Shown here: in pieces, positions 1 through 64,000 of the stretch | Layout: every line of letters starts with the position of its first letter | Numbering within the stretch: the first letter of the stretch is position 1 | Origin: a virus | Reading direction: 5' to 3' (one strand) | Length of the DNA: 64,000 bases | Virus record (IMG/VR): IMGVR_UViG_3300005842_000001 | Location: 1 to 64,000 of that record | The notes under the pieces: model-generated | The model's database searches: none | Seen by the model: the letters and a program-made list of their open reading frames with translations, nothing else | Told to the model about the DNA's origin: nothing | Made by a program: the position numbers and the translations under genes

Positions 1-2
1 TC

Positions 3-164
3 GTGCCAGAAGATTTCACGTTGGTAGCTGATCTGAAAATCAGTCTGCCATTCGGCATGACACCGGAAGAAACTGCTCTCGTTGCGCCGATCATTGAGAG
101 AGCTTGGAACGATATGTATTTTGGCATACTCAGGACTTGCACTGAGCAAAGGGCGGGCAAGTGA
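3..164 (+). CDS. Hypothetical protein, 5' end probably outside the window
   Basis: The frame is open from the left edge and ends at TGA 162-164, with 53 codons visible. The visible part reads as an ordinary soluble protein (PEDFTLVADLK near the start, CTEQRAGK at the end). A GTG at position 3 could be a start, but no ribosome binding site can be seen, so it is treated as partial. The stop overlaps the ATG of the next gene (TGATG), which suggests translational coupling. I do not recognise the family. Confidence 0.6.
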   Translation: MPEDFTLVADLKISLPFGMTPEETALVAPIIERAWNDMYFGILRTCTEQRAGK

Positions 165-352
165 TGCCGATAGTAGAGCGATCACAATCGCTGACAGTCA
201 AGATGATCCAGACCAAGATTAAAGAAGCTGGCGAGAAAGTAGCTGAACAGAGACGGGCAGCGTATCGAGTGCAAGAAGCGAAGGCGAGCGATCTGCCACC
301 ACTTCCAAAAGACAGCGAGCGACTTTTCAACAGTCTCAGAACTCCTAGGTGA
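164..352 (+). CDS. Small hypothetical protein, 62 aa
   Basis: ATG 164 overlaps the stop of the upstream gene. The protein is helical and highly charged in its middle (KIKEAGEKVAEQRRAAYRVQEAK), consistent with a short coiled coil. The preceding in-frame GTG at 161 is less likely because the ATG gives the tight TGATG junction. Function unknown; its place in a run of small overlapping genes suggests an early phage gene. Confidence 0.6.
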   Translation: MPIVERSQSLTVKMIQTKIKEAGEKVAEQRRAAYRVQEAKASDLPPLPKDSERLFNSLRTPR

Positions 353-356
353 TCTG

Positions 357-488
357 ATGCAATGCCCTGACTGCGGTAGCGGCGATCTGATATGTGTCGA
401 TGATTACTATGACTGCCTCGAATGCGGGGCAATCTGCATATCACCACGAGACGTGATCTATGAAAACGGTGACTCAGTTTGTGAATGA
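357..488 (+). CDS. Zinc-ribbon mini-protein, 43 aa
   Basis: The frame begins MQCPDCGSGDL and continues with CLECG. The CPxC...CxxC spacing is that of a small zinc ribbon. It starts just after the previous stop and overlaps the start of the methylase-like gene by 29 bases. The Cys motif is seen; zinc binding is inferred. Several proteins in this early block have the same kind of paired cysteines. Confidence 0.6.
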   Translation: MQCPDCGSGDLICVDDYYDCLECGAICISPRDVIYENGDSVCE

Positions 489-1155
489 ACTCAACAGCAT
501 CGGTGCCTACATCGGCATCGGTGCTTCACGAGTGTTCCCAGACTGGCTGCAAATGATCTTTTGCGCTCTTCAGATGCAACGTGATGAAGAGACGTACCTC
601 AAAACAATCGAGCGATGGAAGGCTAAGCCTGAATCACTGAAGCGCCTTGCGATACTCTTTGCTGAACTCACGACAGCAATGGAGCAACAGGGCGACATGC
701 TCGGCAACATCTACATGGAAGCTGTGAGCTTCGGACAGCATGGGCAATTCTTCACGCCCCAAGAAGTCTGTGACATGATGGCACGAATGACGATTGGCGA
801 CACAGCCGAAGATGGCAAGAGCGTACACGATCCAGCTTGCGGGTCAGGTCGAATGCTGCTGGCTTCAGCGAAGCTGTGTCGATCAATGGTATTCGTCGGG
901 CAAGACGTGGATGAAGCCTGTTGCCAGATGACAGCGATCAACATGGCTCTGAACAGTCTGCGGGGCTGGGTAGTGCATGGGAACTCACTCACCCTTGAAA
1001 TCAGAAACGTGTGGCAAGTGATATGGCCCGGCATCATTGTCAGATCGAGCTATCAAGCATACCAGCGCCGGTTCTGCTATGCAGTCGAGACGGTAAGCGA
1101 AGTAGAGCTACCAGCACAGAGAACGATTCAGCCAACCCTTTTCGGAGATATTTGA
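460..1155 (+). CDS. N6-adenine DNA methylase-like protein
   Basis: The 231-residue protein has GQFFTPQEV (about residues 95-103) and the SAM-binding motif I DPACGSGRM (about 124-132), followed by FVGQDVDEAC and INMALNSLRG. These are characteristic of HsdM/N6_Mtase-type enzymes. The catalytic (N/D)PP(Y/F) motif expected after the GNSL segment is not seen; the C-terminus is short and different. It may be a truncated or non-catalytic relative, or a variant family. SAM binding is well supported, DNA methylation is inferred. It lies between two Cys-motif protein genes, and the next gene starts directly after its stop. Confidence 0.75.
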   Translation: MKTVTQFVNELNSIGAYIGIGASRVFPDWLQMIFCALQMQRDEETYLKTIERWKAKPESLKRLAILFAELTTAMEQQGDMLGNIYMEAVSFGQHGQFFTPQEVCDMMARMTIGDTAEDGKSVHDPACGSGRMLLASAKLCRSMVFVGQDVDEACCQMTAINMALNSLRGWVVHGNSLTLEIRNVWQVIWPGIIVRSSYQAYQRRFCYAVETVSEVELPAQRTIQPTLFGDI

Positions 1156-1557
1156 ATGGTAAACTTCACCAGCATGGACGATCACAAAAACCCTGATGGT
1201 ACGCTGAACTGGAACAGCTATCGACAAGCGAAAGTCGCCAACGGCGAAGACTGCATGAAATGCGGGAAGTTCATCATGTTCGCCAAGGGGCATCCCGAAG
1301 AGTGCTACAACTGCAAAGCGATGAAGATAGAGAAAACAAAAGAAGTGAGCCACGAGGATCAATTGCGTTGTCCCAAGTGTGGACATATATATAAACTTCC
1401 TGATGAGTGGTATCTTGATTGCAAGTCAGGTGCTGAAGAGATGCGTACCTGCTGCCCTGAGTGTGACCATGATTTTGAAGTGATCGTCGCCACGACATAC
1501 ACCTTTACTAGCCCGGCGATGCTGACTGAAGAAAGCGAAGGGACGAACGATGATTGA
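1156..1557 (+). CDS. Zinc-finger-like hypothetical protein, 133 aa
   Basis: Two pairs of Cys motifs are visible: CMKCGK with CYNCK, and CPKCGH with CCPEC. This suggests two zinc ribbons. The gene starts immediately after the methylase stop; ATG 1174 is an alternative start. The C-terminus is acidic and the stop region overlaps the next gene by 8 bases. Function unknown; nucleic-acid or protein binding is inferred only from the fold type. Confidence 0.7.
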   Translation: MVNFTSMDDHKNPDGTLNWNSYRQAKVANGEDCMKCGKFIMFAKGHPEECYNCKAMKIEKTKEVSHEDQLRCPKCGHIYKLPDEWYLDCKSGAEEMRTCCPECDHDFEVIVATTYTFTSPAMLTEESEGTNDD

Positions 1558-2101
1558 TCCAGCGAAAGTGGTCATACCCGAACGCCTCAAAGACTTCCCA
1601 CTCTACAAGGGCCGCTACCTCGTGCATTACACGGTGTACGTCGACCCCGATGGCAAGCCAGATTTCAGAGTAGTCGATGAAGCCAACCGAATGAACGCCC
1701 TTACTTACGATCTGTGCCATTTATGCGGTCAGACGCTGGATCGGCCAGTGGTATTCATCGGCGGGCCTCTCTGTGCTGAGAATCTCGTTTTCATGGATGG
1801 GCCAATGCACGAGGAATGCGCTCTCTATTCAGTCAAAGTCTGTCCGTATCTTGCCAACCCCCATCACGGCGATGAAGCGAAGCAACTGGCTCGTGGCGAA
1901 GCCACGGTCAATAAGCATGCAGACACCGAAGGCGTAAAGATCAAAACCAATGAAGACATGCAAGCGGGACGCCCGGCGAGAATGGCACTGATCTATGCAG
2001 AGAGATACTTTTGCGGTCGAACGCCGAGTGGTACTATCGTGGTGATCGCTCGTGACGTGATCAAGACAGATTTCACCACCATACCACAGGCGAAGCCATG
2101 A
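1550..2101 (+). CDS. Hypothetical protein with CxxC motif, 183 aa
   Basis: It overlaps the preceding gene by 8 bases and the following one by 4 (ATGA). A CHLCGQ motif near residue 56, with later Cys residues (LCAENL, EECALY), could bind a metal. I do not recognise the family. The arrangement is typical of a translationally coupled early phage operon. Confidence 0.65.
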   Translation: MIDPAKVVIPERLKDFPLYKGRYLVHYTVYVDPDGKPDFRVVDEANRMNALTYDLCHLCGQTLDRPVVFIGGPLCAENLVFMDGPMHEECALYSVKVCPYLANPHHGDEAKQLARGEATVNKHADTEGVKIKTNEDMQAGRPARMALIYAERYFCGRTPSGTIVVIARDVIKTDFTTIPQAKP

Positions 2102-2298
2102 TCGAACCACTGAAGCTGAGCGAAGAACAGCAACGTCAACTTGACGAACTCACCGAACTGCAAAGCTATCTCAAGGCTGAACAGGTTAAACTCTTCAGCA
2201 CATTCCTCCTCCCTGCCCACTTACTCGAATCAGGAGTCCCTACTTATGCTCATGCGAATGCTCAGCAACTTGCTTTTGAAGCTCGGCTTGGTCTATGA
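2098..2298 (+). CDS. Small helical hypothetical protein, 66 aa
   Basis: ATG 2098 overlaps the upstream TGA. The first half is a charged helix (LKLSEEQQRQLDELTELQSYLKAEQ). Its 3' end overlaps the next likely gene (start 2246) by 53 bases, which is long for this genome, so one of the two starts may be wrong. Confidence 0.5.
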   Translation: MIEPLKLSEEQQRQLDELTELQSYLKAEQVKLFSTFLLPAHLLESGVPTYAHANAQQLAFEARLGL

Positions 2299-2758
2299 GG
2301 ACCGTGGCTTCTGGGAGCTTCACCCAGAGAGCAATTTCTTCTCTGACAAGCTAGCGCCCCATCAGCGAATGATCGAAGTCAGATGGAGCATTCCGAGAGC
2401 AGCCGGACACTACTTCGTTCACTCGACTTTCAGGCAGACAGCACAGCAGATCGAAAGAGCTAATACAGTATGCGATGGCCTTAACCGACACGCCTTGCTG
2501 CCAATCTTACCAGATCGTCACAGAGACACGATCAGGTATCCACCCGCATCATACGGGCGAAAGTGGTTTTGGCAGTCTAAAACGAGACGCCAGGAGTTCC
2601 TATTGCTTTCCCCACCCACTCAGTACAACTGTCGTTGCAGACTCGAACCCATCGCATTTGATTTAGGCGATCAATCTCATTCAATTGATTGCATTAAATA
2701 TGCCACTGAAAGCATAACTAAATTGAGCGATCAAAATAAACGACATGACAAGCGCTAG
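2246..2758 (+). CDS. Hypothetical protein, 170 aa
   Basis: The frame is open from 2141, but ATG 2246 is preceded by CAGGAG at a suitable distance, so that start is chosen. The protein has YEDRGFWELHPES near the start and a basic C-terminus (DQNKRHDKR). No family recognised. Confidence 0.5.
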   Translation: MLMRMLSNLLLKLGLVYEDRGFWELHPESNFFSDKLAPHQRMIEVRWSIPRAAGHYFVHSTFRQTAQQIERANTVCDGLNRHALLPILPDRHRDTIRYPPASYGRKWFWQSKTRRQEFLLLSPPTQYNCRCRLEPIAFDLGDQSHSIDCIKYATESITKLSDQNKRHDKR

Positions 2759-2875
2759 CAAAGACAGTACCACCTAAGCTAAGTATATACCTAATACCAG
2801 CTTAGAACTTTATACCATAGCTGATTATGGTGAAACATGAAAACTTGAACAGTACGCTTAACAGAGAGACTTGAC

Positions 2876-3214
2876 ATGGCTATTGAATTGAACGCTCAGA
2901 ATGAAAACTCATTTGAGAAGATGGCTTCTCTATTGTTGGAAGGCGATTGCGTAATTGCAATCGATCTTGCGACTGGCGAAGATGTTGTCTTGGTCGATGC
3001 TGGTTTTGATTGGTGGCAACATTCTATTCCAGTTCATTGGTGGGATGGTGGCATCAAAATCAAATCTGAAAAGAACGTATGGGGGTCGGACTGGAATGGC
3101 CCGGCCTACTTCGCTCAACCGCAACCCTCGCCGTGTCAGCACTGCGGAGAGCTTGGCTGTGTCCGTGTCTGCAAGAAAACGGTGCAACGTGGCTCTGATC
3201 ATGTCGAGTGCTGA
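2876..3214 (+). CDS. Hypothetical protein with C-terminal Cys cluster, 112 aa
   Basis: It follows a 117-base gap containing an AGTATATACC element that resembles the recurrent TATATA elements of this genome. The protein has a Trp-rich middle (DWWQHSIPVHWWDGG) and a CxxC-type end (CQHCGELGCVRVC), suggesting metal binding. Function unknown. ATG 2876 follows AGAGAGACTTGAC, a weak SD. Confidence 0.6.
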   Translation: MAIELNAQNENSFEKMASLLLEGDCVIAIDLATGEDVVLVDAGFDWWQHSIPVHWWDGGIKIKSEKNVWGSDWNGPAYFAQPQPSPCQHCGELGCVRVCKKTVQRGSDHVEC

Positions 3215-3217
3215 GAG

Positions 3218-3481
3218 ATGAAATCGAAGTCAACAGCCCTGGCGATCATTGCTGACAGCCCCGGTACCACCAGGGGCGAGTTCGTTGAGCTAGAAGTAGG
3301 AAAAGAGTGGATCAAGATTCGAGCGCCTTGGCGAGCGTACACCGTCAAGGTGATCAAGTGGGAAGATGTTCGATCTGACACACAGCGAATGGTCGAAGAG
3401 TACACTTGGAATTACTTCAGGTACACGCAAAAGAAGGCGACTGGATTTCCCAACGTCAAGAGACCTTACCGAAAGGATTGA
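3218..3481 (+). CDS. Hypothetical protein, 87 aa
   Basis: It starts 3 bases after the preceding stop; GAGAG just upstream can act as the SD. Content is mixed beta/alpha with a basic tail (NVKRPYRKD). No recognised family. It precedes a CPWR-motif protein. Confidence 0.55.
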   Translation: MKSKSTALAIIADSPGTTRGEFVELEVGKEWIKIRAPWRAYTVKVIKWEDVRSDTQRMVEEYTWNYFRYTQKKATGFPNVKRPYRKD

Positions 3482-3483
3482 TA

Positions 3484-3948
3484 ATGCGCGCCGTTGCTTG
3501 CGATCAGTGTCCATGGCGAAAAGTCAATCAGTCAAAGCGGCACAAGTTCGGTTTCTTCACGCAAGCAAACCTGAAGAGATTATGGAACGGTCTACGAAAA
3601 GGCAATCCGATGAGTTGTCACAAGACTGATACTGGTCATCCTGATCACGTTGCTTGTGGTGCTAAGGGCGACAAGCCCAAAGAGTGTGCCGGGTCGATCA
3701 TCGTCATAAGGCAAGAGCTTCAGATGATCGCCAACTGGAATGACAACACTGTGACAGATGATGGCATCATTGAGTACAAGAAGCGTTTCAAACAATCGAG
3801 GATAACAGTTGTCGGCTTCATGTATTGGGTTTTCGAGAGAATACAGATGGCGGGAGTTCCGATCATTGGCGGTAAGAAGCTGCCAGAAGTTGACCACAGT
3901 GATGAGGCGATAGGATTGCCAGAGTCATTGAAAGCAAAAGAGGAATAA
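3484..3948 (+). CDS. CPWR-motif protein, DUF6283-like, 154 aa
   Basis: The N-terminus contains CDQCPWRK, then SCHKTDTGHP and CAGSIIVIRQE. A CPWR-type cluster, a CHK motif and a CAG motif in this order recall the phage/actinobacterial DUF6283 family as I remember it. The Cys/His pattern suggests a metal site. The start at 3484 is chosen because the upstream extension runs back over the previous gene and the ATG sits directly after its stop. Molecular function unknown. Confidence 0.65.
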   Translation: MRAVACDQCPWRKVNQSKRHKFGFFTQANLKRLWNGLRKGNPMSCHKTDTGHPDHVACGAKGDKPKECAGSIIVIRQELQMIANWNDNTVTDDGIIEYKKRFKQSRITVVGFMYWVFERIQMAGVPIIGGKKLPEVDHSDEAIGLPESLKAKEE

Positions 3949-3949
3949 C

Positions 3950-4357
3950 ATGTCAAAGTTTCCGAAGATCACGCTTCAAGACGAACTGCTGGCGGTGACG
4001 AAAATGAATAAGCGTACACTGCAACGCAAGATCAAACAGGCGTTCCAAAAACTGATCGATGGCCCTGCTCTGACTTCAGAGAACAGCCGCCTTGCTTCTG
4101 AACTCGATCAAGCTCTGTCAGCGGTCAAGTTGCGTGACATTGAAGTGAAGCGGCTTGATGAAATCATCAAGCAGCACGAGGAATGCAGAACGAATAGAGA
4201 GAGGGCATTCTCAGTAATTCAGGCGGGGTCTGCTCAGGCAGTTACCAACATGCTCGACATATCAAACGAAGCTGAGCGAAACGGTCAGAGAGTTTACGCT
4301 CTTGCGCTCAGACATGCAGTACATTTACTTGAGCATCAGAAAAAATCTAGCAATTGA
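3950..4357 (+). CDS. Coiled-coil hypothetical protein, 135 aa
   Basis: ATG 3950 overlaps the upstream stop region (TAACATG) with GAGGAA as SD. Much of the protein is long charged helix (residues about 20-80), with an N-terminal MNKRTLQRKIKQAF that might be a helix-turn-helix but is not convincing. It is the last gene before a promoter-like element. Confidence 0.6.
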   Translation: MSKFPKITLQDELLAVTKMNKRTLQRKIKQAFQKLIDGPALTSENSRLASELDQALSAVKLRDIEVKRLDEIIKQHEECRTNRERAFSVIQAGSAQAVTNMLDISNEAERNGQRVYALALRHAVHLLEHQKKSSN

Positions 4358-4383
4358 CTTGCACAAAAGATAAAGCATATATA
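4354..4383 (+). promoter_or_regulatory. Promoter-like element TTGACT-N18-TATATA
   Basis: TTGACT at 4354-4359 and TATATA at 4378-4383 with an 18-base spacer, at the 3' end of one gene and upstream of the next. It belongs to the recurrent GCATATAT-type elements of this phage. Inferred from sequence only. Confidence 0.45.
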
Positions 4384-4421
4384 TACTACACATTGAATGA
4401 TTAACCCATAAGGAACATGCC

Positions 4422-4502
4422 ATGATCACCTTTATCACTTTCGCCATGTGCGGCTCACTTGTTTGCTTTATGATTTCAAGCGATAAGCCAATCCCACGCT
4501 AG
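4422..4502 (+). CDS. Membrane mini-protein, 26 aa
   Basis: The frame MITFITFAMCGSLVCFMISS is followed by DKPIPR. It is one hydrophobic segment with a short polar tail, preceded by ATAAGGAACATGCC (SD AAGGAA). It lies between a promoter-like element and the next gene. Too short for homology judgement; real expression is inferred from the SD and composition. Confidence 0.45.
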   Translation: MITFITFAMCGSLVCFMISSDKPIPR

Positions 4503-4537
4503 GAAAATCAACGAACTGCCAGCATAGGAACAGGTCT

Positions 4538-4900
4538 ATGACGAGGAAACTGCCAGATCGATTCAAAGACACTCAGAAGGCCGAAGGCGTCTCAGAGTTC
4601 AAGCCCGTTCGATCTGAGGGCTATAAGTCTCGTCACACTCGCCGACTGATCAATGCCAATAGGCAGCACGATCAACTGAAGGAGTGGTGCGATGTAATGG
4701 GCGTGGCATTCAGAACAGCAAACAATGAACTACATTGGATGCTCAGGTATGAAGGCCATGGCGCTGAGTGGTGGCCTTCTACCGCCAAGCTGGTAATCGA
4801 TAAACAGTTCAAGCAAGGCATCCACGCTCACACAGTTCATCAAGTCATGGACACGCTGGCTAAGAGATGGGGCATGCTTCAGGAGTCACGGAAGTCATGA
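4538..4900 (+). CDS. Hypothetical EWWP-motif protein, 120 aa
   Basis: The C-terminal half contains GAEWWPSTAKLVID followed by HAHTVHQVMDTL. The same layout (DWWPQIAHLMLDE, then VHDWDQCKYIL) occurs in the protein at 43510-43896, so the two look like diverged paralogues. The N-terminus is basic. Function unknown. The 3' end overlaps the next gene by 4 bases. Confidence 0.65.
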   Translation: MTRKLPDRFKDTQKAEGVSEFKPVRSEGYKSRHTRRLINANRQHDQLKEWCDVMGVAFRTANNELHWMLRYEGHGAEWWPSTAKLVIDKQFKQGIHAHTVHQVMDTLAKRWGMLQESRKS

Positions 4901-5262
4901 ACGATCAAGAGATGACAAACGTGTATAAGCTCGAATGCTATTACATCGATCACGATGGCATTGGTCTTGATGCTGTCATTCAGTTACTAGAGAACACGCA
5001 TTACGCGAATCATTCACCATCACCAGATGTAATCAGCGGTGAGACAAGACAAGTCGATTGGGTGGATGATAACCCGCTGAACTATGAACAAACTAAAGCT
5101 GAAGCATTTAGAAAACTATTTTCAGATGCTATTACTGATCATCTGCTGAAGCATGTCATTGATGAACTTGGACCATTTGCTGGTAAAACGAAAACCAATA
5201 GCCTGGGAGAAATAGTCTCGGTGCTGAAAGCGAAACTACTTTCTGCTGAGCAACCTAAATGA
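4897..5262 (+). CDS. Hypothetical protein, 121 aa
   Basis: Start 4897 gives an ATGA overlap with the preceding stop and has AGGAG upstream; the longer version from 4867 would overlap more. The sequence is acidic and helical without a recognised motif. The 3' end overlaps the next gene by 4 bases. Confidence 0.6.
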   Translation: MNDQEMTNVYKLECYYIDHDGIGLDAVIQLLENTHYANHSPSPDVISGETRQVDWVDDNPLNYEQTKAEAFRKLFSDAITDHLLKHVIDELGPFAGKTKTNSLGEIVSVLKAKLLSAEQPK

Positions 5263-5558
5263 ATACCATCTTCCGCATAGCTCTTGTCGCCTTATTCGTT
5301 GCAGTCTGCGTGGCATCGTGGGATCGATACCAAGACGACGGATCAGCCATCAAGGCATTCGTGTGTGGCAAACACGATGAGTCTACCTTGCGAGTCACCG
5401 GCGATCAATTAACGTATGACGAGTTGGCTGCTGACTGTCCGAAACTCTACTACCTTGATGTTGAAATAAGTGGCGAGTTCAGAACCATCACAGTCGATCA
5501 GGCGACATACGAACTGGCGACGATTGGCGATGAAATCAAACTTGGGAGCAATCAATGA
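5259..5558 (+). CDS. Membrane-anchored or exported hypothetical protein, 99 aa
   Basis: The N-terminus MNTIFRIALVALFVAVCVASW is a signal peptide or single membrane anchor, followed by a polar domain of about 75 residues. ATGA overlap upstream. No signal-peptidase site is obvious, so an N-in anchored protein is as likely as a secreted one. Confidence 0.6.
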   Translation: MNTIFRIALVALFVAVCVASWDRYQDDGSAIKAFVCGKHDESTLRVTGDQLTYDELAADCPKLYYLDVEISGEFRTITVDQATYELATIGDEIKLGSNQ

Positions 5559-5749
5559 CACCTAAAGTATCGTTCGTGAGATTCATGATCGGCTTAACTG
5601 AAACGCTTTGCGCTATGTCGCTGATGGCTTACGGTGTCATCGGTACGCTCGATCAATTTCTGGGAAATGGCAGAGAGCATCTCATGCTGTGTCTCGTGAG
5701 CTTCTGGCTGTCTGTGTTGATGTTCAGATCAATCAAGGAGTCGAAATAA
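5555..5749 (+). CDS. Two-segment membrane protein, 64 aa
   Basis: Two hydrophobic stretches (about 8-30 and 42-57) are separated by a polar loop FLGNGREH. Overlaps its neighbours by 4 bases and 1 base. Size and topology would fit a holin or inner-membrane effector, but the location in the early block argues against calling it a holin. Confidence 0.55.
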   Translation: MTPKVSFVRFMIGLTETLCAMSLMAYGVIGTLDQFLGNGREHLMLCLVSFWLSVLMFRSIKESK

Positions 5750-6015
5750 TGTCACTATCCGACAGGGCTAGAGAGCTTGAAAACTCTTATTATTGTCTGC
5801 TCAGGCTTGCTGGCGAGATACTGGCGACAGTCGAGGTAAATCACCTGAGAGAGATTCTGGTAGTCATGAAGGACGGCGAAAGAAATCATGATGGTGATGC
5901 TGACTTCAAAGGTATGATCGAGCGATGGAAAGAAGAGCTAAAGCGGCATGACTTTACTCCTGCTGTCGAAGTGCGGTCAAGTAAGCAGGGAATATATATA
6001 GCTACATTTGAGTGA
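5749..6015 (+). CDS. Hypothetical protein, 88 aa
   Basis: Start 5749 is set by AAGGAG and the TAATG overlap with the preceding stop. Helical and charged. The coding sequence ends with an in-frame ATATATATA run (Gly-Ile-Tyr-Ile-Ala), one of several TATATA elements inside genes. Function unknown. Confidence 0.6.
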   Translation: MSLSDRARELENSYYCLLRLAGEILATVEVNHLREILVVMKDGERNHDGDADFKGMIERWKEELKRHDFTPAVEVRSSKQGIYIATFE

Positions 6016-6061
6016 TCGTCGGATAACCGCAGTTATGTTTCGTTCAAATGGAGAAGATGCG

Positions 6062-6328
6062 ATGGCTAAGAAAAGGAAGTTGACTCTAGGGCGACTCATC
6101 AAAGAGCTTACTGCCTTGAAGTCGAAAGGCTTGAGCGATTCGATTCAGGTGTGTGTTGATAAGACCACGTTGTTCGATGGCAATGGCACATTCAATGCAT
6201 GCAATCTTAATGATGTTGAGCATACCTATGTCAACATTGTTGATGGCGACGGATTCACGATAGAGAACAAAAACGGTTCAGAGCGAATACGAAGCACGAT
6301 TCTACTCAAAGGCTTGTATTCTGAGTAA
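6062..6328 (+). CDS. Hypothetical protein, 88 aa
   Basis: The frame is open from a GTG at 6008, but ATG 6062 follows GGAGAAGATGCG and begins MAKKRKLTLGRL, which is the more natural start. Upstream ATG 6035 is an alternative. The N-terminal part resembles short phage proteins that regulate or bind partners through a basic helix, but no family is recognised. Confidence 0.55.
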   Translation: MAKKRKLTLGRLIKELTALKSKGLSDSIQVCVDKTTLFDGNGTFNACNLNDVEHTYVNIVDGDGFTIENKNGSERIRSTILLKGLYSE

Positions 6329-6347
6329 CCGACCGGAGGTCAGGACG

Positions 6348-6563
6348 ATGAAGAGTAAAATTGAACCACTGAAAAAGAGAACCATGAACCTTGACCAACT
6401 GCAACGCAAGACGATCAAGGTTATCAGACTCATGCAAAAGCAGTTGAAGAGAAAGCACTATCATGGCGGCATGACCGATGAAGAGTTTTCCGATGAAGTC
6501 CTGAATGCATTTGCCAATGACATACTCATCGACAGAGTGATGCTTGGCTATGACAACAAGTAA
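6348..6563 (+). CDS. Hypothetical protein, 71 aa
   Basis: Preceded by ACCGGAGGTCAGGACG, one of the stereotyped CCGGAG-type junctions of this block. Very basic N-terminal half (KSKIEPLKKRT, RKTIKVIRLMQKQLKRKH), acidic middle. Function unknown. Confidence 0.6.
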   Translation: MKSKIEPLKKRTMNLDQLQRKTIKVIRLMQKQLKRKHYHGGMTDEEFSDEVLNAFANDILIDRVMLGYDNK

Positions 6564-6584
6564 CCGCCCCGGAGACGAGTCATG
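6561..6584 (+). repeat. Repeated stop-SD-start cassette, copy 1
   Basis: A 24-base string running from the TAA of one gene to the ATG of the next, containing CCGCCCCGGAGACGAGTC. It is identical to 7544-7567, and 20 bases of it recur at 6753-6772. GGAG supplies the SD. Confidence 0.8.
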
Positions 6585-6773
6585 CATACTCGGCAGATTC
6601 AATTGCATGGTGGCCCTTACGATGGCCGGGTGCATGAGCAACAAGGATGGCTGAGACCGTCAAAGATTGCTCTGCCCGATCCTGATGGAATCCATATTCA
6701 CTGGTACGATCTGACAATGGATGGTGATGCGGTATTCGACAAAACAGAGAAACGCCCCGGAGACGAGTCATGA
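6582..6773 (+). CDS. Small GGPYDGR-type phage protein, 63 aa
   Basis: The N-terminus IQLHGGPYDGRV is a pattern I associate with small uncharacterised phage and actinobacterial proteins. The start follows a repeated SD cassette. The 3' end overlaps the next gene by 4 bases and its last codons contain the second cassette copy. Confidence 0.65.
   Translation: MHTRQIQLHGGPYDGRVHEQQGWLRPSKIALPDPDGIHIHWYDLTMDGDAVFDKTEKRPGDES
6753..6772 (+). repeat. Repeated SD-start cassette, copy 2
   Basis: CGCCCCGGAGACGAGTCATG, here lying inside the 3' end of the upstream gene so that the repeat is also coding. It supplies the SD and ATG of the following gene. Confidence 0.8.
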
Positions 6774-7012
6774 AGCGACGGAATGATCCAATGCTTGATC
6801 GAGCTTGCCATGATCTTCGTAAGGTCATTAGGGAGAAGGGACTTGGCAAATGGGATTTCACAGTGTCAGCAGACAAGGGGAAGTTGCATGTATCTGTGAA
6901 CTCAGACGAGATGATCGACAAGGTGCCTTTTCGCTTCAACGGCTACAAGGTCGTAGCTACCGCAATCCTCATCGGCCATGCCAAGGGTAGGCTGAAGCAC
7001 GTTGTCAGGTAA
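6770..7012 (+). CDS. Hypothetical protein, 80 aa
   Basis: It starts in the repeated cassette. Basic N-terminus (MKRRNDPMLDRACHDLRKVIREK) followed by beta-type segments. Function unknown. Confidence 0.6.
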   Translation: MKRRNDPMLDRACHDLRKVIREKGLGKWDFTVSADKGKLHVSVNSDEMIDKVPFRFNGYKVVATAILIGHAKGRLKHVVR

Positions 7013-7059
7013 CGCACGCAAAATAGTGTAGAAACATAAGAAAACTTACCGGACGAAGG

Positions 7060-7191
7060 ATGCGAGACAAAGACGAATACAGCAGGATCGACCGCAGGGA
7101 GACCGCTGAAAGATGCCGGAGGAAATACTACCACGCAGACAGGTACAGGCTGCGCCGAACCAAACACAAACACAAAAACAGACGGAGATAA
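7060..7191 (+). CDS. Very basic mini-protein, 43 aa
   Basis: The frame MRDKDEYSRIDRRETAERCR continues with RKYYHADRYR and ends in an Arg/Lys/His-rich tail. Preceded by ACCGGACGAAGG. The high positive charge suggests nucleic-acid binding (inference). It fills most of a 300-base interval with no longer ORF. Confidence 0.45.
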   Translation: MRDKDEYSRIDRRETAERCRRKYYHADRYRLRRTKHKHKNRRR

Positions 7192-7194
7192 ACT

Positions 7195-7287
7195 ATGTGC
7201 AGATTGTGCGAAAGATACGTTGCTAAATGCCCGTGGTGTTGGGCAGCGTTCATGGTGTGGATGAGAACAAAAGGCAAGAAAGCCTAA
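7195..7287 (+). CDS. CxxC/CPWC mini-protein, 30 aa
   Basis: MCRLCERYVAKCPWCWAAF followed by a basic tail. ACGGAGATAAACT upstream gives a GGAG SD. The two CxxC pairs could bind one zinc. It is shorter than most recognised zinc ribbons. Confidence 0.45.
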   Translation: MCRLCERYVAKCPWCWAAFMVWMRTKGKKA

Positions 7288-7375
7288 AACTCTAACCGGA
7301 GCGAACGAATGTGCCTTCGCATGGTTTCACAAGTGGCCGCTGGCCAAGTAACTTACCCATTTTGGAGAATGAACG

Positions 7376-7546
7376 ATGGCTATGTCAGCGAAAGCGAAAA
7401 AGGTGTACGAGGAAGTCCGTAGGCACGTCATGGATGCCGTGGTGCCTCTCAGCGATGCCGACTACTTGGAAGTGCTTGAAAACCTCTCATGCGATGTTGA
7501 CTCTGCTGTAGAGGCAAAGCGTGAAGAGATGGGTGACGACGACTAA
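7376..7546 (+). CDS. Small acidic hypothetical protein, 56 aa
   Basis: Starts MAMSAKAKKVYEEVRRHVMD after TTGGAGAATGAACG and ends in an acidic tail (GDDD). This frame is preferred over the longer overlapping frame from 7311. A 37-codon frame from ATG 7309 with the CCGGAGCGAACGA leader overlaps its start and could be a separate small gene or leader peptide. Function unknown. Confidence 0.5.
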   Translation: MAMSAKAKKVYEEVRRHVMDAVVPLSDADYLEVLENLSCDVDSAVEAKREEMGDDD

Positions 7547-7567
7547 CCGCCCCGGAGACGAGTCATG
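7544..7567 (+). repeat. Repeated stop-SD-start cassette, copy 3
   Basis: Identical over 24 bases to 6561-6584, again running from a TAA stop through CCCCGGAGACGAGTC to the ATG of the next gene. Confidence 0.8.
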
Positions 7568-7765
7568 AGTGACAGAAAAATTGTAGATGCTCTCACGACC
7601 ATCACCAGTAATCAAGAGGCGCGCAGGAAATCAACCATAGATCGCCACGAGAAACAATGCAAGCAACGGGAAGCTATCGCATTCTTGTGGGGCGTGATCG
7701 GCGGATTGCTGCTAGGCATGGCTGTTGCTTTGATGGCGTGGATGTACAGCGACTCTCACCGGTAA
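7565..7765 (+). CDS. Single-pass membrane protein, 66 aa
   Basis: A basic, probably cytoplasmic N-terminal half is followed by one strong transmembrane segment (AFLWGVIGGLLLGMAVALMAW) and a short tail. The start lies in the repeated cassette. It could be a spanin-like or regulatory membrane protein; nothing specific is seen. Confidence 0.6.
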   Translation: MSDRKIVDALTTITSNQEARRKSTIDRHEKQCKQREAIAFLWGVIGGLLLGMAVALMAWMYSDSHR

Positions 7766-7801
7766 TGAAACATAAGGTTTTTTATCAGACGGAGAGCAGT
7801 G

Positions 7802-8026
7802 ATGTTGAAAAGAGAGTCACCTGTGATCGGGATAGTTCTTCAGGAAATACTTGACGGGTGCAACGACTGCGGGAGCAAGATGAGTCCTGGGGCTGGATGC
7901 AATGCTCACGCCAGCCTAATCGACCACATCATTGTTGCCCCGAATAAATGGATCGACGAGAAGACAGGAAAGTTAAAAGGAACGGTCGAAGACATGACGA
8001 AGCTGGCGAACGAAACAGAACTTTAA
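7802..8026 (+). CDS. Hypothetical protein with Cys motif, 74 aa
   Basis: Start ATG 7802 follows ACGGAGAGCAGTG. CNDCGSK near residue 21 plus a further Cys suggests a metal site. The junction to the next gene is another TAACCGGAG type. Function unknown. Confidence 0.55.
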   Translation: MLKRESPVIGIVLQEILDGCNDCGSKMSPGAGCNAHASLIDHIIVAPNKWIDEKTGKLKGTVEDMTKLANETEL

Positions 8027-8037
8027 CCGGAGCGAAC

Positions 8038-8586
8038 ATGAAAGAACCTTGGATTCAAACGTACACAGGCAAGCAATTCAGCTATCTTGAGGCTTCTGCC
8101 GATCAGATCAGCATTGAAGACATTGCCAGATCATTGTCACACCTGTGTAGGTTTACTGGCCATTGCAAAACCTTCTATTCAGTTGCACAGCATTCTGTTC
8201 TTGTGAGCCAAAAGACACACAACCCATTCTTTGGATTGATGCACGATGCCGACGAAGCCTACACCGGGGATATGAATAGGCCGTTGAAGCATTTTCTTGG
8301 GGCTGGATCGTTCTTCGAGAGGGCAGCCAATACAGCTTGGTATGCGATTCGAGACAAGTTCCCATTGCTGAAAGAAGTGACGCCAGATGAAGAGGCTGAT
8401 TGCAAGAAAGTAGACTTGAGGATGCTTGTCACAGAATCCTATGAGTTGCTCCTAAACGGCCCGCACCCTGACTGGCAGATCAACAAGTTCACTCATCCAC
8501 GGTACGACGGCGAGATAACACCGTGGCTGCCTGACTATGCAATGCGCAGGTTCCTTGATCGGTTCAATGAACTGAATGCAACATAA
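8038..8586 (+). CDS. HD-domain phosphohydrolase
   Basis: The 182-residue protein contains HCKTFYSVAQHSVLVS (about residues 42-57, metal ligand H52) and LMHDADEAYTGDMNRPLK (H69-D70). These are the signature motifs of the YfbR-like HD nucleotidase/phosphohydrolase group common in phages and bacteria. The likely role is hydrolysis of a nucleotide or nucleoside phosphate in phage nucleotide metabolism; the substrate is unknown. The start at 8038 follows CCGGAGCGAAC. The motifs are intact, so an active enzyme is expected. Confidence 0.85.
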   Translation: MKEPWIQTYTGKQFSYLEASADQISIEDIARSLSHLCRFTGHCKTFYSVAQHSVLVSQKTHNPFFGLMHDADEAYTGDMNRPLKHFLGAGSFFERAANTAWYAIRDKFPLLKEVTPDEEADCKKVDLRMLVTESYELLLNGPHPDWQINKFTHPRYDGEITPWLPDYAMRRFLDRFNELNAT

Positions 8587-8602
8587 TCCTAATTATCAGA
8601 CG

Positions 8603-9055
8603 ATGCTCAAACCAAGACCTACAACCCTGAAAGAAGCCAATGCCTTTGTGGGCGAAGAACACAGGCATCACCCGCCTGTTGCCGGTCACAGATGGAGCAT
8701 GGGCTGCAAGGCAGAAAGCAAACTGGTAGGCGTTGTCATTGTTGGACGGGCAGTTGCAAGACAGACTGACCAGTATGAGGTGGCAGAGGTTACTAGACTG
8801 GCGACTAACGGACACCGCAACGCCTGTTCGTTCCTCTACGCCAGAGCGACACACATTGCCCGGCTAATGGGCTTTAGAAGCATTCAGACTTTCACACTAG
8901 CCAGCGAATCAGGATCGAGCATCAAAGCCCTAAAGGAACTTGGGTGGAAATGTCTTGGGCCAACGAAAGATGGCGGGTGGAAGACTAGAAGCGGAAGGCG
9001 CGACCAGCTTGAAGAAAAAACGATCAAGTGGGAATGCCTTCTCAATGATACATAA
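8603..9055 (+). CDS. XF1762-like GNAT-related protein
   Basis: The segment EANAFVGEEHRHHPPVAGHR, then VIVGRAVARQTD and EVTRLATNGHRNACSFLYA, matches the pattern of the XF1762 family, a GNAT-like phage/plasmid protein group of unknown substrate. Start 8603 gives MLKPRPTTLKEA, the family-like N-terminus; ATG 8576, overlapping the previous stop, is an alternative. Acetyltransferase activity is not established. Confidence 0.75.
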   Translation: MLKPRPTTLKEANAFVGEEHRHHPPVAGHRWSMGCKAESKLVGVVIVGRAVARQTDQYEVAEVTRLATNGHRNACSFLYARATHIARLMGFRSIQTFTLASESGSSIKALKELGWKCLGPTKDGGWKTRSGRRDQLEEKTIKWECLLNDT

Positions 9056-9077
9056 GCAAACTTATAGGACGTAACAC

Positions 9078-9323
9078 ATGAGCAAGGGGTACTTTGTGGC
9101 GCTCGAAAGCGAATCGAAACACCTGGAAAACAGAAACGCTGAACAGATCGCCAAAGAAAAAACAAAACTGATTGCACTGGCTGACAAGCTCATCCACATG
9201 AGCAACGGATTGTCATCTGAGCAGCGGGAAGACGTGATAGCAATCGCTGTCGAGTTCTATCCGCTTGCTCAGTACGTCATAGAGTCTTTGAAGGAACAAC
9301 CCCGGCCAGTGGCATCGTGTTGA
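9078..9323 (+). CDS. Helical hypothetical protein, 81 aa
   Basis: Starts after TATAGGACGTAACAC. Long charged helix (KHLENRNAEQIAKEKTKL), then an amphipathic helix. Function unknown. Confidence 0.55.
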   Translation: MSKGYFVALESESKHLENRNAEQIAKEKTKLIALADKLIHMSNGLSSEQREDVIAIAVEFYPLAQYVIESLKEQPRPVASC

Positions 9324-9417
9324 TGCAACTGACAAGACTGCTATGCTTTTCTGTGAAGCAAAACGGGATGCCAGTTACGGAAACACTGGCCTGGGTTACT
9401 TTTGAAAGGGTATCGAC

Positions 9418-9624
9418 ATGGCACGGGTTCGCTTAATCGTTCTGGTCAGCTTCATTCGACTGATTTCAATCATGCTCTCCGCTTCGTTTATCACTGGCGC
9501 TGGCATGCTGTTCTGGTGGCATCCTATCGCTGCTGTCTATGTGGGGTCGTGGCTAATCGGATTTATCGCCCTTGGTGTGATTGCCATCGCTGTTGACAAC
9601 GAAGCCAAGCAGCAAAAGAAATAG
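9418..9624 (+). CDS. Two-segment membrane protein, 68 aa
   Basis: Two hydrophobic stretches (about 6-34 and 38-58), then a charged tail NEAKQQKK. ATG 9418 follows GAAAGGGTATCGAC. The overlapping frame from 9402 is a shadow. Its stop lies just before a promoter-like element. Confidence 0.6.
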   Translation: MARVRLIVLVSFIRLISIMLSASFITGAGMLFWWHPIAAVYVGSWLIGFIALGVIAIAVDNEAKQQKK

Positions 9625-9627
9625 CTC

Positions 9628-9656
9628 TTGCAAGTTGATCGATTGAAGCATATATC
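9628..9656 (+). promoter_or_regulatory. Promoter-like element TTGCAA-N17-TATATC
   Basis: TTGCAA 9628-9633 and TATATC 9651-9656. The -10 region GCATATATCTATTGTCA is identical to that at 16173-16189. It lies after a stop codon and upstream of gene 9683. A near-consensus sigma70-type promoter by spacing; function inferred from the three matching copies. Confidence 0.65.
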
Positions 9657-9682
9657 TATTGTCATCATCAAGGAATGATTCG

Positions 9683-9907
9683 ATGAAGAAAAAGCCAAGC
9701 GTGATCAAGCCGCCGACGTGGTGCAGCCACCCAACTGACCAGATTCTTGATGAAGACAAGAAGGATCGGGTAATGCGATGCGTTTATTGTGGCGATCCAA
9801 TTATTTCATTCGATCAGTTTGATAAATGGAAAGGATTATTGCCCGGCTTATTTGTCAGTCGTTTTATGTATAGCTTCCACACCGCCATTGCTCGAATTGA
9901 GTTCTGA
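9683..9907 (+). CDS. Hypothetical CxxC protein, 74 aa
   Basis: ATG 9683 follows AAGGAATGATTCG. CSHPTDQ and CVYCGDP form a possible zinc site. The second half is Phe-rich and moderately hydrophobic. First gene after the 9628 promoter element. Confidence 0.55.
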   Translation: MKKKPSVIKPPTWCSHPTDQILDEDKKDRVMRCVYCGDPIISFDQFDKWKGLLPGLFVSRFMYSFHTAIARIEF

Positions 9908-9909
9908 TC

Positions 9910-10197
9910 ATGACTGAAGAAACAATGGTAGCACGTCTCAGAGCGTTCGCAGATCGTCAAGGCATCAAGCTAAAAAGCTGGCATGGTGTCTATAAAGACA
10001 AAGCAGACAAGATCACGAGAATTGAAATAGCTCTTGCTTCTAATCTTGGCGATGCTGCTGCTCAGGCTATCGAATGGCAGACGATCAGACCGCACAGAGT
10101 AAGATTGCTCTCCTGGGTAAAAGGCCGAACTACCGAAGTCGGTGGCGTTTCTCTATGTGAGACATTCGGACACAAGGAACGATCAGATGAAGAATAA
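9910..10197 (+). CDS. Hypothetical protein, 95 aa
   Basis: Starts two bases after the preceding stop. It overlaps the next gene start by 11 bases. Mixed alpha/beta composition, no motif recognised. Confidence 0.55.
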   Translation: MTEETMVARLRAFADRQGIKLKSWHGVYKDKADKITRIEIALASNLGDAAAQAIEWQTIRPHRVRLLSWVKGRTTEVGGVSLCETFGHKERSDEE

Positions 10198-10378
10198 CAT
10201 CCCCAAGAAGATCGTGGCGGCGATCATCAATGAATTGACCGACCGAGTTGGACTCAGGCAGGCGATTGAAGACATTGACCGAGACACCTACGAAGAGCTT
10301 CAAGAAGAACTTGAGCGAATCGTTGACACAATTCTAACCAAAGCACAAAGGAACAAAAAACATGGGCGCAGCAACTAA
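10187..10378 (+). CDS. Hypothetical protein, 63 aa
   Basis: ATG 10187 follows AAGGAACGATCAG. Helical (AIEDIDRDTYEELQEELERI). Its 3' end overlaps the orphan DUF5131 start at 10362. Confidence 0.55.
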   Translation: MKNNIPKKIVAAIINELTDRVGLRQAIEDIDRDTYEELQEELERIVDTILTKAQRNKKHGRSN

Positions 10379-10412
10379 GATCGAGTGGACAGATATAGAT
10401 GCCACCAACTGA
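10362..10412 (+). pseudogene. Orphan DUF5131 N-terminus (16 codons), left of the HNH gene
   Basis: The frame MGAATKIEWTDIDATN followed by TGA has its own SD (AAAGGAACAAAAAAC). MG...KIEWTD is the usual start of DUF5131/Gp37-Gp68 proteins, and the intact DUF5131 gene downstream begins MGRETGIEWCNHTFN. The short frame therefore looks like the former start of a DUF5131 gene, cut off by insertion of the HNH gene. It may now serve as a leader peptide: the HNH ATG (10399) lies inside it. Confidence 0.6.
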
Positions 10413-10797
10413 CAATAAGAAACTTGCTCGATACAAGGTCAACTTGGAAGTCATGACGGGAAGAATGACTAATCCAAATGATCTGAACTGTGTCGATTGT
10501 GGTCACAAGGGAAATGATCGAAGACATGAATATGATCATCACCTTGGCTATGATGTATCTCATCACTTAGACGTTGAGGCAGTATGCACAATTTGTCATC
10601 ACAAGAGAGATTGCCCAAAGGCGAATCAGACTCATTGCATTCATGGACACCTATTCGATTCAGCCAACACGATCATCAAAAGTAACGGCATGAGACAGTG
10701 CCGTGAATGTCGAAAAGCATTTGACAAGAAACGTGGAAGAGATGCTGCCTTCTGGCGAGCATACAGAGCTAAAAGGAGAAGCCGTTATGGGCCGTGA
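10399..10797 (+). CDS. HNH homing endonuclease
   Basis: The 132-residue protein has CVDCGHKGNDRRHEYDHHLG and VCTICHHKRD, an HNH nuclease core with two CxxC pairs. The C-terminal module CIHGHLFDSANTI with CRECRKAFDKKRGR is typical of phage HNH endonucleases. The start lies inside the orphan DUF5131 leader. The 3' end overlaps the intact DUF5131 start and contributes its AAAGGAG SD. This is a free-standing homing-type enzyme; the cleavage site is unknown but probably lies in the DUF5131 start of empty alleles. Confidence 0.8.
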   Translation: MPPTDNKKLARYKVNLEVMTGRMTNPNDLNCVDCGHKGNDRRHEYDHHLGYDVSHHLDVEAVCTICHHKRDCPKANQTHCIHGHLFDSANTIIKSNGMRQCRECRKAFDKKRGRDAAFWRAYRAKRRSRYGP

Positions 10798-11767
10798 AAC
10801 AGGAATTGAATGGTGCAACCATACCTTTAATTGTTGGATTGGTTGCGAGAAAGTCAGCCCAGCATGTACCAACTGCTATGCCGAGAACTCGACACCGGTT
10901 CGGGTGGCAGCCACCAAGTTCAGTCTGAAGCTCTGGGGCGCTGAGTCAACTGGCGCTGTCAGACGGGTGGCATCTGAAGCGATGTGGAAAGAGCCAGTGA
11001 AATGGAACAAAGAAGCACAGAAGCTCGGAGTCAGGCGTAAAGTGTTCTGTGCTTCGCTGGCAGACGTGTTTGAAGACTACAATGGTCCGATAACAACGCA
11101 TGAAGGAGTTCAGTTGTTCAAATTGGCCGATGGATCGATTGGGCCTCTTCCCGATGACGTAACGGTCTACAGTGACACGATCAAGCCGTTGACACTGACT
11201 GACATCAGACAACGCCTTTTTTCTCTAATCGATTCAACCCCTCACCTTGACTGGCTCTTGCTTACGAAGCGCCCAGAGAACGTACAGAAGCTCTGGCCGT
11301 TTGGTTGGTACTCTGATGAGTTCAGTTGGTCGAACGTCTGGATGGGAATCACTGTCGAGAATCAAAAGTATCTGGACGAACGCTTGCCCCATTTGCTCAG
11401 CATTCCTGCTGTCGTGAGATGGCTCAGTATCGAGCCAATGCTTGGGCCGATGCGATTGCCTTTCGGCAAGGTCTGGTGTCGTGCATGCAATCGCTATGAA
11501 GAGAAGTTGTGTATGGATCATGGTTCGCCTTGCTTCATTGGTCAGGCTTCAGCTACTGACCTGATTGATTGGGCCATTGTCGGCGGTGAAAGCGGTGATC
11601 ATCGTAGGTCAATGAACCTCGACGATGCGCGCAGTCTTAGAGAACAATGCAAAGCAGCAGGCATTGCTTACTTTTTCAAACAAGTTGATAAGGTGATTGC
11701 TGTCCCGTCTGATCTTGAAATCAGGCAGTTTCCAAAAAGTGTTTACGTCGATTCCTTGGTGCATTGA
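10787..11767 (+). CDS. DUF5131 (phage Gp37/Gp68) family protein
   Basis: IEWCNHTFNCWIGCEKVSPACTNCYAE at residues about 6-32 carries the Cys cluster diagnostic of DUF5131, followed by LLTKRPENV, IWMGITVEN-like VWMGITVEN, LSIEPMLGP and DWAIVGGESG. All are hallmarks of the family. The Cys cluster resembles that of radical-SAM enzymes, but the biochemical role is not settled. ATG 10787 follows AAAAGGAGAAGCCGTT, which lies inside the HNH gene. The 3' end overlaps a convergent LAGLIDADG gene by 47 bases, so the gene is bracketed by two endonuclease genes. Confidence 0.85.
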   Translation: MGRETGIEWCNHTFNCWIGCEKVSPACTNCYAENSTPVRVAATKFSLKLWGAESTGAVRRVASEAMWKEPVKWNKEAQKLGVRRKVFCASLADVFEDYNGPITTHEGVQLFKLADGSIGPLPDDVTVYSDTIKPLTLTDIRQRLFSLIDSTPHLDWLLLTKRPENVQKLWPFGWYSDEFSWSNVWMGITVENQKYLDERLPHLLSIPAVVRWLSIEPMLGPMRLPFGKVWCRACNRYEEKLCMDHGSPCFIGQASATDLIDWAIVGGESGDHRRSMNLDDARSLREQCKAAGIAYFFKQVDKVIAVPSDLEIRQFPKSVYVDSLVH

Positions 11768-12221
11768 GACGTGTGACCTTCTCCCAAAGTGCATGACGTT
11801 TTTTCGACAAAGCCGCTGGCACACGGTATGGCGGCTTCTGAGTTTTTTTTATTTTAATCCAGTCACTACGAATCATTCTAATCAGCTTCAGCGCCATGAC
11901 CGCTTGCTTTCCCTTGTATCTAAGATACGGCATTATAGCCACTAATGCCTTTTCGGCATTCTTCCCATCAGCGTACCACGTCTCTGTTTTCTTGTGGTTC
12001 TTATTCTTCGGAGTGTAACTATATATACTCCCGCCAAAATGCTTTTTCAGAAGATCATGAACTTTCCTGCCAGACGTTCCAATGAACCCCATTTTGGCGA
12101 TGTAATAGATCGGATGGCTACCGTACCGTTTGCCGACAGTCCTCTTGAGTCTGCCAATTGTGATGAATCCATCGGCGTCGATTGCGCCAGCAAAATAAGC
12201 ATAGACAAGTTTGTTGTTCAT
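11721..12221 (-). CDS. LAGLIDADG homing endonuclease (minus strand)
   Basis: The 166-residue protein starts MNNKLVYAYFAGAIDADGFI, a clear single LAGLIDADG motif, with a second hydrophobic-helix region (AEKALVAIMPYLRYKGKQA) and a basic C-terminus. Size fits a single-motif enzyme that acts as a homodimer. It is convergent with DUF5131 and overlaps its last 47 bases. No strong SD is seen upstream of ATG 12221. One of only a few minus-strand genes in the window, as expected for an invading element. Confidence 0.85.
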   Translation of the reverse strand: MNNKLVYAYFAGAIDADGFITIGRLKRTVGKRYGSHPIYYIAKMGFIGTSGRKVHDLLKKHFGGSIYSYTPKNKNHKKTETWYADGKNAEKALVAIMPYLRYKGKQAVMALKLIRMIRSDWIKIKKTQKPPYRVPAALSKKRHALWEKVTRLNAPRNRRKHFLETA

Positions 12222-12266
12222 CGATACAGTCTATTAGTGGGGTGAGTAGAAACAAGGAGCAGTCTC

Positions 12267-12791
12267 GTGTCTTCGATTATTCTGCGGGAAGTGCCTAAAG
12301 CCATTGCTGTTGATGAAACGAAAAGCAGGGCGACATTTTCACCGTGTCGCCTTTATCGTTATGAACTCTTCAGGCAGTGGGGCGGTAACTCACTGAACGC
12401 TGTCATGTTTATCGGATTAAACCCATCGACTGCTGATGAAGTCAACAACGATCCAACTGTCAGGCGTTGCATGCGGTTCGCCTACGCTTGGGGCTTCGAT
12501 GCAATGTACATGATGAACGCCTACGCATTCAGAAGCACTGATCCAAAAGGTCTGAATCGTGCTGATGATCCAGTTGGGCCACGCAATGACCGATGGCTGA
12601 CTGATGCTCAGAGCTATTGCCATCTGGCGGTAGCATGTTGGGGCAATCATATCTGCGCTGATCGACATAAGCGGGTCATGCAGTTGTTCAGCTACTACAC
12701 GCTTCAATGCCTGGGCGTCAATGCGAACGGAACGCCAAAGCATCCACTCTACATCGCTCACAAAACACCACTCATCGATTTCAAGGGATGA
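12267..12791 (+). CDS. DUF1643 family protein
   Basis: Starts at GTG 12267 with AAGGAG eight bases upstream. Family features: CRLYRYELFRQWG, VMFIGLNPSTADEVNNDPTV, RRCMRFAYAWGFD, NAYAFRSTDPKGL, ACWGNH and CLGVNANGTPKHPLY. DUF1643 proteins are found in phages and bacteria; the function is unknown to me. It is full length (174 residues). Confidence 0.85.
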   Translation: MSSIILREVPKAIAVDETKSRATFSPCRLYRYELFRQWGGNSLNAVMFIGLNPSTADEVNNDPTVRRCMRFAYAWGFDAMYMMNAYAFRSTDPKGLNRADDPVGPRNDRWLTDAQSYCHLAVACWGNHICADRHKRVMQLFSYYTLQCLGVNANGTPKHPLYIAHKTPLIDFKG

Positions 12792-12793
12792 TC

Positions 12794-13153
12794 ATGAAAC
12801 CTGTTGCAACTGACACTCAGAAGCCAAAGATACCAGCGCCCCAGAGAGAGAAGATCAAGCCTAAACAGCCCTGGCAACATCGAGAGCAGTTGCTCGACTC
12901 TCTGCTGGTGTTCATGGCCGAATTGAAACCATTCTGGGATGTATGCTTTCAGATGGGCGTTGGCGGCATCATAGTCAGGGTTAGAAAGGTCGATACTGTC
13001 AACTCAGCAGTAAAGGTCAATGATCGATCTTGCATCATCCAGAAGCACGAGCTAGAGACACTGAGCAAGCTCTCGCCAGATGCCTATCGTGAGTTTGAAA
13101 TAAAGCTCATTCAAAACCTCAGAACGCTTGTCAGAGAGATTGAACTACAATAG
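12794..13153 (+). CDS. Hypothetical protein, 119 aa
   Basis: ATG 12794 follows AAGGGATGATC. Basic, Pro-rich N-terminus (KPKIPAPQREKIKPKQPWQ), then alpha/beta. Function unknown. Its last codons run into a TATATA element and a structured leader. Confidence 0.55.
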   Translation: MKPVATDTQKPKIPAPQREKIKPKQPWQHREQLLDSLLVFMAELKPFWDVCFQMGVGGIIVRVRKVDTVNSAVKVNDRSCIIQKHELETLSKLSPDAYREFEIKLIQNLRTLVREIELQ

Positions 13154-13156
13154 ATA
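13128..13156 (+). promoter_or_regulatory. Promoter-like element TTGTCA-N17-TAGATA
   Basis: TTGTCA 13128-13133 and TAGATA 13151-13156 (continuing TATAC). It overlaps the end of the preceding gene and lies directly upstream of an inverted-repeat leader. Inferred. Confidence 0.4.
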
Positions 13157-13163
13157 TATACTT

Positions 13164-13218
13164 GCTGTCGTGGTCGTTCGGGTATGAGTGTGGTTACCCA
13201 TCCGATGATCACGACAGC
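13164..13218 (+). promoter_or_regulatory. Inverted-repeat leader upstream of gene 13232
   Basis: GCTGTCGTG (13164-13172) and CACGACAGC (13210-13218) form a perfect 9-base outer stem. GGGTA (13180-13184) and TACCC (13195-13199) form an inner stem. It ends just before the TTGGAGAAAAT SD. Could be an RNA control element or a protein-binding palindrome. Confidence 0.5.
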
Positions 13219-13231
13219 AATTGGAGAAAAT

Positions 13232-13528
13232 ATGAGCAAGTATAATCGTCTGATCGGCACCGCAAAGAACACAACCGGCCACAAGGTTTCTGTTGACGTG
13301 TATGACGTGCTGGTGGCGTTCGCTGTTACTTGCCCTGCTCGACAGCATGCGATCAAAAAGCTACTCTGCGCTGGCATGCGTGGAGGCAAGTCAGAACTAC
13401 AAGACCTTCAGGAAGCTGGGCAATCGGTAGCACGAGCTATCGAACTGGTTGAGTCTTATTCAACGTGCAAACGAGACGAATTAAGTTCGCCTATCAGTAT
13501 GTCAGAGAATCGAGAGAACCCTTTATAG
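13232..13528 (+). CDS. Hypothetical protein, 98 aa
   Basis: ATG 13232 follows TTGGAGAAAAT. The frame is also open through the upstream inverted repeat from ATG 13184, but without an SD there. The protein contains GTAKNTTGHKVSVDVYDVL and a conserved-looking CPARQHAIKKLLCAGMRGGKS. This resembles a small phage family with a PxRQHAIKKLL-type helix; no function is known to me. Confidence 0.6.
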   Translation: MSKYNRLIGTAKNTTGHKVSVDVYDVLVAFAVTCPARQHAIKKLLCAGMRGGKSELQDLQEAGQSVARAIELVESYSTCKRDELSSPISMSENRENPL

Positions 13529-13542
13529 GAATGGGGTGGACG

Positions 13543-13932
13543 ATGCCGATAGCACTTGAGCAGCCGCCATACCGCAAGCGGAGATTCTACAAAGAGCATC
13601 GGGTAAAAATCTGGAAACGAGCCGGATCATTCGCTGTCAATCCGAGAGGCATTCTCACTCATCGTGTGAAGCACGTTGTTACCTATCTTGACGCCAATGG
13701 AGAAAATCGGCATCATCATGTCGATTACTGGTGTGGAAACGGCTGTTGCTTTGATGTTGGCTTTGAAAAAGAAGTGCTGACAGATAGCCCGCCAATAGAT
13801 CGCATGCTTTGCCATTTCTGTGAGAACAACGCGCAAGCGAAGGATCAACCGAATGCAGGCAAGTTGGCAGGGAGACACATTCACCGAGGCGTCTTGAAAG
13901 CTCACCAGGTTTGTTGCGGGGGCTGTAAATGA
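13543..13932 (+). CDS. Cys/His-rich hypothetical protein, 129 aa
   Basis: Start 13543 (MPIALEQPPYRKRRFY) chosen over 13531 for SD spacing (GGGGTGGACG). Contains CGNGCCFD, CHFCENN and a terminal CCGGCK, which suggests one or two metal sites. The basic N-terminal half may bind nucleic acid. Function unknown. Confidence 0.6.
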   Translation: MPIALEQPPYRKRRFYKEHRVKIWKRAGSFAVNPRGILTHRVKHVVTYLDANGENRHHHVDYWCGNGCCFDVGFEKEVLTDSPPIDRMLCHFCENNAQAKDQPNAGKLAGRHIHRGVLKAHQVCCGGCK

Positions 13933-14027
13933 CGATTCTAGAAACAGGCATGTTGGCATTCGTGTTAGTTGTTTCAGTTGCTCTGCTGATTCTGACAGTG
14001 CTGGCATTGTGGCTGAAAAGAAAATGA
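13929..14027 (+). CDS. Membrane mini-protein, 32 aa
   Basis: MTILETGMLAFVLVVSVALL continues as one long hydrophobic helix and ends WLKRK. It overlaps the preceding stop (TAAATGA) and has GCGGGGGC upstream. Consistent with a small single-pass membrane peptide. Confidence 0.5.
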   Translation: MTILETGMLAFVLVVSVALLILTVLALWLKRK

Positions 14028-14033
14028 TTGCTA

Positions 14034-14062
14034 TTGCAAATGCTCCCTAGCAAGCATATATC
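14034..14062 (+). promoter_or_regulatory. Promoter-like element TTGCAA-N17-TATATC
   Basis: TTGCAA 14034-14039 and TATATC 14057-14062. It belongs to the same class as 9628 and 16154. The -10 element sits in the centre of the 14043-14081 palindrome, upstream of the DnaQ-like gene. Confidence 0.65.
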
Positions 14063-14081
14063 TATATGCTACGCTAGGGAG
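14043..14081 (+). promoter_or_regulatory. 39-base palindrome pairing anti-SD with the DnaQ SD
   Basis: Outer arms CTCCCTAGC (14043-14051) and GCTAGGGAG (14073-14081) are perfect complements. The inner part AGCATATATCTATATGCT is itself nearly palindromic. GGGAG is the SD of the gene at 14091. The promoter -10 lies in the centre, so a transcript started there would lack the left arm. Confidence 0.7.
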
Positions 14082-14090
14082 TTCTCTTTC

Positions 14091-14864
14091 ATGGCTCAAG
14101 TGGTGGTGTTAGATGCTGAAACAACAGGCATTGATCCGGTGTATGATCGTCTTGTGTCTCTGGGGCTGTGCTTTCTCGACTGCCCTTTGGCTGGCGAGCA
14201 ATCGCTATGGCCAGAAGAGTATCGATTCAATCCTGAAAAGGTCATGCCGCCTGAAGTGATCGCCATTCATGGCATCACGAACGAAGAGGCGACGACATAT
14301 CCCAAGTTCGCTGAGCATGCTCAAGAGCTTTATGCTCGACTGATCAAAGTTGACGCTATCGCTGGCTTCAATCTCTTTGGACTCGACCTGCCTATTCTGT
14401 GGTCAGAGTTCAACAGGTGCGGGCTTGACTGGAACGCTCTCAGTTTCGTTGTCATTGATGCTGGCACGTTGTTCAAGAAGAGAGAGCCTCGAACCTTAAA
14501 AGCGGCTGTCGAGTTCTACCGCAACGATCCAGAATGGCAAGGCCATTCAGCGGGCGAAGATGCCAGCGCAACTGCCAACGTCTTAATCAGTCAGCTAGAG
14601 AGGTACGGTCTGCTTAGCTCTGATCTTGAGAAGATCAGCGAAGAGAGCCTGTACCATCGGCCAGTAGATATGGGCGGCAAGCTGAAGCGGCGGGAAGATG
14701 GCATGATCTGCTACGCATTCGGACAGCAGAAAGATGTACCAGTGATCGACAACCCTGGCTATGCTCGTTGGATGATCGATAAAGACTTCCACCCGCATAC
14801 CAAGAAAGTGCTTCTGTCACTCATTGAGCCTGAAGAGTTCTCAGGCCGGGAAGGTGAGTTCTAA
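14091..14864 (+). CDS. DnaQ-like 3'-5' exonuclease
   Basis: The 257-residue protein has the DEDD exonuclease motifs: VVLDAETTG (D8, E10), IHGITNEEA, GFNLFGLDLPIL, and HSAGEDASATANVL (His and Asp of ExoIII). It resembles the epsilon-type/RNase T superfamily and probably degrades single-stranded DNA or RNA ends in phage replication or repair. The C-terminal part beyond about residue 185 is extra and unrecognised. Translation may be controlled by the palindrome covering its SD. TAATG junction to the next gene. Confidence 0.85.
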   Translation: MAQVVVLDAETTGIDPVYDRLVSLGLCFLDCPLAGEQSLWPEEYRFNPEKVMPPEVIAIHGITNEEATTYPKFAEHAQELYARLIKVDAIAGFNLFGLDLPILWSEFNRCGLDWNALSFVVIDAGTLFKKREPRTLKAAVEFYRNDPEWQGHSAGEDASATANVLISQLERYGLLSSDLEKISEESLYHRPVDMGGKLKRREDGMICYAFGQQKDVPVIDNPGYARWMIDKDFHPHTKKVLLSLIEPEEFSGREGEF

Positions 14865-15232
14865 TGAAGTGGGATAACAGCAACACGCTCTGGCTTCACT
14901 TCCCGAAAACTGGCCCGGTTGTCATTGATCATGACTTGTATATGGTCTGTCTCGTCAAACGCTCAATCACAGTCGAGATGGACTATATGCAGTTCATGAA
15001 AATCAGATCACAGTGCCATTCTCTTGTGTACGTCTGGAACAAAGAGATTGATGGCACATATTTCCGTGTCAAGGACTATCGGTCTAGCTCGTGGCTTCGT
15101 CCCATTGTCATTATCGAATTGGAACCTGACAGATCGCCGGTGGAAGAGTATTTGTTGAATCGGGCCATGTTGCGTGATGCAACGTGGTACATACCAGACC
15201 CCAGGATTTTCATCAGAAACATCACGGAGTAA
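14864..15232 (+). CDS. Hypothetical protein, 122 aa
   Basis: It starts at the TAATG junction with the exonuclease gene. Mixed alpha/beta, with a Trp in LWLHFPKTGPVVID and a C-terminal PDPRIFIRNITE. No family recognised. Probably co-expressed with the exonuclease. Confidence 0.6.
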   Translation: MKWDNSNTLWLHFPKTGPVVIDHDLYMVCLVKRSITVEMDYMQFMKIRSQCHSLVYVWNKEIDGTYFRVKDYRSSSWLRPIVIIELEPDRSPVEEYLLNRAMLRDATWYIPDPRIFIRNITE

Positions 15233-15236
15233 GCAG

Positions 15237-15920
15237 ATGCGTGGAATCATGTTCAGCGACGAAATGGCGTTGGCGATCAAGACAGGAGAGAAGACTCAGA
15301 CTAGGCGGCTGACTGGCCTTGATGCTCTCAACAAAACTACGAATACTCGCAACGCCATCAGATCGTCAAGCCTGTTCTATGATCGATGGGAGTTCTACAA
15401 GTTTGCCACCGATTCGATCATCAGCATGAAATGCCCGTATGGTCTGGAAGGCGACACGCTATATGTCAAGCAGCGCTGGCGAACTTATCAGCCGCCTGAT
15501 CGTCCAGGTGGTATTCTCTTTGCTAACAACTCATTCGTGAAAACGCCCGACAACGTAATTGATCAAGCTCATTGGCTCAAGTTGCACCAAAAAAGAAATG
15601 GCGACAACTTCAGGCCAGCAATGTTCATGCCTTCGCATTGGGCGCTACAGCATGTCAGGCTTGACAAGATCGAAGTGAAACGACTTCAATCTATTAGCTG
15701 GGGTGATGCCGCTGCTGAAGGCGTGACAGCATGGGGTGAAAGATCATGCCCAGGTTGTGTAGGCAATCAATGCCCGAAGTATGTGACAGAATGCCCGATC
15801 TTTGTTCGGGGCTACATCGAAGAGTACCGCAAGCTCTGGAACAAAATCAATGGAGCGAAGATGCCTTGGGAATTGAACCCTTGGGTGTGGAAGCTCACTT
15901 TCACGAGGATGAAGCCATGA
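15237..15920 (+). CDS. ASCH-like phage protein, 227 aa
   Basis: Starts MRGIMFSDEMALAIKTGEKTQTRRL, the N-terminus typical of ASCH/PUA-like phage proteins, followed by CPYGLEGDTLYVKQRW and later LDKIEVKRLQSISWGDAAAEGV. A CPGCVGNQCPKY...ECP cluster near the C-terminus is an addition that may bind zinc. ASCH domains bind RNA or nucleotides in known cases; the target here is unknown. Start 15237 is supported by CACGGAG. Confidence 0.75.
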   Translation: MRGIMFSDEMALAIKTGEKTQTRRLTGLDALNKTTNTRNAIRSSSLFYDRWEFYKFATDSIISMKCPYGLEGDTLYVKQRWRTYQPPDRPGGILFANNSFVKTPDNVIDQAHWLKLHQKRNGDNFRPAMFMPSHWALQHVRLDKIEVKRLQSISWGDAAAEGVTAWGERSCPGCVGNQCPKYVTECPIFVRGYIEEYRKLWNKINGAKMPWELNPWVWKLTFTRMKP

Positions 15921-16168
15921 TCATGTTCAGAGTTCAGAAGTGCTATCAACCATTCATCAACGGCAAGCACCACGACAGATTCACCAACGTGTTGAGAGCA
16001 GCACAGCGCTACACTCTCACGACAGGAAAACCTTGCATCTTCAAAGCTCATCAGCTTTACGTTGTAATCAGACGGAACAAACTTCAGAAGCACGAGCTAA
16101 GGCACTCACTCACAGCATTCGGCATGGGGCTTGTTTGGCCCTGGCAAGCTCATTTGCAATTCAATTAG
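15917..16168 (+). CDS. Hypothetical protein, 83 aa
   Basis: ATGA overlap with the ASCH-like gene. Basic, with several aromatic residues. Its last codons are part of the 16155-16175 inverted repeat and of the next promoter-like element, so coding and control sequences overlap. Confidence 0.55.
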   Translation: MIMFRVQKCYQPFINGKHHDRFTNVLRAAQRYTLTTGKPCIFKAHQLYVVIRRNKLQKHELRHSLTAFGMGLVWPWQAHLQFN

Positions 16169-16181
16169 AATTGCATATATC
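16154..16181 (+). promoter_or_regulatory. Promoter-like element TTGCAA-N16-TATATC with palindrome
   Basis: TTGCAA 16154-16159 and TATATC 16176-16181. A perfect inverted repeat TGCAATTC-AATTA-GAATTGCA (16155-16175) covers the -35 and spacer, a natural operator position. The -10 region is identical over 17 bases to the 9628 element. Upstream of gene 16207. Confidence 0.65.
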
Positions 16182-16206
16182 TATTGTCACCTAACAGGAG
16201 AGCAGT

Positions 16207-17436
16207 ATGAGCAGCGAAGTCAAAGGCGTATATCTGGGCGATTCATCCGGTAAACGTGTTGGCATCATCACGAGAGAGTATAAGGATGAGAATGGCAGGG
16301 ATCGTATTGATATTCAGATTGACAAAGAAGCGTATGAATACATCCAGCAAGTTTTGAATCATCCAGTGGTATCATTCAAAGCGAAAAAAAGAGACAATAT
16401 CACACTTGAGCCAGTGACGTTGCTTGGCGATCAGGTGCCTACGGTCGATTGGGACAGACCAGCAAAGTCAACACCGCTTGCAGACATTCAGAAGGCTGTC
16501 AAGGATTCAGAGTTATACACCAGACCTGTCGAGCAATCATTTGAAACGATTACAGAACAGGACTTGGAAGAGATTGCCACCAACACGAATAATTACTTTG
16601 ACAAAAACAAAGAGGGATTGCTATTAGCCCTGAAGGAAGAACTACTAGAAGCTCACAGAGAGCGTGGCGAGAGCTTCATTCACCTTTACCCGTTGGTTGA
16701 GTCAGCGATTCATCGTGAGCGCTACAGTAAGTTCCAGAAGCTCGTCGAAGGCCAATCGTTTGAAGCAACAGTCCAGACAGCGATGCAAGCATGGAACGAA
16801 GCGCTGATCGAGCTAGAGAAGGCTGGCGACATGCTGGCGAAAGAGCCGAAGCTCAAGAAGTTCAGCTACACCGATGAGGATGGTACTGAGATAGAAATTG
16901 CGCATTGGGGCGTTCGTCATATTGCGGCCTCTGTGATCGACACTTTAAGTGATGCCAAAAACTATGTCACCGTTGAATTGCCATTTATTGACGGCTCTGG
17001 ATATATAGATGTTGTTGTTCAGCGACGAGGACATGAAACACCTGTAGAGCATCTCTACCATGCCCGCAGACTTATTGAAACAATTGTCAAGCTCTGCAAC
17101 GATGGCAAGAGAGTTAGCTTCTCTGAAGACACAGGCGGCAATACTCTCACCGTCTCAATAAACGCTCGGCATTCGCATGTCGGTACTCACGAGTGTACTA
17201 CTCAAGAATTGCTTGATCAACTGCATGGGCTGCTGGTAGAAGGTCGTGGGCTATCGTGGCATGATGAGACTGAAGAATATAAAGATTCAGGCCAGATGGC
17301 CTTGGCACTCAAGAATAGAATCGAGTCAGGCGATGAAATCACAGACGAGATGAGAAGGCAGATCGGCATTATGTTGATCTGCTACGAAGGCTTGATCTGT
17401 CAGCAGTTCTTACCGGAGAATCGAGACAATGTTTAA
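16207..17436 (+). CDS. Large hypothetical protein, 409 aa
   Basis: ATG 16207 follows ACAGGAGAGCAGT and the 16154 promoter element. N-terminal beta-rich segment (about 1-45), a helical acidic region (about 95-235), then an alpha/beta region with [17 protein letters not shown]. No enzymatic motif recognised. Its 3' end overlaps the SEC-C gene by 8 bases. It is the largest protein of the early block and possibly under its own control. Confidence 0.65.
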
Positions 17437-17725
17437 GATCAGTGGTGGTACTAGCGCAGGCAAGACAATGACACCTATGGAATGGGAGACATTCATGAAC
17501 CGACACCAGAGAATCCTACTTGATTGCGGTGTCCAGCACTCAGTAACTGTCAAGCAGCGTGTTGACACTTTCAAGAAGACTGGCCGACTGCCAATCCTCA
17601 ATCGCTACACAGAGCCGGGCAGGAACGACCCATGCCCTTGCGAGAGTGGCAAAAAATATAAGCATTGCTGCATTGACAAGAATCGCCGCAACGTGGGAGT
17701 AGCCAACTTCATCGCTAACCAGTAA
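17429..17725 (+). CDS. SEC-C motif protein, 98 aa
   Basis: [17 protein letters not shown] near residues 65-82 is a complete SEC-C zinc motif, as at the C-terminus of SecA. The N-terminal part is not recognised. SEC-C modules usually bind zinc and mediate protein contacts; here the partner is unknown. Last gene before a strong terminator. Confidence 0.75.
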
Positions 17726-17782
17726 GGACGATCAATGTACTTTTCGACACGCTTCACAGCAGAGCATCGACAGGCGATCAGT

Positions 17783-17816
17783 AGCACAGCGCATCGCCGC
17801 TGTGCTTTTTTATTTT
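17783..17816 (+). terminator. Rho-independent terminator ending the early block
   Basis: AGCACAGC (17783-17790) and GCTGTGCT (17799-17806) form a perfect 8-base stem with an 8-base loop, followed by TTTTTTATTTT. Confidence 0.85.
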
Positions 17817-17824
17817 CGCTCATC

Positions 17825-17853
17825 TTCCAATCGGGCATGAAAGTTAGTACATT
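17825..17853 (+). promoter_or_regulatory. Possible promoter for the structural block
   Basis: TTCCAA (17825-17830), 17-base spacer, TACATT (17848-17853), located just after the terminator and before gene 17880. Weak match; supported mainly by position. Confidence 0.3.
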
Positions 17854-17879
17854 GTTGAACAACAAGGGGAGCCAGAAGC

Positions 17880-18305
17880 ATGGCGGCATCAGCGTGGGCA
17901 TTCACTGACACTGGACGGACAAGTCTACTCAATGGCACATTCGACATTGATTCTGACAGCTTCAAAATGGCTCTATTGCAGTCTACCAGCAATATCGGAG
18001 CATCAAGCACCACTCATGCTGGTGTTACAAACGAAGTGGCAAACGCCAACGGATACACTACTGGCGGCATAGCAGTAACCTTGACGCTGGCCGGTACTAC
18101 CACAGTCACTGTTGACATATCGACTGACCCGGTGTGGACAGCTTCAGGCGGTTCGATCACTGCTCGGTTTGGTGAGATTTACGAAGTTGCTGGCAACGTG
18201 CTTTGCTACAGTACGCTTGACACGACGCCAGCAGATGTGTCAGCAACAACCGGCAACACGTTGACTGTTGCTGCCAATGCCAGCGGTGTCTTTACCTTAG
18301 CTTAA
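17880..18305 (+). CDS. Probable virion protein, 141 aa
   Basis: ATG 17880 follows AAGGGGAGCCAGAAGC. Ser/Thr/Ala/Gly-rich beta protein (DSFKMALLQSTSNIGA, GGIAVTLTLAGTTTVT), resembling small beta proteins next to phage fibre genes. First gene after the terminator. Assignment as structural is from composition and neighbours. Confidence 0.6.
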   Translation: MAASAWAFTDTGRTSLLNGTFDIDSDSFKMALLQSTSNIGASSTTHAGVTNEVANANGYTTGGIAVTLTLAGTTTVTVDISTDPVWTASGGSITARFGEIYEVAGNVLCYSTLDTTPADVSATTGNTLTVAANASGVFTLA

Positions 18306-18321
18306 AGTGGGAGTCATCACC

Positions 18322-18819
18322 GTGAGAGAATCAGTATTGCGAACGCTGCCAGAAATGGCAAAAACAGAATCCGGCCCATTCTGCAAGCTGGCTCTCAGTT
18401 GCATGAAGGTTGACGTTAGAAACTATCCACGTTTTGAAAAGCTAGAAGACGTGATCAAGGCTGCTGGTCACAAGATCGATTACAAAGAGAAAGAAAACAT
18501 CACCATCTGTACCGTCAAGGGCAAGGGTGGTCACATTCGATCTGATGACAACGGCAATGAAGTCTTTCACGAAAATCCTGAAGCGCTATTGGCTCACGGC
18601 GTTGACGTTGACAAAGATGAAGCATTGCTACAGGCTCTCTTGGGCGCTATGCGTGAAGAGATAGCACGAGCAGAGGTAGCCAAGGCTCTCGCTGACAAAG
18701 GGCATAAGGTCAATCAGGAACTCAGGCAAGAGCTAGAGAGTCGATTTATTCAGAAGGGTGGACACGAGAGACTGAAAGCAGACATGGAAACTCTTGACGC
18801 TGCCAAGCCGGTCAGTTAA
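18322..18819 (+). CDS. Hypothetical protein, 165 aa
   Basis: The frame is open from GTG 18307, but GTG 18322 lies 8 bases after GGGAG and is the better start. Helical C-terminal half with charged residues (KALADKGHKVNQELRQELESRF). Function unknown; it sits between two putative virion genes. Confidence 0.6.
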   Translation: MRESVLRTLPEMAKTESGPFCKLALSCMKVDVRNYPRFEKLEDVIKAAGHKIDYKEKENITICTVKGKGGHIRSDDNGNEVFHENPEALLAHGVDVDKDEALLQALLGAMREEIARAEVAKALADKGHKVNQELRQELESRFIQKGGHERLKADMETLDAAKPVS

Positions 18820-18834
18820 ACCAGCGGGGGCATC

Positions 18835-20694
18835 GTGGCTACTCGCTTCTATTTCTCAGCATCAACAACACCGACAAACAGTCCAGGCTTTGCCGCCTGG
18901 ACTCGTACCTCTGAAGGTGTACGCCGCAAAATGTCGCCCACCAAAGATGGTAGCGCCATGACGGGGCTAACGACATTCGCCAACACTTCACCAGCAGCCA
19001 ACGCCTCATCGTTAGTCGTCCAGTTTTCGAGTGATCCGCTGTCAGTCGGAATTGCTTTCTCTTCGCTCGATACTGTCAAGTGCCAGATACGTTGCAATGA
19101 ATCAGCAGTCAATGACAACATCAATCGCGCTCCGATCTGTGTGAAGATTTACAACGGTACGACTCTGCAAGCAACGCTCTTGGCGTTGGCAGCAGTCGGC
19201 CCAAACACGACTGAATGGCCTACTTCAGCCACCAATAAATCAGTTGCTGATGGTGATGCTTGCTCAGGTATTGCACCGAGCTACACAACGGTGGCCGGTG
19301 ATTATCTCGTCGTGGAAGTGGGAGCGCAAGTTGACGCCACTGGCGGTACGTCTGTCACTGGTACGATGAGCATCGGCTCGAATAGTGGCACTGATCTTGG
19401 TCAGAATGAAACTGATACATCGGCTTTTAACCCTTGGTTTGAAATCAGTCGAACGCTCTCTTTCGATACGACGATTACCGTTCCAACTAAATCGCTGACA
19501 CTGACAAAGTTTGCACCGTTGGCCAACCTGACAGTGATTCCACCAGTGAAGTCGCTGACACTTACGAAGTTTGCGCCGACAGTCAGCGTACCTAACAATC
19601 AAACAGCAACGCCGCCAACAAAGGCACTGACACTTACCAAGTTTGCACCACAAGCCAATAAAGCGATCATCCCACCTGTGAAGGCATTAGCCACTACGAA
19701 GTTTGCACCTTCAGCGATCATCGGGCAGATCGTTACCGTTCCTGTCAAGACGCTGGCGCTCACCAAGTTTGCCCCTGCTACTGTCTTTGGTCAGTCAGTC
19801 ATTGTGCCAGTCAAGACGTTGACACTGACAGCGTTTGCACCAACAGTACAGACGCCGAGACTCGTGACAGTGCCACTGAAGACGCTGACCACTGCAAGGT
19901 TTTCTCCTCAAGTCAACAAGGCGATCATCCCGCCAGTGAAGTCGTTGACCATCAGCACATTTGCTCCGAGCATCGGCAAAGGCTACATCGTTCCAGTGAA
20001 GCAACTCACCATCACCAAGTTCGCTCCTTCGATTGGCAAGGGCTATGTGGTGCCAACGAAGTCACTCACGTTGAGTACATTCAGCCCGGCGATAGCGATG
20101 CCTAGAACAGTCACACCACCAACACAATCATTGCTGCTGACACGCTTTGCACCTACCGCATTTGCCAATGCTGGACTCACGATCACACCAGGAACAAAGA
20201 ATCTGCTACTGACTCGGTTCGCTCCTGTTGTCGTCAATCCTCGAACGATCACGCCGAATACATCGTCTCTGAGTCTTACCCGCTTTGCCCCTGTGATCGC
20301 TGTACCTCGCACAGTGACACCGGCAACAGCGTCTCTGTCTCTTGCTAGATTCTCGCCATCAGTGAATGTGCCTACTATGATCACGCCGCCCACACTGGCG
20401 ATGCACTTGGCTTTATATTCACCTGAAGCGTGGAGTCCTGTTAGAGTAATTCCTCTCCCTCTCAGCTTGACGATCAGCACCTTTTCACCTGTTATCACCG
20501 GCAGGATTTATGAAACGTACATGGTGTATGGTGTGAGACTGACAAACGATCCTTTCAGGATGAGAGGTGTCTCTCTCGTCAATGATCCTATAATCATGAC
20601 TGGCGTTTCACTGGCCAATGATTTATATATAGTCAGCCCGTTGCTAACTCATCTTAGGATAGTGACGGGTGGAGTGATGCCAGATGGAGGGTGA
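18835..20694 (+). CDS. Fibre-like protein with 16 tandem repeats
   Basis: GTG start at 18835 after GGGGGCATC. The 619-residue protein has an N-terminal beta domain (about 1-210), then about 16 imperfect repeats of 20-30 residues with the core PPxKSLTLTKFAP (variants TRFAP, ARFSP, STFAP), and a short C-terminal segment with three VxLxNDPxxMxGV-like units. Repeats of this kind are common in phage virion proteins and suggest an extended fibre or spacer. The repeat DNA itself is diverged, so expansion is not recent. Role in host contact is inferred. Confidence 0.7.
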   Translation: MATRFYFSASTTPTNSPGFAAWTRTSEGVRRKMSPTKDGSAMTGLTTFANTSPAANASSLVVQFSSDPLSVGIAFSSLDTVKCQIRCNESAVNDNINRAPICVKIYNGTTLQATLLALAAVGPNTTEWPTSATNKSVADGDACSGIAPSYTTVAGDYLVVEVGAQVDATGGTSVTGTMSIGSNSGTDLGQNETDTSAFNPWFEISRTLSFDTTITVPTKSLTLTKFAPLANLTVIPPVKSLTLTKFAPTVSVPNNQTATPPTKALTLTKFAPQANKAIIPPVKALATTKFAPSAIIGQIVTVPVKTLALTKFAPATVFGQSVIVPVKTLTLTAFAPTVQTPRLVTVPLKTLTTARFSPQVNKAIIPPVKSLTISTFAPSIGKGYIVPVKQLTITKFAPSIGKGYVVPTKSLTLSTFSPAIAMPRTVTPPTQSLLLTRFAPTAFANAGLTITPGTKNLLLTRFAPVVVNPRTITPNTSSLSLTRFAPVIAVPRTVTPATASLSLARFSPSVNVPTMITPPTLAMHLALYSPEAWSPVRVIPLPLSLTISTFSPVITGRIYETYMVYGVRLTNDPFRMRGVSLVNDPIIMTGVSLANDLYIVSPLLTHLRIVTGGVMPDGG

Positions 20695-20697
20695 GCG

Positions 20698-20985
20698 ATG
20701 AGGCAGATCGTAGCTGAAGAGACTGGCAGAACTCTTGTTTTCGATGACTTCGGCATTGATTGGCAGGGGCTTGGCTACACACTGAAACTTGAAGCCACCG
20801 ACGCCAACGAGGTTACAAGAATACATGCAATATCGCCAAGCGTGACTTACCCACACGGCGGGCAGATCGTCGGCACAGATGATATTATGCCGATTTCTGG
20901 TCGGTACACTTGCGTTGTCTACGAAGAGAACAACCTCTACATCAGTAGCCGATTCACTGTTACAATTGGTCAGGGACATTATTAG
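20698..20985 (+). CDS. Hypothetical protein, 95 aa
   Basis: Directly after the repeat protein. Beta-rich; probably a small virion or fibre-associated protein. No motif recognised. Confidence 0.55.
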   Translation: MRQIVAEETGRTLVFDDFGIDWQGLGYTLKLEATDANEVTRIHAISPSVTYPHGGQIVGTDDIMPISGRYTCVVYEENNLYISSRFTVTIGQGHY

Positions 20986-21032
20986 TAGGTTGGCATCTTC
21001 CAATTCAAACGGAAGAATATATCTATAGGCAA

Positions 21033-21680
21033 ATGAGCGAAGAATCACAGACACTGATTCCACCAAGAGAAGATCGACCGAAGCGCAAGCCTTCAGTTGA
21101 CAAGATGGTGATTGAGTACCGCAGAATGTTGGTGGCTCAAAAGTATTTGCGCGGGCAGTCAATGGACAAGATTGCTCAAGAGATGCCCCCAGAGTTGGCT
21201 TGCTCAAGAAGTTCTGTTTACCGTGACTTACAAGCGCTTCGTGAGATATGGCGAAAAGAAGCCAACCTGCCTATTGCAGACATGCGAGCAAAAGAACTCG
21301 CCAAGATCGATGAGCTTGAACGAACTGCATGGGAAGCGTATGAGATAAGCAAGGGCGACAAGATCGTGTCTCGATTCGGTACAGTGCTGCCAGCGACTAC
21401 AGCAGGAAGCAAGCCATCAGTGACTGGCGCCCACACTCGGACGATCACAAAATCAACCGCTGGTAATCCGCGCTTTCTAGAAATGATAGAAAAGTGCATC
21501 AATCGTCGGTGTGAAATCTTAGGTCTCAAACGTCAAACGACTCTCGATCCTATGGCTGACATGCCCATACTTGGCATATCATTCATCGTCCGTAAGCCAC
21601 AAGAGCCAAAGCAGATCGAAGCAACACAATTGGATTCAATGGAACCAAGCAATGACGGCGAGAATGAACCAACTGCCTGA
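21033..21680 (+). CDS. Putative terminase small subunit
   Basis: The 215-residue protein has a helix-turn-helix-like segment KYLRGQSMDKIAQEMPP followed by CSRSSVYRDLQAL, then KELAKIDELERTAWEAYEIS. This layout is typical of phage small terminase/HTH proteins that recognise DNA for packaging. It sits directly upstream of and overlaps the large terminase. Position and fold type support the call; direct homology was not tested. A TATATC element (21018-21023) and a CTTCC/GGAAG hairpin precede it. Confidence 0.65.
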   Translation: MSEESQTLIPPREDRPKRKPSVDKMVIEYRRMLVAQKYLRGQSMDKIAQEMPPELACSRSSVYRDLQALREIWRKEANLPIADMRAKELAKIDELERTAWEAYEISKGDKIVSRFGTVLPATTAGSKPSVTGAHTRTITKSTAGNPRFLEMIEKCINRRCEILGLKRQTTLDPMADMPILGISFIVRKPQEPKQIEATQLDSMEPSNDGENEPTA

Positions 21681-23130
21681 GCCGCCATTCTGGAACCCGC
21701 TGGCAACTCAGAACGAAAAAGACCCAACCGTAAACCCCGGCAAGTTTTCGTGGATGGGTTCTGATGGTCGTGTGTACTTTGATCTACATGAGGGGCAAGA
21801 GAAAGCTCTTGAGAGTGAAGCAAGATTCATTGCGATCATTGCTGGCACTCAGTCGGGTAAGACAGAAAGTGGACCGCCTTGGCTCTATAACGAAATAGCA
21901 AAGCGTGGCCCTGGCGATTACATCGTTGCATCACCTACCTATCCGTTGCTTCAGAAGAAAGCTCTCCCAGCGTTCATTGAGCTATTCGATACCAAGCTGA
22001 AGCTCGGTCGATACTTTCCAGGTTCAAAGCAGTTCAAGTTTTCCAAAGAAGGATCGAGACGAATCTTTGGACGCTATGTCGACGAAAAGACCATCGTGTT
22101 CTTCGGTCATGCTCAAGACCCAGAGAGCTTGGAGTCAGCGACAGCGAAGGCAGCGTGGCTTGATGAAGCGGGACAACGCAAGTTCAAGCTGGCGTCATGG
22201 GAAGCGTTGCAGCGACGTTTGGCGATGCACATAGGCCGGGCGTTCATCACCACGACGCCTTACGATCTTGGCTGGCTCAAGAAGCAAATCTATGACCGCT
22301 GGAAAGCTGGCGACAAAGATTATGAAGTGATCAACTTCCGTTCGACGATGAACCCGGCTTTCAGTCTGAGAGAATACAACCGGGCAATGAAGACACTGCC
22401 CCGGTGGAAGTTCGATCTGTTCTATAACGGCATATTTACCCGCCCAGCCGGTGCGATCTATGATTGCTTTGAAGAGAAAAAGCATACTTGTCCACGGTTC
22501 GCCATCCCTGATCATTGGGAGCGATTGCTCGGAGTCGATTTCGGCGGCATCAATACTGCTGGCGTGTTCTTTGCCAAAGAGCCGAATACGGGGCGGCTGT
22601 TCGGTTATCGAGAGTACAACAAAAACTATTTCAACGGTGTCTTGCACGAGGGACTACCTCACACTGGCGGCACTTTGTCATGCAAGAAGCACGTTGAGAA
22701 TCTGCTCACTGGTGAAGTGATGATACCTTATGCCGTGGGCGGGGCTAAGTCAGAAAATCAATGGCGTGAAGAGATGCGAAGCGCTGGGCTTCCGGTTCGT
22801 GAGCCTGATCAGAACGAAGTAGAAATCGGCATTGGCCGGGTGTATGGCGGCATCAAAGAGAACCTGGTGGTGTTCTTCGATGATCTGATTTACACGCTTG
22901 ATGAGTTTTCCACTTACTCACGAGAGATGGACGATCAGGGAGAAGTCACCGAAGAGATTGAAGATAAAGAAACGTATCACCATCTTGACGCCTGTAGATA
23001 TATATTAGGCGACGAGTTCAGAGACATACTGACATGGAAGGATATGAAGACTGGCGAAGATCATCAAGAATCTGTAAATCAATACACAGCGCATCGTCAA
23101 TCGGCCAGTGAAATCCTGAAGACTCTCTAA
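21652..23130 (+). CDS. terL: Terminase large subunit
   Basis: The 492-residue ATPase/nuclease that packages DNA into proheads. Walker A GTQSGKT (residues 65-71), Walker B AAWLDEA (about 167-173), motif III-like FITTTPYD, and nuclease motif LLGVDFGG (about 280) with HHLDACRYIL near the C-terminus. All key motifs are present. ATG 21652 overlaps the small-subunit gene by 29 bases; ATG 21664 is an alternative. Confidence 0.93.
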   Translation: MTARMNQLPEPPFWNPLATQNEKDPTVNPGKFSWMGSDGRVYFDLHEGQEKALESEARFIAIIAGTQSGKTESGPPWLYNEIAKRGPGDYIVASPTYPLLQKKALPAFIELFDTKLKLGRYFPGSKQFKFSKEGSRRIFGRYVDEKTIVFFGHAQDPESLESATAKAAWLDEAGQRKFKLASWEALQRRLAMHIGRAFITTTPYDLGWLKKQIYDRWKAGDKDYEVINFRSTMNPAFSLREYNRAMKTLPRWKFDLFYNGIFTRPAGAIYDCFEEKKHTCPRFAIPDHWERLLGVDFGGINTAGVFFAKEPNTGRLFGYREYNKNYFNGVLHEGLPHTGGTLSCKKHVENLLTGEVMIPYAVGGAKSENQWREEMRSAGLPVREPDQNEVEIGIGRVYGGIKENLVVFFDDLIYTLDEFSTYSREMDDQGEVTEEIEDKETYHHLDACRYILGDEFRDILTWKDMKTGEDHQESVNQYTAHRQSASEILKTL

Positions 23131-23143
23131 GTCAGGAGCAATC

Positions 23144-23476
23144 ATGCAAGTTGTCGTCCTGCTCGTCAAGGATCACATTCAGTACAAGTGTCCTGCTTGC
23201 GGCTGGCATGATCTGCCTGTGAAGGTGAACGTAAAAGAAAACAGATCATGGGAATGGAACGGCGATTTAGAAAAGCCGACGATCACTCCATCAGTGAGGC
23301 ACTTTCACAACGGCATGCCAGCAGAAGGCATCAAGCCTTTTTGTTGCCATTACTACATCAGAAATGGCGTGTTTGAGTTCCTGCCTGATTGCACTCACGA
23401 CAAGGCCGGGCAAACTATTCCAATGACACCGTACACAGATGCGGAAGTTAAACTTCATTCACTCGAAACGAAATAA
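23144..23476 (+). CDS. DUF6527-like protein, 110 aa
   Basis: CPACGWHDLPV, WEWNGDLEKPTITPSV, CCHYYIRNG and FLPDCTHDKAGQT match the pattern of the small phage DUF6527 family. Cys/His residues suggest a metal site. It lies between terminase and portal genes, as often in phages. Function unknown. Confidence 0.75.
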   Translation: MQVVVLLVKDHIQYKCPACGWHDLPVKVNVKENRSWEWNGDLEKPTITPSVRHFHNGMPAEGIKPFCCHYYIRNGVFEFLPDCTHDKAGQTIPMTPYTDAEVKLHSLETK

Positions 23477-23485
23477 GGGACAGTC

Positions 23486-26400
23486 ATGAATCAATTACCA
23501 ATGAATCCTGGCAACGACATGACCGACGTTCGCATCAAGTCGGGACTATTCGGCGGCATGGGCGGTATTGGCCGACAGATGGGCCGGGTGATGTACCGCA
23601 CCGGGCAGTTCCTCGGTGTCATGCCTTGGGAGACGCCGAGACGTTCACAGATCGGGGTCGATCCCATCGGTGAAGAGTTCATGCTCAATGAGGATCAGCA
23701 AGCTAAGGCCCGCTTGATGGGTCAGAAAATCTATCACGAGTTTGTTGCTGGTCGTTTCAGCTTCTTGTCCAACGACGATGGCAAGAGCAACGAAACGCCT
23801 CAGATGCGTGAAGAATACTGGAAGTTTGCAGTCACAGAGCCAGCGCTTGACGCTGCTCTGTGGACAAAGATCACCGCAGTCATCGCCAATGAATTGATCA
23901 TCAAGCCATCATCGAAGTCAGGCTTTGATCGATACATTGCCGATTGGGTGCATGACTGCATTATCAGATGCAAGGGCGGCTTGCGCAACATCGGTGAGCA
24001 GATTCTCTTTCATGGTCAAGTGTACGGCAATGTGTTATGTGAACCGAAATGGAAGCACGAGCATCGGCAAGTCCACTCAACGATGTTCCCTTATGGTTTC
24101 TGGACGCTGAAGGATTTCGTTGCAAAGCCACCGGGCGATTACAAATTGGAAATCGATGGCTTCAGAAACATCACCGGCGTCTGGTCGGCAAAAACTGCTG
24201 AATGGTTCGATCCTACTTACTTCGTTTATTGGGCTCACAAGCCGATCTATGGCAACATGGGCGGCACGTCGGGCGTTCGCAGTGTCAGACGAGCTTGCAC
24301 TCTTCTAAAGCTGGCCCACAACTATCGAGGCATCTACCTTGAGCAGTTCGGCTTGCCGATGATCAAGGCGACTTACCCCCAGAACGATGACGACTCTCAG
24401 CGCATCGCAAGAGCAGCGATTCAACACGCTCGATCACTCGGCTACATCTTGATACCAGAAGGTGTTGACGTTGAGGCATTGACACTGGCACAGCGCGGCG
24501 AGTCTGACTATCAGGATGCCATTGACGATTACCGAAAAGAAATCTTCCTTGGGCAGACAGGATCGTACCTGTATGCGATGGAAGGAAGCGTAGGTCATGC
24601 TGCTGGCAATTCAGAGACTCACCGCAGTACGCTTGATCTGTGGGTTGGGTATCTCAGCAAGATTCTGGAAGAGATTCTCAATGATCAGATCATTCCCTGG
24701 CTGATCACGCTAAATATATACAACGCTGATCCGCCACGAGCTATGATCGGCGGCGTCAACGATGAAGATTTGAAAGCATCACTTGAGGTTGACGATAAAT
24801 TGATTAGCTGGGGTGTTGAGCTTGATGAAGATGAACTACGAGATCGCTACCACCGATCAGCGCCAAAGAATGGCAAGGGCATTGGCGGCATGAATCGCTT
24901 GATGCTTGGGATGAACAATGGCATGGGAGCAAACAATGTACAAGGCAACCCGTTCGCTGGGCAAGCCGCTTCATTCCCGTTGCAGAATCAGGGGCAAGCC
25001 GCGAATAACAATACACCGCCGCAAAGAGATGATCAGACAGTTAAGTTCTCAGCAGATGACGAGGACTTTACACAGCAGCAAAACTATACTTGCGGAACGG
25101 CATCACTCCGATTCGCCATGAACCATTTTGGTGTCACTCCGCCTGAAGAAAGTGTGCTGTCCCTATTACTTGGTACGACACCAGCACAAGGCACGAATGC
25201 AGCCTCAATCGTGAGGCTGGCAAAGCAGAATGGGCTAGAGGCTGAAGGCCAGTCCAACATGACAATGCTCGAAATGTCAGAGCGTCTGAAGGATGGGGCA
25301 GTCGTACTGGCTCCCATTCAGAAGTTCGGGTCACCTGAAGAGAAAGCGAAGAATCAGACTGGTCACTGGATCGCTGTAACACGTCTTGATGGTTCAAGCG
25401 GTATGCTTGAATACTTCGATCCAGTTTTGGGCAGTGACAAGCCCTGCTGGGAGTCGTTGCAGACGTTCGCTGCCAACTGGCATGATCGAGATGGTGATGG
25501 GAAGATGTTGCCCAGGTATGCGATCACGATCAGCGAACCTAAAAAAAAAATGACATTCAGCACCGATGATCTGCAACTTGGATACATCTCGATTCCGCTG
25601 CCTGAGTTCGCTGAAGCAATCCAGAAGGTGCAAAGCGCGATCGATCCTGCTGACTTGATCAAGACTGAGAATGATCATCATATCACGTTGCTTTATGGTT
25701 GTGGCGCTGACAGCTTCGATGACAGCGTGAAGCTCTGCGCTAGCATTGCACCAATCAAGATGACTTTTGGCGGCACATTCACACTGTCGCCAAAAGATGC
25801 GGACCATGACGTTCTGGCGTTCAAAGTCTATGGCGATGCTCTTGAGAAAGCAAACTACAGTCTCGCCAGCGGGTTAGAAGTCAAGCAAGACTACGATACC
25901 TTCCAGCCCCACGTCAAAATAGGGCGGCTCAAACAAGGGGCAGGGTCAAAATATACTTCACCATCATTTGCGGGCTTCTCAGCATTGCTGGGCGATTCCA
26001 AGGTGGCTGAGTCTGCTCAGTTCAAGGTAAAGGGTGGTGAAGCGTTAAGCCTCCCTTTTGCCGCAGTGTCTGATTTACCAGTTCTGAAGTTCTCAGAAGA
26101 GCCAGCAAGCGATGAAGTTGCCAAGCCGGGTAAAGATGGCGACAAAGCAGATAAGCTGCTACAGAACGTCAAGGAAGACGGTACAGCGATCCTGGCTCGA
26201 CTTTGCAAAATGGCATATCGCCGCATGCTTGATAATGGCGTTGGTGGCAGTCAGCTATTCACGATGCAAGAGAGGAACGAACTCACCGAAGCATTCTTGG
26301 GCTGTGTGATCAATGCCAATCTGCTTGGTCGATCATCCACCATCAGCAAGTTCCTGAGAGACCAAGATGAATCGAGAGTTGATCGATTCGCTGATGAAAC

Positions 26401-27793
26401 GCCATTCGATGCGTTTTCATCTGCCCTTGATCCTTTGCGCCCTGAGCTAGCGATTGATTATTTCAAAAATCTGTTCCCGATGATCGGCGTTGATCCAGTG
26501 GCGTACATTCCGCAGATGAGGCGATATGCCTTCACGTTGGCGGTTGCAACCGAGACAACTCTTCTTGGTAAGGTTCACGATCTACTGACTGATGCACTAC
26601 ACGAAGGAACGCTTGACACTCAATTCAAGATCGATGATCTGCTAAAGAAGACTGGCGTGGCTCCTGAAAACCCGCAGTACAGTGAAATGGTTTTCAGGAC
26701 GAACATGATGGACGCCTACACGACTGGCACGACAGATCAGGCAAAAGACCCGACCATTGCCGAAGCGTACCCGGTGTGGCGATACGATGGCATCGACGAC
26801 GAACGCGCTGGGAAAGATCATCGCCCCAAGTTCGGGAAGTATTATCCATCGTCAGCAGAGTTTGCTGATGTTCGTGGTGATCGTCCTTATAACTGTGTTC
26901 TCCCTGGGCAGATGACACAGGGAAGAATCAATGGGGCATTAAAAGCCCACTATTCTGGCGAAGCGGTCGAGATTTATAGTGACAGTGGTGATATTATTTC
27001 CCTGACCGTCAACCATCCCGTATTGACCGATAGAGGCTTTATTCGTGCTGGCGAAGTGAAGGAAGGAGATTATCTTGTCAGCTATTCCGGGGAACATCAA
27101 ATCCCTGTTCTTGGTGAAGACTATCAATACTTTCCAACCTTGATCGAAGATGTATTTGAGACGATTAGTGTAGTTAAAGGTAGGTCGGCTAGGGCTTCTG
27201 CCCCAGTTTCCCTTTTCAAGCTCTATGGCGATGAGTTGTTCCTTGAAAGCAAGATCGACGTTGTAGGCTCCTATCGGGAATTGCTGTTCAATGGTGTGCC
27301 CCATGATTCTGAGCGTGTTCGCAACTCTATCCTCTCTGGGGCTACGGTGAAGCTGCATGGCATACCACGAAGCAGCACGCTTCAATTTAACAGCCATGCT
27401 GTCAGTCATCCCTCTTCTAGCGGCGTGGGCCTTAGCGACTTGCTTGGCTCTGATGCGTTTGCTCATCAAACTCCATTTAGTCTTTTCTGCTTCGGATCGG
27501 CCTCGCACCTTTATTCCCAATTTGACGAATTGCTTTCTAAGACAACTTCTGTCGATGTTCAGTTTGTCGGCAAGAGCCTTCATGGAGGCACCGGCAAGGT
27601 AGCGTTTAGCAAGGCGAGAAAGATTAGGAATTTCCATTACGATGGTCCTGTGTTTGATTGCTCAACTGATGTTGGATATTTTATAGTAAATAACATCTTC
27701 ATTTCAAATTGCCGCTGCTGTCCTACGATGATCTACAAGACAACATGGCAACAGTTGCAGGATCAAGGTAAGAGCGTAGAGACAAGCTGGTAG
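23486..27793 (+). CDS. Portal-C39-2H-MuF fusion protein with intein
   Basis: The 1435-residue precursor combines several parts. Residues about 1-490 are a Mu-like (DUF935-type) portal. Next is a C39-like peptidase domain with C536 (YTCGTASLRF) and H627 (GHWIAVT), and an Asp in YFDP. Then comes a 2H-phosphoesterase-like domain with HITLLYG (about 732) and a weaker HVKIGRL (about 809). The end is a MuF head-morphogenesis domain finishing DRPYN-CRCCPTMIY. An intein (1137-1408) interrupts the conserved NCRC of MuF; removal leaves 1163 residues. Portal and MuF act at the head vertex; the two enzyme-like inserts are probably carried there or act in maturation (inference). Starts after AAGGGACAGTC. 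Confidence 0.85.
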   Translation: MNQLPMNPGNDMTDVRIKSGLFGGMGGIGRQMGRVMYRTGQFLGVMPWETPRRSQIGVDPIGEEFMLNEDQQAKARLMGQKIYHEFVAGRFSFLSNDDGKSNETPQMREEYWKFAVTEPALDAALWTKITAVIANELIIKPSSKSGFDRYIADWVHDCIIRCKGGLRNIGEQILFHGQVYGNVLCEPKWKHEHRQVHSTMFPYGFWTLKDFVAKPPGDYKLEIDGFRNITGVWSAKTAEWFDPTYFVYWAHKPIYGNMGGTSGVRSVRRACTLLKLAHNYRGIYLEQFGLPMIKATYPQNDDDSQRIARAAIQHARSLGYILIPEGVDVEALTLAQRGESDYQDAIDDYRKEIFLGQTGSYLYAMEGSVGHAAGNSETHRSTLDLWVGYLSKILEEILNDQIIPWLITLNIYNADPPRAMIGGVNDEDLKASLEVDDKLISWGVELDEDELRDRYHRSAPKNGKGIGGMNRLMLGMNNGMGANNVQGNPFAGQAASFPLQNQGQAANNNTPPQRDDQTVKFSADDEDFTQQQNYTCGTASLRFAMNHFGVTPPEESVLSLLLGTTPAQGTNAASIVRLAKQNGLEAEGQSNMTMLEMSERLKDGAVVLAPIQKFGSPEEKAKNQTGHWIAVTRLDGSSGMLEYFDPVLGSDKPCWESLQTFAANWHDRDGDGKMLPRYAITISEPKKKMTFSTDDLQLGYISIPLPEFAEAIQKVQSAIDPADLIKTENDHHITLLYGCGADSFDDSVKLCASIAPIKMTFGGTFTLSPKDADHDVLAFKVYGDALEKANYSLASGLEVKQDYDTFQPHVKIGRLKQGAGSKYTSPSFAGFSALLGDSKVAESAQFKVKGGEALSLPFAAVSDLPVLKFSEEPASDEVAKPGKDGDKADKLLQNVKEDGTAILARLCKMAYRRMLDNGVGGSQLFTMQERNELTEAFLGCVINANLLGRSSTISKFLRDQDESRVDRFADETPFDAFSSALDPLRPELAIDYFKNLFPMIGVDPVAYIPQMRRYAFTLAVATETTLLGKVHDLLTDALHEGTLDTQFKIDDLLKKTGVAPENPQYSEMVFRTNMMDAYTTGTTDQAKDPTIAEAYPVWRYDGIDDERAGKDHRPKFGKYYPSSAEFADVRGDRPYNCVLPGQMTQGRINGALKAHYSGEAVEIYSDSGDIISLTVNHPVLTDRGFIRAGEVKEGDYLVSYSGEHQIPVLGEDYQYFPTLIEDVFETISVVKGRSARASAPVSLFKLYGDELFLESKIDVVGSYRELLFNGVPHDSERVRNSILSGATVKLHGIPRSSTLQFNSHAVSHPSSSGVGLSDLLGSDAFAHQTPFSLFCFGSASHLYSQFDELLSKTTSVDVQFVGKSLHGGTGKVAFSKARKIRNFHYDGPVFDCSTDVGYFIVNNIFISNCRCCPTMIYKTTWQQLQDQGKSVETSW
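26939..27637 (-). CDS. Antisense Vsr/PD-(D/E)XK-like homing endonuclease nested in the intein
   Basis: A 232-residue frame lying wholly inside the intein on the opposite strand, in exact codon register with it. N-terminal helix-turn-helix (YLAGASMKALADKLNIDR, then GIKVRGRSEAEKTKW). Nuclease core: SPREDRVANTL, QQFPIGAYNVDLAF, IAIELEKGNW and FDQGWKVLIVFT, then GIADKIISFL. This order (E, D, ExE with a following Trp-turn) is that of Vsr/DUF559-like homing endonucleases. ATG 27637 has AGGA eight bases upstream and a TTGAAA-N16-TATAAA sequence further upstream. Its stop is the antisense of a Leu TTA codon. Confidence 0.8.
   Translation of the reverse strand: MEIPNLSRLAKRYLAGASMKALADKLNIDRSCLRKQFVKLGIKVRGRSEAEKTKWSLMSKRIRAKQVAKAHAARRGMTDSMAVKLKRAASWYAMQLHRSPREDRVANTLRIMGHTIEQQFPIGAYNVDLAFKEQLIAIELEKGNWGRSPSRPTFNYTNRLKYIFDQGWKVLIVFTKNRDLMFPGIADKIISFLHFASTNKASIGQYGMVDGQGNNITTVTINLDRFARIVGF
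27680..27707 (-). promoter_or_regulatory. Promoter-like element for the antisense endonuclease
   Basis: On the minus strand TTGAAA (27707-27702), 16-base spacer, TATAAA (27685-27680), about 43 bases before ATG 27637. It lies within the sense codons of the intein C-terminus. Confidence 0.5.
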
Positions 27794-27888
27794 CTGGTCA
27801 TTGCCCAGAGTGTTCCTACTATGAAGACAACGCAACATGGCCCGGAGTTGCTGAAACGTGTCGAGGTAAGTTGGTAGCTTGGAGGCAA

Positions 27889-28242
27889 ATGATGCAAGCC
27901 TTACCGCCCCCGGACAATGATACATTCACCACTCTCTTGAGGGCATTAACTGCTGGTGTGCTGGGCATGATAGGTGCGAGCTTCTCTTCCTTAGATCGAG
28001 CAGTGAAGGGGAAAGAAATGTTCTGGCACCTGGGCTTGTCACTGTTTCTCTCTGGACTTACTTTTTGCACGTTGGTATCTATCTGGCCAGGTATTTATTG
28101 GATCGTGTGGCTTCTTCCTTCGTTCGTGATCGGCTTCTGTGTCTACGGCATTGCAGTTGCATTGAAAAAAAACAGCAAGTCTGCCGAAGACTTCGACGTT
28201 ACTAAAGTCATCAAAAAGAAAACAGGCATAGAAGGAGATTAG
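27889..28242 (+). CDS. Membrane protein, holin-like, 117 aa
   Basis: Three hydrophobic segments (LLRALTAGVLGMIGASF, LGLSLFLSGLTFCTLVSI, IYWIVWLLPSFVIGFCVYGIAVAL) and a charged C-terminal tail. Size and topology fit a phage holin. ATG 27889 follows TTGGAGG closely. The same frame is open back to 27772 and encodes HCPECSYYEDN...ETCRGKLVAWRQ, so the true start may be a non-ATG codon such as CTG 27787. Confidence 0.55.
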   Translation: MMQALPPPDNDTFTTLLRALTAGVLGMIGASFSSLDRAVKGKEMFWHLGLSLFLSGLTFCTLVSIWPGIYWIVWLLPSFVIGFCVYGIAVALKKNSKSAEDFDVTKVIKKKTGIEGD

Positions 28243-28245
28243 GTC

Positions 28246-28626
28246 ATGTTCGTGATTCTCTGGGTGCTTGACAACATTGGAACCGCGCTCACAGTTGCAG
28301 CGGCTTTAGTAATCTTTGCGGTCGTTTGCGTACCGATGAGTCACCGACCTATAATTGAAAGAGTGTTCGGATTGTTCATCGGAATTTCGACGATGGGATC
28401 AGCACTTGATCGTTTTGCGCAGGTCATGGCTCAATATGACGTAGATGGTAGCGTTCGTTGCGTGGCTATGCTCATCTTCGATATTTCAAAAATGGGCATC
28501 GTGATTACAGGCGGCATGTTGCTCTATCGGTATATCGTGATGAAGAGAATGAACTGCGCTAGTGCTGATCGTTATGTGAAAAAATTGTCTGATCAAAAGA
28601 CTCCATTTTTTGCGGTGTCTCATTAA
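28246..28626 (+). CDS. Membrane protein, 126 aa
   Basis: Three hydrophobic segments (about 9-32, 40-55, 78-98), then a basic tail. SD GAAGGAGATTAGGTC. It follows the holin-like gene and may work with it. Function unknown. Confidence 0.55.
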   Translation: MFVILWVLDNIGTALTVAAALVIFAVVCVPMSHRPIIERVFGLFIGISTMGSALDRFAQVMAQYDVDGSVRCVAMLIFDISKMGIVITGGMLLYRYIVMKRMNCASADRYVKKLSDQKTPFFAVSH

Positions 28627-28634
28627 GCTACGAA

Positions 28635-28662
28635 TCGTGCCAGTGGTAAAACGCTGGCACGA
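28635..28662 (+). terminator. Stem-loop without T-tract
   Basis: TCGTGCCAG (28635-28643) and CTGGCACGA (28654-28662), perfect 9-base stem, loop of 10. No T-run follows, so it may be a weak terminator or an mRNA-stabilising hairpin between genes. Confidence 0.45.
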
Positions 28663-28682
28663 ATTATGAAAGGTAGAAGTTG

Positions 28683-31600
28683 ATGCGAACTATTACGCAG
28701 TCAATTGTGCGCAGGAGAGCGCAAAGTGCGATTCTAGGTCAACGTGGCTCCCTCACGCCGCCATTCTATGCCGGTGCTGTTTCAATCGCACCGCCACTGT
28801 CGTCAAGGTATCTTGCCTACCACGAAGGCTCCCTGGGCGTTCTCGATGGTAGCGGCAACCCGCAAACTACTGCGTTCGGCATCGTCGGCACATGGCAGGA
28901 CCAGAGCGTCAACGGCAACCATCGCGTTCAGTCCAACAATGCTCTCCGCCCATTTGCCCGTACAGCCAGCACGCCTGGACTCAAAGTCGTACCAGCAGTC
29001 TACCCGTTCACAGATAACGCTAGAGCGCTTCCTTGTTCGACAATCATCATCGACAAACGAAACACGTCGTTCTATGCCATCGTCGACACCGATTATCAAG
29101 TTGCCTTCAATAATGCAGAATCAAGGGTACTTTGGTCAAGCAGTGCTGGCACGTTGCAATATGATTTAGCATCCTTGAGCTTTGGAAGGCTTCAATGGGT
29201 AGATGCCGGGGGAACGCACGATACTGGACTACGACTCTCGGCAGGATGGAATCTCGTTGGGGTGCAACTACTTGCAACAGCGGTCGTGGTCTGGGTCAAC
29301 GATCAAAGCGTTTCTTATGCTGCTCTCAGTGCCGGCACGGTCACAGGCGACATACTGTTTAACAATGCTGGCGGGGTATCAAGTTGGAAGGGAAGTTGCC
29401 CGGTGGCTGTTCTGCACACTCCCGCCATTACTGCTGGCGAAAAGTCTTCCTTGATTGATCCGTGGGCCAGAAGCCGAAGAGTGAATTACACGACATCAAC
29501 CACCCCGCTCTTGATCGGTTTCGGCAACTCGCTGGCTTCTGGATTATCCGCAAAAGATTGGCAGGGCTACCTCTGGCAGTGCGATTACGGCGACGCGCTT
29601 TACCACAATGTTGCATTTGCCGGCAAGCAGTGGACTGATGCGAACGATCCACTGAATCTAAATGGCGTCAATCTTAATGACATTAACAGGCTTGGCATCT
29701 GTCTCGGTGATCTTGGGACAAATGATATATATTTAGGAGTCCCGGCAGCCACAGCGTTCGCCAATCGTTCTACTGTGATTGCCAGATTGCGTGCTGCTGG
29801 TCTGTTTTTCATTGAGCTATTACTCACCCCTTCTTTGGGGATTGTGAATGCAGGGCATGAGGCAGAGAGACTTGCCTATAATGCGTTGGTGCTGGCGGAA
29901 ACTGATAGGGTTCACAGTAACTATAAGATCGGCATTCCAGCTAATCTTGCTGACTATAGCAACCTTGATTATTACACTGTTGATGGTGTGCATTACACCA
30001 GGCTGGGGCATGCTCAGTATCCGCCTGAGTTCCAGTCTGCATTGAATTCAGTGCTTGCGTTGAGAAGCCAGGTCAGTACGCTGCAAGCTAAGTATTATTT
30101 CAATGGCGATTATTCTGACAGCACCATTTACACCAGAGACTTGACAGTCATCACAGGAAGTCCGTCTTTCAGTGCTGGGATTGGCGGACAACAGCGACTC
30201 ACTCTCGTCAAGGCATCCAGTCAAAGCGTCTCCCACATTGTTGCCAGTAGTGGAAACAATCCGGGTGTCTTTGACTGGTATCCAATGACGATTGCGTTTT
30301 GGTTGACTACGACCAATTCAACAAGTGGTACGATCATAGCCAACAGTGACAATGCCGGCGTTGGCTTCAATTGCTATCTCGATACGCATGGCCAGATTCA
30401 TTTCGACTTGGTTCGGCAAGCAGCGGCAGGCAGTGTCGCATCAGGGCCAACGTCATTTGCAGTTAATGACGGCGTGACACGGTTTGTTGCTATTGTCATT
30501 GATTCAGCCGGAGTGAGGATTTATGTCTCTCCTACCTCCAACCCTGCCCTTGCAGGACTGGAAACATCGACGGCATGGACTGGCACTCCTGGGAAGTTTG
30601 TGCCGTCCAGCCGGGCATTGCGTATAGGCGTGGATCAAGCCGGAACTACTTTCACCGACATGTCGATGCAGACGTGTTACTTCTTTGCGGAATCTAAGTC
30701 ACTGGTAGACCTGCAAGCACTTCAGGCGATCCCCGGAACAGCAGCGCCAGAACCACCAGTTTTGACCACTGGTGTTTACACGACAGGAAGTATGCCGGTC
30801 ACTGCACTCCCACCGCTGAACCACAACAGTACAATTACGCTCTACAAGTTCTACATAGCTTTGCACAGCGGGGGAGCGCATCCTGATGATTTCACCCTTG
30901 CTGGCACTTCTGTCACACCCAATTTCACATACACAGTTACTGACGGTCAGGACTACCACATCAGATGTACGGCAGTAAATGCAATTGGCGAAAGTGCCGA
31001 TAGCAATGTTGTGACGTTTACCGCTACCGCTGTTTCGTCAGTGGCCGGAGCTACAGTGATATTCGATGCCTGGGTTGGCCCTTACACTGACGATGGAGTA
31101 ACGCTCTGCACTGCCAGCGGCGACAGGATTAAGCAACTCACGAATCAAGCCGTGGCTAACTACGGATCGCAGCCGACCGCCAACCTCCGGGGCGTCTACA
31201 AGATGTACCGGCAGAACGGGCGGCCAGCGATTCAGTTCAGCGGTGGCCAGTTCCTGAAGTTCTTGAACGCGATCAACACCTGGCCTTGCACGGTTGCTAT
31301 CGCCGGGTATTGGCGGGACTTTACCGGCGTCAATGGTCGCATCTTGGGACTAGGCGGCCCGCAGAGCTTGTTCAGTACCGGCACCAACTGGACAGCCTAC
31401 GCCATACCAGGCGGGTTTACTCAAGACCTGGGGGCCAGCGCATCAGTTCCTAAAGTAGCTGTCATCCGCTTCGATCATTCAGCGGCCTGGAAAGTTTGTT
31501 TCAATGGTGTGCTTGGCGGCAACCTCCAATTTAACGCTGCGGCATCCGGCAATCTTGCTATCGGTGCTCACGGTGACGATGGCGGGGAATGGGCTGATGT

Positions 31601-31697
31601 TGAGTTTTATCGCTTCAAATTCTGGCCCAGCATTCTCAATGATGCCAATGTGCTGCTGGCCGCTGCCGAAATGAACAGCCTGCTGGCGATTTACTAA
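28683..31697 (+). CDS. Tail protein with SGNH esterase and LamG-like domains
   Basis: The 1004-residue protein has an N-terminal LamG-like region (about 40-260). A SGNH/GDSL hydrolase follows: block I IGFGNSLASG near 278, block III LGTNDIYL near 345, and DGVHYTRLGH near 435 with the catalytic Asp-His pair. Then come a LamG-like domain (about 460-690), a fibronectin-type III-like segment (about 695-785) and a second LamG-like C-terminus. Esterases of this type remove acetyl groups from host glycans; a receptor-binding or depolymerase-like tail role is inferred. Start 28683 follows AAAGGTAGAAGTTG. Confidence 0.75.
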   Translation: MRTITQSIVRRRAQSAILGQRGSLTPPFYAGAVSIAPPLSSRYLAYHEGSLGVLDGSGNPQTTAFGIVGTWQDQSVNGNHRVQSNNALRPFARTASTPGLKVVPAVYPFTDNARALPCSTIIIDKRNTSFYAIVDTDYQVAFNNAESRVLWSSSAGTLQYDLASLSFGRLQWVDAGGTHDTGLRLSAGWNLVGVQLLATAVVVWVNDQSVSYAALSAGTVTGDILFNNAGGVSSWKGSCPVAVLHTPAITAGEKSSLIDPWARSRRVNYTTSTTPLLIGFGNSLASGLSAKDWQGYLWQCDYGDALYHNVAFAGKQWTDANDPLNLNGVNLNDINRLGICLGDLGTNDIYLGVPAATAFANRSTVIARLRAAGLFFIELLLTPSLGIVNAGHEAERLAYNALVLAETDRVHSNYKIGIPANLADYSNLDYYTVDGVHYTRLGHAQYPPEFQSALNSVLALRSQVSTLQAKYYFNGDYSDSTIYTRDLTVITGSPSFSAGIGGQQRLTLVKASSQSVSHIVASSGNNPGVFDWYPMTIAFWLTTTNSTSGTIIANSDNAGVGFNCYLDTHGQIHFDLVRQAAAGSVASGPTSFAVNDGVTRFVAIVIDSAGVRIYVSPTSNPALAGLETSTAWTGTPGKFVPSSRALRIGVDQAGTTFTDMSMQTCYFFAESKSLVDLQALQAIPGTAAPEPPVLTTGVYTTGSMPVTALPPLNHNSTITLYKFYIALHSGGAHPDDFTLAGTSVTPNFTYTVTDGQDYHIRCTAVNAIGESADSNVVTFTATAVSSVAGATVIFDAWVGPYTDDGVTLCTASGDRIKQLTNQAVANYGSQPTANLRGVYKMYRQNGRPAIQFSGGQFLKFLNAINTWPCTVAIAGYWRDFTGVNGRILGLGGPQSLFSTGTNWTAYAIPGGFTQDLGASASVPKVAVIRFDHSAAWKVCFNGVLGGNLQFNAAASGNLAIGAHGDDGGEWADVEFYRFKFWPSILNDANVLLAAAEMNSLLAIY

Positions 31698-31706
31698 GGA
31701 ACCGTC

Positions 31707-34013
31707 ATGAAAACATTACTTTCCTTGCTGCTGATTCTTTTCAGTAGCACCGTTGCAGCCCAATCCCCCATCGCCTTATCGACGAGCGATCCCAAGTTTG
31801 CGCCACACTCAGAGATCATACCAAAACCGATAGCAGCGCTGGCGTTTGGCACTAGAGGCCCAGGCTATGCTAACGGTTCACGTCCTGCTGGCCGATTCGA
31901 TGTTGCGTATGCTCTCGTCGATGAACAAAGCAAGCTGTCGCCACTGTCAAAGCCAGTAACAATTGCATCATCGTCATCCGACTGGGATATTGTGGTGTCG
32001 ACGCCGGTGCTTGATCTGTGGACACGCGCGATCGGAACGATGTGGGTATACAGAGCAACAGGAACAGCCGAATGGAAGTCTCTCGGTTGCAATCGTAACT
32101 GTGTAGTGCCATGGGCAGCGACTCGACCATTTATGCCGCTTGTAGGTTGGGATCATTCGTTGGGTGGCTTTCAACTCTTCTCAACACAAAACTTCTGGCC
32201 GACATTCAGTGATGTTTACTGGAAACAAACATCGACGCTGGCACAACCACCACCGCCATCGGTTCGTTTGCTTTCATGCCCGAACATTGCTTTAGAAGCT
32301 GCCTATTCGTGGGCATGCAATGAAGGAGAGACGCCGTTATCAGACGTAACAAGTATCGCTGCTGTTCCTGGCAATCCTGCAACGATTCATGCACCATGTC
32401 AGTTGTACCGCAACATTATACCACCACAAGGCGCTCTCGGTTCTTACGTCTATTTGAGAGTGCCGGGTGGTCAGTGGCATCGTCAAAAATCCCATCAATC
32501 AGCAGACAGCTATCTATGGCCGATTGACTCAAATCAATTACCGATCAATGAATATGTTGAAACAGGCGTCAAGCCCAGCGGCATCGTCGGCAAGTCATGG
32601 CTTAGTTCAATCCATCTGGCGATGCGTGATTGGCGACGAGACGTGATCATTGACACCGATCAGACTATTTGCTGCCCGGTAATTTCAGCTTATGATGGGC
32701 CAAGTTGGGTATATGACCCACGCAATCAGCAGATCGCTTTTGGTGTGAATGCTTTTGCTTACCCCAACGAAGGATGGACTCTATCAATTGATGGTGTCAC
32801 AAGCGGCTACCTTCGCCCTACGTCCGGCTGGCAAACTTGGCAGCAAGTCGCTGATACTGCATTTGGCCCCGGTAATGTTGAGCTTCGATATGGTAGCGGC
32901 TTTGGTGGCGTGGTGATCGTTTTCACTGGCAAGTATGCAGCGACAGACATGACGAATCGCATCAAGACTGATTTCACGAAACTTTATCAGATCAACAACA
33001 ACGATGCTAGCAAGCCGCTAATGGATACATCAGTACCGCCAAAGCCGATTCCTTTTGCAGTTCCTATAGTCGATTCCTATACTCAGTCAGCGCGTAGTTG
33101 GTACATGTCAGCAGGTGGTCAGAAGTTCAATCGAACGATTGCAACAGGAAATGGCGGTGGGTGGGTTCTCAGTGACACAGCGACGACGCCAGAAGGCAAG
33201 TCGAGCTATCCTGGTGACTGGCCTTTGTGGGTAGAGAACAGCCAGCGAACTCGACTGATCGGTTGCAAGATGACACGGAACCAGTCCAATTGTGGAATAG
33301 CTTTTATAGATCATTCAGGCGGCGGTGCTTTTTCATTCACAGCGAAAGATTGTGCTTGCTCTGCTGGCGTAGGAAATAATGGCAACACTTATGGAGTTCG
33401 ATGTACCTGGACAAGCAGAGGGCCAGCTTGGAACAACCATTCAGCGTCTGAGCCATATTTTGAAAACTGTTCTTTCCAAGCGAAACACTGCATAGTCTGT
33501 GAAGGTGGCCAGTCAGTCAACTGGTTATTCAACACTACCTACGGCGCTGGTGATGGCACCATTGAATCTTCAATCGTCACACAAGCCAACTCAGGGGCTA
33601 TGTCTTTCAAAGGCAGAACAAACGTCGATAACTCACGCACCATCGGCGCTATGACATGGGCAGGAAAGGTTGACATTGAAGGCATTTGGCTCGATCAGGG
33701 TGTACCGTGTTGGTTTACGATCACCGGCAACACGTTCCCAGCCATGTCGATCAATGGTACCAAGATCAATCAGTGGCGTGATTGGCTACATGTCATCGAA
33801 GCGCCGACAGGCAGCATAGGCTATCCGGTCAATTTGACGTTGAGCAATCTCGATTCTCAGTTCAATGGCCAGCCGGTAACAATGCTTGCATCGACTCGTG
33901 ACATGCTTACCGTCACTCAGAAAGACCCGGTGAACTTGCTTGCAAATCTTGTGAAGACGGGACTTGTCACGATTCCAGTACCTGTTAAAAAGCAAATGCT
34001 ACGAAGCAGATGA
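31707..34013 (+). CDS. Large protein with Sec signal peptide and probable beta-helix
   Basis: MKTLLSLLLILFSSTVAAQS is a clear signal peptide with AAQ at the cleavage site. The 768-residue protein then has a beta-rich N-terminal half and, from about residue 480, short repeating turns (RLIGCKMTRN, SFTAKDCAC, YFENCSFQAK, VDIEGIWLD) typical of a right-handed beta-helix. It resembles tail-spike-like folds, yet the export signal is unusual for a virion protein. It may act in the periplasm or at the host surface. SD AAGGAACCGTC. Confidence 0.65.
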   Translation: MKTLLSLLLILFSSTVAAQSPIALSTSDPKFAPHSEIIPKPIAALAFGTRGPGYANGSRPAGRFDVAYALVDEQSKLSPLSKPVTIASSSSDWDIVVSTPVLDLWTRAIGTMWVYRATGTAEWKSLGCNRNCVVPWAATRPFMPLVGWDHSLGGFQLFSTQNFWPTFSDVYWKQTSTLAQPPPPSVRLLSCPNIALEAAYSWACNEGETPLSDVTSIAAVPGNPATIHAPCQLYRNIIPPQGALGSYVYLRVPGGQWHRQKSHQSADSYLWPIDSNQLPINEYVETGVKPSGIVGKSWLSSIHLAMRDWRRDVIIDTDQTICCPVISAYDGPSWVYDPRNQQIAFGVNAFAYPNEGWTLSIDGVTSGYLRPTSGWQTWQQVADTAFGPGNVELRYGSGFGGVVIVFTGKYAATDMTNRIKTDFTKLYQINNNDASKPLMDTSVPPKPIPFAVPIVDSYTQSARSWYMSAGGQKFNRTIATGNGGGWVLSDTATTPEGKSSYPGDWPLWVENSQRTRLIGCKMTRNQSNCGIAFIDHSGGGAFSFTAKDCACSAGVGNNGNTYGVRCTWTSRGPAWNNHSASEPYFENCSFQAKHCIVCEGGQSVNWLFNTTYGAGDGTIESSIVTQANSGAMSFKGRTNVDNSRTIGAMTWAGKVDIEGIWLDQGVPCWFTITGNTFPAMSINGTKINQWRDWLHVIEAPTGSIGYPVNLTLSNLDSQFNGQPVTMLASTRDMLTVTQKDPVNLLANLVKTGLVTIPVPVKKQMLRSR

Positions 34014-34067
34014 CGCTATATATGTGTTTCGGTATCATGTCAACAACTCTGTTTCAAGGAGAGGCTC

Positions 34068-34304
34068 ATGAATTGTTTACTCGGCTGTCTGATGACAGTC
34101 ATCTGTTTCTTGCTCGTCGGCGCTGATGCTGAGGCATCTCGTCGGCATCGAAGTAAGAATCAATGCAACGGCGAGACGTGTTCTTCGCCTGTAGTCAACT
34201 CTGCTCAATGCAGCAAGCCAGCGCAAGCAGTCAAGAAGGATTGCCCATGCGATAACTGCAAGTGCCAGCAGTGCGAATGCGACAAGAAGTCGAAAAAGAA
34301 GTAA
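34068..34304 (+). CDS. Exported Cys-rich, metallothionein-like mini-protein, 78 aa
   Basis: Signal-peptide-like N-terminus (CLMTVICFLLVGADAEA), a basic linker, then CPCDNCKCQQCECDKKSKKK at the end, with 6 cysteines in 12 residues. SD AAGGAGAGGCTC. A TATATA element (34017-34022) lies upstream. The dense CxC pattern suggests metal binding or disulphide cross-linking outside the cytoplasm. Confidence 0.6.
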   Translation: MNCLLGCLMTVICFLLVGADAEASRRHRSKNQCNGETCSSPVVNSAQCSKPAQAVKKDCPCDNCKCQQCECDKKSKKK

Positions 34305-34324
34305 GCCACTCTGAGAGGTGCGCT

Positions 34325-34792
34325 ATGTCGTGTGTTATCAAAGTCATCGTGGAAGGGTGTCACTGTGATTGCAAACCTGCAACACCACCCGCCCCGAAAA
34401 TCGGTAAGGGAGATTCAGTTACCATGGAAAAGATGCAATACCCCATTTTCGCCATTCCTGAAAAAACAAAGGAGGATGTGACCAAGATCACATTCAACTA
34501 TCAATCGGATGGCGAGCCTCAACAAACTCTTGAACTTGCTGGGCAAGTTGCAACCCCTGAAGCCCCTCAGTTCTTCTATGTCACTCCGAACATTCCTGGT
34601 AAGTGTTGGTGGACTGAGCGTGACAAGAGTGGGCTGGAATCTTTACCAAGTCCCGCCGCTGATTACACTGGCACTGATGAAACACCGCCGCCAGCAGTTG
34701 CAGGAGCGCCAAGCATCGGGAAAGGCGACACGATTGAACTTCCTGATCCACCCGCCCCACCTGAACCGCCGCCACCGGCCCCGCCAGTCTAA
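34325..34792 (+). CDS. Proline-rich hypothetical protein, 155 aa
   Basis: Start 34325 (MSCVIKVIVEGCHCDC) follows GAGAGGTGCGCT. A GKGDSVT/IGKGDTIE motif occurs at about residue 28 and again near 128; the C-terminus is almost all Pro/Ala/Glu. Looks like a flexible virion-associated or linker protein. Ends just before a strong terminator. Confidence 0.55.
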   Translation: MSCVIKVIVEGCHCDCKPATPPAPKIGKGDSVTMEKMQYPIFAIPEKTKEDVTKITFNYQSDGEPQQTLELAGQVATPEAPQFFYVTPNIPGKCWWTERDKSGLESLPSPAADYTGTDETPPPAVAGAPSIGKGDTIELPDPPAPPEPPPPAPPV

Positions 34793-34816
34793 ATGAACAT
34801 GGTTCAAATGAACTCA

Positions 34817-34850
34817 ACGCCGTACACTTCTCAAGGTGTACGGCGTTTTT
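34817..34850 (+). terminator. Rho-independent terminator
   Basis: ACGCCGTACAC (34817-34827) and GTGTACGGCGT (34836-34846), perfect 11-base stem with 8-base loop, then TTTTT. Confidence 0.9.
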
Positions 34851-34868
34851 CCATGTAGAGACCTGCTG

Positions 34869-35084
34869 ATGATTTATCGATTGATCGTGATTCTACTGGC
34901 TAGTTTTGGCTTCTCTATCATCACTTCTTTTTTTTGGTTTCATTTCGCCACTTTGCATATCTATACGCAACATGGCCCGATCTTCATTCTGGCACAAGAT
35001 CAAAAAGCAGTGCTGATCGTCGGCGGCTGTGCTTTTGTTGTGGGTCTGGTACTGTTTGGAAGAATAGATAAACTCAAAAGGTAA
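34869..35084 (+). CDS. Two-segment membrane protein, 71 aa
   Basis: Hydrophobic segments at about 4-24 and 48-64; basic C-terminus. ATG 34869 is chosen because the longer frame begins in the terminator. The SD is weak. Function unknown. Confidence 0.5.
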   Translation: MIYRLIVILLASFGFSIITSFFWFHFATLHIYTQHGPIFILAQDQKAVLIVGGCAFVVGLVLFGRIDKLKR

Positions 35085-35089
35085 CTACG

Positions 35090-35563
35090 ATGGAATTGCT
35101 CAACAAAGCTGTGAACGCCTTCGTCCTGATGCTTTTCGGGTTCATGTCAGGCGTTCTGTTGGGGCCATTCGTCATTCAGTGGATCAAGGGATACTTCATC
35201 TCTGTAGATGCTGCTGATTTAATTCTTTCAATCGAAGGTGTGAATATGTTCAATCAGATGAAGATCGGGACTCCTGGTCGGATCAGCTTGAAGCCGGTCG
35301 ATGCTATCGGCACTCTACTTGCATCGCCGCCGCCGATAACTTTTGACACAGCGCCGTCATGGACGTGCGTTCCTGCTGAACAGGCAAAACTTATTCCAAG
35401 TCCAGATGGGTTATCATGCTCTATCGTACCATCGGGACTGGGTGATCTTCAGATTGGTGTTGCCTTCAAGCTGACTGGCAAAACCGCTGCAACAAAGCAA
35501 GTCACTGTCACGATCACTCCGGGCGATGTTGCCGATCTGTCGCCAGTGTTTGAAGCCAACTAG
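35090..35563 (+). CDS. Membrane-anchored protein with beta domain, 157 aa
   Basis: N-terminal transmembrane helix (FVLMLFGFMSGVLLGPFVIQW), then a beta-rich domain ending TKQVTVTITPGDVADL, Ig-like in style. Follows the small membrane gene by 5 bases. Function unknown. Confidence 0.55.
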   Translation: MELLNKAVNAFVLMLFGFMSGVLLGPFVIQWIKGYFISVDAADLILSIEGVNMFNQMKIGTPGRISLKPVDAIGTLLASPPPITFDTAPSWTCVPAEQAKLIPSPDGLSCSIVPSGLGDLQIGVAFKLTGKTAATKQVTVTITPGDVADLSPVFEAN

Positions 35564-35606
35564 GTTCTGAGTTGGTAGAATTGATTCAACTTGCCAGGAG
35601 AGAGAC

Positions 35607-36269
35607 ATGACTTCCCAGCTACAACGTCCAATCATTTCTACCAAACTCCTGTTGCAAGTTGCCGCCGTTGGTGGCACATTACCTCAGACATTCAAATCGT
35701 CTCTATACCCTTCGCTCTTTGCCATGGCGAAGGGTGCAGTAGCGAACATCACTGATAACAGTTCTAATTTCTGGGCAGTTCGATTGTGGGAACGTGAGAA
35801 AGTATCCTCATTGCGCTGGCTGGCGATTGAAGGTGTTACCCCTGGCGCTGGCACTATCGGCATTGCTATTGCTTTGGTGCCTCGAATCACACCGATTCAC
35901 GGCATTGCCGCTGCTGATGCTGCTGACAATAAGGCAGTTATCGGGTCTGGCAGGTCATTGGCTCGAATTGCACGAGCCACATTAACTGTCGATTCAGCGT
36001 TGATTATTCCTTCCGATTCGTATGAACCATTTACAGGTGCAACTCTCTTGGGTTCGCCGCCGAGAGCTTTACGGCCATTCTCAGGCATCACATGGGCAAG
36101 ACGTGATTCTTCTATCCAGTTTGCCGATGATGGTTTTGCCACTGGAAACATCGGGCAAATCAATCTCGATCTGAGCTATACCGAGTTCGTTTGTGTGTCA
36201 GTCGAAGCCATCTCTTCGGGTACTCCGATTGGTGGCGTTGCTTGCGGCATCGACATTGAATCTCAGTAG
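35607..36269 (+). CDS. Probable virion protein, 220 aa
   Basis: ATG 35607 follows AGGAGAGAGAC. Beta-rich with small residues; no signal peptide. It directly precedes the protease-scaffold gene. Not recognised as a known family. Confidence 0.55.
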   Translation: MTSQLQRPIISTKLLLQVAAVGGTLPQTFKSSLYPSLFAMAKGAVANITDNSSNFWAVRLWEREKVSSLRWLAIEGVTPGAGTIGIAIALVPRITPIHGIAAADAADNKAVIGSGRSLARIARATLTVDSALIIPSDSYEPFTGATLLGSPPRALRPFSGITWARRDSSIQFADDGFATGNIGQINLDLSYTEFVCVSVEAISSGTPIGGVACGIDIESQ

Positions 36270-36280
36270 CAGGTGAGAAC

Positions 36281-37828
36281 ATGCCAGCGGTTTTGGACAA
36301 CGAAAAAATAAAAAATCAGGAAATTGTCAAGCCCTCAAAGATGTACCGGGTTGAGCGTGTTCGTCTATTTGAATCAGGCAACCACAAGGGCATCGTCTAC
36401 GAAAAAAAAGACATTGATGATGCTGTTAATAATTTCAACGCATTCAGCACACCAGAAGTACACAAGCTGGAAGTTCCAATTGTTCTCGGACACGAGGAAG
36501 CGCAAGTCCTACTTGATATGACTGGCCACCCTGCGGCGGGCTGGATCGAATCAGTTTGGGCCGAATTAGAGGGCATTGAAGAGCCTTTCATCGACGACAA
36601 TGGCAATGTGAAATGGCGTCAACGTGAAGCCTATTTTCTGTACGGGAACTTTTACAAAGTCCCTGAAGATGTAGCACAGTGGATCGTGGATGGAGCATAT
36701 AGATATTTATCTTGCGAGTTCAGCAAACGAGAGAAGCCACCCGCTGGCGTCCCGGCGATTGGCCCGATGCTGCTGCGCGTTGCGATTCTTGGTGCTACAC
36801 AGCCTCACGTCAAAAGTTTAGGACCACTGCCCTCCCCGATTCCTGATTACTCTGTAAACTTGTTTTCAGACAGTGATTCAGCAGCCTGTGACATTGTAAC
36901 TTTGCTACTCCCCATCAAGGGAGCAACTTGCTTCAGTGAGGATAAAGCCATGAACGATGCGATGATGAACGCTCTTGCTGCTCAAGGTATCCCTCCTGAA
37001 GCCTGTAAAGTTTTGGCTTCTATCGATCCCACCAAGTATGCTTCAGTCGGCAAGGCTTTCTCTGAAGCTGGCAATCCTCAACCGCCTCAACCCGGTGGTC
37101 AGGCTGGCTCTTTTGATCGTGCTGCTACGATTGAAAAGCTCAGCGCATTGCCCAACGCTGATCGTGACGCCATCGGCAAGATGAGTGATGATGAACTCAA
37201 GTCGATGTACAGCAAGTCCAAGTTTGCTGATGGCGGTGGCAACAATGCTCCTGGCAACAATGACGTTGCCAATCCTGGCACCGGTGGCAATGGCACTCAG
37301 AAGCCATCTTTTGCCGCTGATGACAAGAAGGACGATCAGAAGTTTTCAGTGATCAACCAAAAGACCAAGGAACTCGAAAGCGAAATGATCGAGTTCCGGA
37401 AGTGGCGTCAAAGCACTGAGGGCAAGTTGAACGCTGAAGCGAAACAACGTGCTGATGCCGAATACGCTGCAACGTGCAAAGAGATTGATAAGTTTTGCAC
37501 CGATCAAGTTGCTGCTTTCCGCATTACTGCTCGTGAGGCTCCGCTTCACGCTAATGCAATGAAGGAGATGGCAAAACTGCCAACCTTCAAGACGGATGTG
37601 GTCAAGTTCAGCGACGACAAGGGCAAAGAAGTTACTGGTAATCCTGTTGAGGCGTACAAGGCGACAATTCTTGCCCGTAGTGTGATGAAGTTTTCTCAAG
37701 ATCGAATTGTCTCACCTGCCCCAGGTGGCAAGGAACTCACCCGCGCTCAACGCATGATCGCCGGTTCACGAATCGGCAAAGATATTGCCGAGATGAACCG
37801 TAAGAAGGCAGCGACTGCTACCAAGTAA
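36281..37828 (+). CDS. Mu-like prohead protease-scaffold protein
   Basis: The N-terminal 200 residues (IVLGHEE, TGHPAAGWIESVWAE, LYGNFYKVPEDVAQWI, GAYRYLSCEF, LLRVAILGATQPHVKSLGPLP) match the Mu gpI-like protease family. The C-terminal part (about 225-515) is Ala/Lys/Asp-rich and helical, a scaffold. It should cleave itself and scaffold during head maturation. An internal in-frame start at 36950 (residue 224) with GAGGATAAAGCC upstream probably gives a separate scaffold protein. Confidence 0.85.
   Translation: MPAVLDNEKIKNQEIVKPSKMYRVERVRLFESGNHKGIVYEKKDIDDAVNNFNAFSTPEVHKLEVPIVLGHEEAQVLLDMTGHPAAGWIESVWAELEGIEEPFIDDNGNVKWRQREAYFLYGNFYKVPEDVAQWIVDGAYRYLSCEFSKREKPPAGVPAIGPMLLRVAILGATQPHVKSLGPLPSPIPDYSVNLFSDSDSAACDIVTLLLPIKGATCFSEDKAMNDAMMNALAAQGIPPEACKVLASIDPTKYASVGKAFSEAGNPQPPQPGGQAGSFDRAATIEKLSALPNADRDAIGKMSDDELKSMYSKSKFADGGGNNAPGNNDVANPGTGGNGTQKPSFAADDKKDDQKFSVINQKTKELESEMIEFRKWRQSTEGKLNAEAKQRADAEYAATCKEIDKFCTDQVAAFRITAREAPLHANAMKEMAKLPTFKTDVVKFSDDKGKEVTGNPVEAYKATILARSVMKFSQDRIVSPAPGGKELTRAQRMIAGSRIGKDIAEMNRKKAATATK
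36950..37828 (+). CDS. Nested scaffold protein (internal start)
   Basis: In-frame start ATG 36950 (MNDAMMNALAAQGIPPEAC) after GAGGATAAAGCC. It would give a 292-residue scaffold lacking the protease, as in lambda C/Nu3 and Mu I/Z. Supported by SD spacing and the domain boundary; not proven. Confidence 0.5.
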   Translation: MNDAMMNALAAQGIPPEACKVLASIDPTKYASVGKAFSEAGNPQPPQPGGQAGSFDRAATIEKLSALPNADRDAIGKMSDDELKSMYSKSKFADGGGNNAPGNNDVANPGTGGNGTQKPSFAADDKKDDQKFSVINQKTKELESEMIEFRKWRQSTEGKLNAEAKQRADAEYAATCKEIDKFCTDQVAAFRITAREAPLHANAMKEMAKLPTFKTDVVKFSDDKGKEVTGNPVEAYKATILARSVMKFSQDRIVSPAPGGKELTRAQRMIAGSRIGKDIAEMNRKKAATATK

Positions 37829-37846
37829 AAAAACGAATCGGTTCTC

Positions 37847-37868
37847 AGATGCCCAACGGTGGGCATCT
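37847..37868 (+). terminator. Stem-loop between scaffold and decoration genes
   Basis: AGATGCCCA (37847-37855) and TGGGCATCT (37860-37868), perfect 9-base stem with a 4-base loop. Followed by TCTCTGG, not a T-run; weak terminator or processing hairpin. Confidence 0.5.
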
Positions 37869-37908
37869 TCTCTGGTAAAACAAGGCATCTTGATTCGGAG
37901 AAACGCAA

Positions 37909-38634
37909 ATGGCAACTTCAGCACTCAAAACATTCAGCCCCCGAATCACCCCAGCTTGGCCCGCTGGCAAGGTGCCTGTCGCCACACAGCCTGTTAAACT
38001 TGCTGCCAGCACTTCATACACTGCGGGTGCGATTCTTGGCGAATTGCTCGGCACGAATGAAGTGCAAATCCTGACTCCTGGCGGCACGATTTCAGGTGGA
38101 ACCTGGACGATCACCTATAGCGGTCAAACGACTTCCGCTTTGGCTTACAACGCAACAGCAGCCACCATCCAGACAGCCCTTGAAGCACTGTCGAATGTTG
38201 GTGCTGGCAACATTGCTGTTACCGGTGGGCCTATCTCTTCTGGTGTTGTCACTCTGACATTCCAGAACGATCTGGGTTATCAGAACGTGGCAGCAGTGAC
38301 CGTGGGTACTGGCTCACTCACTGGATCATCGCCAACTCTCACGCCTTCGACGACTACCCAAGGCGCTACGGGTACAGATGGCGGCTACGATACTTACAGT
38401 GCTTCATCTGTGACTGGCCTTCAAACTCCGAAGGCGATCTTGGCTGACACTGTGACCACTGACTCTAACGGCAAGGTCATCAATGATGACGGAACCACGT
38501 CAACGCATGCAACAGCATACTTGACTGGCTCTTTCAGGTCTGATGACGTGCCGACGATCACCGATGCGATCTTGACTGCCAAGGGTGGCCGATGGCTTGT
38601 CGGCAACTCTGCTGGCGGCATCTTCCAGTGGTAA
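37909..38634 (+). CDS. Head decoration protein with inserted beta domain
   Basis: Ends and middle resemble lambda gpD-like decoration proteins: PVKLAASTSYTAGAILGEL, then TPKAILADTVTTDSNGKV and AYLTGSFRSDDVP. Between them (about 55-150) an Ig-like or carbohydrate-binding-like domain TWTITYSGQTTSALAYNATA is inserted. Decoration proteins stabilise the capsid; the insert would display on the surface. Located between scaffold and major capsid, the usual place. Confidence 0.75.
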   Translation: MATSALKTFSPRITPAWPAGKVPVATQPVKLAASTSYTAGAILGELLGTNEVQILTPGGTISGGTWTITYSGQTTSALAYNATAATIQTALEALSNVGAGNIAVTGGPISSGVVTLTFQNDLGYQNVAAVTVGTGSLTGSSPTLTPSTTTQGATGTDGGYDTYSASSVTGLQTPKAILADTVTTDSNGKVINDDGTTSTHATAYLTGSFRSDDVPTITDAILTAKGGRWLVGNSAGGIFQW

Positions 38635-38712
38635 GAGAAATCAACGCTGTACCTGTGCTGTAACGAAAAGTTGCAGCACTCAACTTTGGAACTGAATTGA
38701 GGAGAACGGCAC

Positions 38713-39765
38713 ATGGCATACGACATTCCCGATCTGGTAGCGTTGCAGGAAGTCGAGCAAGAAATCCTGCCCGTTCTCACGATGAATGATCCTTTGTTTG
38801 ATCTGTTCCCTATCGACAGCGAAAATGCTTCGATGATCGAATGGGAACAGAAGGACAACTTTGCTGGCCTGATGGCTGTCCGTGGCATCAATGGCAACCC
38901 TGGCCGAGTCCAGAAAGTGGGTTCAAAGACCTACTCAATGGAACCCGGCTACTACGGTGGCTTCACTCCGCTTGACGAGAAGGAACTCACCAAGCGAAGA
39001 TCGCTCGGCACGTTTGATGAGCCGATCAACATTGATGATCTGATCACAGAAGCTCTTGAGCATCTGATGACTCAGCAGATCAACCGACAGCGGAAGATCA
39101 TCGCTGATCTGATCACCACTGGCACGTTCAGCGTCACGAACGAATTGACTGGCTCAATCGATCACACTGACAGCTTCACGCTGCCAGCTTCGACCGCTTC
39201 GATTCCTTGGACGACTGTTGCAACTGCAACTCCTTTGCTCAACATTCGTGCTGCCATTGCTACCCGCATTGGTTACAGCTACGATTTTGGCAAAGAAGCC
39301 ATCATGTTGATGAATCAGAACACCTACAACAATTTCATCAACAACGCCAACAGCGCTGATCTTGCTGGCAAGCGGGCTTCGTATGGTCAGACTTATCAGA
39401 GTGTCGGTAATCTCAACGACTTGCTGGCGGCTGACAACCTGCCTCAGATTCTGGTCTATAACGAATCTTACTTGGCTACCCCAAGCTCAACGCCTACGCT
39501 GTTGATTCCTGATGGTAAGGTTGTGATCTGCGGCAAGCGAAAGACTGGGCGCTCTCTCGGTAACTTCACAGTGACGAGGAACGCCAATCACCCTGACATG
39601 GCGGCTGCACCTTACTTGTGGATCGTTGACCCGTTCCAAGCTGCCTCTGGCAACATCCTTCCTTCGTCTGGGTCGATTCCTCGAACCATCGAAGTTCACC
39701 GGGGCTTCAATGGTGGCGTCAAGTTGCCCTTCCCTGGTGGCATCTATGTCTTGACCGCCTACTAA
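38713..39765 (+). CDS. Major capsid protein (lambda gpE-like)
   Basis: 350 residues with the lambda E-type layout: N-terminal arm, MEPGYYGGFTPLDEKEL, a helix with MTQQINRQRKIIADLITTG, then IRAAIATRIGY, a long beta domain and the C-terminal GNFTVTRNANHPDMAAAPYLW and IYVLTAY. Forms the capsid shell. SD TGAGGAGAACGGCAC. Followed by a terminator-like hairpin. Confidence 0.88.
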   Translation: MAYDIPDLVALQEVEQEILPVLTMNDPLFDLFPIDSENASMIEWEQKDNFAGLMAVRGINGNPGRVQKVGSKTYSMEPGYYGGFTPLDEKELTKRRSLGTFDEPINIDDLITEALEHLMTQQINRQRKIIADLITTGTFSVTNELTGSIDHTDSFTLPASTASIPWTTVATATPLLNIRAAIATRIGYSYDFGKEAIMLMNQNTYNNFINNANSADLAGKRASYGQTYQSVGNLNDLLAADNLPQILVYNESYLATPSSTPTLLIPDGKVVICGKRKTGRSLGNFTVTRNANHPDMAAAPYLWIVDPFQAASGNILPSSGSIPRTIEVHRGFNGGVKLPFPGGIYVLTAY

Positions 39766-39791
39766 TCTGATCACTCTCTAATACACTGTAC

Positions 39792-39829
39792 AGCGGATTG
39801 GTGATCATCATCAATCCGCTTTCTCTTTT
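39792..39829 (+). terminator. Rho-independent terminator after major capsid gene
   Basis: AGCGGATTG (39792-39800) and CAATCCGCT (39812-39820), perfect 9-base stem, then TTCTCTTTT. Confidence 0.7.
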
Positions 39830-39843
39830 CAAGGAACTGTGTC

Positions 39844-40419
39844 ATGGCTTCAGCAACAGCGCCCGTAGCATCCCAAAAGAAGTTGGTAGCCATTCAGGAT
39901 ATCAATGGGGCCAGAATGATTTTCAAGGATGCTTTATTCTCAATGAATGAGCTTCCGGAAGGATCGAGCGAAGATCACTTGATTGCCAGCGGTGCTGCTC
40001 GTGTCGCCAGCTTAGCAGAGCTTCACGCTGGCCGGGCGAATGTCGCCAATTCTGACATGATCACTGAGCTTGATGGACTGAGAGCGCAGGTAAACGCTCA
40101 GAAAGCGATTATAGCGACTCAGAGCGCCGACCTCGCAAAGATGCGAAGCCTCGGTAATAATGTCTCTCCTGAGCTTCAGGCAGCGAATAAGGCCGATGCC
40201 GAGAGACTTCAGAAGATGATCACAGAACTGCAAAACAAGCTCAACACGAGCGAACAACAGAGATTTACGCTCCAAGCTCAATTCAATGATCAAGAGACTC
40301 GACTCAAGAAGATCAGAGATGAGCATGCGAAAATGCAGGAAGAGAATGGACACCTACAGCAAGCGCTTGACGAGGCGACGAGTGACAAGCCAGCAGAGAC
40401 AAAGACTGGCGGGAAGTAG
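39844..40419 (+). CDS. Coiled-coil head-region protein, 191 aa
   Basis: Beta-like N-terminus (about 1-60), then a long heptad-type helix (about 65-180) rich in Gln/Lys/Glu. SD AAGGAACTGTGTC. It lies between capsid and head-completion genes; role unknown. Confidence 0.6.
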   Translation: MASATAPVASQKKLVAIQDINGARMIFKDALFSMNELPEGSSEDHLIASGAARVASLAELHAGRANVANSDMITELDGLRAQVNAQKAIIATQSADLAKMRSLGNNVSPELQAANKADAERLQKMITELQNKLNTSEQQRFTLQAQFNDQETRLKKIRDEHAKMQEENGHLQQALDEATSDKPAETKTGGK

Positions 40420-40448
40420 GGCGATCAAGTAAACTATCGAAGAACAGC

Positions 40449-40480
40449 AGCCCGGCTGGATCAGCCGGGCTTTCTTTTTT
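40449..40480 (+). terminator. Rho-independent terminator
   Basis: AGCCCGGCT (40449-40457), loop GGATC, AGCCGGGCT (40463-40471), followed by TTCTTTTTT. The next gene's start codons follow immediately. Confidence 0.88.
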
Positions 40481-40492
40481 ATGGTGATGATC

Positions 40493-40972
40493 ATGGCGAC
40501 TTATGTTGATGACGTTGTTCTAAAAACGCTATGCGCCAACCTGTACAGTAAAGCAACTTCAGCCGATCTTGCTCCTCATCAAGTCGCCCAGGTTCTTGAG
40601 GCGAACTTGCAAGCATACTCTCAGATCAATCAGTTCCTGAATGATCGTGGCTTCACTGATGCCCAAATATCGACTTGGCGTGATGTTGCTCAGTGCAACA
40701 AAGAACTCGGTGCCTATTGCTTCATCTTGCTTGCGAACATCGGCAAGCGATTAGCGCGCAGTCAGCTTGATCACTTGGGGCGATGGGTAAAGGTTCCAGA
40801 GAACTCGCCGGTCAAGCAACCAATGCTGGTAACAATCAGTCTCTATGACAGCGGTGGCAATAGGATCGAGCCAGAGAATAAAAAGGACGCCAAGTATTAC
40901 GGTGAGATTTCATTCGACCCGCCTTCATCAAGTAGCTGTGGATATGTGATGAGTCCCGACAAGGAATGGTAA
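40493..40972 (+). CDS. Probable head-tail connector protein, 159 aa
   Basis: Starts at ATG 40493 (MATYVDDVVLKTLCANLYS) with GGTGATGATC upstream; ATG 40481 and 40487 are in frame but directly abut the terminator T-run. Mostly helical. Position between capsid and tail-completion genes suggests a connector. Confidence 0.55.
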   Translation: MATYVDDVVLKTLCANLYSKATSADLAPHQVAQVLEANLQAYSQINQFLNDRGFTDAQISTWRDVAQCNKELGAYCFILLANIGKRLARSQLDHLGRWVKVPENSPVKQPMLVTISLYDSGGNRIEPENKKDAKYYGEISFDPPSSSSCGYVMSPDKEW

Positions 40973-40973
40973 C

Positions 40974-41678
40974 ATGCAAATTGGCGGCACTATCGATCTG
41001 AACAATCTGGTGCCATACTTGAAGAAAGAGCTTGGCGCTGTCTTCACTCTCGACACGACAGCGATCTGGAAGAAAGTGGCAGTCGCCTTAGAGACGGGGG
41101 CGAAGAACTCTTTTAACTCATCGACGAGTCCAGACGGGGCGCCCTGGACGCCATTGAAGCATAGGCGAATCAGGGGCGGTGATAAGCCTCTATTAGATCG
41201 TGGGCTGTTGCGGGCCAGTCTCACGAGCAATGCACCTTTCCACATTGTGCGCGCTATCGGCAACACGCTCGAATGGGGTACTAACCTCATCAGCGCTGCT
41301 GTACATAACTTCGGTGCTGTGCTTCGTCCGAAAACTGGTAAGTGGTTGTGCATTCCAGCCAGTATTGATGCTTTGCAAGTAGGGAGCCCGACGAGGTTCC
41401 CAGACGCCAAGAATCGTCTCAGATGGGCGATGGGTAAAACCAGCGGCATTGTCTATGAAGACTTAAACAAAACGCCGAAGCGCGTCAAAGGATTCAAACG
41501 CAAGAAGCACAAAGCAGATAAGATGATCGGGAAGAACATTATCATCCACTACTATTTGACAAAGCAAGTAACTATTCCTGCTCGTCGTTTCATCGGCATC
41601 AGCGCCCAGACGAATGAAGAAATAAGGCATATCATTCAAGAGGAAGTATTCAAAGCACTCAAGGTGAAGCTCTTGTAG
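40974..41678 (+). CDS. Phage virion morphogenesis (tail completion) protein
   Basis: PDGAPWTPLKHRRIRGG, LLDRGLLRASLTS, LEWGTNLISAAVHNFGA and IPARRFIGISAQTNEEI match the Mu gpG/P2 gpS-type virion morphogenesis family. It probably completes the head-tail interface. 234 residues, with a basic insert (KRVKGFKRKKHKADK). Confidence 0.8.
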   Translation: MQIGGTIDLNNLVPYLKKELGAVFTLDTTAIWKKVAVALETGAKNSFNSSTSPDGAPWTPLKHRRIRGGDKPLLDRGLLRASLTSNAPFHIVRAIGNTLEWGTNLISAAVHNFGAVLRPKTGKWLCIPASIDALQVGSPTRFPDAKNRLRWAMGKTSGIVYEDLNKTPKRVKGFKRKKHKADKMIGKNIIIHYYLTKQVTIPARRFIGISAQTNEEIRHIIQEEVFKALKVKLL

Positions 41679-41699
41679 AGTTTTCTGGGAGTATGATCG

Positions 41700-42464
41700 A
41701 TGCCAGCAACGCCTACCTTGACTGTGACGAATAACAGCGACGGAACTGCCACGTTTGAAATAGCTGACAGTTCTGGCGGTAGCAGCAATGCAATCTATTG
41801 GTCAAGAATCGAGCTTCCTGAAGCGGGCTGGACGCTGGTAACAACGATTACTGGCGATGGCTTGGCAACTGTTGCAGTGCAAGCAGGTCTCAAGTGGTTC
41901 TACTGTGCATCGACACTGACAGGCAGCGTGGCGGCTTGCCCGCCTGTTCCTGCTGTGATCACAACAAATGTTCTGGCGGTGTACGAACGCTTGTTGCAAG
42001 CAGTCGGCACGACGATTCAAGGCGCTGTGGTTGCCGGTAGCATCGACCTCATCGATTCTGCTGATCGAGTGCAACGCATGGATTATATTGCTGACCCAAC
42101 GAGGTTTGACACTGCTGATCTGAAGTGTGATCTTCCTTGCATCATCTATGGCCCTGGACTCATGGAAAACTTTGTGGTCGGTACGAGCTTGAGCGCTAGC
42201 GATGACTTCGATTATCCGATTCTGGTTTCAATCATTGATCGCAAAGAAGCGCGATACATGGCTAACAATCCGGTCTACCTGCAAGGGCGTGAAGTGGTTC
42301 GACAGTTGTTCAATCAGCGCAGAGTGTCAGGCGTTTTTGAGAGCAAGACGAGCCAAGTTCAGTTTGAAATTGCACTTGATCACTCGAAAGAGGAAGAGAA
42401 CTGGCATCAGTTCGCATCGGCTCTTCGCCTCATTTGCTCTACCAGAGAGTTGCGTTGGTCATAA
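41700..42464 (+). CDS. Probable tail terminator/completion protein
   Basis: The first 85 residues form a fibronectin-like beta module (PTLTVTNNSDGTATFEI). The rest (from about 90) is an alpha/beta domain with DYPILVSIIDRKE. The location just before the tail tube fits a tail terminator. Inferred from order. Confidence 0.6.
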   Translation: MPATPTLTVTNNSDGTATFEIADSSGGSSNAIYWSRIELPEAGWTLVTTITGDGLATVAVQAGLKWFYCASTLTGSVAACPPVPAVITTNVLAVYERLLQAVGTTIQGAVVAGSIDLIDSADRVQRMDYIADPTRFDTADLKCDLPCIIYGPGLMENFVVGTSLSASDDFDYPILVSIIDRKEARYMANNPVYLQGREVVRQLFNQRRVSGVFESKTSQVQFEIALDHSKEEENWHQFASALRLICSTRELRWS

Positions 42465-42506
42465 ACTAGATTTCAAGTCACGATCTGCCAAGCTGGGGGA
42501 TGATCC

Positions 42507-43382
42507 ATGTCAGCTAACATTACCACATATCGTAAAGTAGCATTCGGCACAGCCAACCCCCCGGTGAATGCGCTCGAATGGTTTGGCGATCTGAACTTTG
42601 GTAAGCGTGGCACTGTGATTGTGCTAGAAGGCGTTCGTGGCACAAGAAGCCGAATTGTCGAGCGTACCCGTGATGGTCTCTATACTGTCGGCGGTGTGCT
42701 TCAGCTTCAGCCTTGCTATCTCGATCTTGATACGATTCTTCCGCTGATCGCTGGCGGCACGAAAAGCACGAACAACATTCCATTCACTGAGTTGCTACCC
42801 ACGTTCTATGTCGGCATCGACAAGGGCGCTGCTCATTATCTTTACAGCGGCTGCAAAACTTCTGTAGCTGTGTTCTCTGGCTCGACTGGCAATCCACTAT
42901 CGCTGCAATGGGGTATCGAAGGGCTGACCGAGACGCCCGGCACGATCAGCGGTTTAACTGCATTGACGCCAAGCGTTGTTACGCCGTATATGTTCCATGA
43001 CGCTGTGCTGACCATCGCCAGCACTTCTTATGAGTTCAGGGAATGCCAAGTCTCTATCGATCATCACTTGATCCTTGATCGATTCATGAACAGCCAGAGC
43101 AGGACTGAGCTACCTGAAACTGATCGCACAGTGACAGTTGCTTTGTCGCTGCCTTACAATTCGACGACTCTTGCTCTGTATGACACCGGCGTGTCTAGCG
43201 CTGCTGTGGTGCTCACCTGGACGAATGGATCGCTATTCTTCAAGATCACTCTCCCTGCTGTTCAATTCCCTGCTCAACCGCCTCAGATGCCAGCACGAGG
43301 CGAAGCAATGCTTCCTCTCGTTGGCGTGGCCCGCAAGACTGGCTCAACTCTGGAAATCACCTTCGATAACAAGAGCAGCTAA
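42507..43382 (+). CDS. Tail tube protein
   Basis: 291 residues, beta-rich, with YRKVAFGTANPPVNALEWFGD, RSRIVERTRDGLYTVGG and SLQWGIEGLTETPG, typical of long-tailed phage tube proteins. Followed by chaperone frames and tape measure, the standard order. No sheath gene is present before it. Confidence 0.75.
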   Translation: MSANITTYRKVAFGTANPPVNALEWFGDLNFGKRGTVIVLEGVRGTRSRIVERTRDGLYTVGGVLQLQPCYLDLDTILPLIAGGTKSTNNIPFTELLPTFYVGIDKGAAHYLYSGCKTSVAVFSGSTGNPLSLQWGIEGLTETPGTISGLTALTPSVVTPYMFHDAVLTIASTSYEFRECQVSIDHHLILDRFMNSQSRTELPETDRTVTVALSLPYNSTTLALYDTGVSSAAVVLTWTNGSLFFKITLPAVQFPAQPPQMPARGEAMLPLVGVARKTGSTLEITFDNKSS

Positions 43383-43519
43383 TGACATACCTGATGTACA
43401 TCATGGCAATCGCAATGCTCTTGCTTTTCACCATCAAGCCTAGACCCAAGTTAAGTTTCATTGAATTGGCAATGCTGACAGTGGGATATGCCTTGCTTTC
43501 TTTCATGGTATGGCAATGA
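43382..43519 (+). CDS. Two-segment membrane mini-protein, 45 aa
   Basis: MTYLMYIMAIAMLLLFTI and IELAMLTVGYALLSFMVW are hydrophobic. TAATG overlap with the tube gene. An unusual membrane peptide in the middle of the tail genes. Confidence 0.5.
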   Translation: MTYLMYIMAIAMLLLFTIKPRPKLSFIELAMLTVGYALLSFMVWQ

Positions 43520-43896
43520 AACCTCCCTTGTTGATGCGGGCAAAAGCGGGAATGTCGAGATTCATTCCCGCCCAGAGTCCCGCTGAAAGGCATCGTCAAC
43601 GTCTCTCTTGGGCGCTCAAGTGTCAAGAAGAGATGCAATCATTCTGTAATCGATACGGCATCACCTTCACGCTCATTGATCATGAGCGTTTTGTATTTGT
43701 CAAGCGATCACGCCGCATCGACTGGTGGCCTCAAATAGCTCACCTGATGCTTGACGAAAAGTGGACGGATGTTGTTCAGGTGCATGATTGGGATCAGTGC
43801 AAATATATACTCAATCAGTACCTCGTGAAAAAAGTGAAGGGGAATAATCGTAAGTGGTTCATCACAAAGAGAGCCAATATAAAGTCAGACAGCTAG
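43510..43896 (+). CDS. Hypothetical DWWP-motif protein, 128 aa
   Basis: Contains RIDWWPQIAHLMLDEKW and VHDWDQCKYIL, paralogous to the protein at 4538-4900. Basic N-terminus (SRFIPAQSPAERHRQRL). ATG 43510 or 43516. Function unknown; a TATATA element is in frame at 43803. Confidence 0.6.
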   Translation: MAMKPPLLMRAKAGMSRFIPAQSPAERHRQRLSWALKCQEEMQSFCNRYGITFTLIDHERFVFVKRSRRIDWWPQIAHLMLDEKWTDVVQVHDWDQCKYILNQYLVKKVKGNNRKWFITKRANIKSDS

Positions 43897-43934
43897 GCGA
43901 TCACCACACTTTCCATAAGCAAAGGACAACGATC

Positions 43935-44168
43935 ATGGACAACACTCTTGCCACTGCTGAACACGTTGAAATCAATGCAGCAACGCTGATGAGACGTGGA
44001 ACAGAATTAGGCATCTCATCGTCTTCGATGGAGTTGTGCCACAAGACGGAAGGAATCGACGCCCTTTCCAAGATGATCGAACAAAAGGCGTCACAGAAAA
44101 AGGATGAAGAACATGAGCGCAGAACAGACAGCACAGCAGAGCCAATCACAGAAGACAGCACCTCTTGA
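43935..44168 (+). CDS. Small hypothetical protein, 77 aa
   Basis: ATG 43935 follows AAAGGACAACGATC. Thr/Ser/Glu-rich C-terminus. Overlaps the next frame by 56 bases. Possibly tail-related by position. Confidence 0.5.
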   Translation: MDNTLATAEHVEINAATLMRRGTELGISSSSMELCHKTEGIDALSKMIEQKASQKKDEEHERRTDSTAEPITEDSTS

Positions 44169-44502
44169 TGAGATGCCTGAGTTCATTGATGATGGGTGGA
44201 ATGCAGATGCTACTATTGATCCAGTTCCCAACCTTCATCGTGGAATGAAGTTCAAGTATCGCCCTCTCGGCTTTTTCAAACGTCGTCAAGAGTCTCGTGA
44301 CTACGAAAAAATCACCGATGAAGACGCCAGAGACATGAAACGCGCTGAGCAGATGAAGACTCGACTCATTAGCTGGTCTTACAATGCTCCGATCACGATT
44401 GAAAACATTCTCAACTTGCCGCCTGTCGTGTTCGTGAGATTGGAAGCGATCATGAACGGTATGCAGCCCGGCGATAGCGTGGTGATCGAAAGAAAAAACT
44501 GA
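44113..44502 (+). CDS. Tail assembly chaperone, short (G-like) frame
   Basis: 129 residues, between tube and tape measure, the fixed place of the chaperone pair. ATG 44113 follows AAGGATGAAGAAC. The last codons AGA-AAA-AAC-TGA contain the slippery heptamer A AAA AAC in the right phase. A -1 shift extends it into the next frame. Confidence 0.7.
   Translation: MSAEQTAQQSQSQKTAPLDEMPEFIDDGWNADATIDPVPNLHRGMKFKYRPLGFFKRRQESRDYEKITDEDARDMKRAEQMKTRLISWSYNAPITIENILNLPPVVFVRLEAIMNGMQPGDSVVIERKN
44493..44499 (+). promoter_or_regulatory. Programmed -1 frameshift site A AAA AAC
   Basis: AAAAAAC spans the last sense codons of the short chaperone frame, directly before its TGA (44500-44502). The -1 frame is open from here to 44906. 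Confidence 0.75.
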
Positions 44503-44906
44503 GAAGAGCCTTGTATGTATCTCTCGTACACTCGTACCTGCCGACATGCGAGGAATGCAAGGCTTATATCTACAACATCAAAACAGGGGAGCCTTTAGTT
44601 CGTGGTGGTCAAAAGTGCAAGCGATCATTCGGAGTAAAGACCCCCTGCCATGAATGCCCGAAGTTAAGCAGGTCAGATCAGTTGACAGATCCACGCCCAG
44701 AGAGGGCAGTAGAGCCAACTGATCGAGTGAAGCAGAGCTATTACTACTATCGCCATTGCGAAGTTGACAAGCATAACATGATGCCTGTCGATAGTCTTGT
44801 CCTCGAAACGAACGCAATCTGTAGAATGGCGGAGGAAGATGCTCGTGCTGCCCAGGCACCGCCGATCATCTTGGCGGCTTCAATGTCTAACTCAGGCGGC
44901 GAATAA
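44499..44906 (+). CDS. Tail assembly chaperone extension (T-like), made by -1 frameshift
   Basis: 135 codons in the -1 frame, joined to the short chaperone as ...ERKN-LRRALYVS to give about 264 residues. It has no ATG near its start; only a TTG at 44511 could start it alone. CEECKAYIYN, KCKRSFGVKTPCHEC and a later Cys suggest a zinc site. The TAA overlaps the ATG of the tape measure. Confidence 0.65.
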   Translation: MRRALYVSLVHSYLPTCEECKAYIYNIKTGEPLVRGGQKCKRSFGVKTPCHECPKLSRSDQLTDPRPERAVEPTDRVKQSYYYYRHCEVDKHNMMPVDSLVLETNAICRMAEEDARAAQAPPIILAASMSNSGGE

Positions 44907-46867
44907 TGTTTCCATCAGGCGGGCAGGAAGTCACTGTCAAGGTCAACCTGAAACTTGATCAGGACTCCTTGTCTGCGCTGAACCCTATTGGTAGTGCTGC
45001 AAAGAATCAGCAGCAAACAATCCGACAAGCAACTGGCGGCAACTCAATGACCGCCGCCATGTCTGCTTATTCAGCAGTGAGCTACCCCAAGCATGGTAGC
45101 TTCAATATGCCTGCGCTGTCGAGCCAAGGCGACTACGAAAATACTCCCTATAGTCTCTCGCCTCATATCGTTGCTCAGAAGAAACAGAGAGCGTGGGACA
45201 ACTACGCCATGAACATTGCTGGCGGGACTGGCAATGCAGCAAGTCTGGGCTGGGGTGGGCTGTCAGAAGAAAGCGCGTTGAACCCTTCAAAGAATCGTGG
45301 TGGTGCAACGATAGCAGAAATCAATGGAACAAAAGAGCATCTGAAAAGTTTTGGTAAAGATGTAACGAAAGCAGCCGCCAGCCTCACTTACTTAACGTCT
45401 CAATCGCATGGCTTCGCCGCTGCCATGCAAAGAGCAATCAGCGTGTTGGCGACAGTTCAAACGATTTCCAGCAGTGCCAGCGCTCTTGGATCGCTTGGCA
45501 GTGCTTTGTCGAGTGGTGGGGTAAGGGGCTTGATCGGTGCTGCTGGCGGCGCTGGTAGCATGCTCACTGCTGGTGCTACGCTTGGCGTTGGGCTTGCTGG
45601 CTATGGTCTCTATCACGGTACTGAAAGCGGCGACAGCTATTTTGGTAGTCTGCGGCGAACCTATGCAGACATTTTTGGTGGCGGTCGTGTCAATAGTCGG
45701 GGGATGTGGATCAGCCAAGATCGACAGCAAGGGAACACGAACTATCGTTTCTCTGAGAGCATGCGTAGGACTGCCATGCAAGCTCCTGGCCAGTCGATTC
45801 AAGCCGAAGCGATGGAAGGCCGGTTCTACAACCAACAGAGCTTTGATCGATCACAGAATCCCTACGGCGGTTTTATCGGCTACTCATCGAACCCATTCAG
45901 CAGAGCGTATCAGGGCAACCTTGCTGGCATTTCAGGCATCATCGGGCAGGGCATGTCTGGCGCTGCTCTCAATCCGTTGCAAGCAGAGTTCCAGCAGTTG
46001 GGTCTACAGCAGCAAGTAGAACAGCAGAGCTACGCTTTTGGCAACAAGGCTGCTGGACTCAATAGAGACTTGAAGTCCAACAGCAGACTGAAAGCGCAAG
46101 TCAACGCTGAAATAGATCAGACGAAAGAAGCCTATGCCGCATTCAGCAATGCACGTCAGGGCGGCGACAAAAACCGTGTCACTGATCAGATGGTTGAACA
46201 GGCAGGGAGGTATGTGGCTGCTCTCGAAAAGATGAAGCAACTAGAGGAAGATCGTGTAGGCATTGAGTCGAAAATTGCTGAACTGAATCGAAGCCAGATA
46301 CAAGACGCTATCGAGTTGGTGAAGATCAGGCGTGATCAAGTCAATGCTCAACTTGCTGGCGAGAAAGGTCAGTATCAGAGTGGCGTAGAAAACTATGGCA
46401 TGATGGACGTGGGCCAGCGTTCGCTATTGGCGATGGTGGGCAGAAAGTACAAGCAAGGCGGCTTTGACAGCTTGACGCCTGAAGAGTCTCGTATGCTACT
46501 TCAGACGCCGCTTGCTGAAGACGTGAAGAAAGATTCACGAGAGAAGTTCGGCAAAGAATATGAGGACATTTTCTACAAAGGATCAGCACAGGAAAAAAGA
46601 ATCAATGCTCTACAAGGCGAGCAAGGCCAGTTGGGTCAGATACAAGTTCAGCTTCAAACAAAACTCGACGCCCGCATTGAAGCGGACGCCGATGAATTGT
46701 CAGGTAAAATTGTCGAGCGACTAGCGCCATGGATCAGAAAGATTGAATGGGCCATCACTGCTGTCGAAGGTCTGAAGCAACAGCGTCAAGATGACGCCAA
46801 CCGCAAGATCGGTCAAGATGCTCAGAACAACAACAACGCTAGAGCCGCTGGGGGTGGAGGCTGGTAG
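44906..46867 (+). CDS. Tape measure protein
   Basis: 653 residues, Ala/Gly/Gln-rich with long helices, a hydrophobic segment (about 170-235: ISVLATVQTISSS, GLIGAAGGAGSMLTAGATLGVGLAGYGLY) and coiled coils near the end (about 380-480). At about 0.15 nm per residue this implies a tail of roughly 100 nm. Directly follows the chaperone frames. Confidence 0.78.
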   Translation: MFPSGGQEVTVKVNLKLDQDSLSALNPIGSAAKNQQQTIRQATGGNSMTAAMSAYSAVSYPKHGSFNMPALSSQGDYENTPYSLSPHIVAQKKQRAWDNYAMNIAGGTGNAASLGWGGLSEESALNPSKNRGGATIAEINGTKEHLKSFGKDVTKAAASLTYLTSQSHGFAAAMQRAISVLATVQTISSSASALGSLGSALSSGGVRGLIGAAGGAGSMLTAGATLGVGLAGYGLYHGTESGDSYFGSLRRTYADIFGGGRVNSRGMWISQDRQQGNTNYRFSESMRRTAMQAPGQSIQAEAMEGRFYNQQSFDRSQNPYGGFIGYSSNPFSRAYQGNLAGISGIIGQGMSGAALNPLQAEFQQLGLQQQVEQQSYAFGNKAAGLNRDLKSNSRLKAQVNAEIDQTKEAYAAFSNARQGGDKNRVTDQMVEQAGRYVAALEKMKQLEEDRVGIESKIAELNRSQIQDAIELVKIRRDQVNAQLAGEKGQYQSGVENYGMMDVGQRSLLAMVGRKYKQGGFDSLTPEESRMLLQTPLAEDVKKDSREKFGKEYEDIFYKGSAQEKRINALQGEQGQLGQIQVQLQTKLDARIEADADELSGKIVERLAPWIRKIEWAITAVEGLKQQRQDDANRKIGQDAQNNNNARAAGGGGW

Positions 46868-47273
46868 AGCCACTGAAGCAAGCGTAGCCGATGCTGTAAA
46901 GAGTGTCGGCATATTTCATCGCTGCCTCATTCAGCTTGCGCCCACTCTGGCTTGGCGGCTTCGATTCTTTGTTGCAGAGTGCATCCTCATATCCTTGGCG
47001 AAGGAAAGAGAAGTAGCTGACGCCTGAAGTGAGCTTGAGCCAGAACTCATCAGCGATCCACTCGTGGTTGTCGCTGAGCTTCAGCGTCTTGCACCACAAG
47101 AGCATCAACAGACCTTGGACGGTAACTTCGCCCTTGTCAGTGGGGGCAGTCATTGGAGAAGCCATCATAGACCATGATCGACCGTTGCCGGTTCCAATTG
47201 CAACATCTGCATAGAGCAGTTCACAATTAGGGTAACGATCAGGAGTTTGGGTAAAGAAAATGCGATTGATCAT
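46839..47273 (-). CDS. Minus-strand accessory gene, 144 aa
   Basis: MINRIFFTQTPDRYPNCELL start at 47273 with AAAGGA eight bases upstream and a promoter-like element (47340-47367) further up, all on the minus strand. The frame extends to 47336, but this start is better. It is convergent with the tape measure and overlaps it by 29 bases. Contains WSMMASPMTAPTDKGEV and SDNHEWIADEFWLKL; no family recognised. A lone minus-strand gene with its own promoter among tail genes looks like a moron. Confidence 0.6.
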   Translation of the reverse strand: MINRIFFTQTPDRYPNCELLYADVAIGTGNGRSWSMMASPMTAPTDKGEVTVQGLLMLLWCKTLKLSDNHEWIADEFWLKLTSGVSYFSFLRQGYEDALCNKESKPPSQSGRKLNEAAMKYADTLYSIGYACFSGSTSLHPQRL

Positions 47274-47339
47274 GTTGATGTTCCTTTGTTTGAGAAGCCC
47301 CCTTGTGTAAGACACTGGCGAGTCATATTGGCTCACCTA

Positions 47340-47367
47340 TCTATAAATATATATGCGCTGATGCCAA
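47340..47367 (-). promoter_or_regulatory. Promoter-like element for the minus-strand gene
   Basis: On the minus strand TTGGCA (47367-47362), 16-base spacer containing TATATATA, then TATAGA (47345-47340). Confidence 0.5.
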
Positions 47368-47420
47368 TAGTAAAATAAAGCTACGTGGAAACTTGGGTGA
47401 ATCTTTGTAAAATTGCGGTC

Positions 47421-48155
47421 ATGCAACTGTTCCTGTCAAACGGGTACGCGCACCAACCCAATGAAGTCAAGGTGCTGTCGATGCAACGCCGGGAAGAAAA
47501 AAACCCCGGCGATCAGCGGACAGCTACTATTGAAACAATGGAGTTGGAAGGCTACCTATTTGCAGTTGATCAGCCTTCTTTGACACTTGGACTGTTGCGA
47601 CTGAAAGCAGCGTACAGCCTCAATGGGTTCGAGGCAGTCTTCCTCGACAATTCAGGGAACAATTCAGCTTATCATCTTGGCGGGCCGACGAGTCGGGGAG
47701 GTTGTGACGTGATCGCCGGGCCTACTCTCATTGCTCAGTATGGCTCTGACTACACGAACTACCACACCTATCGAATCACTCTTGAGGCTGCATACGATTC
47801 TATCTTTGCCGACATTTGGGACTTTCATGAAACGCTGTCATGGACTGGCGACGGGAGCCCTGAAGTTATCTGGATGCCGAATCTCAACATGAAGCCACAG
47901 AAGCAAATAACGTGGGACTCTACCACGTTTCAATGCGTTCAAAAAGGTGTTGTGGTCGGCATGTTTCGTTATGTCAATCCTCCCCCGCCGATCTTTCCTC
48001 AGTACCTCAAGGGTCGAATGACTCAGCAAGAAGAGGATGCTCCAAGGCGCTATGGGCCTCTAGGTCGTCCGTATTATCGTGAGTTCGCTCTCAGGTATTC
48101 TTACACTTTTGAATCAGATGTACCGTTGCTAGGTCATCCTAACAGGTGGGTCTAA
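47421..48155 (+). CDS. Distal tail protein, 244 aa
   Basis: Start ATG 47421 (MQLFLSNGYAHQPNEVKVL) is preferred over GTG 47385. Beta-rich, with Trp/Pro-rich C-terminal part. Position after the tape measure fits a distal tail protein. Divergent from the minus-strand gene. Confidence 0.6.
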   Translation: MQLFLSNGYAHQPNEVKVLSMQRREEKNPGDQRTATIETMELEGYLFAVDQPSLTLGLLRLKAAYSLNGFEAVFLDNSGNNSAYHLGGPTSRGGCDVIAGPTLIAQYGSDYTNYHTYRITLEAAYDSIFADIWDFHETLSWTGDGSPEVIWMPNLNMKPQKQITWDSTTFQCVQKGVVVGMFRYVNPPPPIFPQYLKGRMTQQEEDAPRRYGPLGRPYYREFALRYSYTFESDVPLLGHPNRWV

Positions 48156-48156
48156 T

Positions 48157-49428
48157 ATGCCTTCGACGATTCTTTTTCGTGCTGATGCCACCAAAGTTGC
48201 TGGCCAATCATCGATCACGATCACTGGCTATGACGTGGCAACTACCTACAGCTTGACGATTGGTAACAAGGTTGTCAGTACGCTCGGCGTGGGCGGCACA
48301 GCGGCAACGACTGCGGCGGCGCTGCAAGCGTTGGCAGCGGCATCACAAGACCCAGAGTTCCTTGAACTTAATTTCACTGTTATCAGTGCAACGATCTTTT
48401 GGACTGCCAAAGTTGCTGGTGTGGCGTTCAATGTAACTGGAGCGCCGACGGGTGGCGCTGGAACCATGTCAGGCGTTTCTATCGTTATTGCGAGCAGTGG
48501 CCCTGGCGATCTTAGCGTGTTGGCTAATTACAGCGGCGGTGCATTGCCAGCCGCTGGCGATACTTTGATTTTTGAAAATCTGAGAACTGCCTCAACAGAC
48601 ATTCGATATGGTCTTTCAGCGCTATCAGGCATTGCGCTGGCTAAGATCATCTTCAGAAATTGCAGCATCGATTTTGGTTTGCCACAACTCAATCAACTTG
48701 GCTATTTTGAATATCGCCCTCAGTACCTCACTTTGAATGCTGCCATCATTGAGTTCGATTGTCCTGAGTGTCAGCTTGGACGACTTGATACAGGAGCAAA
48801 TCAAGTTGCGATCACAGTAAAAGCAACAGGCACCAGCAAGGTCAATGGGCTAAAAACTCTGCTCTGGAAAGGCACGCATGCTTCTAATGTCTGTTATTTC
48901 GATAGGGGTCAGATTGGTGTAGCTGTGCTGGCTGGCGAGACTGCTGTGATCGCTACGATGAATTGCGGATATGTTGTCTCGGCTACATCTGATTCAGTTG
49001 TCCAGATCGGATCGAATGCAAGCACCGTAACTCTTGGAACAGTTAATCGAACTGGTGGAACGCTCGACCTCTATTGCGGTACAAGCGGCACGATCACCAG
49101 CAAAGAGAGCGCTGGCTTGATCAGACTGTTCACGAGCAGCACGACAGCATTCCTCTTGAGCTATGCTGGTAGCATTCAGCATTTCGGAAGCGGCACGATC
49201 ACCAACATGACTCTCGGCAATAATGTTTCTTTTGACAGCACTCAGAATGAATATGGCTTCCAGATTACTAACGTGGTGCAAGGGTATAAAGGCTGTTCGT
49301 TCATTGATCCATTCAAGCGGGCTGTTGCTCCTGCGGCGGCTGTTTGGCTTGGCATCAAGGGCAATGGTTGTAAGAATAAGGACATGACCGTAGACCGGGG
49401 CGAAGATTGCATCATCCAGGCTGCTTAA
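48157..49428 (+). CDS. Beta-rich tail protein, 423 aa
   Basis: Ser/Thr/Gly/Ala-rich; the first 110 residues resemble phage beta modules (SITITGYDVATTYSLTIGN). The rest has short repeats with single Cys residues and beta-helix character. Likely a tail fibre or tip component by place and composition. Confidence 0.6.
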   Translation: MPSTILFRADATKVAGQSSITITGYDVATTYSLTIGNKVVSTLGVGGTAATTAAALQALAAASQDPEFLELNFTVISATIFWTAKVAGVAFNVTGAPTGGAGTMSGVSIVIASSGPGDLSVLANYSGGALPAAGDTLIFENLRTASTDIRYGLSALSGIALAKIIFRNCSIDFGLPQLNQLGYFEYRPQYLTLNAAIIEFDCPECQLGRLDTGANQVAITVKATGTSKVNGLKTLLWKGTHASNVCYFDRGQIGVAVLAGETAVIATMNCGYVVSATSDSVVQIGSNASTVTLGTVNRTGGTLDLYCGTSGTITSKESAGLIRLFTSSTTAFLLSYAGSIQHFGSGTITNMTLGNNVSFDSTQNEYGFQITNVVQGYKGCSFIDPFKRAVAPAAAVWLGIKGNGCKNKDMTVDRGEDCIIQAA

Positions 49429-49432
49429 TTCT

Positions 49433-51343
49433 ATGCCACATTTCGAGCAAGGTACTGTCAACTTCCCTGGCATACTCGCCCCCGTAGGGGGGCGATATGC
49501 TTTGACGAGAGGCATCAACCCTGGCATCATTGAGATTCATTGTTGCAATCAGAGAATTGAAAACTTCCGTGGTGCCACTGGCTCTGTTATCTTTCAGCAT
49601 CAGTCCACCGGGTTCTACTTAGAGTTGATCAATTGCAGAGTGTTCCATCACGATCTGATGATTGGTGGAACCAACAAAGAACTCACGATAGCTCTTGAGG
49701 ATCGGCGCTGGCTCTGGCGGTTCCCTAGCATCAGCGGCTGTTACAATCGCAAGACAGCCGATCAGACGATTTACAAAAACTATCGAAAGAATCCGCAAGA
49801 GTTGGCGAAGTTATGCCTTGAAGCGATGGACGAAAAAGGCTATGACGTGTCAGCGCTTCCCACCAACGACTACCCCCCTATTGAGTGGTACGCCAGTAAT
49901 GCAGCGGCGGCGCTGGAGAATCTTGTCAACCTTTATGGTTGCTGTACGACGCTGAACCTCAATGGTTACGTCGTCATCTGCAAGATCGGCGTGGGCAATC
50001 CTCTTCCTCTCAATCTACCATACGACACCAACAACGAAGCGATCATAGCCCCTATACTTCCTGATAGTTACGAAGTGCATTTCGGGCCGACAAAGTATCG
50101 GGTAAATTCCCTGCTACAGTCAGTGGCCATTGACGTGGATGGCGTGATCAAAGGTGCGAACGAAGTAAGCTACAAACCAAAGGTAACAGAAACTGGCGGC
50201 ACTCCTCAATACGCCTGGGACACTGAGATTCCTGGCACGTTCCCTGTGCTGCTTACAAAAGAACTTGAAGGCAACGCTCACTCTGGCCAGCGCCTATTCA
50301 TTATGGACTTGGCCCGAAAGAGCATGTTCAAATACTTCCAGATCAGCACATATCAGCCTGATCCTTCTGCTAGCGACCAGAGCCGTGGCGCTCCGATGGA
50401 GATACCGGGTTGCAAAATCAAGATCGAGGATATTGATCAGTTGTTGCCAATCGACGACACGCTTTACAATGTGTGTCTCGATCCTAGTGCTACTGCTCAA
50501 GACCTGAAGAATAATCGATTCAACCAAGTGTCAGATACCAATTCGATTTCTGAACGGTTGTGGGATGTTGTTGATCTAAGTTTGGTTTGGGGGACGTTCT
50601 TCAAGTCCCTTGGCCACTTCATTGGCACTGCAAAGCAAACAAGTGAGATTGCTTTCAAAAAACCTGAAGGCGAAAACAGTTACAATGCTGGCGGTTATCA
50701 GATCGACAAAGAGCGTGGCATCGTCATGTTCGATGATTATGTGTACAAGATGACTAACCCTGATGATGTAAATAATTCAAAGAGGACTTTTCCCGATCTG
50801 GCATTGAGCTTCATGACCTCAGTGCGTGACAGGAAAACAGGGGCATTCGACCACTATACATATAAACGAGACAGCAAGATCACCAAGAAGAATGGCACCA
50901 AACCTCAAGTGATCATGAAGCCAGAGTATCAACTCGTGGTGACTCACGAGATGTTGAACGGTGGCAACCCTGGCCCGGCAAAACAAGTCAACAAAAAGAT
51001 GCTCGATCAGATCGCTGAATACTACATCAACTTCGTTGAGCAGACTTCCTTGCTTCAGAATCCACAAACGATCAGATACAATGGGCTGCAAGCTGTCAAC
51101 CCTGATGGTGCGGTCGTGAGCGTGACATTTGAAGTGGGCGGCGGCGGTGCGAAGACGACAGCAAGCTACAATGATGAACGCCATCCGTGGCTTCAGCCTT
51201 ATGAAACTCGCCGCCTGAATGAGCGAACTCGACAAGGAATCAATCAGTTCGGCTTTATTCCACCAGCTTTCTTTTTTGCTCCTCGTGCCTTTCCTTATAA
51301 CATGGGTTCTGTATTCTCAAATGTGCAGCCATCAAGGCGCTAA
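49433..51343 (+). CDS. Baseplate hub-like tail protein, 636 aa
   Basis: IEIHCCNQRIENFRGATGSV, ALEDRRWLWRFPSISGCYN and QELAKLCLEAMDEKGYDVSALP recall hub/Tal-type proteins that bind the tube end. The downstream part is beta with YRVNSLLQSVAIDVDG. No lysozyme domain seen. Placed between the distal tail and fibre genes. Confidence 0.6.
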   Translation: MPHFEQGTVNFPGILAPVGGRYALTRGINPGIIEIHCCNQRIENFRGATGSVIFQHQSTGFYLELINCRVFHHDLMIGGTNKELTIALEDRRWLWRFPSISGCYNRKTADQTIYKNYRKNPQELAKLCLEAMDEKGYDVSALPTNDYPPIEWYASNAAAALENLVNLYGCCTTLNLNGYVVICKIGVGNPLPLNLPYDTNNEAIIAPILPDSYEVHFGPTKYRVNSLLQSVAIDVDGVIKGANEVSYKPKVTETGGTPQYAWDTEIPGTFPVLLTKELEGNAHSGQRLFIMDLARKSMFKYFQISTYQPDPSASDQSRGAPMEIPGCKIKIEDIDQLLPIDDTLYNVCLDPSATAQDLKNNRFNQVSDTNSISERLWDVVDLSLVWGTFFKSLGHFIGTAKQTSEIAFKKPEGENSYNAGGYQIDKERGIVMFDDYVYKMTNPDDVNNSKRTFPDLALSFMTSVRDRKTGAFDHYTYKRDSKITKKNGTKPQVIMKPEYQLVVTHEMLNGGNPGPAKQVNKKMLDQIAEYYINFVEQTSLLQNPQTIRYNGLQAVNPDGAVVSVTFEVGGGGAKTTASYNDERHPWLQPYETRRLNERTRQGINQFGFIPPAFFFAPRAFPYNMGSVFSNVQPSRR

Positions 51344-51358
51344 CTTGGGGAAATGATC

Positions 51359-51670
51359 ATGAAAGCTGGCACTGTTTTTCCAAAAGATCACGAGACGTTT
51401 GGAGCTTGGGTAGGCAAAGCTGCTACCTACATTTCAAAAGATCAGGGCGTGGTGATCGCAAAGAGCGTGGTAGTTGATAATGGTTTTGAAATTGCTCTGA
51501 GTGTCGGAACCGACGACAAGATCACTCTTCAGCACATTGGGGCAGATGGTAGACTTCATTGGGCTGTTGTGTCACCAGAAGCATACGAAAGAGCAGTCGT
51601 CGAAATGCTCGAAACGCTCAAGGGGAAGGTGAAGCTCATTCCTAAAGACACTGAAGAGGTCGTGTCTTAG
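51359..51670 (+). CDS. Hypothetical protein, 103 aa
   Basis: ATG 51359 lies 8 bases after GGGG; ATG 51353 is in frame but too close to it. Mixed alpha/beta. Ends just before the tRNA gene. Confidence 0.6.
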   Translation: MKAGTVFPKDHETFGAWVGKAATYISKDQGVVIAKSVVVDNGFEIALSVGTDDKITLQHIGADGRLHWAVVSPEAYERAVVEMLETLKGKVKLIPKDTEEVVS

Positions 51671-51676
51671 AAACTT

Positions 51677-51748
51677 CGCGGGGTGGACCAGCGGTAGGTC
51701 GTCGGGTTCATAACCCGAAGGTCGTGAGTTCGATTCTCACCCCCGCAA
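51677..51748 (+). tRNA. tRNA-fMet (CAU), initiator type
   Basis: Complete cloverleaf. Acceptor CGCGGGG pairs with CCCCGCA except position 1 (C1xA72 mismatch). D-stem GACC/GGTC contains A11:U24. Anticodon stem TCGGG/CCCGA gives three consecutive G:C pairs, with loop TTCATAA (anticodon 51709-51711). T-arm GTGAG/CTCAC. The discriminator is A, and CCA is not encoded. These three features are the known determinants of bacterial initiator tRNA. Confidence 0.93.
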
Positions 51749-51760
51749 TTTTGGTGAGCC

Positions 51761-52195
51761 ATGCTCGATAGAGAACAATCAACCCCTCATACTGATTTTC
51801 AGCGCAAGATACCTTGCTTCAATAATAGTGAGACCGTCACACTCCCAGCCTTCGGTAGCTGCTCTGCAATTGATATGGATGTGGATGACACTTCAGGCGA
51901 GGGATCGTTGACTGTAGACGTGCCAGCGAACGATAACGACAAGCTGGCTTACTTCGTGACTGAAGCTGCTATCCCACCCCAAAGTTCTGGATTCGTTCAA
52001 GTCGATTTCCCTGCTCTTGCTCTGTATGACGATGCTGATGGCACTCCTGGCTTGGATGAGCAGTGGGGGACAAAAGCTGGTGAGGTCAAGCTCAGAAAGG
52101 GCAAGACGGGATTCCTAACCCGCCCTTGGGCTGCTGGCGTGACTCCTAGAATCTCTAACTCAGTGGTAGTAGAGAGGGAAGTATGCCGGTTCTAA
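51761..52195 (+). CDS. Virion-associated protein, 144 aa
   Basis: FNNSETVTLPAFGSC at the start and EVKLRKGKTGFLTRPW later match the pattern of small phage proteins with N(N/D)SxExxPA...G motifs. The same domain recurs at the start of the next gene (INNTAEDCPVYGAC, LHRGYEGFIV). Probable tail-associated protein. 13-base overlap downstream. Confidence 0.6.
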   Translation: MLDREQSTPHTDFQRKIPCFNNSETVTLPAFGSCSAIDMDVDDTSGEGSLTVDVPANDNDKLAYFVTEAAIPPQSSGFVQVDFPALALYDDADGTPGLDEQWGTKAGEVKLRKGKTGFLTRPWAAGVTPRISNSVVVEREVCRF

Positions 52196-53283
52196 TCGGC
52201 CCTGATATGTGTCTGAGACGACTTCCAGTGATCAACAACACTGCTGAAGACTGTCCTGTGTATGGCGCGTGTGAGATTTCTAGGCCAGATGAAAACGGTG
52301 TTTATCAACTTAGGAAGCCTGACAAAGATGATTCAGGCACCGCCTACATCAATACAGAATCAGTGATCAAAGCTAATGGCGGTAGAGGGTATGTTTGCCG
52401 CCAAACTCCGACGTGGGCTTTATATCATGCTGCCGATGGCGATCCTGACAACAGGGAGAGCATAGGCACTCGATCTGGCTTCTGGGAATTGCACCGGGGG
52501 TACGAAGGGTTCATAGTTATTGGTGGTGCTGATGGAACCAAAGTCTATGTAGAAAGAGACGTAACGTGTCGTGATTTAGTGAGCGGTGGGTATTACGGGT
52601 ATTATCCAGCAGGTCGTCCAGCTTCCAATCCATCAGATTGCCCCTCATGCCCAGGAGGAATCGGACCATCACAGATCATTGTTGACGTATTATTTTCTGG
52701 CAGTTGCTCTGGGAATTACACAATAGACGAACACGCCACAGGAACATCTTTATCTTTCTCATGTACTTCAGCAGGAATAGTTGAGCCTGTTTGCTTGCCA
52801 CCGACAGCGCCATCGTCGCATCGCAGCAAAATACAAAGTGTTGTCGAAGAACATTCGTGCTTTTCTAATGTGACGATAACATACACGCACGTTGGTGGTA
52901 ATGTTTTCGTTCCCGATGTGTCAACTCTGCATGGTTGCAAGTTGCATTTCTACGGGAAGATGTGCAACAGCCTTGGCGTGCCAGAGTCATACGATTTTAC
53001 TGCTGAAACTATTTTAACAGTCGAGAATATCACACTAAACGCTGGCTGCACTTCTGCAACCATAGCGTTCACAGGAAGTATCATTTATACTCCGGCGACA
53101 ATAACTTTGATGTTTGCCACCTTTACAGTGCCCACTGATTTCTGCGTATCTATTTGCCCCGAAAACTATTCAAAGACAATTACTGGCTCGCCGTTGTGCA
53201 TTGGTTCTGCAAGCCCGTTCCCGACGGCCCCTCTCTTTACTTGCGATTGCCACATGGCATCTATTGCGTGGAGGCTGGCTTAA
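52183..53283 (+). CDS. Virion-associated protein, 366 aa
   Basis: The N-terminal 135 residues are paralogous to the preceding protein. Then comes a Pro/Gly linker (YYPAGRPASNPSDCPSCPGG) and a Cys-rich beta C-terminal half. The domain duplication with new C-terminus suggests a tail tip or fibre component. No enzyme motif seen. Confidence 0.58.
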   Translation: MPVLIGPDMCLRRLPVINNTAEDCPVYGACEISRPDENGVYQLRKPDKDDSGTAYINTESVIKANGGRGYVCRQTPTWALYHAADGDPDNRESIGTRSGFWELHRGYEGFIVIGGADGTKVYVERDVTCRDLVSGGYYGYYPAGRPASNPSDCPSCPGGIGPSQIIVDVLFSGSCSGNYTIDEHATGTSLSFSCTSAGIVEPVCLPPTAPSSHRSKIQSVVEEHSCFSNVTITYTHVGGNVFVPDVSTLHGCKLHFYGKMCNSLGVPESYDFTAETILTVENITLNAGCTSATIAFTGSIIYTPATITLMFATFTVPTDFCVSICPENYSKTITGSPLCIGSASPFPTAPLFTCDCHMASIAWRLA

Positions 53284-53284
53284 A

Positions 53285-54484
53285 ATGAAAATAAGTCTGC
53301 CATCATGTTCTTACCAAGGAGAGATTACAGAGGGACGATTTTTTTGCTCGAATCCACATGTTGTGTCTCGCCTGCCTGATGGCAAGCATGACATATCTAT
53401 TTGCGACAAATGTAATCGACACTCGGAGAGGCCGCAAGAGAAACCGCATGCACCTCAAAACAAATCTAGCAGCAATCTTCTTCGCTCACTTCCTATCGCC
53501 AAGCAATGCAAGTATTTAGGCGACCGGCTCACGCCGGAGGAAGTCAAAGAAAAGCAGTTGACGGGATGCCGAACTTGTAGCGGTGAAGTACCTGCGTTTC
53601 ATTGCAAGTTTCCCGGCATGAAGAAGTTTAATGACGGGCCGTATACTCGGATTGCTGAGTGCATGAACTGCACGGACTGGAAAGGCAAAGACACCATCAT
53701 CGAATCTCCTGCTTACGGCAAGCACGGCGTGGTCATAGGCTCCTACGGCATGCCGGGTGTGGTTGAGCTCTCCATCGCCATGATCCGTGAGACCTGCGGC
53801 CCGGACATACCCATACTCATTGCCGACGACTGCACTCCTGAATCGATGGGCAGGCAGCGGCTACTCTCGCTTCCCACAAAATACCCTGGTGTTTCACTAC
53901 ACATGACTGGCGAGAACTTGGGGCACGCGCCGGGCGATATCCGTGCCTACCGCAACGGTATCAGATGGGCCGAAAAGCACGGCATCAAATACATCTGCAA
54001 ACTCTCCCAGCGGTTCATCTTTTTGTCTGATCGCTGGCTTCAAGATGTTGTTAGGGAGATGGAGATTCACGGATATGCTACGTCTAGCCAACGAGCGGTG
54101 CATCTTCACATGCAGTTCGCTATCCGGTCAGAGTGCGTGTTCATGGATGTGAAGAAATGCGTAAATAGTCCAGGGTTAATGGCGAGGCTCGATCCTCCTG
54201 GCGGTAAAATACCAACTTCAGCAGAGAGTTGGTTGCATGCTGGAATTAACGAAGGTAAATTATTACCGGTCATGCGATGCCGCCTGATGCCGGTAGACAG
54301 GTTTGGAAAACACAGCTCTGTTCTTTGGCACAACTCAGATGCCGATGATAGTTGTCAGGGGGGGGCTGAAGCATATCATAATCTTGCAAAAGAAATGGGC
54401 ATTGACCTTGGGCCTGAGTTTAGTGGCGCTGGCTGGCATGTCATCGCATCAATGCGGCCCGATGCTAATTATAAAATGCTTTAG
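53285..54484 (+). CDS. Glycosyltransferase-like protein with Cys-rich N-terminus
   Basis: ATG 53285 follows the previous TAA by one base. The first 140 residues hold many cysteines (CSYQG, CDKCNRH, CRTCSGEV, CMNCTDWKG). From residue about 150 a GT-A-like region follows: VVIGSYGMPGVVELSIAMIR, IPILIADDCTPES, YRNGIRWAEKHGIKYICKLSQRF. The usual catalytic DxD is not clear; ADD at about 180 is a candidate. It may modify phage or host glycans; function unproven. Confidence 0.6.
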   Translation: MKISLPSCSYQGEITEGRFFCSNPHVVSRLPDGKHDISICDKCNRHSERPQEKPHAPQNKSSSNLLRSLPIAKQCKYLGDRLTPEEVKEKQLTGCRTCSGEVPAFHCKFPGMKKFNDGPYTRIAECMNCTDWKGKDTIIESPAYGKHGVVIGSYGMPGVVELSIAMIRETCGPDIPILIADDCTPESMGRQRLLSLPTKYPGVSLHMTGENLGHAPGDIRAYRNGIRWAEKHGIKYICKLSQRFIFLSDRWLQDVVREMEIHGYATSSQRAVHLHMQFAIRSECVFMDVKKCVNSPGLMARLDPPGGKIPTSAESWLHAGINEGKLLPVMRCRLMPVDRFGKHSSVLWHNSDADDSCQGGAEAYHNLAKEMGIDLGPEFSGAGWHVIASMRPDANYKML

Positions 54485-54539
54485 TCTTGACCTTTCTCAC
54501 GCAATGTGTATATGGTTAGCCAATAAGGGGAATCACGCC

Positions 54540-54728
54540 ATGTCGAAAATCTTTACAGTCCTGTCATTATTACTGCTCATCGGCTGTAACCAGCAGCCTA
54601 CGACAGCACAGATCGCTGAAGGCATCATGATAGCCGAGAAAGAAAAGAAGCTCGACAACATGCTTGATCGGCTTAAATCAATGAAGGCACACGCTCAGAG
54701 CATTAAGGATATTTCAGCAAGTAAGTAA
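54540..54728 (+). CDS. Small lipoprotein, 62 aa
   Basis: MSKIFTVLSLLLLIGCNQQ has a lipobox LLIGC with the lipidated Cys at 16. The rest is a charged helix. The start is set by AAGGGGAATCACGCC. Could be a Rz1-like spanin or a superinfection-exclusion lipoprotein; neither can be shown. Confidence 0.6.
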   Translation: MSKIFTVLSLLLLIGCNQQPTTAQIAEGIMIAEKEKKLDNMLDRLKSMKAHAQSIKDISASK

Positions 54729-54756
54729 TGCGGCATCCTTGCCGACAGTTCTCAAT

Positions 54757-54785
54757 CTCCTAGCTATATGCTACACGGCCAGGAG
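54757..54785 (+). promoter_or_regulatory. Inverted repeat with TATATG between anti-SD and SD
   Basis: CTCCT (54757-54761) pairs with AGGAG (54781-54785), the SD of gene 54794. TAGC and GCTA form an inner stem around TATAT. Same layout as 14043-14081, though shorter. Confidence 0.5.
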
Positions 54786-54793
54786 ATAGATAT

Positions 54794-55945
54794 ATGTTTC
54801 GGTTCAAGATGGTTGCTTTTGCCTTTTTAATTCTTTGCGGGCAAGCATTCGGGCAAAACAAAATCAGAATGAGTGTTGTGCCGACTGGATCGCCAGCACC
54901 AATAACCTACAAGGAAGTAACGCTTGAACTTGGCCAGATGTATACTGTTGAGTTCGCTACAGCAGACAATAAAGCTCCTTTTGGTGGCCAGCCTTATTCG
55001 GTCGAATGCGAAGCGGTTGGAAGTAATACACCTTCGACCTGGATTCGTGGCCTTGTGCCTCTCGACAACAACTACAAGAACCTTGCTCCTGAAAATCTGA
55101 TCGACACTGCAACAGTATTTGTCAGCGATGAAACTCCTGATGCCATGGTGTTGCGAGCAGTCTGCAATAACAGAACAGTTTTCAGGGCGAACATCACGGC
55201 GATCAAGAAAAAGAAACCGCCACAACCTAGCCCCTATCTTGCTGCGCTCACCACTGCGGCTGCTCTTGATCATGCCCAGCCAGTCGAGCTATCGACGCTG
55301 GCGATGGCGTATAAAAACGTTGCTGGCATGATGGGTTCACTAAAGACTGGCCGGGACGTTTGGTCAGCAATCGGTATTGAGTACCTAAAAATATCTGCTG
55401 GCAGTTTGATTCAGACACGAGATGCCATCAGCAAGATTCTGATGAGCGATACGGTGCGGTATTACGATCTACAGTTGACAGCAGACGACTCGAAAGCGCT
55501 CAAGCTCATTCTGGTAAACATTGAGACAGCACTTGAGGCGTTGGCAGCAGGGCCAACGCCTTCGCCGCCGACGCCCGGCCCGCCTACCCCTAATCCTGTT
55601 TCCCCTTCGCCTTTCTCTGATCCTGGCTTCAGGGTGCTAATCGTTTACAAGACAGCAGACAAAGGAAAGATTCCACAGTCTCAGGATATAGCACTCAGGG
55701 CGGCTGCTCTGAGGACGTATCTCAATGCAAAGTGTGTCAAGGTCGATTCAACTCCTGAATGGCGAATCTGGCCGGATGATGTTGACACAGCGAACGAAAA
55801 ACCGATCTGGCAGAATGCTATGAAGCTACCTCGTGCCAGCACTCCTTGGATTTACATTGGCGACGGTCAAAAGGGAATCTCTTGCGCTCTGCCCGCTGAC
55901 ACAGATGGCGTTCTAAAGCTATTGCAGCAATATGGTGGGCAATGA
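54794..55945 (+). CDS. Exported protein with Pro-rich linker, 383 aa
   Basis: Signal peptide MFRFKMVAFAFLILCGQAFG. A beta domain follows (about 22-125), then a helical region (about 140-245), a linker TPSPPTPGPPTPNPVSPSP (about 250-270), and an alpha/beta C-terminal domain with DPGFRVLIVYKTADKGKIP. AGGAG SD at 8 bases. Function unknown; exported proteins of this size are unusual in phages. Confidence 0.6.
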   Translation: MFRFKMVAFAFLILCGQAFGQNKIRMSVVPTGSPAPITYKEVTLELGQMYTVEFATADNKAPFGGQPYSVECEAVGSNTPSTWIRGLVPLDNNYKNLAPENLIDTATVFVSDETPDAMVLRAVCNNRTVFRANITAIKKKKPPQPSPYLAALTTAAALDHAQPVELSTLAMAYKNVAGMMGSLKTGRDVWSAIGIEYLKISAGSLIQTRDAISKILMSDTVRYYDLQLTADDSKALKLILVNIETALEALAAGPTPSPPTPGPPTPNPVSPSPFSDPGFRVLIVYKTADKGKIPQSQDIALRAAALRTYLNAKCVKVDSTPEWRIWPDDVDTANEKPIWQNAMKLPRASTPWIYIGDGQKGISCALPADTDGVLKLLQQYGGQ

Positions 55946-56052
55946 GATTATTCGGTTACTTGCTCGAATTGATTGCCTTTTTTGTTCGCTGTCGTTTTAC
56001 GATAGAGAACTGGAAGCAAAGTAGAAAGCGAAGCCAACGCATAGGAGCTTGA
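55942..56052 (+). CDS. Small hypothetical protein, 36 aa
   Basis: ATGA overlap with the preceding stop; GGTGGGCA upstream. MRLFGYLLELIAFFVRCRF is an amphipathic or membrane helix, then a basic tail. Confidence 0.45.
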   Translation: MRLFGYLLELIAFFVRCRFTIENWKQSRKRSQRIGA

Positions 56053-56055
56053 ATC

Positions 56056-56868
56056 ATGGCTGAAGAAATCATCATACACGATGGCAACTACACCGACTTC
56101 ATCGATTGTGAAGTGAACGGCGAAAAGAAACACCGTGGGCTGAAGCCTCGTAACTATGCTATCCACCCGGTAGGCTGCTTTGCGTTCGCTCCACGCTTTA
56201 GCCTTGACATTATTCCTGAATCACAGTGGCAATCACGTCTTGATGAATTGATCGCCCGCAAAGCTCAGCTATCAGATATTCGCAACACCGGTATGAACGG
56301 CTCAAGGATTCCTTCTCGTGATCAAAACGGAAGAGGGTACTGCTGGGGGCATAGCTCGACGAGCGTAGCGATGATCTGGCGGGCGTTAATGGGGCTGCCT
56401 TATGCTGATCTGTCGGCATATGCCGTTTGTTGCATCATCAAACGGTTCAGAGACGAGGGCGGCAATGCAATCGATTCTCTATCGTTCATGGCTGACAGGG
56501 GCATACCTACCAGTCAGTATTGGCCTCAGCAGTCAACCAACAGATCGAACGATAATCCGCAAACGTGGGCCAATGCTGCTCTGCATAAGTTCGCTCCTAA
56601 CTGGATGGACTTAGACACTGATCAGGATCAGATGCGAGCGCAGTTGGTAACGTGTCTGCTACTTGGCATTCCTGTTGCCACTGATTTCGATTGGTGGGGA
56701 CATTCGGTTGCTTCTATCGATCTTGTCAGTGTCAGACCATTCAGAACACGCATCTGGAACTCTTGGGGCGACGATTGGAGCGATAACGGCATGGGCCTAC
56801 TCGAAGGATCGAAGGCGATTCCCAATGGTGCTGTAGCTGCCTTAACGATGAGCGCTTCGTACAACTAA
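56056..56868 (+). CDS. Papain-like (C1) cysteine protease
   Basis: 270 residues with NGRGYCWGHSSTSVAMI (Cys96, preceded by the oxyanion-type region), WWGHSV (His216) and RIWNSWGDDWSDNGMGLL (Asn235), the papain triad motifs in order. No signal peptide. The N-terminal about 80 residues may act as a pro-region. C1 proteases occur in some phage genomes; role here (host takeover, lysis or virion processing) is open. SD ATAGGAGCTTGAATC. Confidence 0.8.
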   Translation: MAEEIIIHDGNYTDFIDCEVNGEKKHRGLKPRNYAIHPVGCFAFAPRFSLDIIPESQWQSRLDELIARKAQLSDIRNTGMNGSRIPSRDQNGRGYCWGHSSTSVAMIWRALMGLPYADLSAYAVCCIIKRFRDEGGNAIDSLSFMADRGIPTSQYWPQQSTNRSNDNPQTWANAALHKFAPNWMDLDTDQDQMRAQLVTCLLLGIPVATDFDWWGHSVASIDLVSVRPFRTRIWNSWGDDWSDNGMGLLEGSKAIPNGAVAALTMSASYN

Positions 56869-56884
56869 ATAGATATAAAGTCCG

Positions 56885-56917
56885 TTGGCGGCACAACGCC
56901 GCCAAGTTCTTTCTTTT
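56885..56917 (+). terminator. Rho-independent terminator after protease gene
   Basis: TTGGCGGC (56885-56892), loop ACAAC, GCCGCCAA (56898-56905), then TTCTTTCTTTT. Confidence 0.8.
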
Positions 56918-56929
56918 GTGGAGTCTGAC

Positions 56930-57541
56930 ATGATGAATTGCATCCGTTTTCTTCTGAGCAACGCTGACCGCATTGGCGGTGACGTTTCTGATGTTGCTGT
57001 CACCCCTTCGCCGCTGGCCACTGATATTGATCACACTACTCTTGTCCTGGCGAACGGGCAAAAGATAGTTGGCTCTGATCTGTCTGTGTTCATCAATAGC
57101 CTTGGTGGACTTTCGACGATCTTCAGCCCTGCCAACATCATCGCTTTGCTCAATCTGTTCTTCCGTCCAACGCCAGCGCCAGCCCCGACACCTGTACCGC
57201 CATCACCAGCGCCAGCGCCGTTCAATCTGGCAGCGTTGCTTACTGGCCTCCTACAGTTGCTTCAGCAGTTCCAGCCTGTCGCCCCGGTTGTTCCCGGCCC
57301 GACGCCTACCCCTTCGCCGGTGCCTACGCCACCTAAGATGATGGCGTTGCCTGTCGAGAAGCGTCCTTCCAAGGAAGACGTGTTGAATGATCTGAAGGCG
57401 AAGGGCGTTGCTGTTGGGATGATTCCGATTCCTCTCTTGGTGATGCTCATTCAGTTGGCGATTCAGTTTGGCTTGCCATTCATCCAAAGTTGGTTGAAGC
57501 CATTCACGCCAGCAGCGAACGGCCCGAAGGTCACTCACTAA
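56930..57541 (+). CDS. Pro-rich hypothetical protein, 203 aa
   Basis: ATG 56930 follows TGTGGAGTCTGAC. Two low-complexity Pro/Ala/Thr segments (about 80-97 and 122-138) separate three helices; the last (about 165-190) is hydrophobic. Could be membrane- or virion-associated. Function unknown. Confidence 0.55.
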   Translation: MMNCIRFLLSNADRIGGDVSDVAVTPSPLATDIDHTTLVLANGQKIVGSDLSVFINSLGGLSTIFSPANIIALLNLFFRPTPAPAPTPVPPSPAPAPFNLAALLTGLLQLLQQFQPVAPVVPGPTPTPSPVPTPPKMMALPVEKRPSKEDVLNDLKAKGVAVGMIPIPLLVMLIQLAIQFGLPFIQSWLKPFTPAANGPKVTH

Positions 57542-57563
57542 GATTGGCAGCGATCAACTCACG

Positions 57564-57593
57564 AGGTCAAGAGATGGCTCTTGACCTTCTTTT
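57564..57593 (+). terminator. Rho-independent terminator
   Basis: AGGTCAAGAG (57564-57573), loop ATGG, CTCTTGACCT (57578-57587), then TCTTTT. Confidence 0.82.
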
Positions 57594-57623
57594 AGGCTCA
57601 CACTTTTCAACAGGGAGGTAGCT

Positions 57624-58151
57624 ATGAAGACTCTAATCTTTCTACTGCTTGCTGTCTTATGCTCTCCAATTGCAGCAAACGACATTCCCACGCCGCCCGG
57701 TTATATACCACGTCCGCCCGGCTGGATCGCTCCCAAGCCAGAAGCGAAGATCACGCCTAAGCAAGACATGCTGGAAGATCAAATTGTTACAGCTACTCCA
57801 CTATCTGTAAAAGCTGGCAGCGGCATTGCTTCTTATGAAGTGCATTGCGATGAAGACGCCGAAATCTTTATCGGTGGCTATCCGACGACTCTGAAAGGCA
57901 CAGTCAGGGTATTCGAGACCCACCCAAACCTGAGCAATGCAACAGGGCATTACATTTTCAAGATGCGTGTTTTCAGGAACGGTGTATACTTTGAATCTGA
58001 GAAGACGGTTGACCACAAGCCCGGTGAGCGCCAAGTTGTGACGTTTGATGAACAAGTTAAGCAAGCCAGATCATTGGACAACTATCGCAATTACAGCCCT
58101 GCCATGTCTTATTCACCGTCGATGGTGAGTAGCGATGAATGCAGCACTTGA
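57624..58151 (+). CDS. Exported protein with Pro/Gly-rich start, 175 aa
   Basis: Signal peptide MKTLIFLLLAVLCSPIAAND, then PTPPGYIPRPPGWIAPKPEAK. The mature C-terminal half contains CDEDAEIFIGGYPTTLKG and a segment with FRNGVYFESEKTV that resembles planctomycete-type TIGR03000 beta domains; this is only a resemblance. SD AGGGAGGTAGCT. Exported role unknown. Confidence 0.6.
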   Translation: MKTLIFLLLAVLCSPIAANDIPTPPGYIPRPPGWIAPKPEAKITPKQDMLEDQIVTATPLSVKAGSGIASYEVHCDEDAEIFIGGYPTTLKGTVRVFETHPNLSNATGHYIFKMRVFRNGVYFESEKTVDHKPGERQVVTFDEQVKQARSLDNYRNYSPAMSYSPSMVSSDECST

Positions 58152-58167
58152 GGGCGACGATAAACCC

Positions 58168-58196
58168 AAGCCCCCAGTTCGGGGGCTTTTTCTTTG
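58168..58196 (+). terminator. Rho-independent terminator
   Basis: AAGCCCCC (58168-58175), loop AGTTC, GGGGGCTT (58181-58188), then TTTCTTT. Confidence 0.85.
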
Positions 58197-58203
58197 TTGA
58201 CTC

Positions 58204-58232
58204 TTTACGGCAAGCGTGTAAGCTCATATATA
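58204..58232 (+). promoter_or_regulatory. Promoter-like element TTTACG-N17-TATATA in a palindrome
   Basis: TTTACG 58204-58209 and TATATA 58227-58232. The -10 lies in the 20-base near-palindrome GCTCATATATATATGTGAGC (58222-58241). Follows a terminator and precedes the gene cluster with csrA. Confidence 0.6.
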
Positions 58233-58261
58233 TATGTGAGCAGTAAACGGGAGAAGTGGCA

Positions 58262-58468
58262 ATGGCTAGCAGATACACGATCTTCAGCTTGGATGACAAG
58301 ACGGTAAAAAAGCTGAATGAGATAACAAGAAAAGTGAAACTTGGCAAGCGTAATAATCGGAGCTTCGCCGTTCGCGCTCTGATCGACTATTGCAGTGACC
58401 CGAAGATCACCGCACTGGTAGCAAAGAAAGTCAAGGAAATAGCTGAATTGGAGTTGGCTAAAGCGTAG
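58262..58468 (+). CDS. Possible ribbon-helix-helix protein, 68 aa
   Basis: Beta-like RYTIFSLDDKTVKKLNEI followed by helix NRSFAVRALIDYC and a third helix. This is the layout of small RHH DNA-binding proteins. ATG 58262 with CGGGAGAAGTGGCA; the GTG at 58256 is less likely. It may regulate its own palindromic promoter (inference). Confidence 0.55.
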   Translation: MASRYTIFSLDDKTVKKLNEITRKVKLGKRNNRSFAVRALIDYCSDPKITALVAKKVKEIAELELAKA

Positions 58469-58485
58469 CACTTTTTCTTGGTGTC

Positions 58486-58875
58486 ATGATGACAAAGGCA
58501 GATAAGCAACCGACATTGTTTGGTGATTTTGACAATGCTGCAAAAGCACAAGCAGCAAAAAGAAATCAGGTGGTGGCAGATGCTGCCAAGCAACAGCGGC
58601 TGGTGTATGGTTTCATCACCAGCAAAGGGCTGATCGGTGCGACTGACAACGAAGGCATTGAGTATTTCAGAGAGCATTTCAAAGCAGAATGGCCCACTGT
58701 CGAGAATGGCTACCGTGCGAGACGTGGCGAGCTAGCTGAAGACACTTTTATTGAAAAACATCCCATTCCACGCATAGCGGGCCGACGATCACATACCGTC
58801 TGGATCGATGCAAAGTTGCTGCCTGATGCTATCAGAGCAGCCGAGTTAGTTTCTACCCCAAGCAAGGAGGACTGA
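58486..58875 (+). CDS. Winged-helix-like hypothetical protein, 129 aa
   Basis: GLIGATDNEGIEYFREHF followed by ENGYRARRGELAEDTFIEK looks like a winged helix in which a wing carries RARRGEL. ATG 58486 or 58489. It lies between the RHH-like gene and csrA; a regulatory role is plausible. Confidence 0.5.
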   Translation: MMTKADKQPTLFGDFDNAAKAQAAKRNQVVADAAKQQRLVYGFITSKGLIGATDNEGIEYFREHFKAEWPTVENGYRARRGELAEDTFIEKHPIPRIAGRRSHTVWIDAKLLPDAIRAAELVSTPSKED

Positions 58876-58877
58876 GT

Positions 58878-59072
58878 ATGCTCGTGCTAAGCCGAAAAAA
58901 ACATGAAGCGATCATCATCAATGACAACATCACAATCAGTGTGGTTGAGATACGGGGCGACAAAGTGAGGATCGGTATCGTTGCGCCGAAAGAAGTGCCA
59001 GTGCATCGTCAAGAAGTGTATGAGGCGATTCACGAAAAAGAATCTTCCAGAAATCTGTTGCAGCCTGCCTGA
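58878..59072 (+). CDS. csrA: CsrA/RsmA-type RNA-binding regulator
   Basis: 64 residues; bacterial CsrA is about 61. MLVLSRKKHEAIIINDNITI, VRIGIVAPKEVPVHRQEVY and the basic residues R6 and R44-equivalent are conserved. CsrA dimers bind GGA motifs in mRNA leaders and block or activate translation; a phage copy may rewire host or phage translation. Its own leader AAGGAGGACTGAGT contains two overlapping GGA triplets, so self-regulation is possible. The stop overlaps a 20-base palindrome. Confidence 0.95.
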   Translation: MLVLSRKKHEAIIINDNITISVVEIRGDKVRIGIVAPKEVPVHRQEVYEAIHEKESSRNLLQPA

Positions 59073-59085
59073 CTAGATATATATT
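59058..59085 (+). promoter_or_regulatory. Promoter-like element with palindrome downstream of csrA
   Basis: TTGCAG 59058-59063 and TATATT 59080-59085 (16-base spacer). The -10 lies in GACTAGATATATATTTAGTC (59071-59090), same architecture as 58222-58241: 5-base arms, one mismatch, ATATATAT core. It precedes the recombination genes. Confidence 0.5.
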
Positions 59086-59178
59086 TAGTCGCAAGGTCTG
59101 GAAGGCATGAAAAACGCACCCCCTCTTGCCGATTCATGGTGATTGGTATTGCTCAGTCCGTGAGATGTAAAAGCCCCC

Positions 59179-59292
59179 ATGAATACGATCAAGCGAATCC
59201 TTCGACGACTGCAAAGCACGGTCGGCAATCGTGCCTCTTCAGTGGGTGTGGATCAGACCTTTTACACTTTTCATAAAGGGACAAAATGCTAA
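59179..59292 (+). CDS. Possible small protein, 37 aa
   Basis: MNTIKRILRRLQSTVGNRAS then SVGVDQTFYTFHKGTKC. Basic N-terminus. No clear SD. It lies in the leader of the YqaJ gene and overlaps its start by 7 bases; it may be a leader peptide or chance. Confidence 0.3.
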   Translation: MNTIKRILRRLQSTVGNRASSVGVDQTFYTFHKGTKC

Positions 59293-60191
59293 CAGGAGAA
59301 GATAGGCTAGCATGGCTCATTGAGCGACGAAAAGGCATCGGGGCATCTGATGCCGCTAGCATCATGGGTGTAGGTAAATGGGGAACTGCCCTCAGTGTGT
59401 GGCTCGACAAGACGAGCGATGAACCACCGAAGGAAGAGAGTGAAGAGACTCAATTCCAGCGGGGTAATTTTTTTGAGCCAGTCTGTGCAAGGCTCTATGC
59501 CAACAAGACTGGCGAAGACTTATACAAGCCAGCGCCGATACTCTGGCACGACGATCTGGACTGGATGTATGCTTCACTTGATTATCGCCGCAAGAGCGAT
59601 CACCGGCCTATCGAGTGCAAGACGACACGAACTATGGAAGAGTTCGGAGAGCCTGATTCAGATCAAGTGCCAGCCTATTATGCGATTCAAGCCCAGCAGC
59701 AAATGGAAGTTGCCGACCAGCCGTTTGTAGACTTCTCTGTTCTCTGCGGGTTCGATCACTTCATTTACACAGTGAAGCGAAACTATGAAATTGCCGCCAT
59801 GATCATCGAAGTAGGAGGGCAGTTCTGGGAGAACGTCAAGTCAAGAATTCAGCCCGATATAGATTGGGCTCACAAAACCACGCCAGAACTGATGAAGACG
59901 CTGTACCAAAAGGTAAAGCGCCGTACCATCACACTCGGCGGCGAAGCCGTCTTGCTTCACGATCAGTATGAGCAACTGAAGCTGGAAGAGAAGACAGCAA
60001 AGGAAGCAAAGGAATTGATACATGCGAAGATGAAGGCTTTGATGGGTGAAGCCGATGTAGCCGAGTTGTCAGACGGATCGAAATGGACTAGGGCTGAAAT
60101 CAAAAACCCAGGGTACACGGTTGCACCGTTTACCTACATCACTCTTACCCCAAGACGTTCTAAAGCACAGAAAGCGAACGGTGGCCAATGA
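59286..60191 (+). CDS. YqaJ-like viral recombinase (exonuclease)
   Basis: 301 residues. KGIGASDAASIMG (17-28), GNFFEPV with E64, SLDYRR with D99 and PIECKTT with E110-x-K112, the D-(n)-ExK core of lambda exonuclease/YqaJ nucleases. It should resect DNA 5'-3' for recombination with the annealing protein encoded next. The 3' end overlaps the next gene by 4 bases. C-terminal helix AKEAKELIHAKMKALMGEA is typical. Confidence 0.88.
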   Translation: MLTGEDRLAWLIERRKGIGASDAASIMGVGKWGTALSVWLDKTSDEPPKEESEETQFQRGNFFEPVCARLYANKTGEDLYKPAPILWHDDLDWMYASLDYRRKSDHRPIECKTTRTMEEFGEPDSDQVPAYYAIQAQQQMEVADQPFVDFSVLCGFDHFIYTVKRNYEIAAMIIEVGGQFWENVKSRIQPDIDWAHKTTPELMKTLYQKVKRRTITLGGEAVLLHDQYEQLKLEEKTAKEAKELIHAKMKALMGEADVAELSDGSKWTRAEIKNPGYTVAPFTYITLTPRRSKAQKANGGQ

Positions 60192-61585
60192 GTTCAGGTA
60201 ATCAGAATGTGAACGCCAACGAGCCAGATCAGGATTTCATTGATGCTGAGCATACTGTCTCAGATTCTATCGTTCAGCTTCCAAGTAACCTTGGGACGAT
60301 CCAGCGGGCTGAAATCGATCAGCAGATTGCTACCGCCAAGCGATACCCACGCAAGGTAAGCGAAGTTCTGAAAGAAGCTCAGTCGATGGCATGCGAAGAC
60401 GAGAAAACCGCCATGACGATGTATTACAACATTCCACGAGGCGGGAAGAATATCGAAGGCCCAAGCATTCGACTTGCTGAAGTGATTGCTTCAACGTGGG
60501 GCAACTTGCGGGTACAAGCTCGAATCGTTGAAAGCTCTGATGACTTCGTAACTGTTCAAGCAATGTGCCACGATCTTGAGCGCAATACCGCAGTGAGTGT
60601 TGAGAAGAGAAGACGTGTCACGAAAAAGAAAACAGCGAAGCGCCCAGACGCTGATGATATTAACATTGCCGGGCTTGCTGGTATGTCGATAGCTTTAAGG
60701 GATGCTGTCTTCAAAGTTGTGCCAAGAGTGTATGTTGATCGAATCATGTTAGCTGCTCAGCGCGTTGGCCTGGGAGACGCCAAGAGCGTTTCAGCAAGTC
60801 GTCAAACATGGTTTGAATACTTTGCCAAAATGCGGATAAAGCCAGAGCAGATTTTCGCTGCTCTTGGTGTTGCAGGCATGGAGGATGTTGGCGTGGAAGA
60901 GATGGTCAAGTTGAGGGGTTATGCTACAGCGATCAAAGATGGTGAAGCGAAGCTAGAAAACGTGTTTCCGCCTCTTGAGCTTCCCAATGACAAGCCCAAG
61001 GGCAATGATGCCACGTTGAATGCCATCAAAGAAAAGCAGCCAGCGAAGCCAGCAGAGACAGCCACCAAACCTGCTACGCCAGCGCCAGAAGCTGAGAAGC
61101 CGAAGGAAGCAGCAAAGATGCCTCCTGTTCAAAAACCTGCCCCTAAACAAGAGCCAGCGAAGCCAGCACCGACGCCAGCGCCAGTCAAAGAGCATGAGCC
61201 GCCGCCCGTTGCTGAAGTGGCATCGCCGAAAGAGGTAGAAGAATCGCCTAGCGAGATTGATGACAGAGAAGAGACGCCAGCTTGGTATGATAACTGGATC
61301 ACTACTATTGCCGCCATGTCTCCGAAGACCTGGGAGAGGACAAGGCAATGTCTAAATACTCTTGTTGGGCAGATTAAAGAAGAAATCAATGCTCACCAGA
61401 AGCCGCACTACGAAGAGCTTATCAAGCTCTGGGCTGAGCGTGTCGCTGAAATGTGCGACAAGCCAAGTATGCTCCTCGTTGCTGAATCAGTAGTCAAGCC
61501 TTTAGAGAAAGTCTTGACGCCGGCAAGTTATGCCCATGTGGTCGACGTTCTGGCAAAGAAGAAAGCGGCTGCAAGTCAATCGTAG
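60188..61585 (+). CDS. Probable single-strand annealing protein
   Basis: 465 residues. YYNIPRGGKNIEGPSIRLAEV, TAVSVEKRRRVTKKKTAK and DAVFKVVPRVYVDRIM are conserved-looking phage motifs in the slot of RecT/Erf-type annealing proteins next to YqaJ. It overlaps the exonuclease gene by 4 bases. A Pro/Ala/Lys-rich linker (about 280-355) precedes an acidic C-terminal domain (about 365-465). Annealing activity is inferred from context. Confidence 0.65.
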   Translation: MSSGNQNVNANEPDQDFIDAEHTVSDSIVQLPSNLGTIQRAEIDQQIATAKRYPRKVSEVLKEAQSMACEDEKTAMTMYYNIPRGGKNIEGPSIRLAEVIASTWGNLRVQARIVESSDDFVTVQAMCHDLERNTAVSVEKRRRVTKKKTAKRPDADDINIAGLAGMSIALRDAVFKVVPRVYVDRIMLAAQRVGLGDAKSVSASRQTWFEYFAKMRIKPEQIFAALGVAGMEDVGVEEMVKLRGYATAIKDGEAKLENVFPPLELPNDKPKGNDATLNAIKEKQPAKPAETATKPATPAPEAEKPKEAAKMPPVQKPAPKQEPAKPAPTPAPVKEHEPPPVAEVASPKEVEESPSEIDDREETPAWYDNWITTIAAMSPKTWERTRQCLNTLVGQIKEEINAHQKPHYEELIKLWAERVAEMCDKPSMLLVAESVVKPLEKVLTPASYAHVVDVLAKKKAAASQS

Positions 61586-61587
61586 TT

Positions 61588-61647
61588 CAGCAGGGGTGCC
61601 TCTCTGCTGTCGAGGGTGGGAGCGTTTTAATAGCGGCGCTCCCACCC
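61588..61647 (+). promoter_or_regulatory. Tandem hairpins in the 61.6 kb intergenic gap
   Basis: CAGCAG/CTGCTG (61588-61609) followed by GGGTGGGAGCG (61614-61624) and CGCTCCCACCC (61637-61647), a perfect 11-base stem. No T-run follows. Possible RNA element, terminator-like structure or origin-like signal. Confidence 0.5.
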
Positions 61648-61678
61648 TTCCAGCTTCTCAAAAACAAGGATGATCGAC

Positions 61679-62602
61679 GTGGCATTCGTTGACTGGATCA
61701 AAGTCGAACACACGACACCGAACAAGCAAGAGCTTTTCAAAATTGCAAAAATACTGAAGCTCGAACCCGATAGCGTTCTGGGAAAGGTCGTTCGTTTCTG
61801 GATATGGGCTGATCAGAACACCGAGGACGGTAACACAATTGTAACAGATTTATGTTACATAGATCATGTGGTTAACTTCAATGGTTTTGGTTCAGCACTT
61901 CTTGAGACTGGATGGATTGAACGCCTGGGCGAAAACTTCGTCATTCCTAGATTCGATAGACATAACTCGGAATCAGCTAAAAAACGAGCTAATACTCTTA
62001 GAAGAGTGCAAAAGCATAGATCGGCTGGTAACGCTTCTGTAACAAAACCGACGTTACAAAAACCTCAGAAAAATGTTACACTCTCTTCGTCTCCGTCTCC
62101 GTCAGTGTCTCCGTTAGAAAAAGAGGAAGAAAAAATACCAATCACAGATGATGAATTTAAAAAAACGGTCGATCAGTTTGAAACTTACACGGAAGACGAG
62201 TTTACTGGTAAGCCGCCAGCACCGCCGCAAGATCGCCAGGGTGAGCCAGAATCGACGTACCACCCGATCATCGCTGAGTTCGACGACGAGACGAAAGAAC
62301 AGGCTACAGCGTTCGTGGTGTGGTATCAGGAGCGAAGATTTTGCCAGCCGATCACACACACTGAGCAGTACCGCCGAGACTTGCGATCTGTCGCCGGTGC
62401 CATTCGAGCGTTCAAAAAACAAAAGCCTTGGGAGAAGTTGGCCGGTTACATGGCGAACCCGCCCGACGATCACCCGACCGACGTTAAGATTTTCCAGATT
62501 CTTGGTTATCTCGGGCTCGTCACTTCGCTACCAACTCAGAACACTCGACAGCAGGACGACGAGGCGAAGGCCATGGCGATCTTGAAAGGGGGCAAGTCAT
62601 GA
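61679..62602 (+). CDS. Winged-helix replication protein (phage O-like)
   Basis: GTG 61679 lies 8 bases after AAGGA and gives VAFVDWIKVEHTTPNKQELF; ATG 61670 overlaps the SD. The N-terminal about 125 residues (ILKLEPDSVLGKVVRFWIWAD, IPRFDRHNSESAKKRANTLRR) are of the O/DnaD-like winged-helix type in phage replication initiators. A charged linker follows, then an alpha C-terminal domain. It probably binds the origin and loads helicase with the next gene (inference). 4-base overlap downstream. Confidence 0.7.
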   Translation: MAFVDWIKVEHTTPNKQELFKIAKILKLEPDSVLGKVVRFWIWADQNTEDGNTIVTDLCYIDHVVNFNGFGSALLETGWIERLGENFVIPRFDRHNSESAKKRANTLRRVQKHRSAGNASVTKPTLQKPQKNVTLSSSPSPSVSPLEKEEEKIPITDDEFKKTVDQFETYTEDEFTGKPPAPPQDRQGEPESTYHPIIAEFDDETKEQATAFVVWYQERRFCQPITHTEQYRRDLRSVAGAIRAFKKQKPWEKLAGYMANPPDDHPTDVKIFQILGYLGLVTSLPTQNTRQQDDEAKAMAILKGGKS

Positions 62603-63363
62603 CGAGCGAAGAGCTGATGGAGTTCAACAAACTCTATGCTTCACAGATGAACACAACACTTGAGACAGCAGCGAAGGTCATGGAACCTTGGCTACATCGA
62701 TTCAATCAATGCACGTTCTCTGCTGTCAAAGATGCGTTCATGGCGTTGCTGATGGAAGAGAGCATGCCGAAAGAAAATCATCAGCGCATGGTTGCACTGA
62801 TCAAGAGAGTCAGAAAAGAAGTGCCGAGAGAGGAAGAGTCACCAGACAAGAATGCTCGCGCCCCCGACGACAGCTATTCGACGTGGTGCAATCGCTGCTA
62901 TGACGGCATTATCTATGTCCCGCATCTTCACAACTTTGTCAACGGCCAGTGGTGGAAGGGCGAGTATGACATGGTGGTGAGATGCGTTTGCAGTCGTGGG
63001 TGGAAGTACGGCAAGATGATGAACATCGACGACTATGAACGCCAGCGCCCAAACTGGCGAGATGAAGTACCGATCAGGAAGATGGACTTCAGAATCAAAT
63101 ACACACAAGCACGCCTTCAAGAAGTGATCGGCGGCAACGACAGAGTGGCTATCGAGCATTGGGAGTCGAGATGTGTCATTGCTGGTCGTGAGTACGATAT
63201 ATATACAGAAGAACAGAAAAAGAAAGCACGAGTAGACGAACCAGTTCCTATGTTCCTTCAAGGAGAGTTAGATGAGCAGCAAGAAAGCCAAGCCAGCGAA
63301 AGTGGATCAGCACACCGAGAAGCTGACACGCAAAATGAAAATCATAAGGAGCTTGCAAGCTGA
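62599..63363 (+). CDS. Zinc-finger replication-associated protein (possible helicase loader), 254 aa
   Basis: Helical N-terminus (about 1-80), then WCNRCYDGIIYV and VVRCVCSRGW forming a four-Cys zinc site, a feature of phage helicase loaders and primase-associated proteins. Acidic Gln/Glu-rich tail. It overlaps the replication-protein gene by 4 bases and the next gene by 92 bases. Role inferred from neighbours. Confidence 0.6.
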   Translation: MTSEELMEFNKLYASQMNTTLETAAKVMEPWLHRFNQCTFSAVKDAFMALLMEESMPKENHQRMVALIKRVRKEVPREEESPDKNARAPDDSYSTWCNRCYDGIIYVPHLHNFVNGQWWKGEYDMVVRCVCSRGWKYGKMMNIDDYERQRPNWRDEVPIRKMDFRIKYTQARLQEVIGGNDRVAIEHWESRCVIAGREYDIYTEEQKKKARVDEPVPMFLQGELDEQQESQASESGSAHREADTQNENHKELAS

Positions 63364-64000
63364 TCTGGTATCACTCGACAAAGAGCAAGAGGAGAAAGAT
63401 GCTGCCATAGCGTCTGCTACCGAAGAGCTTCACAAGTTCTCTGAAGCTGATCTTGAAGGCGATGAGCTATTTCGAGTGAAGTTCAAACACAAGAAACAAC
63501 TCTTGCAGCGAACGAAGCGCGCCATGGACGTAGCCAAGAGCAAATGGGAGAAGCTCAAGAAAGATCGCAATCAGTTGATCGATGATCTGATTGAACTCGA
63601 CAAGGGTTCGCTGGAAGATTCGTTGCCACTGATCGTGCAAAGCAAGTTGACGAAAGACCCTGACAACGCCTGGAAGGATGTGCCAGTCTCGCATCTCAAA
63701 CAACATGGGCTGGCAGAGTCGATCATCGAACATTTTCAGACTCACGGCATCGACACACTCGGCAAGGTCGAAGAGTTCAGAAAAAAGCACGAGGTCAGCA
63801 CTCTCGACAACATCACTGAGACGATGGAAAAGAAGTTCGACGCTGCACGAGATGAGTTTCTTGAAGCCTACAACTCTTTCCTGACCGGCGAAGAGGAAGG
63901 GGATGAAGCTGAAGCGGAGAAGAAGGAACTCACCATCGACGATCTGAAGCTGTCAGAAGACGTGATCGACAAGCTGAAAGCTGAAGGCATCGCCAGCGTC
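63272..64000 (+). CDS. Coiled-coil protein, 3' end outside the window
   Basis: ATG 63272 follows AAGGAGAGTTAG inside the end of the preceding gene. 243 codons are visible: a long charged coiled coil (about 30-120), then IDTLGKVEEF near 160 and LTIDDLKLSEDVIDKLKAEGIASV at the end, like helix-hairpin-helix motifs. Function unknown. Confidence 0.6.
   Translation, partial: MSSKKAKPAKVDQHTEKLTRKMKIIRSLQADLVSLDKEQEEKDAAIASATEELHKFSEADLEGDELFRVKFKHKKQLLQRTKRAMDVAKSKWEKLKKDRNQLIDDLIELDKGSLEDSLPLIVQSKLTKDPDNAWKDVPVSHLKQHGLAESIIEHFQTHGIDTLGKVEEFRKKHEVSTLDNITETMEKKFDAARDEFLEAYNSFLTGEEEGDEAEAEKKELTIDDLKLSEDVIDKLKAEGIASV

What the first reader, a model, noticed from the sequence alone, without database searches (positions are those of the whole stretch)
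26894..27709. Antisense endonuclease gene nested inside a MuF intein, in exact codon register
Sense: a 272-residue intein (C1, TVNHP, terminal Asn, +1 Cys) splits the NCRC of the MuF domain and contains no sense-strand endonuclease motif. Antisense: a 232-residue frame (27637-26939) has an HTH (GIKVRGRSEAEKTKW), a Vsr/PD-(D/E)XK-like core (YNVDLAF...IAIELEKGNW), an AGGA SD at 8 bases and TTGAAA-N16-TATAAA upstream. The two frames share codon boundaries, so each sense codon is the complement of an antisense codon. By eye the sense stretch has about 32 Ser and 22 Leu codons with no TCA, TTA or CTA (the antisense stops), although TCA is common elsewhere in this phage. Intein and homing nuclease thus appear to be two overlapping proteins read from opposite strands, a mobile-element layout I do not know as described. 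It would allow homing without inserting a nuclease into the splicing domain.
Basis: partly seen in the sequence, partly recalled or inferred. Interest (0 to 1): 0.92.

Follow-up and report, generated by a model that had tools for sequence, protein, structure and literature searches.

The report
Intein with homing nuclease on opposite strand
In this phage, and in at least 150 distinct lineages of others, one DNA stretch appears to encode two proteins read from opposite strands: a self-splicing intein in a capsid gene and, backwards, the DNA-cutting enzyme that would copy the intein into new genomes, complete with its own promoter and ribosome site.

Summary
Window 26894-27709(+) is a 272-aa intein splitting NC|RC of a Mu-type portal-MuF fusion. 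Antisense ORF 27637-26939(-) shares its codon register. Antisense searches gave 219 loci (155 clusters at 90%); every one has a sense ORF opposite. Sixty-one loci found by sense search all have the antisense nuclease. The antisense profile matches the homing endonuclease I-Bth0305I (PDB 3r3p, E=8e-8), and its AlphaFold model (pLDDT 86.5) matches 3r3p and Vsr first. Inside the overlap, substitutions follow antisense codon periodicity (42/44 pairs); outside they follow sense periodicity. Synonymous shuffles show that neither frame's similarity is a mirror of the other. The antisense cassette is self-contained: sigma-70 promoter (nine loci 12/12), Shine-Dalgarno and ATG lie opposite intein blocks F-G. 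Many near-identical phages have the empty site. One copy sits in a deaminase gene. I judge it a new architecture of a known kind (homing intein): double-strand coding with an antisense EDxHD-like nuclease. No expression, splicing or cleavage has been shown. Novelty caveat: an unreadable 2025 bioRxiv paper on 'non-canonical' actinophage inteins may describe part of it.

The parts
23486..27793 (+). Host gene: 1435-aa Mu-type portal / MuF fusion carrying the intein
   Evidence: ORF; Pfam Portal_Mu 6e-39 and Phage_Mu_F 3e-4 (below gathering cut-off) in 23486-26893
26894..27709 (+). Intein, 272 aa, C1 to terminal Asn, inserted between N and C of NC|RC
   Evidence: Pfam Intein_splicing 5.6e-7; profile hits KlbA, Mtu RecA and RadA inteins; AF2 Hint termini pLDDT >90
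26894..26896 (+). Intein catalytic Cys1 (block A)
   Evidence: invariant in alignment A12
27005..27016 (+). Block B TxNH (T38, H41)
   Evidence: T38 and H41 invariant in A12
27707..27709 (+). Terminal intein Asn272
   Evidence: invariant in A12
26939..27637 (-). Antisense ORF, 232 aa HTH + EDxHD/Vsr-like endonuclease, same codon register as the intein
   Evidence: homologues; HMM 3r3p E=8e-8; AF2 pLDDT 86.5; Foldseek top hits 3r3p, 1cw0, 1vsr
27503..27625 (-). Helix-turn-helix DNA-binding part of the antisense protein (residues about 5-45)
   Evidence: Pfam HTH_23/28 weak in the window, 8/9 homologues match HTH_23; helices H6-14, H19-26, H30-39
27113..27340 (-). Nuclease core of the antisense protein (residues about 100-175), putative active site E102, D128, E139
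   Evidence: MTES_1575 7.6e-6 over residues 102-174; E102 60/61, Y125 61/61, N126 60/61, D128 61/61, E139 60/61, R159 60/61
27646..27649 (-). AGGA Shine-Dalgarno of the antisense ORF, 8 bases before its ATG
   Evidence: sequence; SD-like motif in 98 of 114 homologous loci
27678..27707 (-). Sigma-70-like promoter of the antisense ORF (TTGAAA .. TAAAAT/TATAAA, 10/12), opposite the last intein residues
   Evidence: not significant in the window alone, strongly enriched across 110 loci

Best explanation
This is a mobile intein whose homing endonuclease is encoded on the opposite strand, codon-for-codon in register, within the intein's own DNA. Sense: the capsid gene (portal-MuF) is translated through the intein; the two Hint halves fold, the nuclease-position segment being a mostly unstructured linker, and the intein splices itself out, restoring NCRC. 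Antisense: a promoter and Shine-Dalgarno opposite intein blocks F-G drive a separate mRNA for an HTH plus EDxHD/Vsr-type nuclease. The nuclease cuts intein-free MuF alleles at the NC|RC site of co-infecting or resident phages, and repair from the intein-bearing copy installs both proteins at once. Shown computationally: both reading frames, coding selection on both, nuclease and intein homology, conserved expression signals, and precise presence/absence at the site. Inferred: transcription, translation, splicing, cleavage specificity and homing.
For: (1) Antisense tblastn finds 64 phage records, mostly full length at about 25-31% identity, E to 2e-24, on the antisense strand of MuF genes; better than the sense search. 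(2) 219/219 antisense-selected loci have a sense ORF in the same register through the whole antisense match; 61/61 sense-selected loci have the antisense nuclease intact. (3) Nuclease identity: profile hit to I-Bth0305I catalytic domain 8e-8 and 3hrl 1e-5, Pfam MTES_1575 in 7/9 and HTH in 8/9, free-standing DUF559 genes on plasmids E=2e-5, AF2 pLDDT 86.5, Foldseek 3r3p/Vsr first with prob 1.00, near-invariant E/Y/N/D/E/R. (4) Sense intein: C1, T38, H41, N272 invariant, intein profile and fold hits; residues 129-232 have pLDDT <50. (5) Selection: with alignments made on the sense proteins, divergence ratio sense pos3/pos1 is 1.44 in the extein and 1.68/1.81 in non-overlapped intein ends, but 0.66-0.82 over five sixths of the overlap; 42/44 pairs. 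Antisense identity exceeds sense identity in 44/44 pairs. (6) Synonymous shuffles: keeping the sense protein drops the window's antisense score from 220 to at most 101 bits; keeping the antisense protein drops the sense score from 175 to at most 139; same in 12/12 loci. (7) Cassette: block-F His is CAT (antisense ATG) in 98/114 against 49.8 expected; SD in 98/114; Leu codon CTC (SD complement) 78/100 against 21%; promoter match 8.35/12 against 6.73 and 7.07 in controls, p about 1e-15, nine loci at 12/12. (8) Precise insertion polymorphism: P. aeruginosa phages 14 filled, 23 empty at 95-98% flank identity; 257 Salmonella-group and 102 Gordonia records span most of the empty junction query in one piece. 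(9) Element also in a dCMP deaminase gene (L021, PF00383 1.6e-11).
Against: No transcript, protein, splicing or cleavage data. The Foldseek E-value to PDB is modest (3e-3). The window's own nuclease matches in Pfam are below gathering cut-offs, and its promoter alone is not significant. Chance would leave about 15 of 150 loci antisense-open, so openness alone is weak evidence in GC-rich phages. The window phage has no close non-identical relative, so selection was measured on homologues (nearest antisense relative 41%, L095). The higher nucleotide identity of inteins than exteins is partly expected from double coding.
Confidence: 0.87

Rival explanations
1. The antisense protein is a real nuclease gene sharing DNA with the intein, but its role is not homing (for example mismatch/Vsr-type repair, restriction of competitors, or a regulator via its HTH part).
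For: HTH plus Vsr/DUF559 folds also occur in repair and restriction proteins; no cleavage data.
Against: It occurs only inside inteins (219/219) with precise presence/absence at one site, a copy in another host gene, and closest solved relative a homing endonuclease.
Confidence: 0.08
2. The antisense similarity is a mirror artefact: only the sense intein is selected, and the same-register complement merely looks conserved.
For: Frames share codon boundaries, so sense conservation forces some antisense similarity (shuffled controls still score 59-140 bits on average).
Against: Antisense scores exceed every sense-preserving shuffle in 12/12 loci; codon periodicity is antisense inside the overlap and sense outside; independent nuclease homologues and fold; enriched ATG, SD and promoter.
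Confidence: 0.02
3. The antisense nuclease is functional but the sense intein no longer splices, so the insertion survives as a tolerated capsid-protein linker (as proposed for the ShiLan insertion).
For: A long unstructured middle segment in sense; known insertions without detectable splicing domains (PMC11855218).
Against: All splicing residues are invariant (C1, T38, H41, terminal Asn), the intein ends outside the overlap evolve slowest, and Hint folds are predicted with high confidence.
Confidence: 0.03

Closest known systems
Canonical homing inteins (LAGLIDADG or HNH domain inserted between Hint blocks B and F)
   Same: Hint splicing halves, insertion at a conserved site of an essential gene, nuclease DNA located between blocks B and F, presence/absence polymorphism.
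   Different: The nuclease is read from the opposite strand as a separate protein with its own promoter and RBS; the intein's sense product contains no nuclease.
I-Bth0305I / EDxHD (Vsr-like) homing endonucleases (PDB 3r3p)
   Same: Sequence-profile (8e-8) and fold match of the catalytic domain; separate DNA-binding parts.
   Different: From general knowledge, described members are intron-encoded or free-standing; here it overlaps an intein in antisense. The full EDxHD motif was not mapped residue by residue.
ShiLan-type hidden HNH endonuclease in phage methylases (PMC11855218)
   Same: A homing nuclease hidden in an alternative frame of an insertion that stays open in the host frame.
   Different: Same strand, HNH family, no intein or intron detected, no SD found; ours is antisense, in a recognisable intein, another nuclease family, with SD and promoter.
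Group I introns with antisense homing endonuclease genes in myxomycete rDNA (PMC9548176)
   Same: Homing endonuclease gene on the strand opposite to its host element.
   Different: The HEG is a separate insertion in an intron RNA segment, so it does not share codons with another protein.
Gosselin et al. 2025, bioRxiv 10.1101/2025.01.02.630785 (actinophage inteins, 'non-canonical architecture')
   Same: Surveys phage inteins, cited for overlapping reading frames by PMC11855218; may include actinophage members of this family.
   Different: Could not be read here; whether it describes antisense nucleases is unknown to me.

Membership tests
Intein (Hint protein-splicing element) | N-terminal Cys/Ser, block B TxxH, C-terminal Asn followed by Cys/Ser/Thr | tested here: met
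   C1, T38, H41, N272 invariant in 37 aligned inteins; +1 Cys in the window
Intein (Hint protein-splicing element) | Hint fold | tested here: met
   AF2 ends pLDDT >90; Foldseek Mtu RecA, PI-PfuI and RadA inteins; profile hits
Intein (Hint protein-splicing element) | In-frame insertion in an intact host protein with intein-free alleles | tested here: met
   shown for homologues in Pseudomonas, Salmonella and Gordonia phages; no empty allele of the window phage itself was sought
Intein (Hint protein-splicing element) | Protein splicing activity | not testable with these tools
   needs expression
EDxHD / Vsr-like homing endonuclease (I-Bth0305I family) | Sequence and fold relation to the I-Bth0305I catalytic domain | tested here: met
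   HMM 8e-8 and 5.5e-5; Foldseek first hit, prob 1.00, E 3e-3
EDxHD / Vsr-like homing endonuclease (I-Bth0305I family) | Complete EDxHD active-site residues | tested here: inconclusive
   E102, D128, E139 near-invariant; correspondence of the H and second D not established
EDxHD / Vsr-like homing endonuclease (I-Bth0305I family) | Site-specific cleavage of the element-free allele | not testable with these tools
   needs biochemistry
Canonical in-frame HEN intein | Nuclease domain in the intein polypeptide | tested here: not met
   no nuclease in the sense frame; nuclease in antisense
ShiLan-type hidden HNH insertion | Same-strand out-of-frame HNH nuclease without splicing element | tested here: not met
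   antisense strand, EDxHD/Vsr-like fold, intein present

The most novel reading that the evidence does not exclude
A widespread class of mobile genetic element in phages of many bacterial hosts in which each strand of one intein encodes a protein: the splicing domain in sense and a self-contained homing cassette in antisense, whose -35/-10, Shine-Dalgarno and start codon are written into the intein's splicing blocks F-G. This would decouple nuclease expression from the capsid gene and make splicing and homing signals co-evolve base by base.
Probability: 0.72. Interest if true: 0.93.

Novelty: new variant of a known kind. Interest (0 to 1): 0.88.

Why it matters
Long, same-register antisense coding of two conserved, well-folded proteins is rarely demonstrated convincingly. 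Here about 230-300 codons are double-coded across 155 clusters, giving a natural laboratory for how two proteins co-evolve on complementary strands. It suggests how an intein in a structural gene could time its nuclease separately. It also explains the conserved 'DFHGD...EVxVV' motif of these MuF inteins as largely the complement of a nuclease active site, and warns that annotation pipelines miss such genes.

Tried and rejected
Mirror artefact: rejected by synonymous shuffles and codon-position analysis on sense-made alignments. Chance open frame: about 15 of 150 loci expected open, so openness alone was not used. Promoter from the window alone: not significant; composition and synonymous-resampling controls across loci were needed (a first background was not composition-matched). 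Single-protein phmmer against the PDB found nothing; the profile did. PHROGs, PADLOC and NCBIfam gave only weak hits for the antisense protein. Scans with the very diverse alignments A2 and A14 failed for lack of conserved stretches. Paper searches for antisense nucleases in inteins found none; Gorbalenya 1998, Dassa 2009, Taylor 2011 and the 2025 bioRxiv paper were not held. One dummy row in alignment A13 was a typing slip; A13 was not used.

Full report
WHAT IS IN THE WINDOW. The window is part of a 72.8-kb virus record with Mu-type portal and MuF domains. ORF 23486-27793(+) encodes a 1435-aa portal-MuF fusion, and residues encoded by 26894-27709 form a 272-aa intein splitting NC|RC. Antisense ORF 27637-26939, 232 aa, uses the same codon boundaries. 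The Ser/Leu claim holds: 0 TCA among 32 Ser (8.2 expected) and no TTA/CTA among 22 Leu except the codon that is itself the antisense stop; joint chance of an open antisense frame 1.6e-6.

BOTH PROTEINS ARE REAL FAMILIES. Sense: Pfam Intein_splicing 5.6e-7, solved inteins by profile and fold, and invariant C1, T38, H41 and N272. AlphaFold gives confident Hint ends but pLDDT below 50 for residues 129-232. Antisense: MTES_1575 7.6e-6; profile hits to the catalytic domain of homing endonuclease I-Bth0305I (8e-8) and to 3hrl (1e-5); model pLDDT 86.5; Foldseek first hits I-Bth0305I and the Vsr endonuclease, probability 1.00 although E is only 3e-3 to 1e-2; a full-length viral structural match at 1.3e-13. 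Residues E102, Y125, N126, D128, E139 and R159 are conserved in at least 60 of 61 sequences. Annotated free-standing DUF559 plasmid genes match at 2e-5. In the phage regions inspected nobody annotated the antisense gene, except as a 'hypothetical protein' in Salmonella phage PK2.

IT IS GENERAL. The antisense protein finds 64 phage records, on the antisense strand of MuF genes where inspected, from Gordonia, Pseudomonas, Klebsiella, Vibrio, Cronobacter, Haemophilus and others. IMG/VR scans and phage records together brought 219 loci, 155 clusters at 90%. All 219 have a sense ORF in the same register through the whole antisense match, although the IMG/VR searches never used the sense frame. A reciprocal scan with a sense intein gave 61 loci, all with the antisense nuclease intact; one of its six patterns is the mirror of the nuclease active site, so this is not fully unbiased. 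Of 73 host proteins scanned, 49 match Phage_Mu_F, 5 Phage_min_cap2, 3 VG15, and one (L021, Virus Rctr197k) a dCMP deaminase, so the element has entered another gene.

WHICH STRAND IS SELECTED. In 44 independent pairs the antisense amino-acid identity exceeds the sense identity every time, and antisense third positions diverge more than first positions in 43. Repeating this with alignments made on the sense proteins, the ratio of sense third- to first-position divergence is 1.44 in the N-extein, 1.68 in the intein before the overlap, 1.20 in the first sixth of the overlap (where splicing block B lies), then 0.77, 0.66, 0.74, 0.72 and 0.82, and again 1.81 and 1.52 beyond it; 42 of 44 pairs agree. 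So the middle of the intein evolves as an antisense gene, its ends as a sense gene, and the block-B part as both. Synonymous codon shuffles that keep the sense protein drop the antisense score of the window from 220 bits to a maximum of 101; shuffles that keep the antisense protein drop the sense score from 175 to a maximum of 139; all 12 loci tested behave this way. Neither frame is a shadow of the other.

A SELF-CONTAINED CASSETTE. The antisense start codon usually lies opposite the conserved His of intein block F (G-H-V-Y-D/N-L). That His is CAT in 98 of 114 loci against 49.8 expected from extein usage. The Leu codon whose complement forms the Shine-Dalgarno is CTC in 78 of 100, against 21% in exteins. 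SD-like motifs occur in 98 of 114. Sigma-70 matches just upstream average 8.35 of 12, against 6.73 for composition shuffles and 7.07 for synonymous resampling (p about 1e-15); nine loci are perfect 12/12, typically TTGACA-N17-TATAAT, with the -35 opposite the catalytic terminal Ser-Asn and +1 Cys of the intein. In the window itself the site is 10/12, not significant alone.

MOBILITY. Joined flanks find uninterrupted empty alleles at exactly the insertion point: 23 empty and 14 filled P. aeruginosa phages (flanks 95-98% identical), 257 Salmonella-group and 102 Gordonia records covering at least 80% of the joined query in one place. Some pairs have inteins far more alike than exteins (92.9 against 71.7%, 87.5 against 65.7%), which fits transfer but is inflated by double coding. 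L187/L189 carry one stop in the antisense frame with the sense frame intact, and L151 a frameshift, as expected for decaying homing genes.

MECHANISM. Most likely: sense splicing restores MuF; antisense transcription makes the nuclease, whose HTH part finds the MuF site and whose EDxHD-like core cuts the empty allele; repair copies the whole element. Computational evidence is strong for both genes and for the signals. Expression, splicing, cleavage and homing are inferred.

WHAT IS KNOWN. Closest precedents are same-strand out-of-frame HNH insertions without an intein (PMC11855218) and antisense HEGs inserted in group I introns (PMC9548176). I found no description of an antisense nuclease overlapping an intein. 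The bioRxiv paper cited by PMC11855218 on 'non-canonical architecture' of actinophage inteins could not be read and may overlap with part of this. I therefore file it as a new architecture of a known kind.

Noticed in passing
window 11721-12221 (-): 166-aa ORF with a LAGLIDADG-like motif (AYFAGAIDADG); Pfam gave no match at E<=0.01.
   Followed up: partly
window 23486-26893 (+): The portal-MuF fusion carries between its portal and MuF parts a C39-peptidase-like stretch (Pfam E 2e-4, below cut-off) and, by eye, a 2H-phosphoesterase-like stretch (HHITLLYG..HVKIGRL).
   Followed up: partly
window 8576-9055 (+): Weak match to the Mom DNA-modification family (E 0.0024, below cut-off), fitting a Mu-like phage.
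   Followed up: no
L187, L189: Same element with one in-frame stop in the antisense nuclease but an intact sense intein, in two separate assemblies; L198 appears to be an intact relative.
   Followed up: partly
L014 (Rhodococcus phage REQ3): Antisense nuclease lacks the HTH part and the insertion-site context differs (HPNAVLEG.., SNCGH); a shortened variant.
   Followed up: no
L021 (Virus Rctr197k): The intein plus antisense nuclease sits in a dCMP/cytidine deaminase gene that the record calls a head morphogenesis protein, probably because of the intein.
   Followed up: yes
MuF inteins generally (e.g. L013, L022, L062): The conserved sense motif DFHGD...EVxVV is the reverse complement of the nuclease motif YNxDxA...VAVE; intein annotators may have taken it for an intein block.
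   Followed up: partly

What the first reader, a model, noticed from the sequence alone, without database searches (positions are those of the whole stretch)
51677..51748. Phage-encoded initiator tRNA-fMet
The tRNA has CAU anticodon plus all three initiator determinants: C1xA72 mismatch, three consecutive G:C pairs in the anticodon stem, A11:U24. The acceptor and anticodon arms closely follow bacterial tRNA-fMet. Phage tRNAs are usually elongators, so an initiator copy, alone and inside the late region, suggests control of translation initiation. It fits with csrA, another translation-initiation regulator, in the same genome, and with the use of GTG starts.
Basis: partly seen in the sequence, partly recalled or inferred. 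Interest (0 to 1): 0.75.

Follow-up and report, generated by a model that had tools for sequence, protein, structure and literature searches.

The report
Phage initiator tRNA with altered loop
A bacterial virus carries its own copy of the special tRNA that starts every protein, with a change beside a spot where a known bacterial enzyme cuts this tRNA; similar changes recur in many unrelated viruses but turned up in none of the bacterial genomes checked.

Summary
Window 51677-51748 (+) is a complete initiator tRNA: anticodon CAU, C1xA72, A11:U24, three G:C pairs at 29-31:39-41. It is the only tRNA found in a 72.8-kb phage record and lies between two co-directional genes. Phage initiators are not new; several isolate records hold one.

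IMG/VR holds 16 stretches with U32/A38 and 69 with an altered base 38, many next to terminase, portal or capsid genes. None of the bacterial matches I saw is altered: U32 0 of 398 and 0 of 299 genomes; base 38 0 of 200. Shigella and Salmonella VapC cut tRNA-fMet between A38 and C39 (literature).

Best reading, inferred: a phage-supplied spare initiator that keeps late translation going when the host initiator is lost, with a loop altered to resist anticodon-loop nucleases. The csrA link and GTG-start argument are not supported. Limits: host and its nucleases unknown, no RNA or biochemical data, and unaltered loops are commoner in IMG/VR (at least 120 stretches, many being host tRNAs at prophage ends).

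The parts
51677..51748 (+). initiator tRNA gene (tRNA-fMet, CAU), C1 to A73, no encoded CCA
51707..51713 (+). anticodon loop (UUCAUAA, positions 32-38): U32 replaces the bacterial C32; position 38 is A
   Evidence: comparison
51353..51670 (+). upstream ORF, 105 aa, stop 6 bases before the tRNA; no PHROGs or Pfam match
51761..52195 (+). downstream ORF, 144 aa, starts 12 bases after the tRNA with GGTGAG upstream; no PHROGs or Pfam match
21571..23130 (+). terminase large subunit (context)
   Evidence: phrog_2 E 7.3e-29
38713..39765 (+). major head protein (context)
   Evidence: phrog_29 E 3.1e-20
42507..43382 (+). minor tail protein (context)
   Evidence: phrog_290 E 5.1e-9
58878..59072 (+).

Best explanation
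The gene makes a functional initiator tRNA that the phage supplies late in infection as a spare, so that translation initiation continues when the host initiator becomes limiting or is destroyed. Shown by sequence: initiator identity, lone position in a dense co-directional gene block, and the C32-to-U32 change. Inferred: it is cut out of a polycistronic late transcript, its CCA end is added by the host enzyme, it is charged by MetRS and formylated by Fmt, and it replaces the host initiator. Inferred and most specific: the change at the base of the anticodon loop (U32 here; an altered base 38, often with U32, in many other phages) makes the spare less sensitive to anticodon-loop ribonucleases of the VapC kind, which cut tRNA-fMet between A38 and C39. 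With U32 the naked RNA is predicted to pair U32 with A38, which would place that bond in a helix.
For: Initiator determinants. Same altered class in IMG/VR: 16 stretches U32/A38 and 69 with base 38 not A (62 parse, 52 unique sequences: U32C38 36, C32C38 11, U32U38 8, C32U38 6, U32G38 1). Bacteria: U32 0 of 398 genomes (phylum of G019) and 0 of 299 (phylum of G023); base 38 not A 0 of 200. The same kind of search does find normal initiators: 134 of 200, 29 of 41, 30 of 95, 51 of 101, and every listed match is C32A38. Recurrent origin: 9 of 13 unique U32/A38 tRNAs are closer to a C32 tRNA than to another U32 one, two of them by only 1-2 other bases. Context: among 77 neighbour proteins of base-38 loci, the largest named PHROGs families are major head protein 6, terminase large subunit 5, portal 3, tail sheath 3; U32 initiators sit beside or near terminase or head-tail genes in L215, L221, L225, QDWS359, DoCa5, Javan59. 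VapC cut site A38/C39: PMC4105405 passage. Precedents: PMC10264068 section 4, PMC11555353 passages. U32:A38 pairing.
Against: Unaltered C32A38 initiators are commoner in IMG/VR (at least 120 stretches, scan truncated), and in isolate phages with large tRNA arrays the loop is normal (Erdmann, ScoobyDoobyDoo, PegLeg, Slicko01). The window has only the milder change (A38 kept), and the VapC literature that I saw does not say whether U32 protects. The U32:A38 pairing idea does not explain the C38 and U38 variants, which form no Watson-Crick pair with 32. Host and its nucleases are unknown; no expression, charging or infection data. PMC10264068 reports that phages of Shigella generally avoid encoding tRNA-fMet.
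Confidence: 0.45

Rival explanations
1. Plain dosage: the phage adds initiator tRNA because initiation is limiting late in infection or because host tRNAs and their genes decay. The loop change is incidental or tunes P-site binding.
For: Lone initiator downstream of head and tail genes; canonical-loop initiators also occur in phages; phage tRNAs making up for depleted host tRNAs is a published idea, cited within PMC11555353.
Against: Does not by itself explain why 32 and 38 change again and again while no bacterial match seen here is altered.
Confidence: 0.3
2. Relaxed constraint: phage copies drift at 32 and 38 because a spare tRNA tolerates it; no selection for the change.
For: Position 37 also varies (13 stretches); anticodon stem pairs 27:43 and 29:41 differ too.
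Against: Changes are concentrated and biased: base 38 69 stretches against base 37 13 and purine-32 3, none of the 3 parsing as a tRNA; initiator hallmarks are kept.
Confidence: 0.15
3. Processing mark: the tRNA fold serves mainly to let RNase P and 3' nucleases cut the late polycistronic mRNA between two genes.
For: Gaps of 6 and 12 bases to the flanking genes; no promoter-like or terminator-like site between the neighbouring genes and the tRNA in the scan.
Against: Would not require the initiator determinants to be kept.
Confidence: 0.06
4. Control of initiation together with CsrA, favouring GTG starts.
For: A CsrA-like gene is present at 58878-59072.
Against: Start codons look ordinary; no physical or sequence link between the two genes was found.
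Confidence: 0.03
5. Host tRNA at a prophage boundary, or att-site remnant.
For: Many IMG/VR C32A38 hits are probably of this sort: integrases lead the neighbour tally.
Against: Full-length, internal to a phage record, genes of the same strand on both sides, no match of the tRNA core in genome contigs, near-identical contig L016 keeps the arrangement.
Confidence: 0.01

Closest known systems
Bacterial initiator tRNA (tRNA-fMet)
   Same: CAU anticodon, C1xA72, A11:U24, three G:C pairs, G2:C71, C3:G70, G4:C69
   Different: U32 instead of C32, flipped 12:23 pair, no encoded CCA, phage-borne; nearest C32 tRNA parsed here differs at 8 other positions
Phage tRNAs with anticodon-loop mutations (van den Berg et al. 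2023, PMC10264068)
   Same: phage-borne tRNA with a base change next to a known anticodon-nuclease cut site
   Different: that work concerns mainly tRNA-rich mycobacteriophages and reports that tRNA-fMet is generally avoided in Shigella phages (section 4); here a lone initiator, with altered loops in many phages
T5 tRNA-Tyr against retron Eco7, and tRNA-Lys variant against PARIS (PMC11555353 and work cited there)
   Same: a phage tRNA makes up for tRNA destroyed by a defence system
   Different: experimentally shown there, elongator tRNAs; not tested here
Lone or paired initiators beside terminase genes in phage records QDWS359, DoCa5, PaMx74, Javan59
   Same: initiator traits, U32, next to terminase genes
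   Different: different phage lineages and hosts; PaMx74 also has C38; DoCa5 and Javan59 lack the third G:C pair; QDWS359 has a tRNA-Ile beside it

Membership tests
Bacterial initiator tRNA (tRNA-fMet) | CAU anticodon in a complete tRNA fold | tested here: met
Bacterial initiator tRNA (tRNA-fMet) | 1:72 mismatch (C1xA72) | tested here: met
Bacterial initiator tRNA (tRNA-fMet) | A11:U24 | tested here: met
Bacterial initiator tRNA (tRNA-fMet) | three G:C pairs 29-31:39-41 | tested here: met
Bacterial initiator tRNA (tRNA-fMet) | C32/A38 loop, constant in the bacterial matches seen here (a common trait, not a recognised determinant) | tested here: not met
   U32; C32A38 in every listed bacterial match
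Bacterial initiator tRNA (tRNA-fMet) | charging by MetRS, formylation, P-site entry | not testable with these tools
   needs biochemistry
Elongator tRNA-Met or tRNA-Ile2 | paired 1:72 position | tested here: not met
   C1xA72
Nuclease-evading phage tRNA (PMC10264068 type) | phage-borne tRNA with loop change near a known cut site | tested here: met
   U32 facing A38 at the A38/C39 site
Nuclease-evading phage tRNA (PMC10264068 type) | host has a nuclease that targets this tRNA | not tested
   host unknown
Nuclease-evading phage tRNA (PMC10264068 type) | insensitivity to that nuclease | not testable with these tools
   needs a cleavage assay
Prophage attachment-site tRNA | integrase next to the tRNA at a host junction | tested here: not met
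   the ten proteins scanned from 44906 to 56868 match no PHROGs family, and genes of the phage record lie on both sides; not every gene of the record was scanned

The most novel reading that the evidence does not exclude
Many unrelated phages carry an initiator tRNA, often alone and in or near the packaging and head gene block, whose anticodon loop has been changed at positions 32 and 38, again and again, to escape host ribonucleases that shut down protein synthesis by cutting tRNA-fMet at A38/C39. That would make initiator tRNA a common battleground between phages and toxin-type nucleases, and the window tRNA an early-stage (U32 only) example.
Probability: 0.35. Interest if true: 0.8.

Novelty: new variant of a known kind. 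Interest (0 to 1): 0.58.

Why it matters
Initiator tRNA is used for every protein and is a known target of VapC and AtaT toxins (PMC7180214 passages), yet the one comparative paper whose results I read says phages avoid encoding it in Shigella. If altered-loop phage initiators resist such nucleases, they give a simple, testable marker of anti-phage tRNA cleavage, with sequenced phages at hand (PaMx74, QDWS359, DoCa5, Javan59), and show which loop positions an initiator can change and still work.

Tried and rejected
Host: not found. The exact tRNA core has no match in genome contigs; the 7-base D loop is widespread, by record titles in Bacillota, Bacteroidota and Chloroflexota among others, so it is no host mark; CsrA hits are all under 61% identity. 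A Planctomycetes-like look of CsrA is recalled only and was not tested.

Near-phage comparison: no megablast match for the 11-kb region in the phage collection. Terminase relatives at 31-41% (L007-L015) carry no initiator in the records searched; one has a tRNA-Val. So no diverged relative with the tRNA was available for a selection test.

Idea that U32 marks one phage tRNA lineage: rejected in its simple form (rough trees of about 73 columns). With base-38 variants added, 42 changes for 66 altered tips of 237 against a shuffle mean of 58.4, so some clustering exists.

Idea that both changes restore a 32:38 pair: rejected, since U32C38, C32C38 and U32U38 dominate.

Idea that altered loops are the rule in phages: not shown. 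My IMG/VR patterns fix much of the tRNA; the C32A38 scan stopped at 120 rows; by overlap (11 of its 64 C32 loci fall among the 120) I guess about 700 in all, many of them probably host tRNAs at prophage ends. The phage-collection records were found by similarity to U32 or U32C38 queries, so that sample favours altered loops; I fetched 23 regions of 59 and 307 matching records. In the neighbour scans I gave 77 of 126 listed proteins for the altered set, all from base-38 loci, and 77 of the 140 that the script printed (list cut at 140) for the C32A38 set, leaving out by hand some very long or short proteins, six isolate-derived loci and the end of the list; only the top 25 families are shown, so the tallies are partial.

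Full report
What is there. ARAGORN and Rfam agree on one tRNA, Met(CAU), at 51676-51749 and 51677-51748 of the window. It has no encoded CCA, whereas bacterial initiator genes often encode it (title and abstract start of PMC5143459, listed). It is the only tRNA found in the 72,805-base virus record. It begins 6 bases after the stop of a 105-aa ORF and ends 12 bases before a 144-aa ORF, all on the + strand. The capsid gene lies about 12 kb upstream and a minor tail gene about 8 kb upstream; ten proteins from 44.9 to 56.9 kb match no PHROGs family, and ten proteins from 44.9 to 58.2 kb give one sub-threshold Pfam match. 'Late region' is therefore plausible, not proven. A near-identical contig (L016) keeps the same tRNA in place.

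The anticodon loop is UUCAUAA, with U32, whereas the bacterial initiators met here have C32. An IMG/VR scan with the initiator pattern and U32 found 16 stretches. Of the 15 new ones 13 parse as tRNAs; most keep C1xA72 and A11:U24. Scans with other loop changes gave 69 stretches with base 38 not A, 13 with base 37 not A and 3 with a purine at 32, none of which parsed. Of the 69, 62 parse: U32C38 36, C32C38 11, U32U38 8, C32U38 6, U32G38 1, with 1:72 being CA 28, CU 27, CC 7.

Bacterial control. In the phylum of G019 (a Mariprofundaceae genome by the title of L100) the full pattern with C or U at 32 matched 134 of 200 genomes, every listed match being C32A38, though the list was cut. U32 alone matched 0 of 398 and base 38 not A 0 of 200. 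In the phylum of G023 (a Psychrobacillus by the title of L118) U32 matched 0 of 299 and the C32 control 29 of 41. Two more phyla gave 30 of 95 and 51 of 101 genomes, all listed matches C32A38. The 46 unique bacterial tRNAs parsed from L085-L204 are all C32A38. A Fisher test on 85 altered against 120 or an estimated 700 unaltered in IMG/VR, and 0 against 244 bacterial genomes, gives p 7e-35 or 4e-11. Stretches are not independent, the 700 is my guess, and for the 29 genomes base 38 was not tested, so these numbers are only a guide.

Context. U32 initiators lie directly after the large terminase gene in QDWS359 and DoCa5, before the small terminase gene in Javan59, between terminase and portal in L221, near a terminase in L225, beside a tail protein in L226 and a head-tail adaptor in L215; L216 is beside a helicase gene instead. 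PaMx74 has a U32C38 initiator after terL. Neighbour proteins of base-38 loci are led by head, terminase, portal and sheath families, those of C32A38 loci by integrases (phrog_1 7 and phrog_216 5 of 77), which fits host tRNA-fMet at prophage ends. Of unique tRNAs, 46 of 63 altered and 47 of 82 C32A38 ones have no other tRNA within 3 kb (76 of 85 and 102 of 109 loci parsed). Isolate phages with large tRNA arrays keep the normal loop (PegLeg, ScoobyDoobyDoo, Erdmann, Slicko01), and so do PHB04, ct7L0027 and Pan5, which lack one or more initiator traits, and Y6, Philippe and Lak-B1. PHB09 and POI1126 have U32C38 with other 1:72 mismatches. The initiator-like matches in PSS2, NTR1 and the second ones in Alone3, RcXuper and Serratia BF did not parse.

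Origin. Of 13 unique U32/A38 tRNAs, 9 are closer to some C32 tRNA than to another U32 one; L227 and L221 differ from C32 tRNAs at only 1 and 2 other positions. On a rough tree the label changes 12 times for 13 tips. This points to repeated change rather than one phage lineage; the trees rest on few columns. Columns that separate altered from unaltered sets, apart from 32 and 38 by construction, are mostly in the anticodon stem (27:43, 29:41), plus position 9 and one T-stem pair.

Meaning. VapC of Shigella and Salmonella cuts tRNA-fMet between A38 and C39 (PMC4105405, passage), and tRNA-cutting VapCs act in the anticodon stem-loop (PMC7180214, passages; PMC8522696, passages). Van den Berg et al. 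propose that phage tRNAs escape such nucleases through loop mutations, and report that phages of Shigella generally avoid tRNA-fMet (PMC10264068, section 4); phage Sf14 also lacks it (PMC12482277, passages). A phage tRNA-Tyr protects against retron Eco7 (PMC11555353, passages). A spare initiator altered at the 32/38 position is what evasion would predict. For the window this rests on U32 alone: the naked RNA fold pairs U32 with A38, but C38 and U38 variants elsewhere cannot work that way. Dosage without evasion, and relaxed constraint, remain open.

Is it in print? Searches showed no paper on altered-loop phage initiators in their listings; only open-licence papers are held, so this is weak evidence of absence.

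Csr and GTG. The CsrA-like protein at 58878-59072 is real but no link to the tRNA was found, and start-codon use looks ordinary.

Noticed in passing
window 58878-59072: CsrA-like 64-aa protein; best phage-collection match 60% identity (MT836129), the other 82 records under 60%.
   Followed up: partly
L002 7019-8158 and 8661-10196 (record 67018-68157 and 68660-70195): Two nearby genes that look by eye like a MoxR-type AAA ATPase and a VWA-domain protein; unusual for a phage. Names are from reading the translations, not from a search.
   Followed up: no
L002 4072-4923: ORF with an SPPY motif, by eye a likely DNA methyltransferase.
   Followed up: no
window 44906-56868: Ten proteins, up to 653 aa, with no PHROGs match: a largely unknown gene block downstream of the tail gene.
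   Followed up: partly
window 56056-56868: Weak, sub-threshold Pfam match to papain-family peptidase (E 0.0034).
   Followed up: no
L411-L423: Thirteen IMG/VR initiators with base 37 changed (G or U instead of A).
   Followed up: no
L215, L217, L223 and many of L342-L410: Phage initiators whose 1:72 mismatch is C-C or C-U instead of C-A.
   Followed up: no
L426 2501-2572 (PaMx74) and L214 3001-3073 (Javan59): Initiator tRNAs not annotated in the public records.
   Followed up: partly
L019 1501-1572: Distant terminase relative carries a tRNA-Val(cac), the only tRNA match in its record.
   Followed up: no
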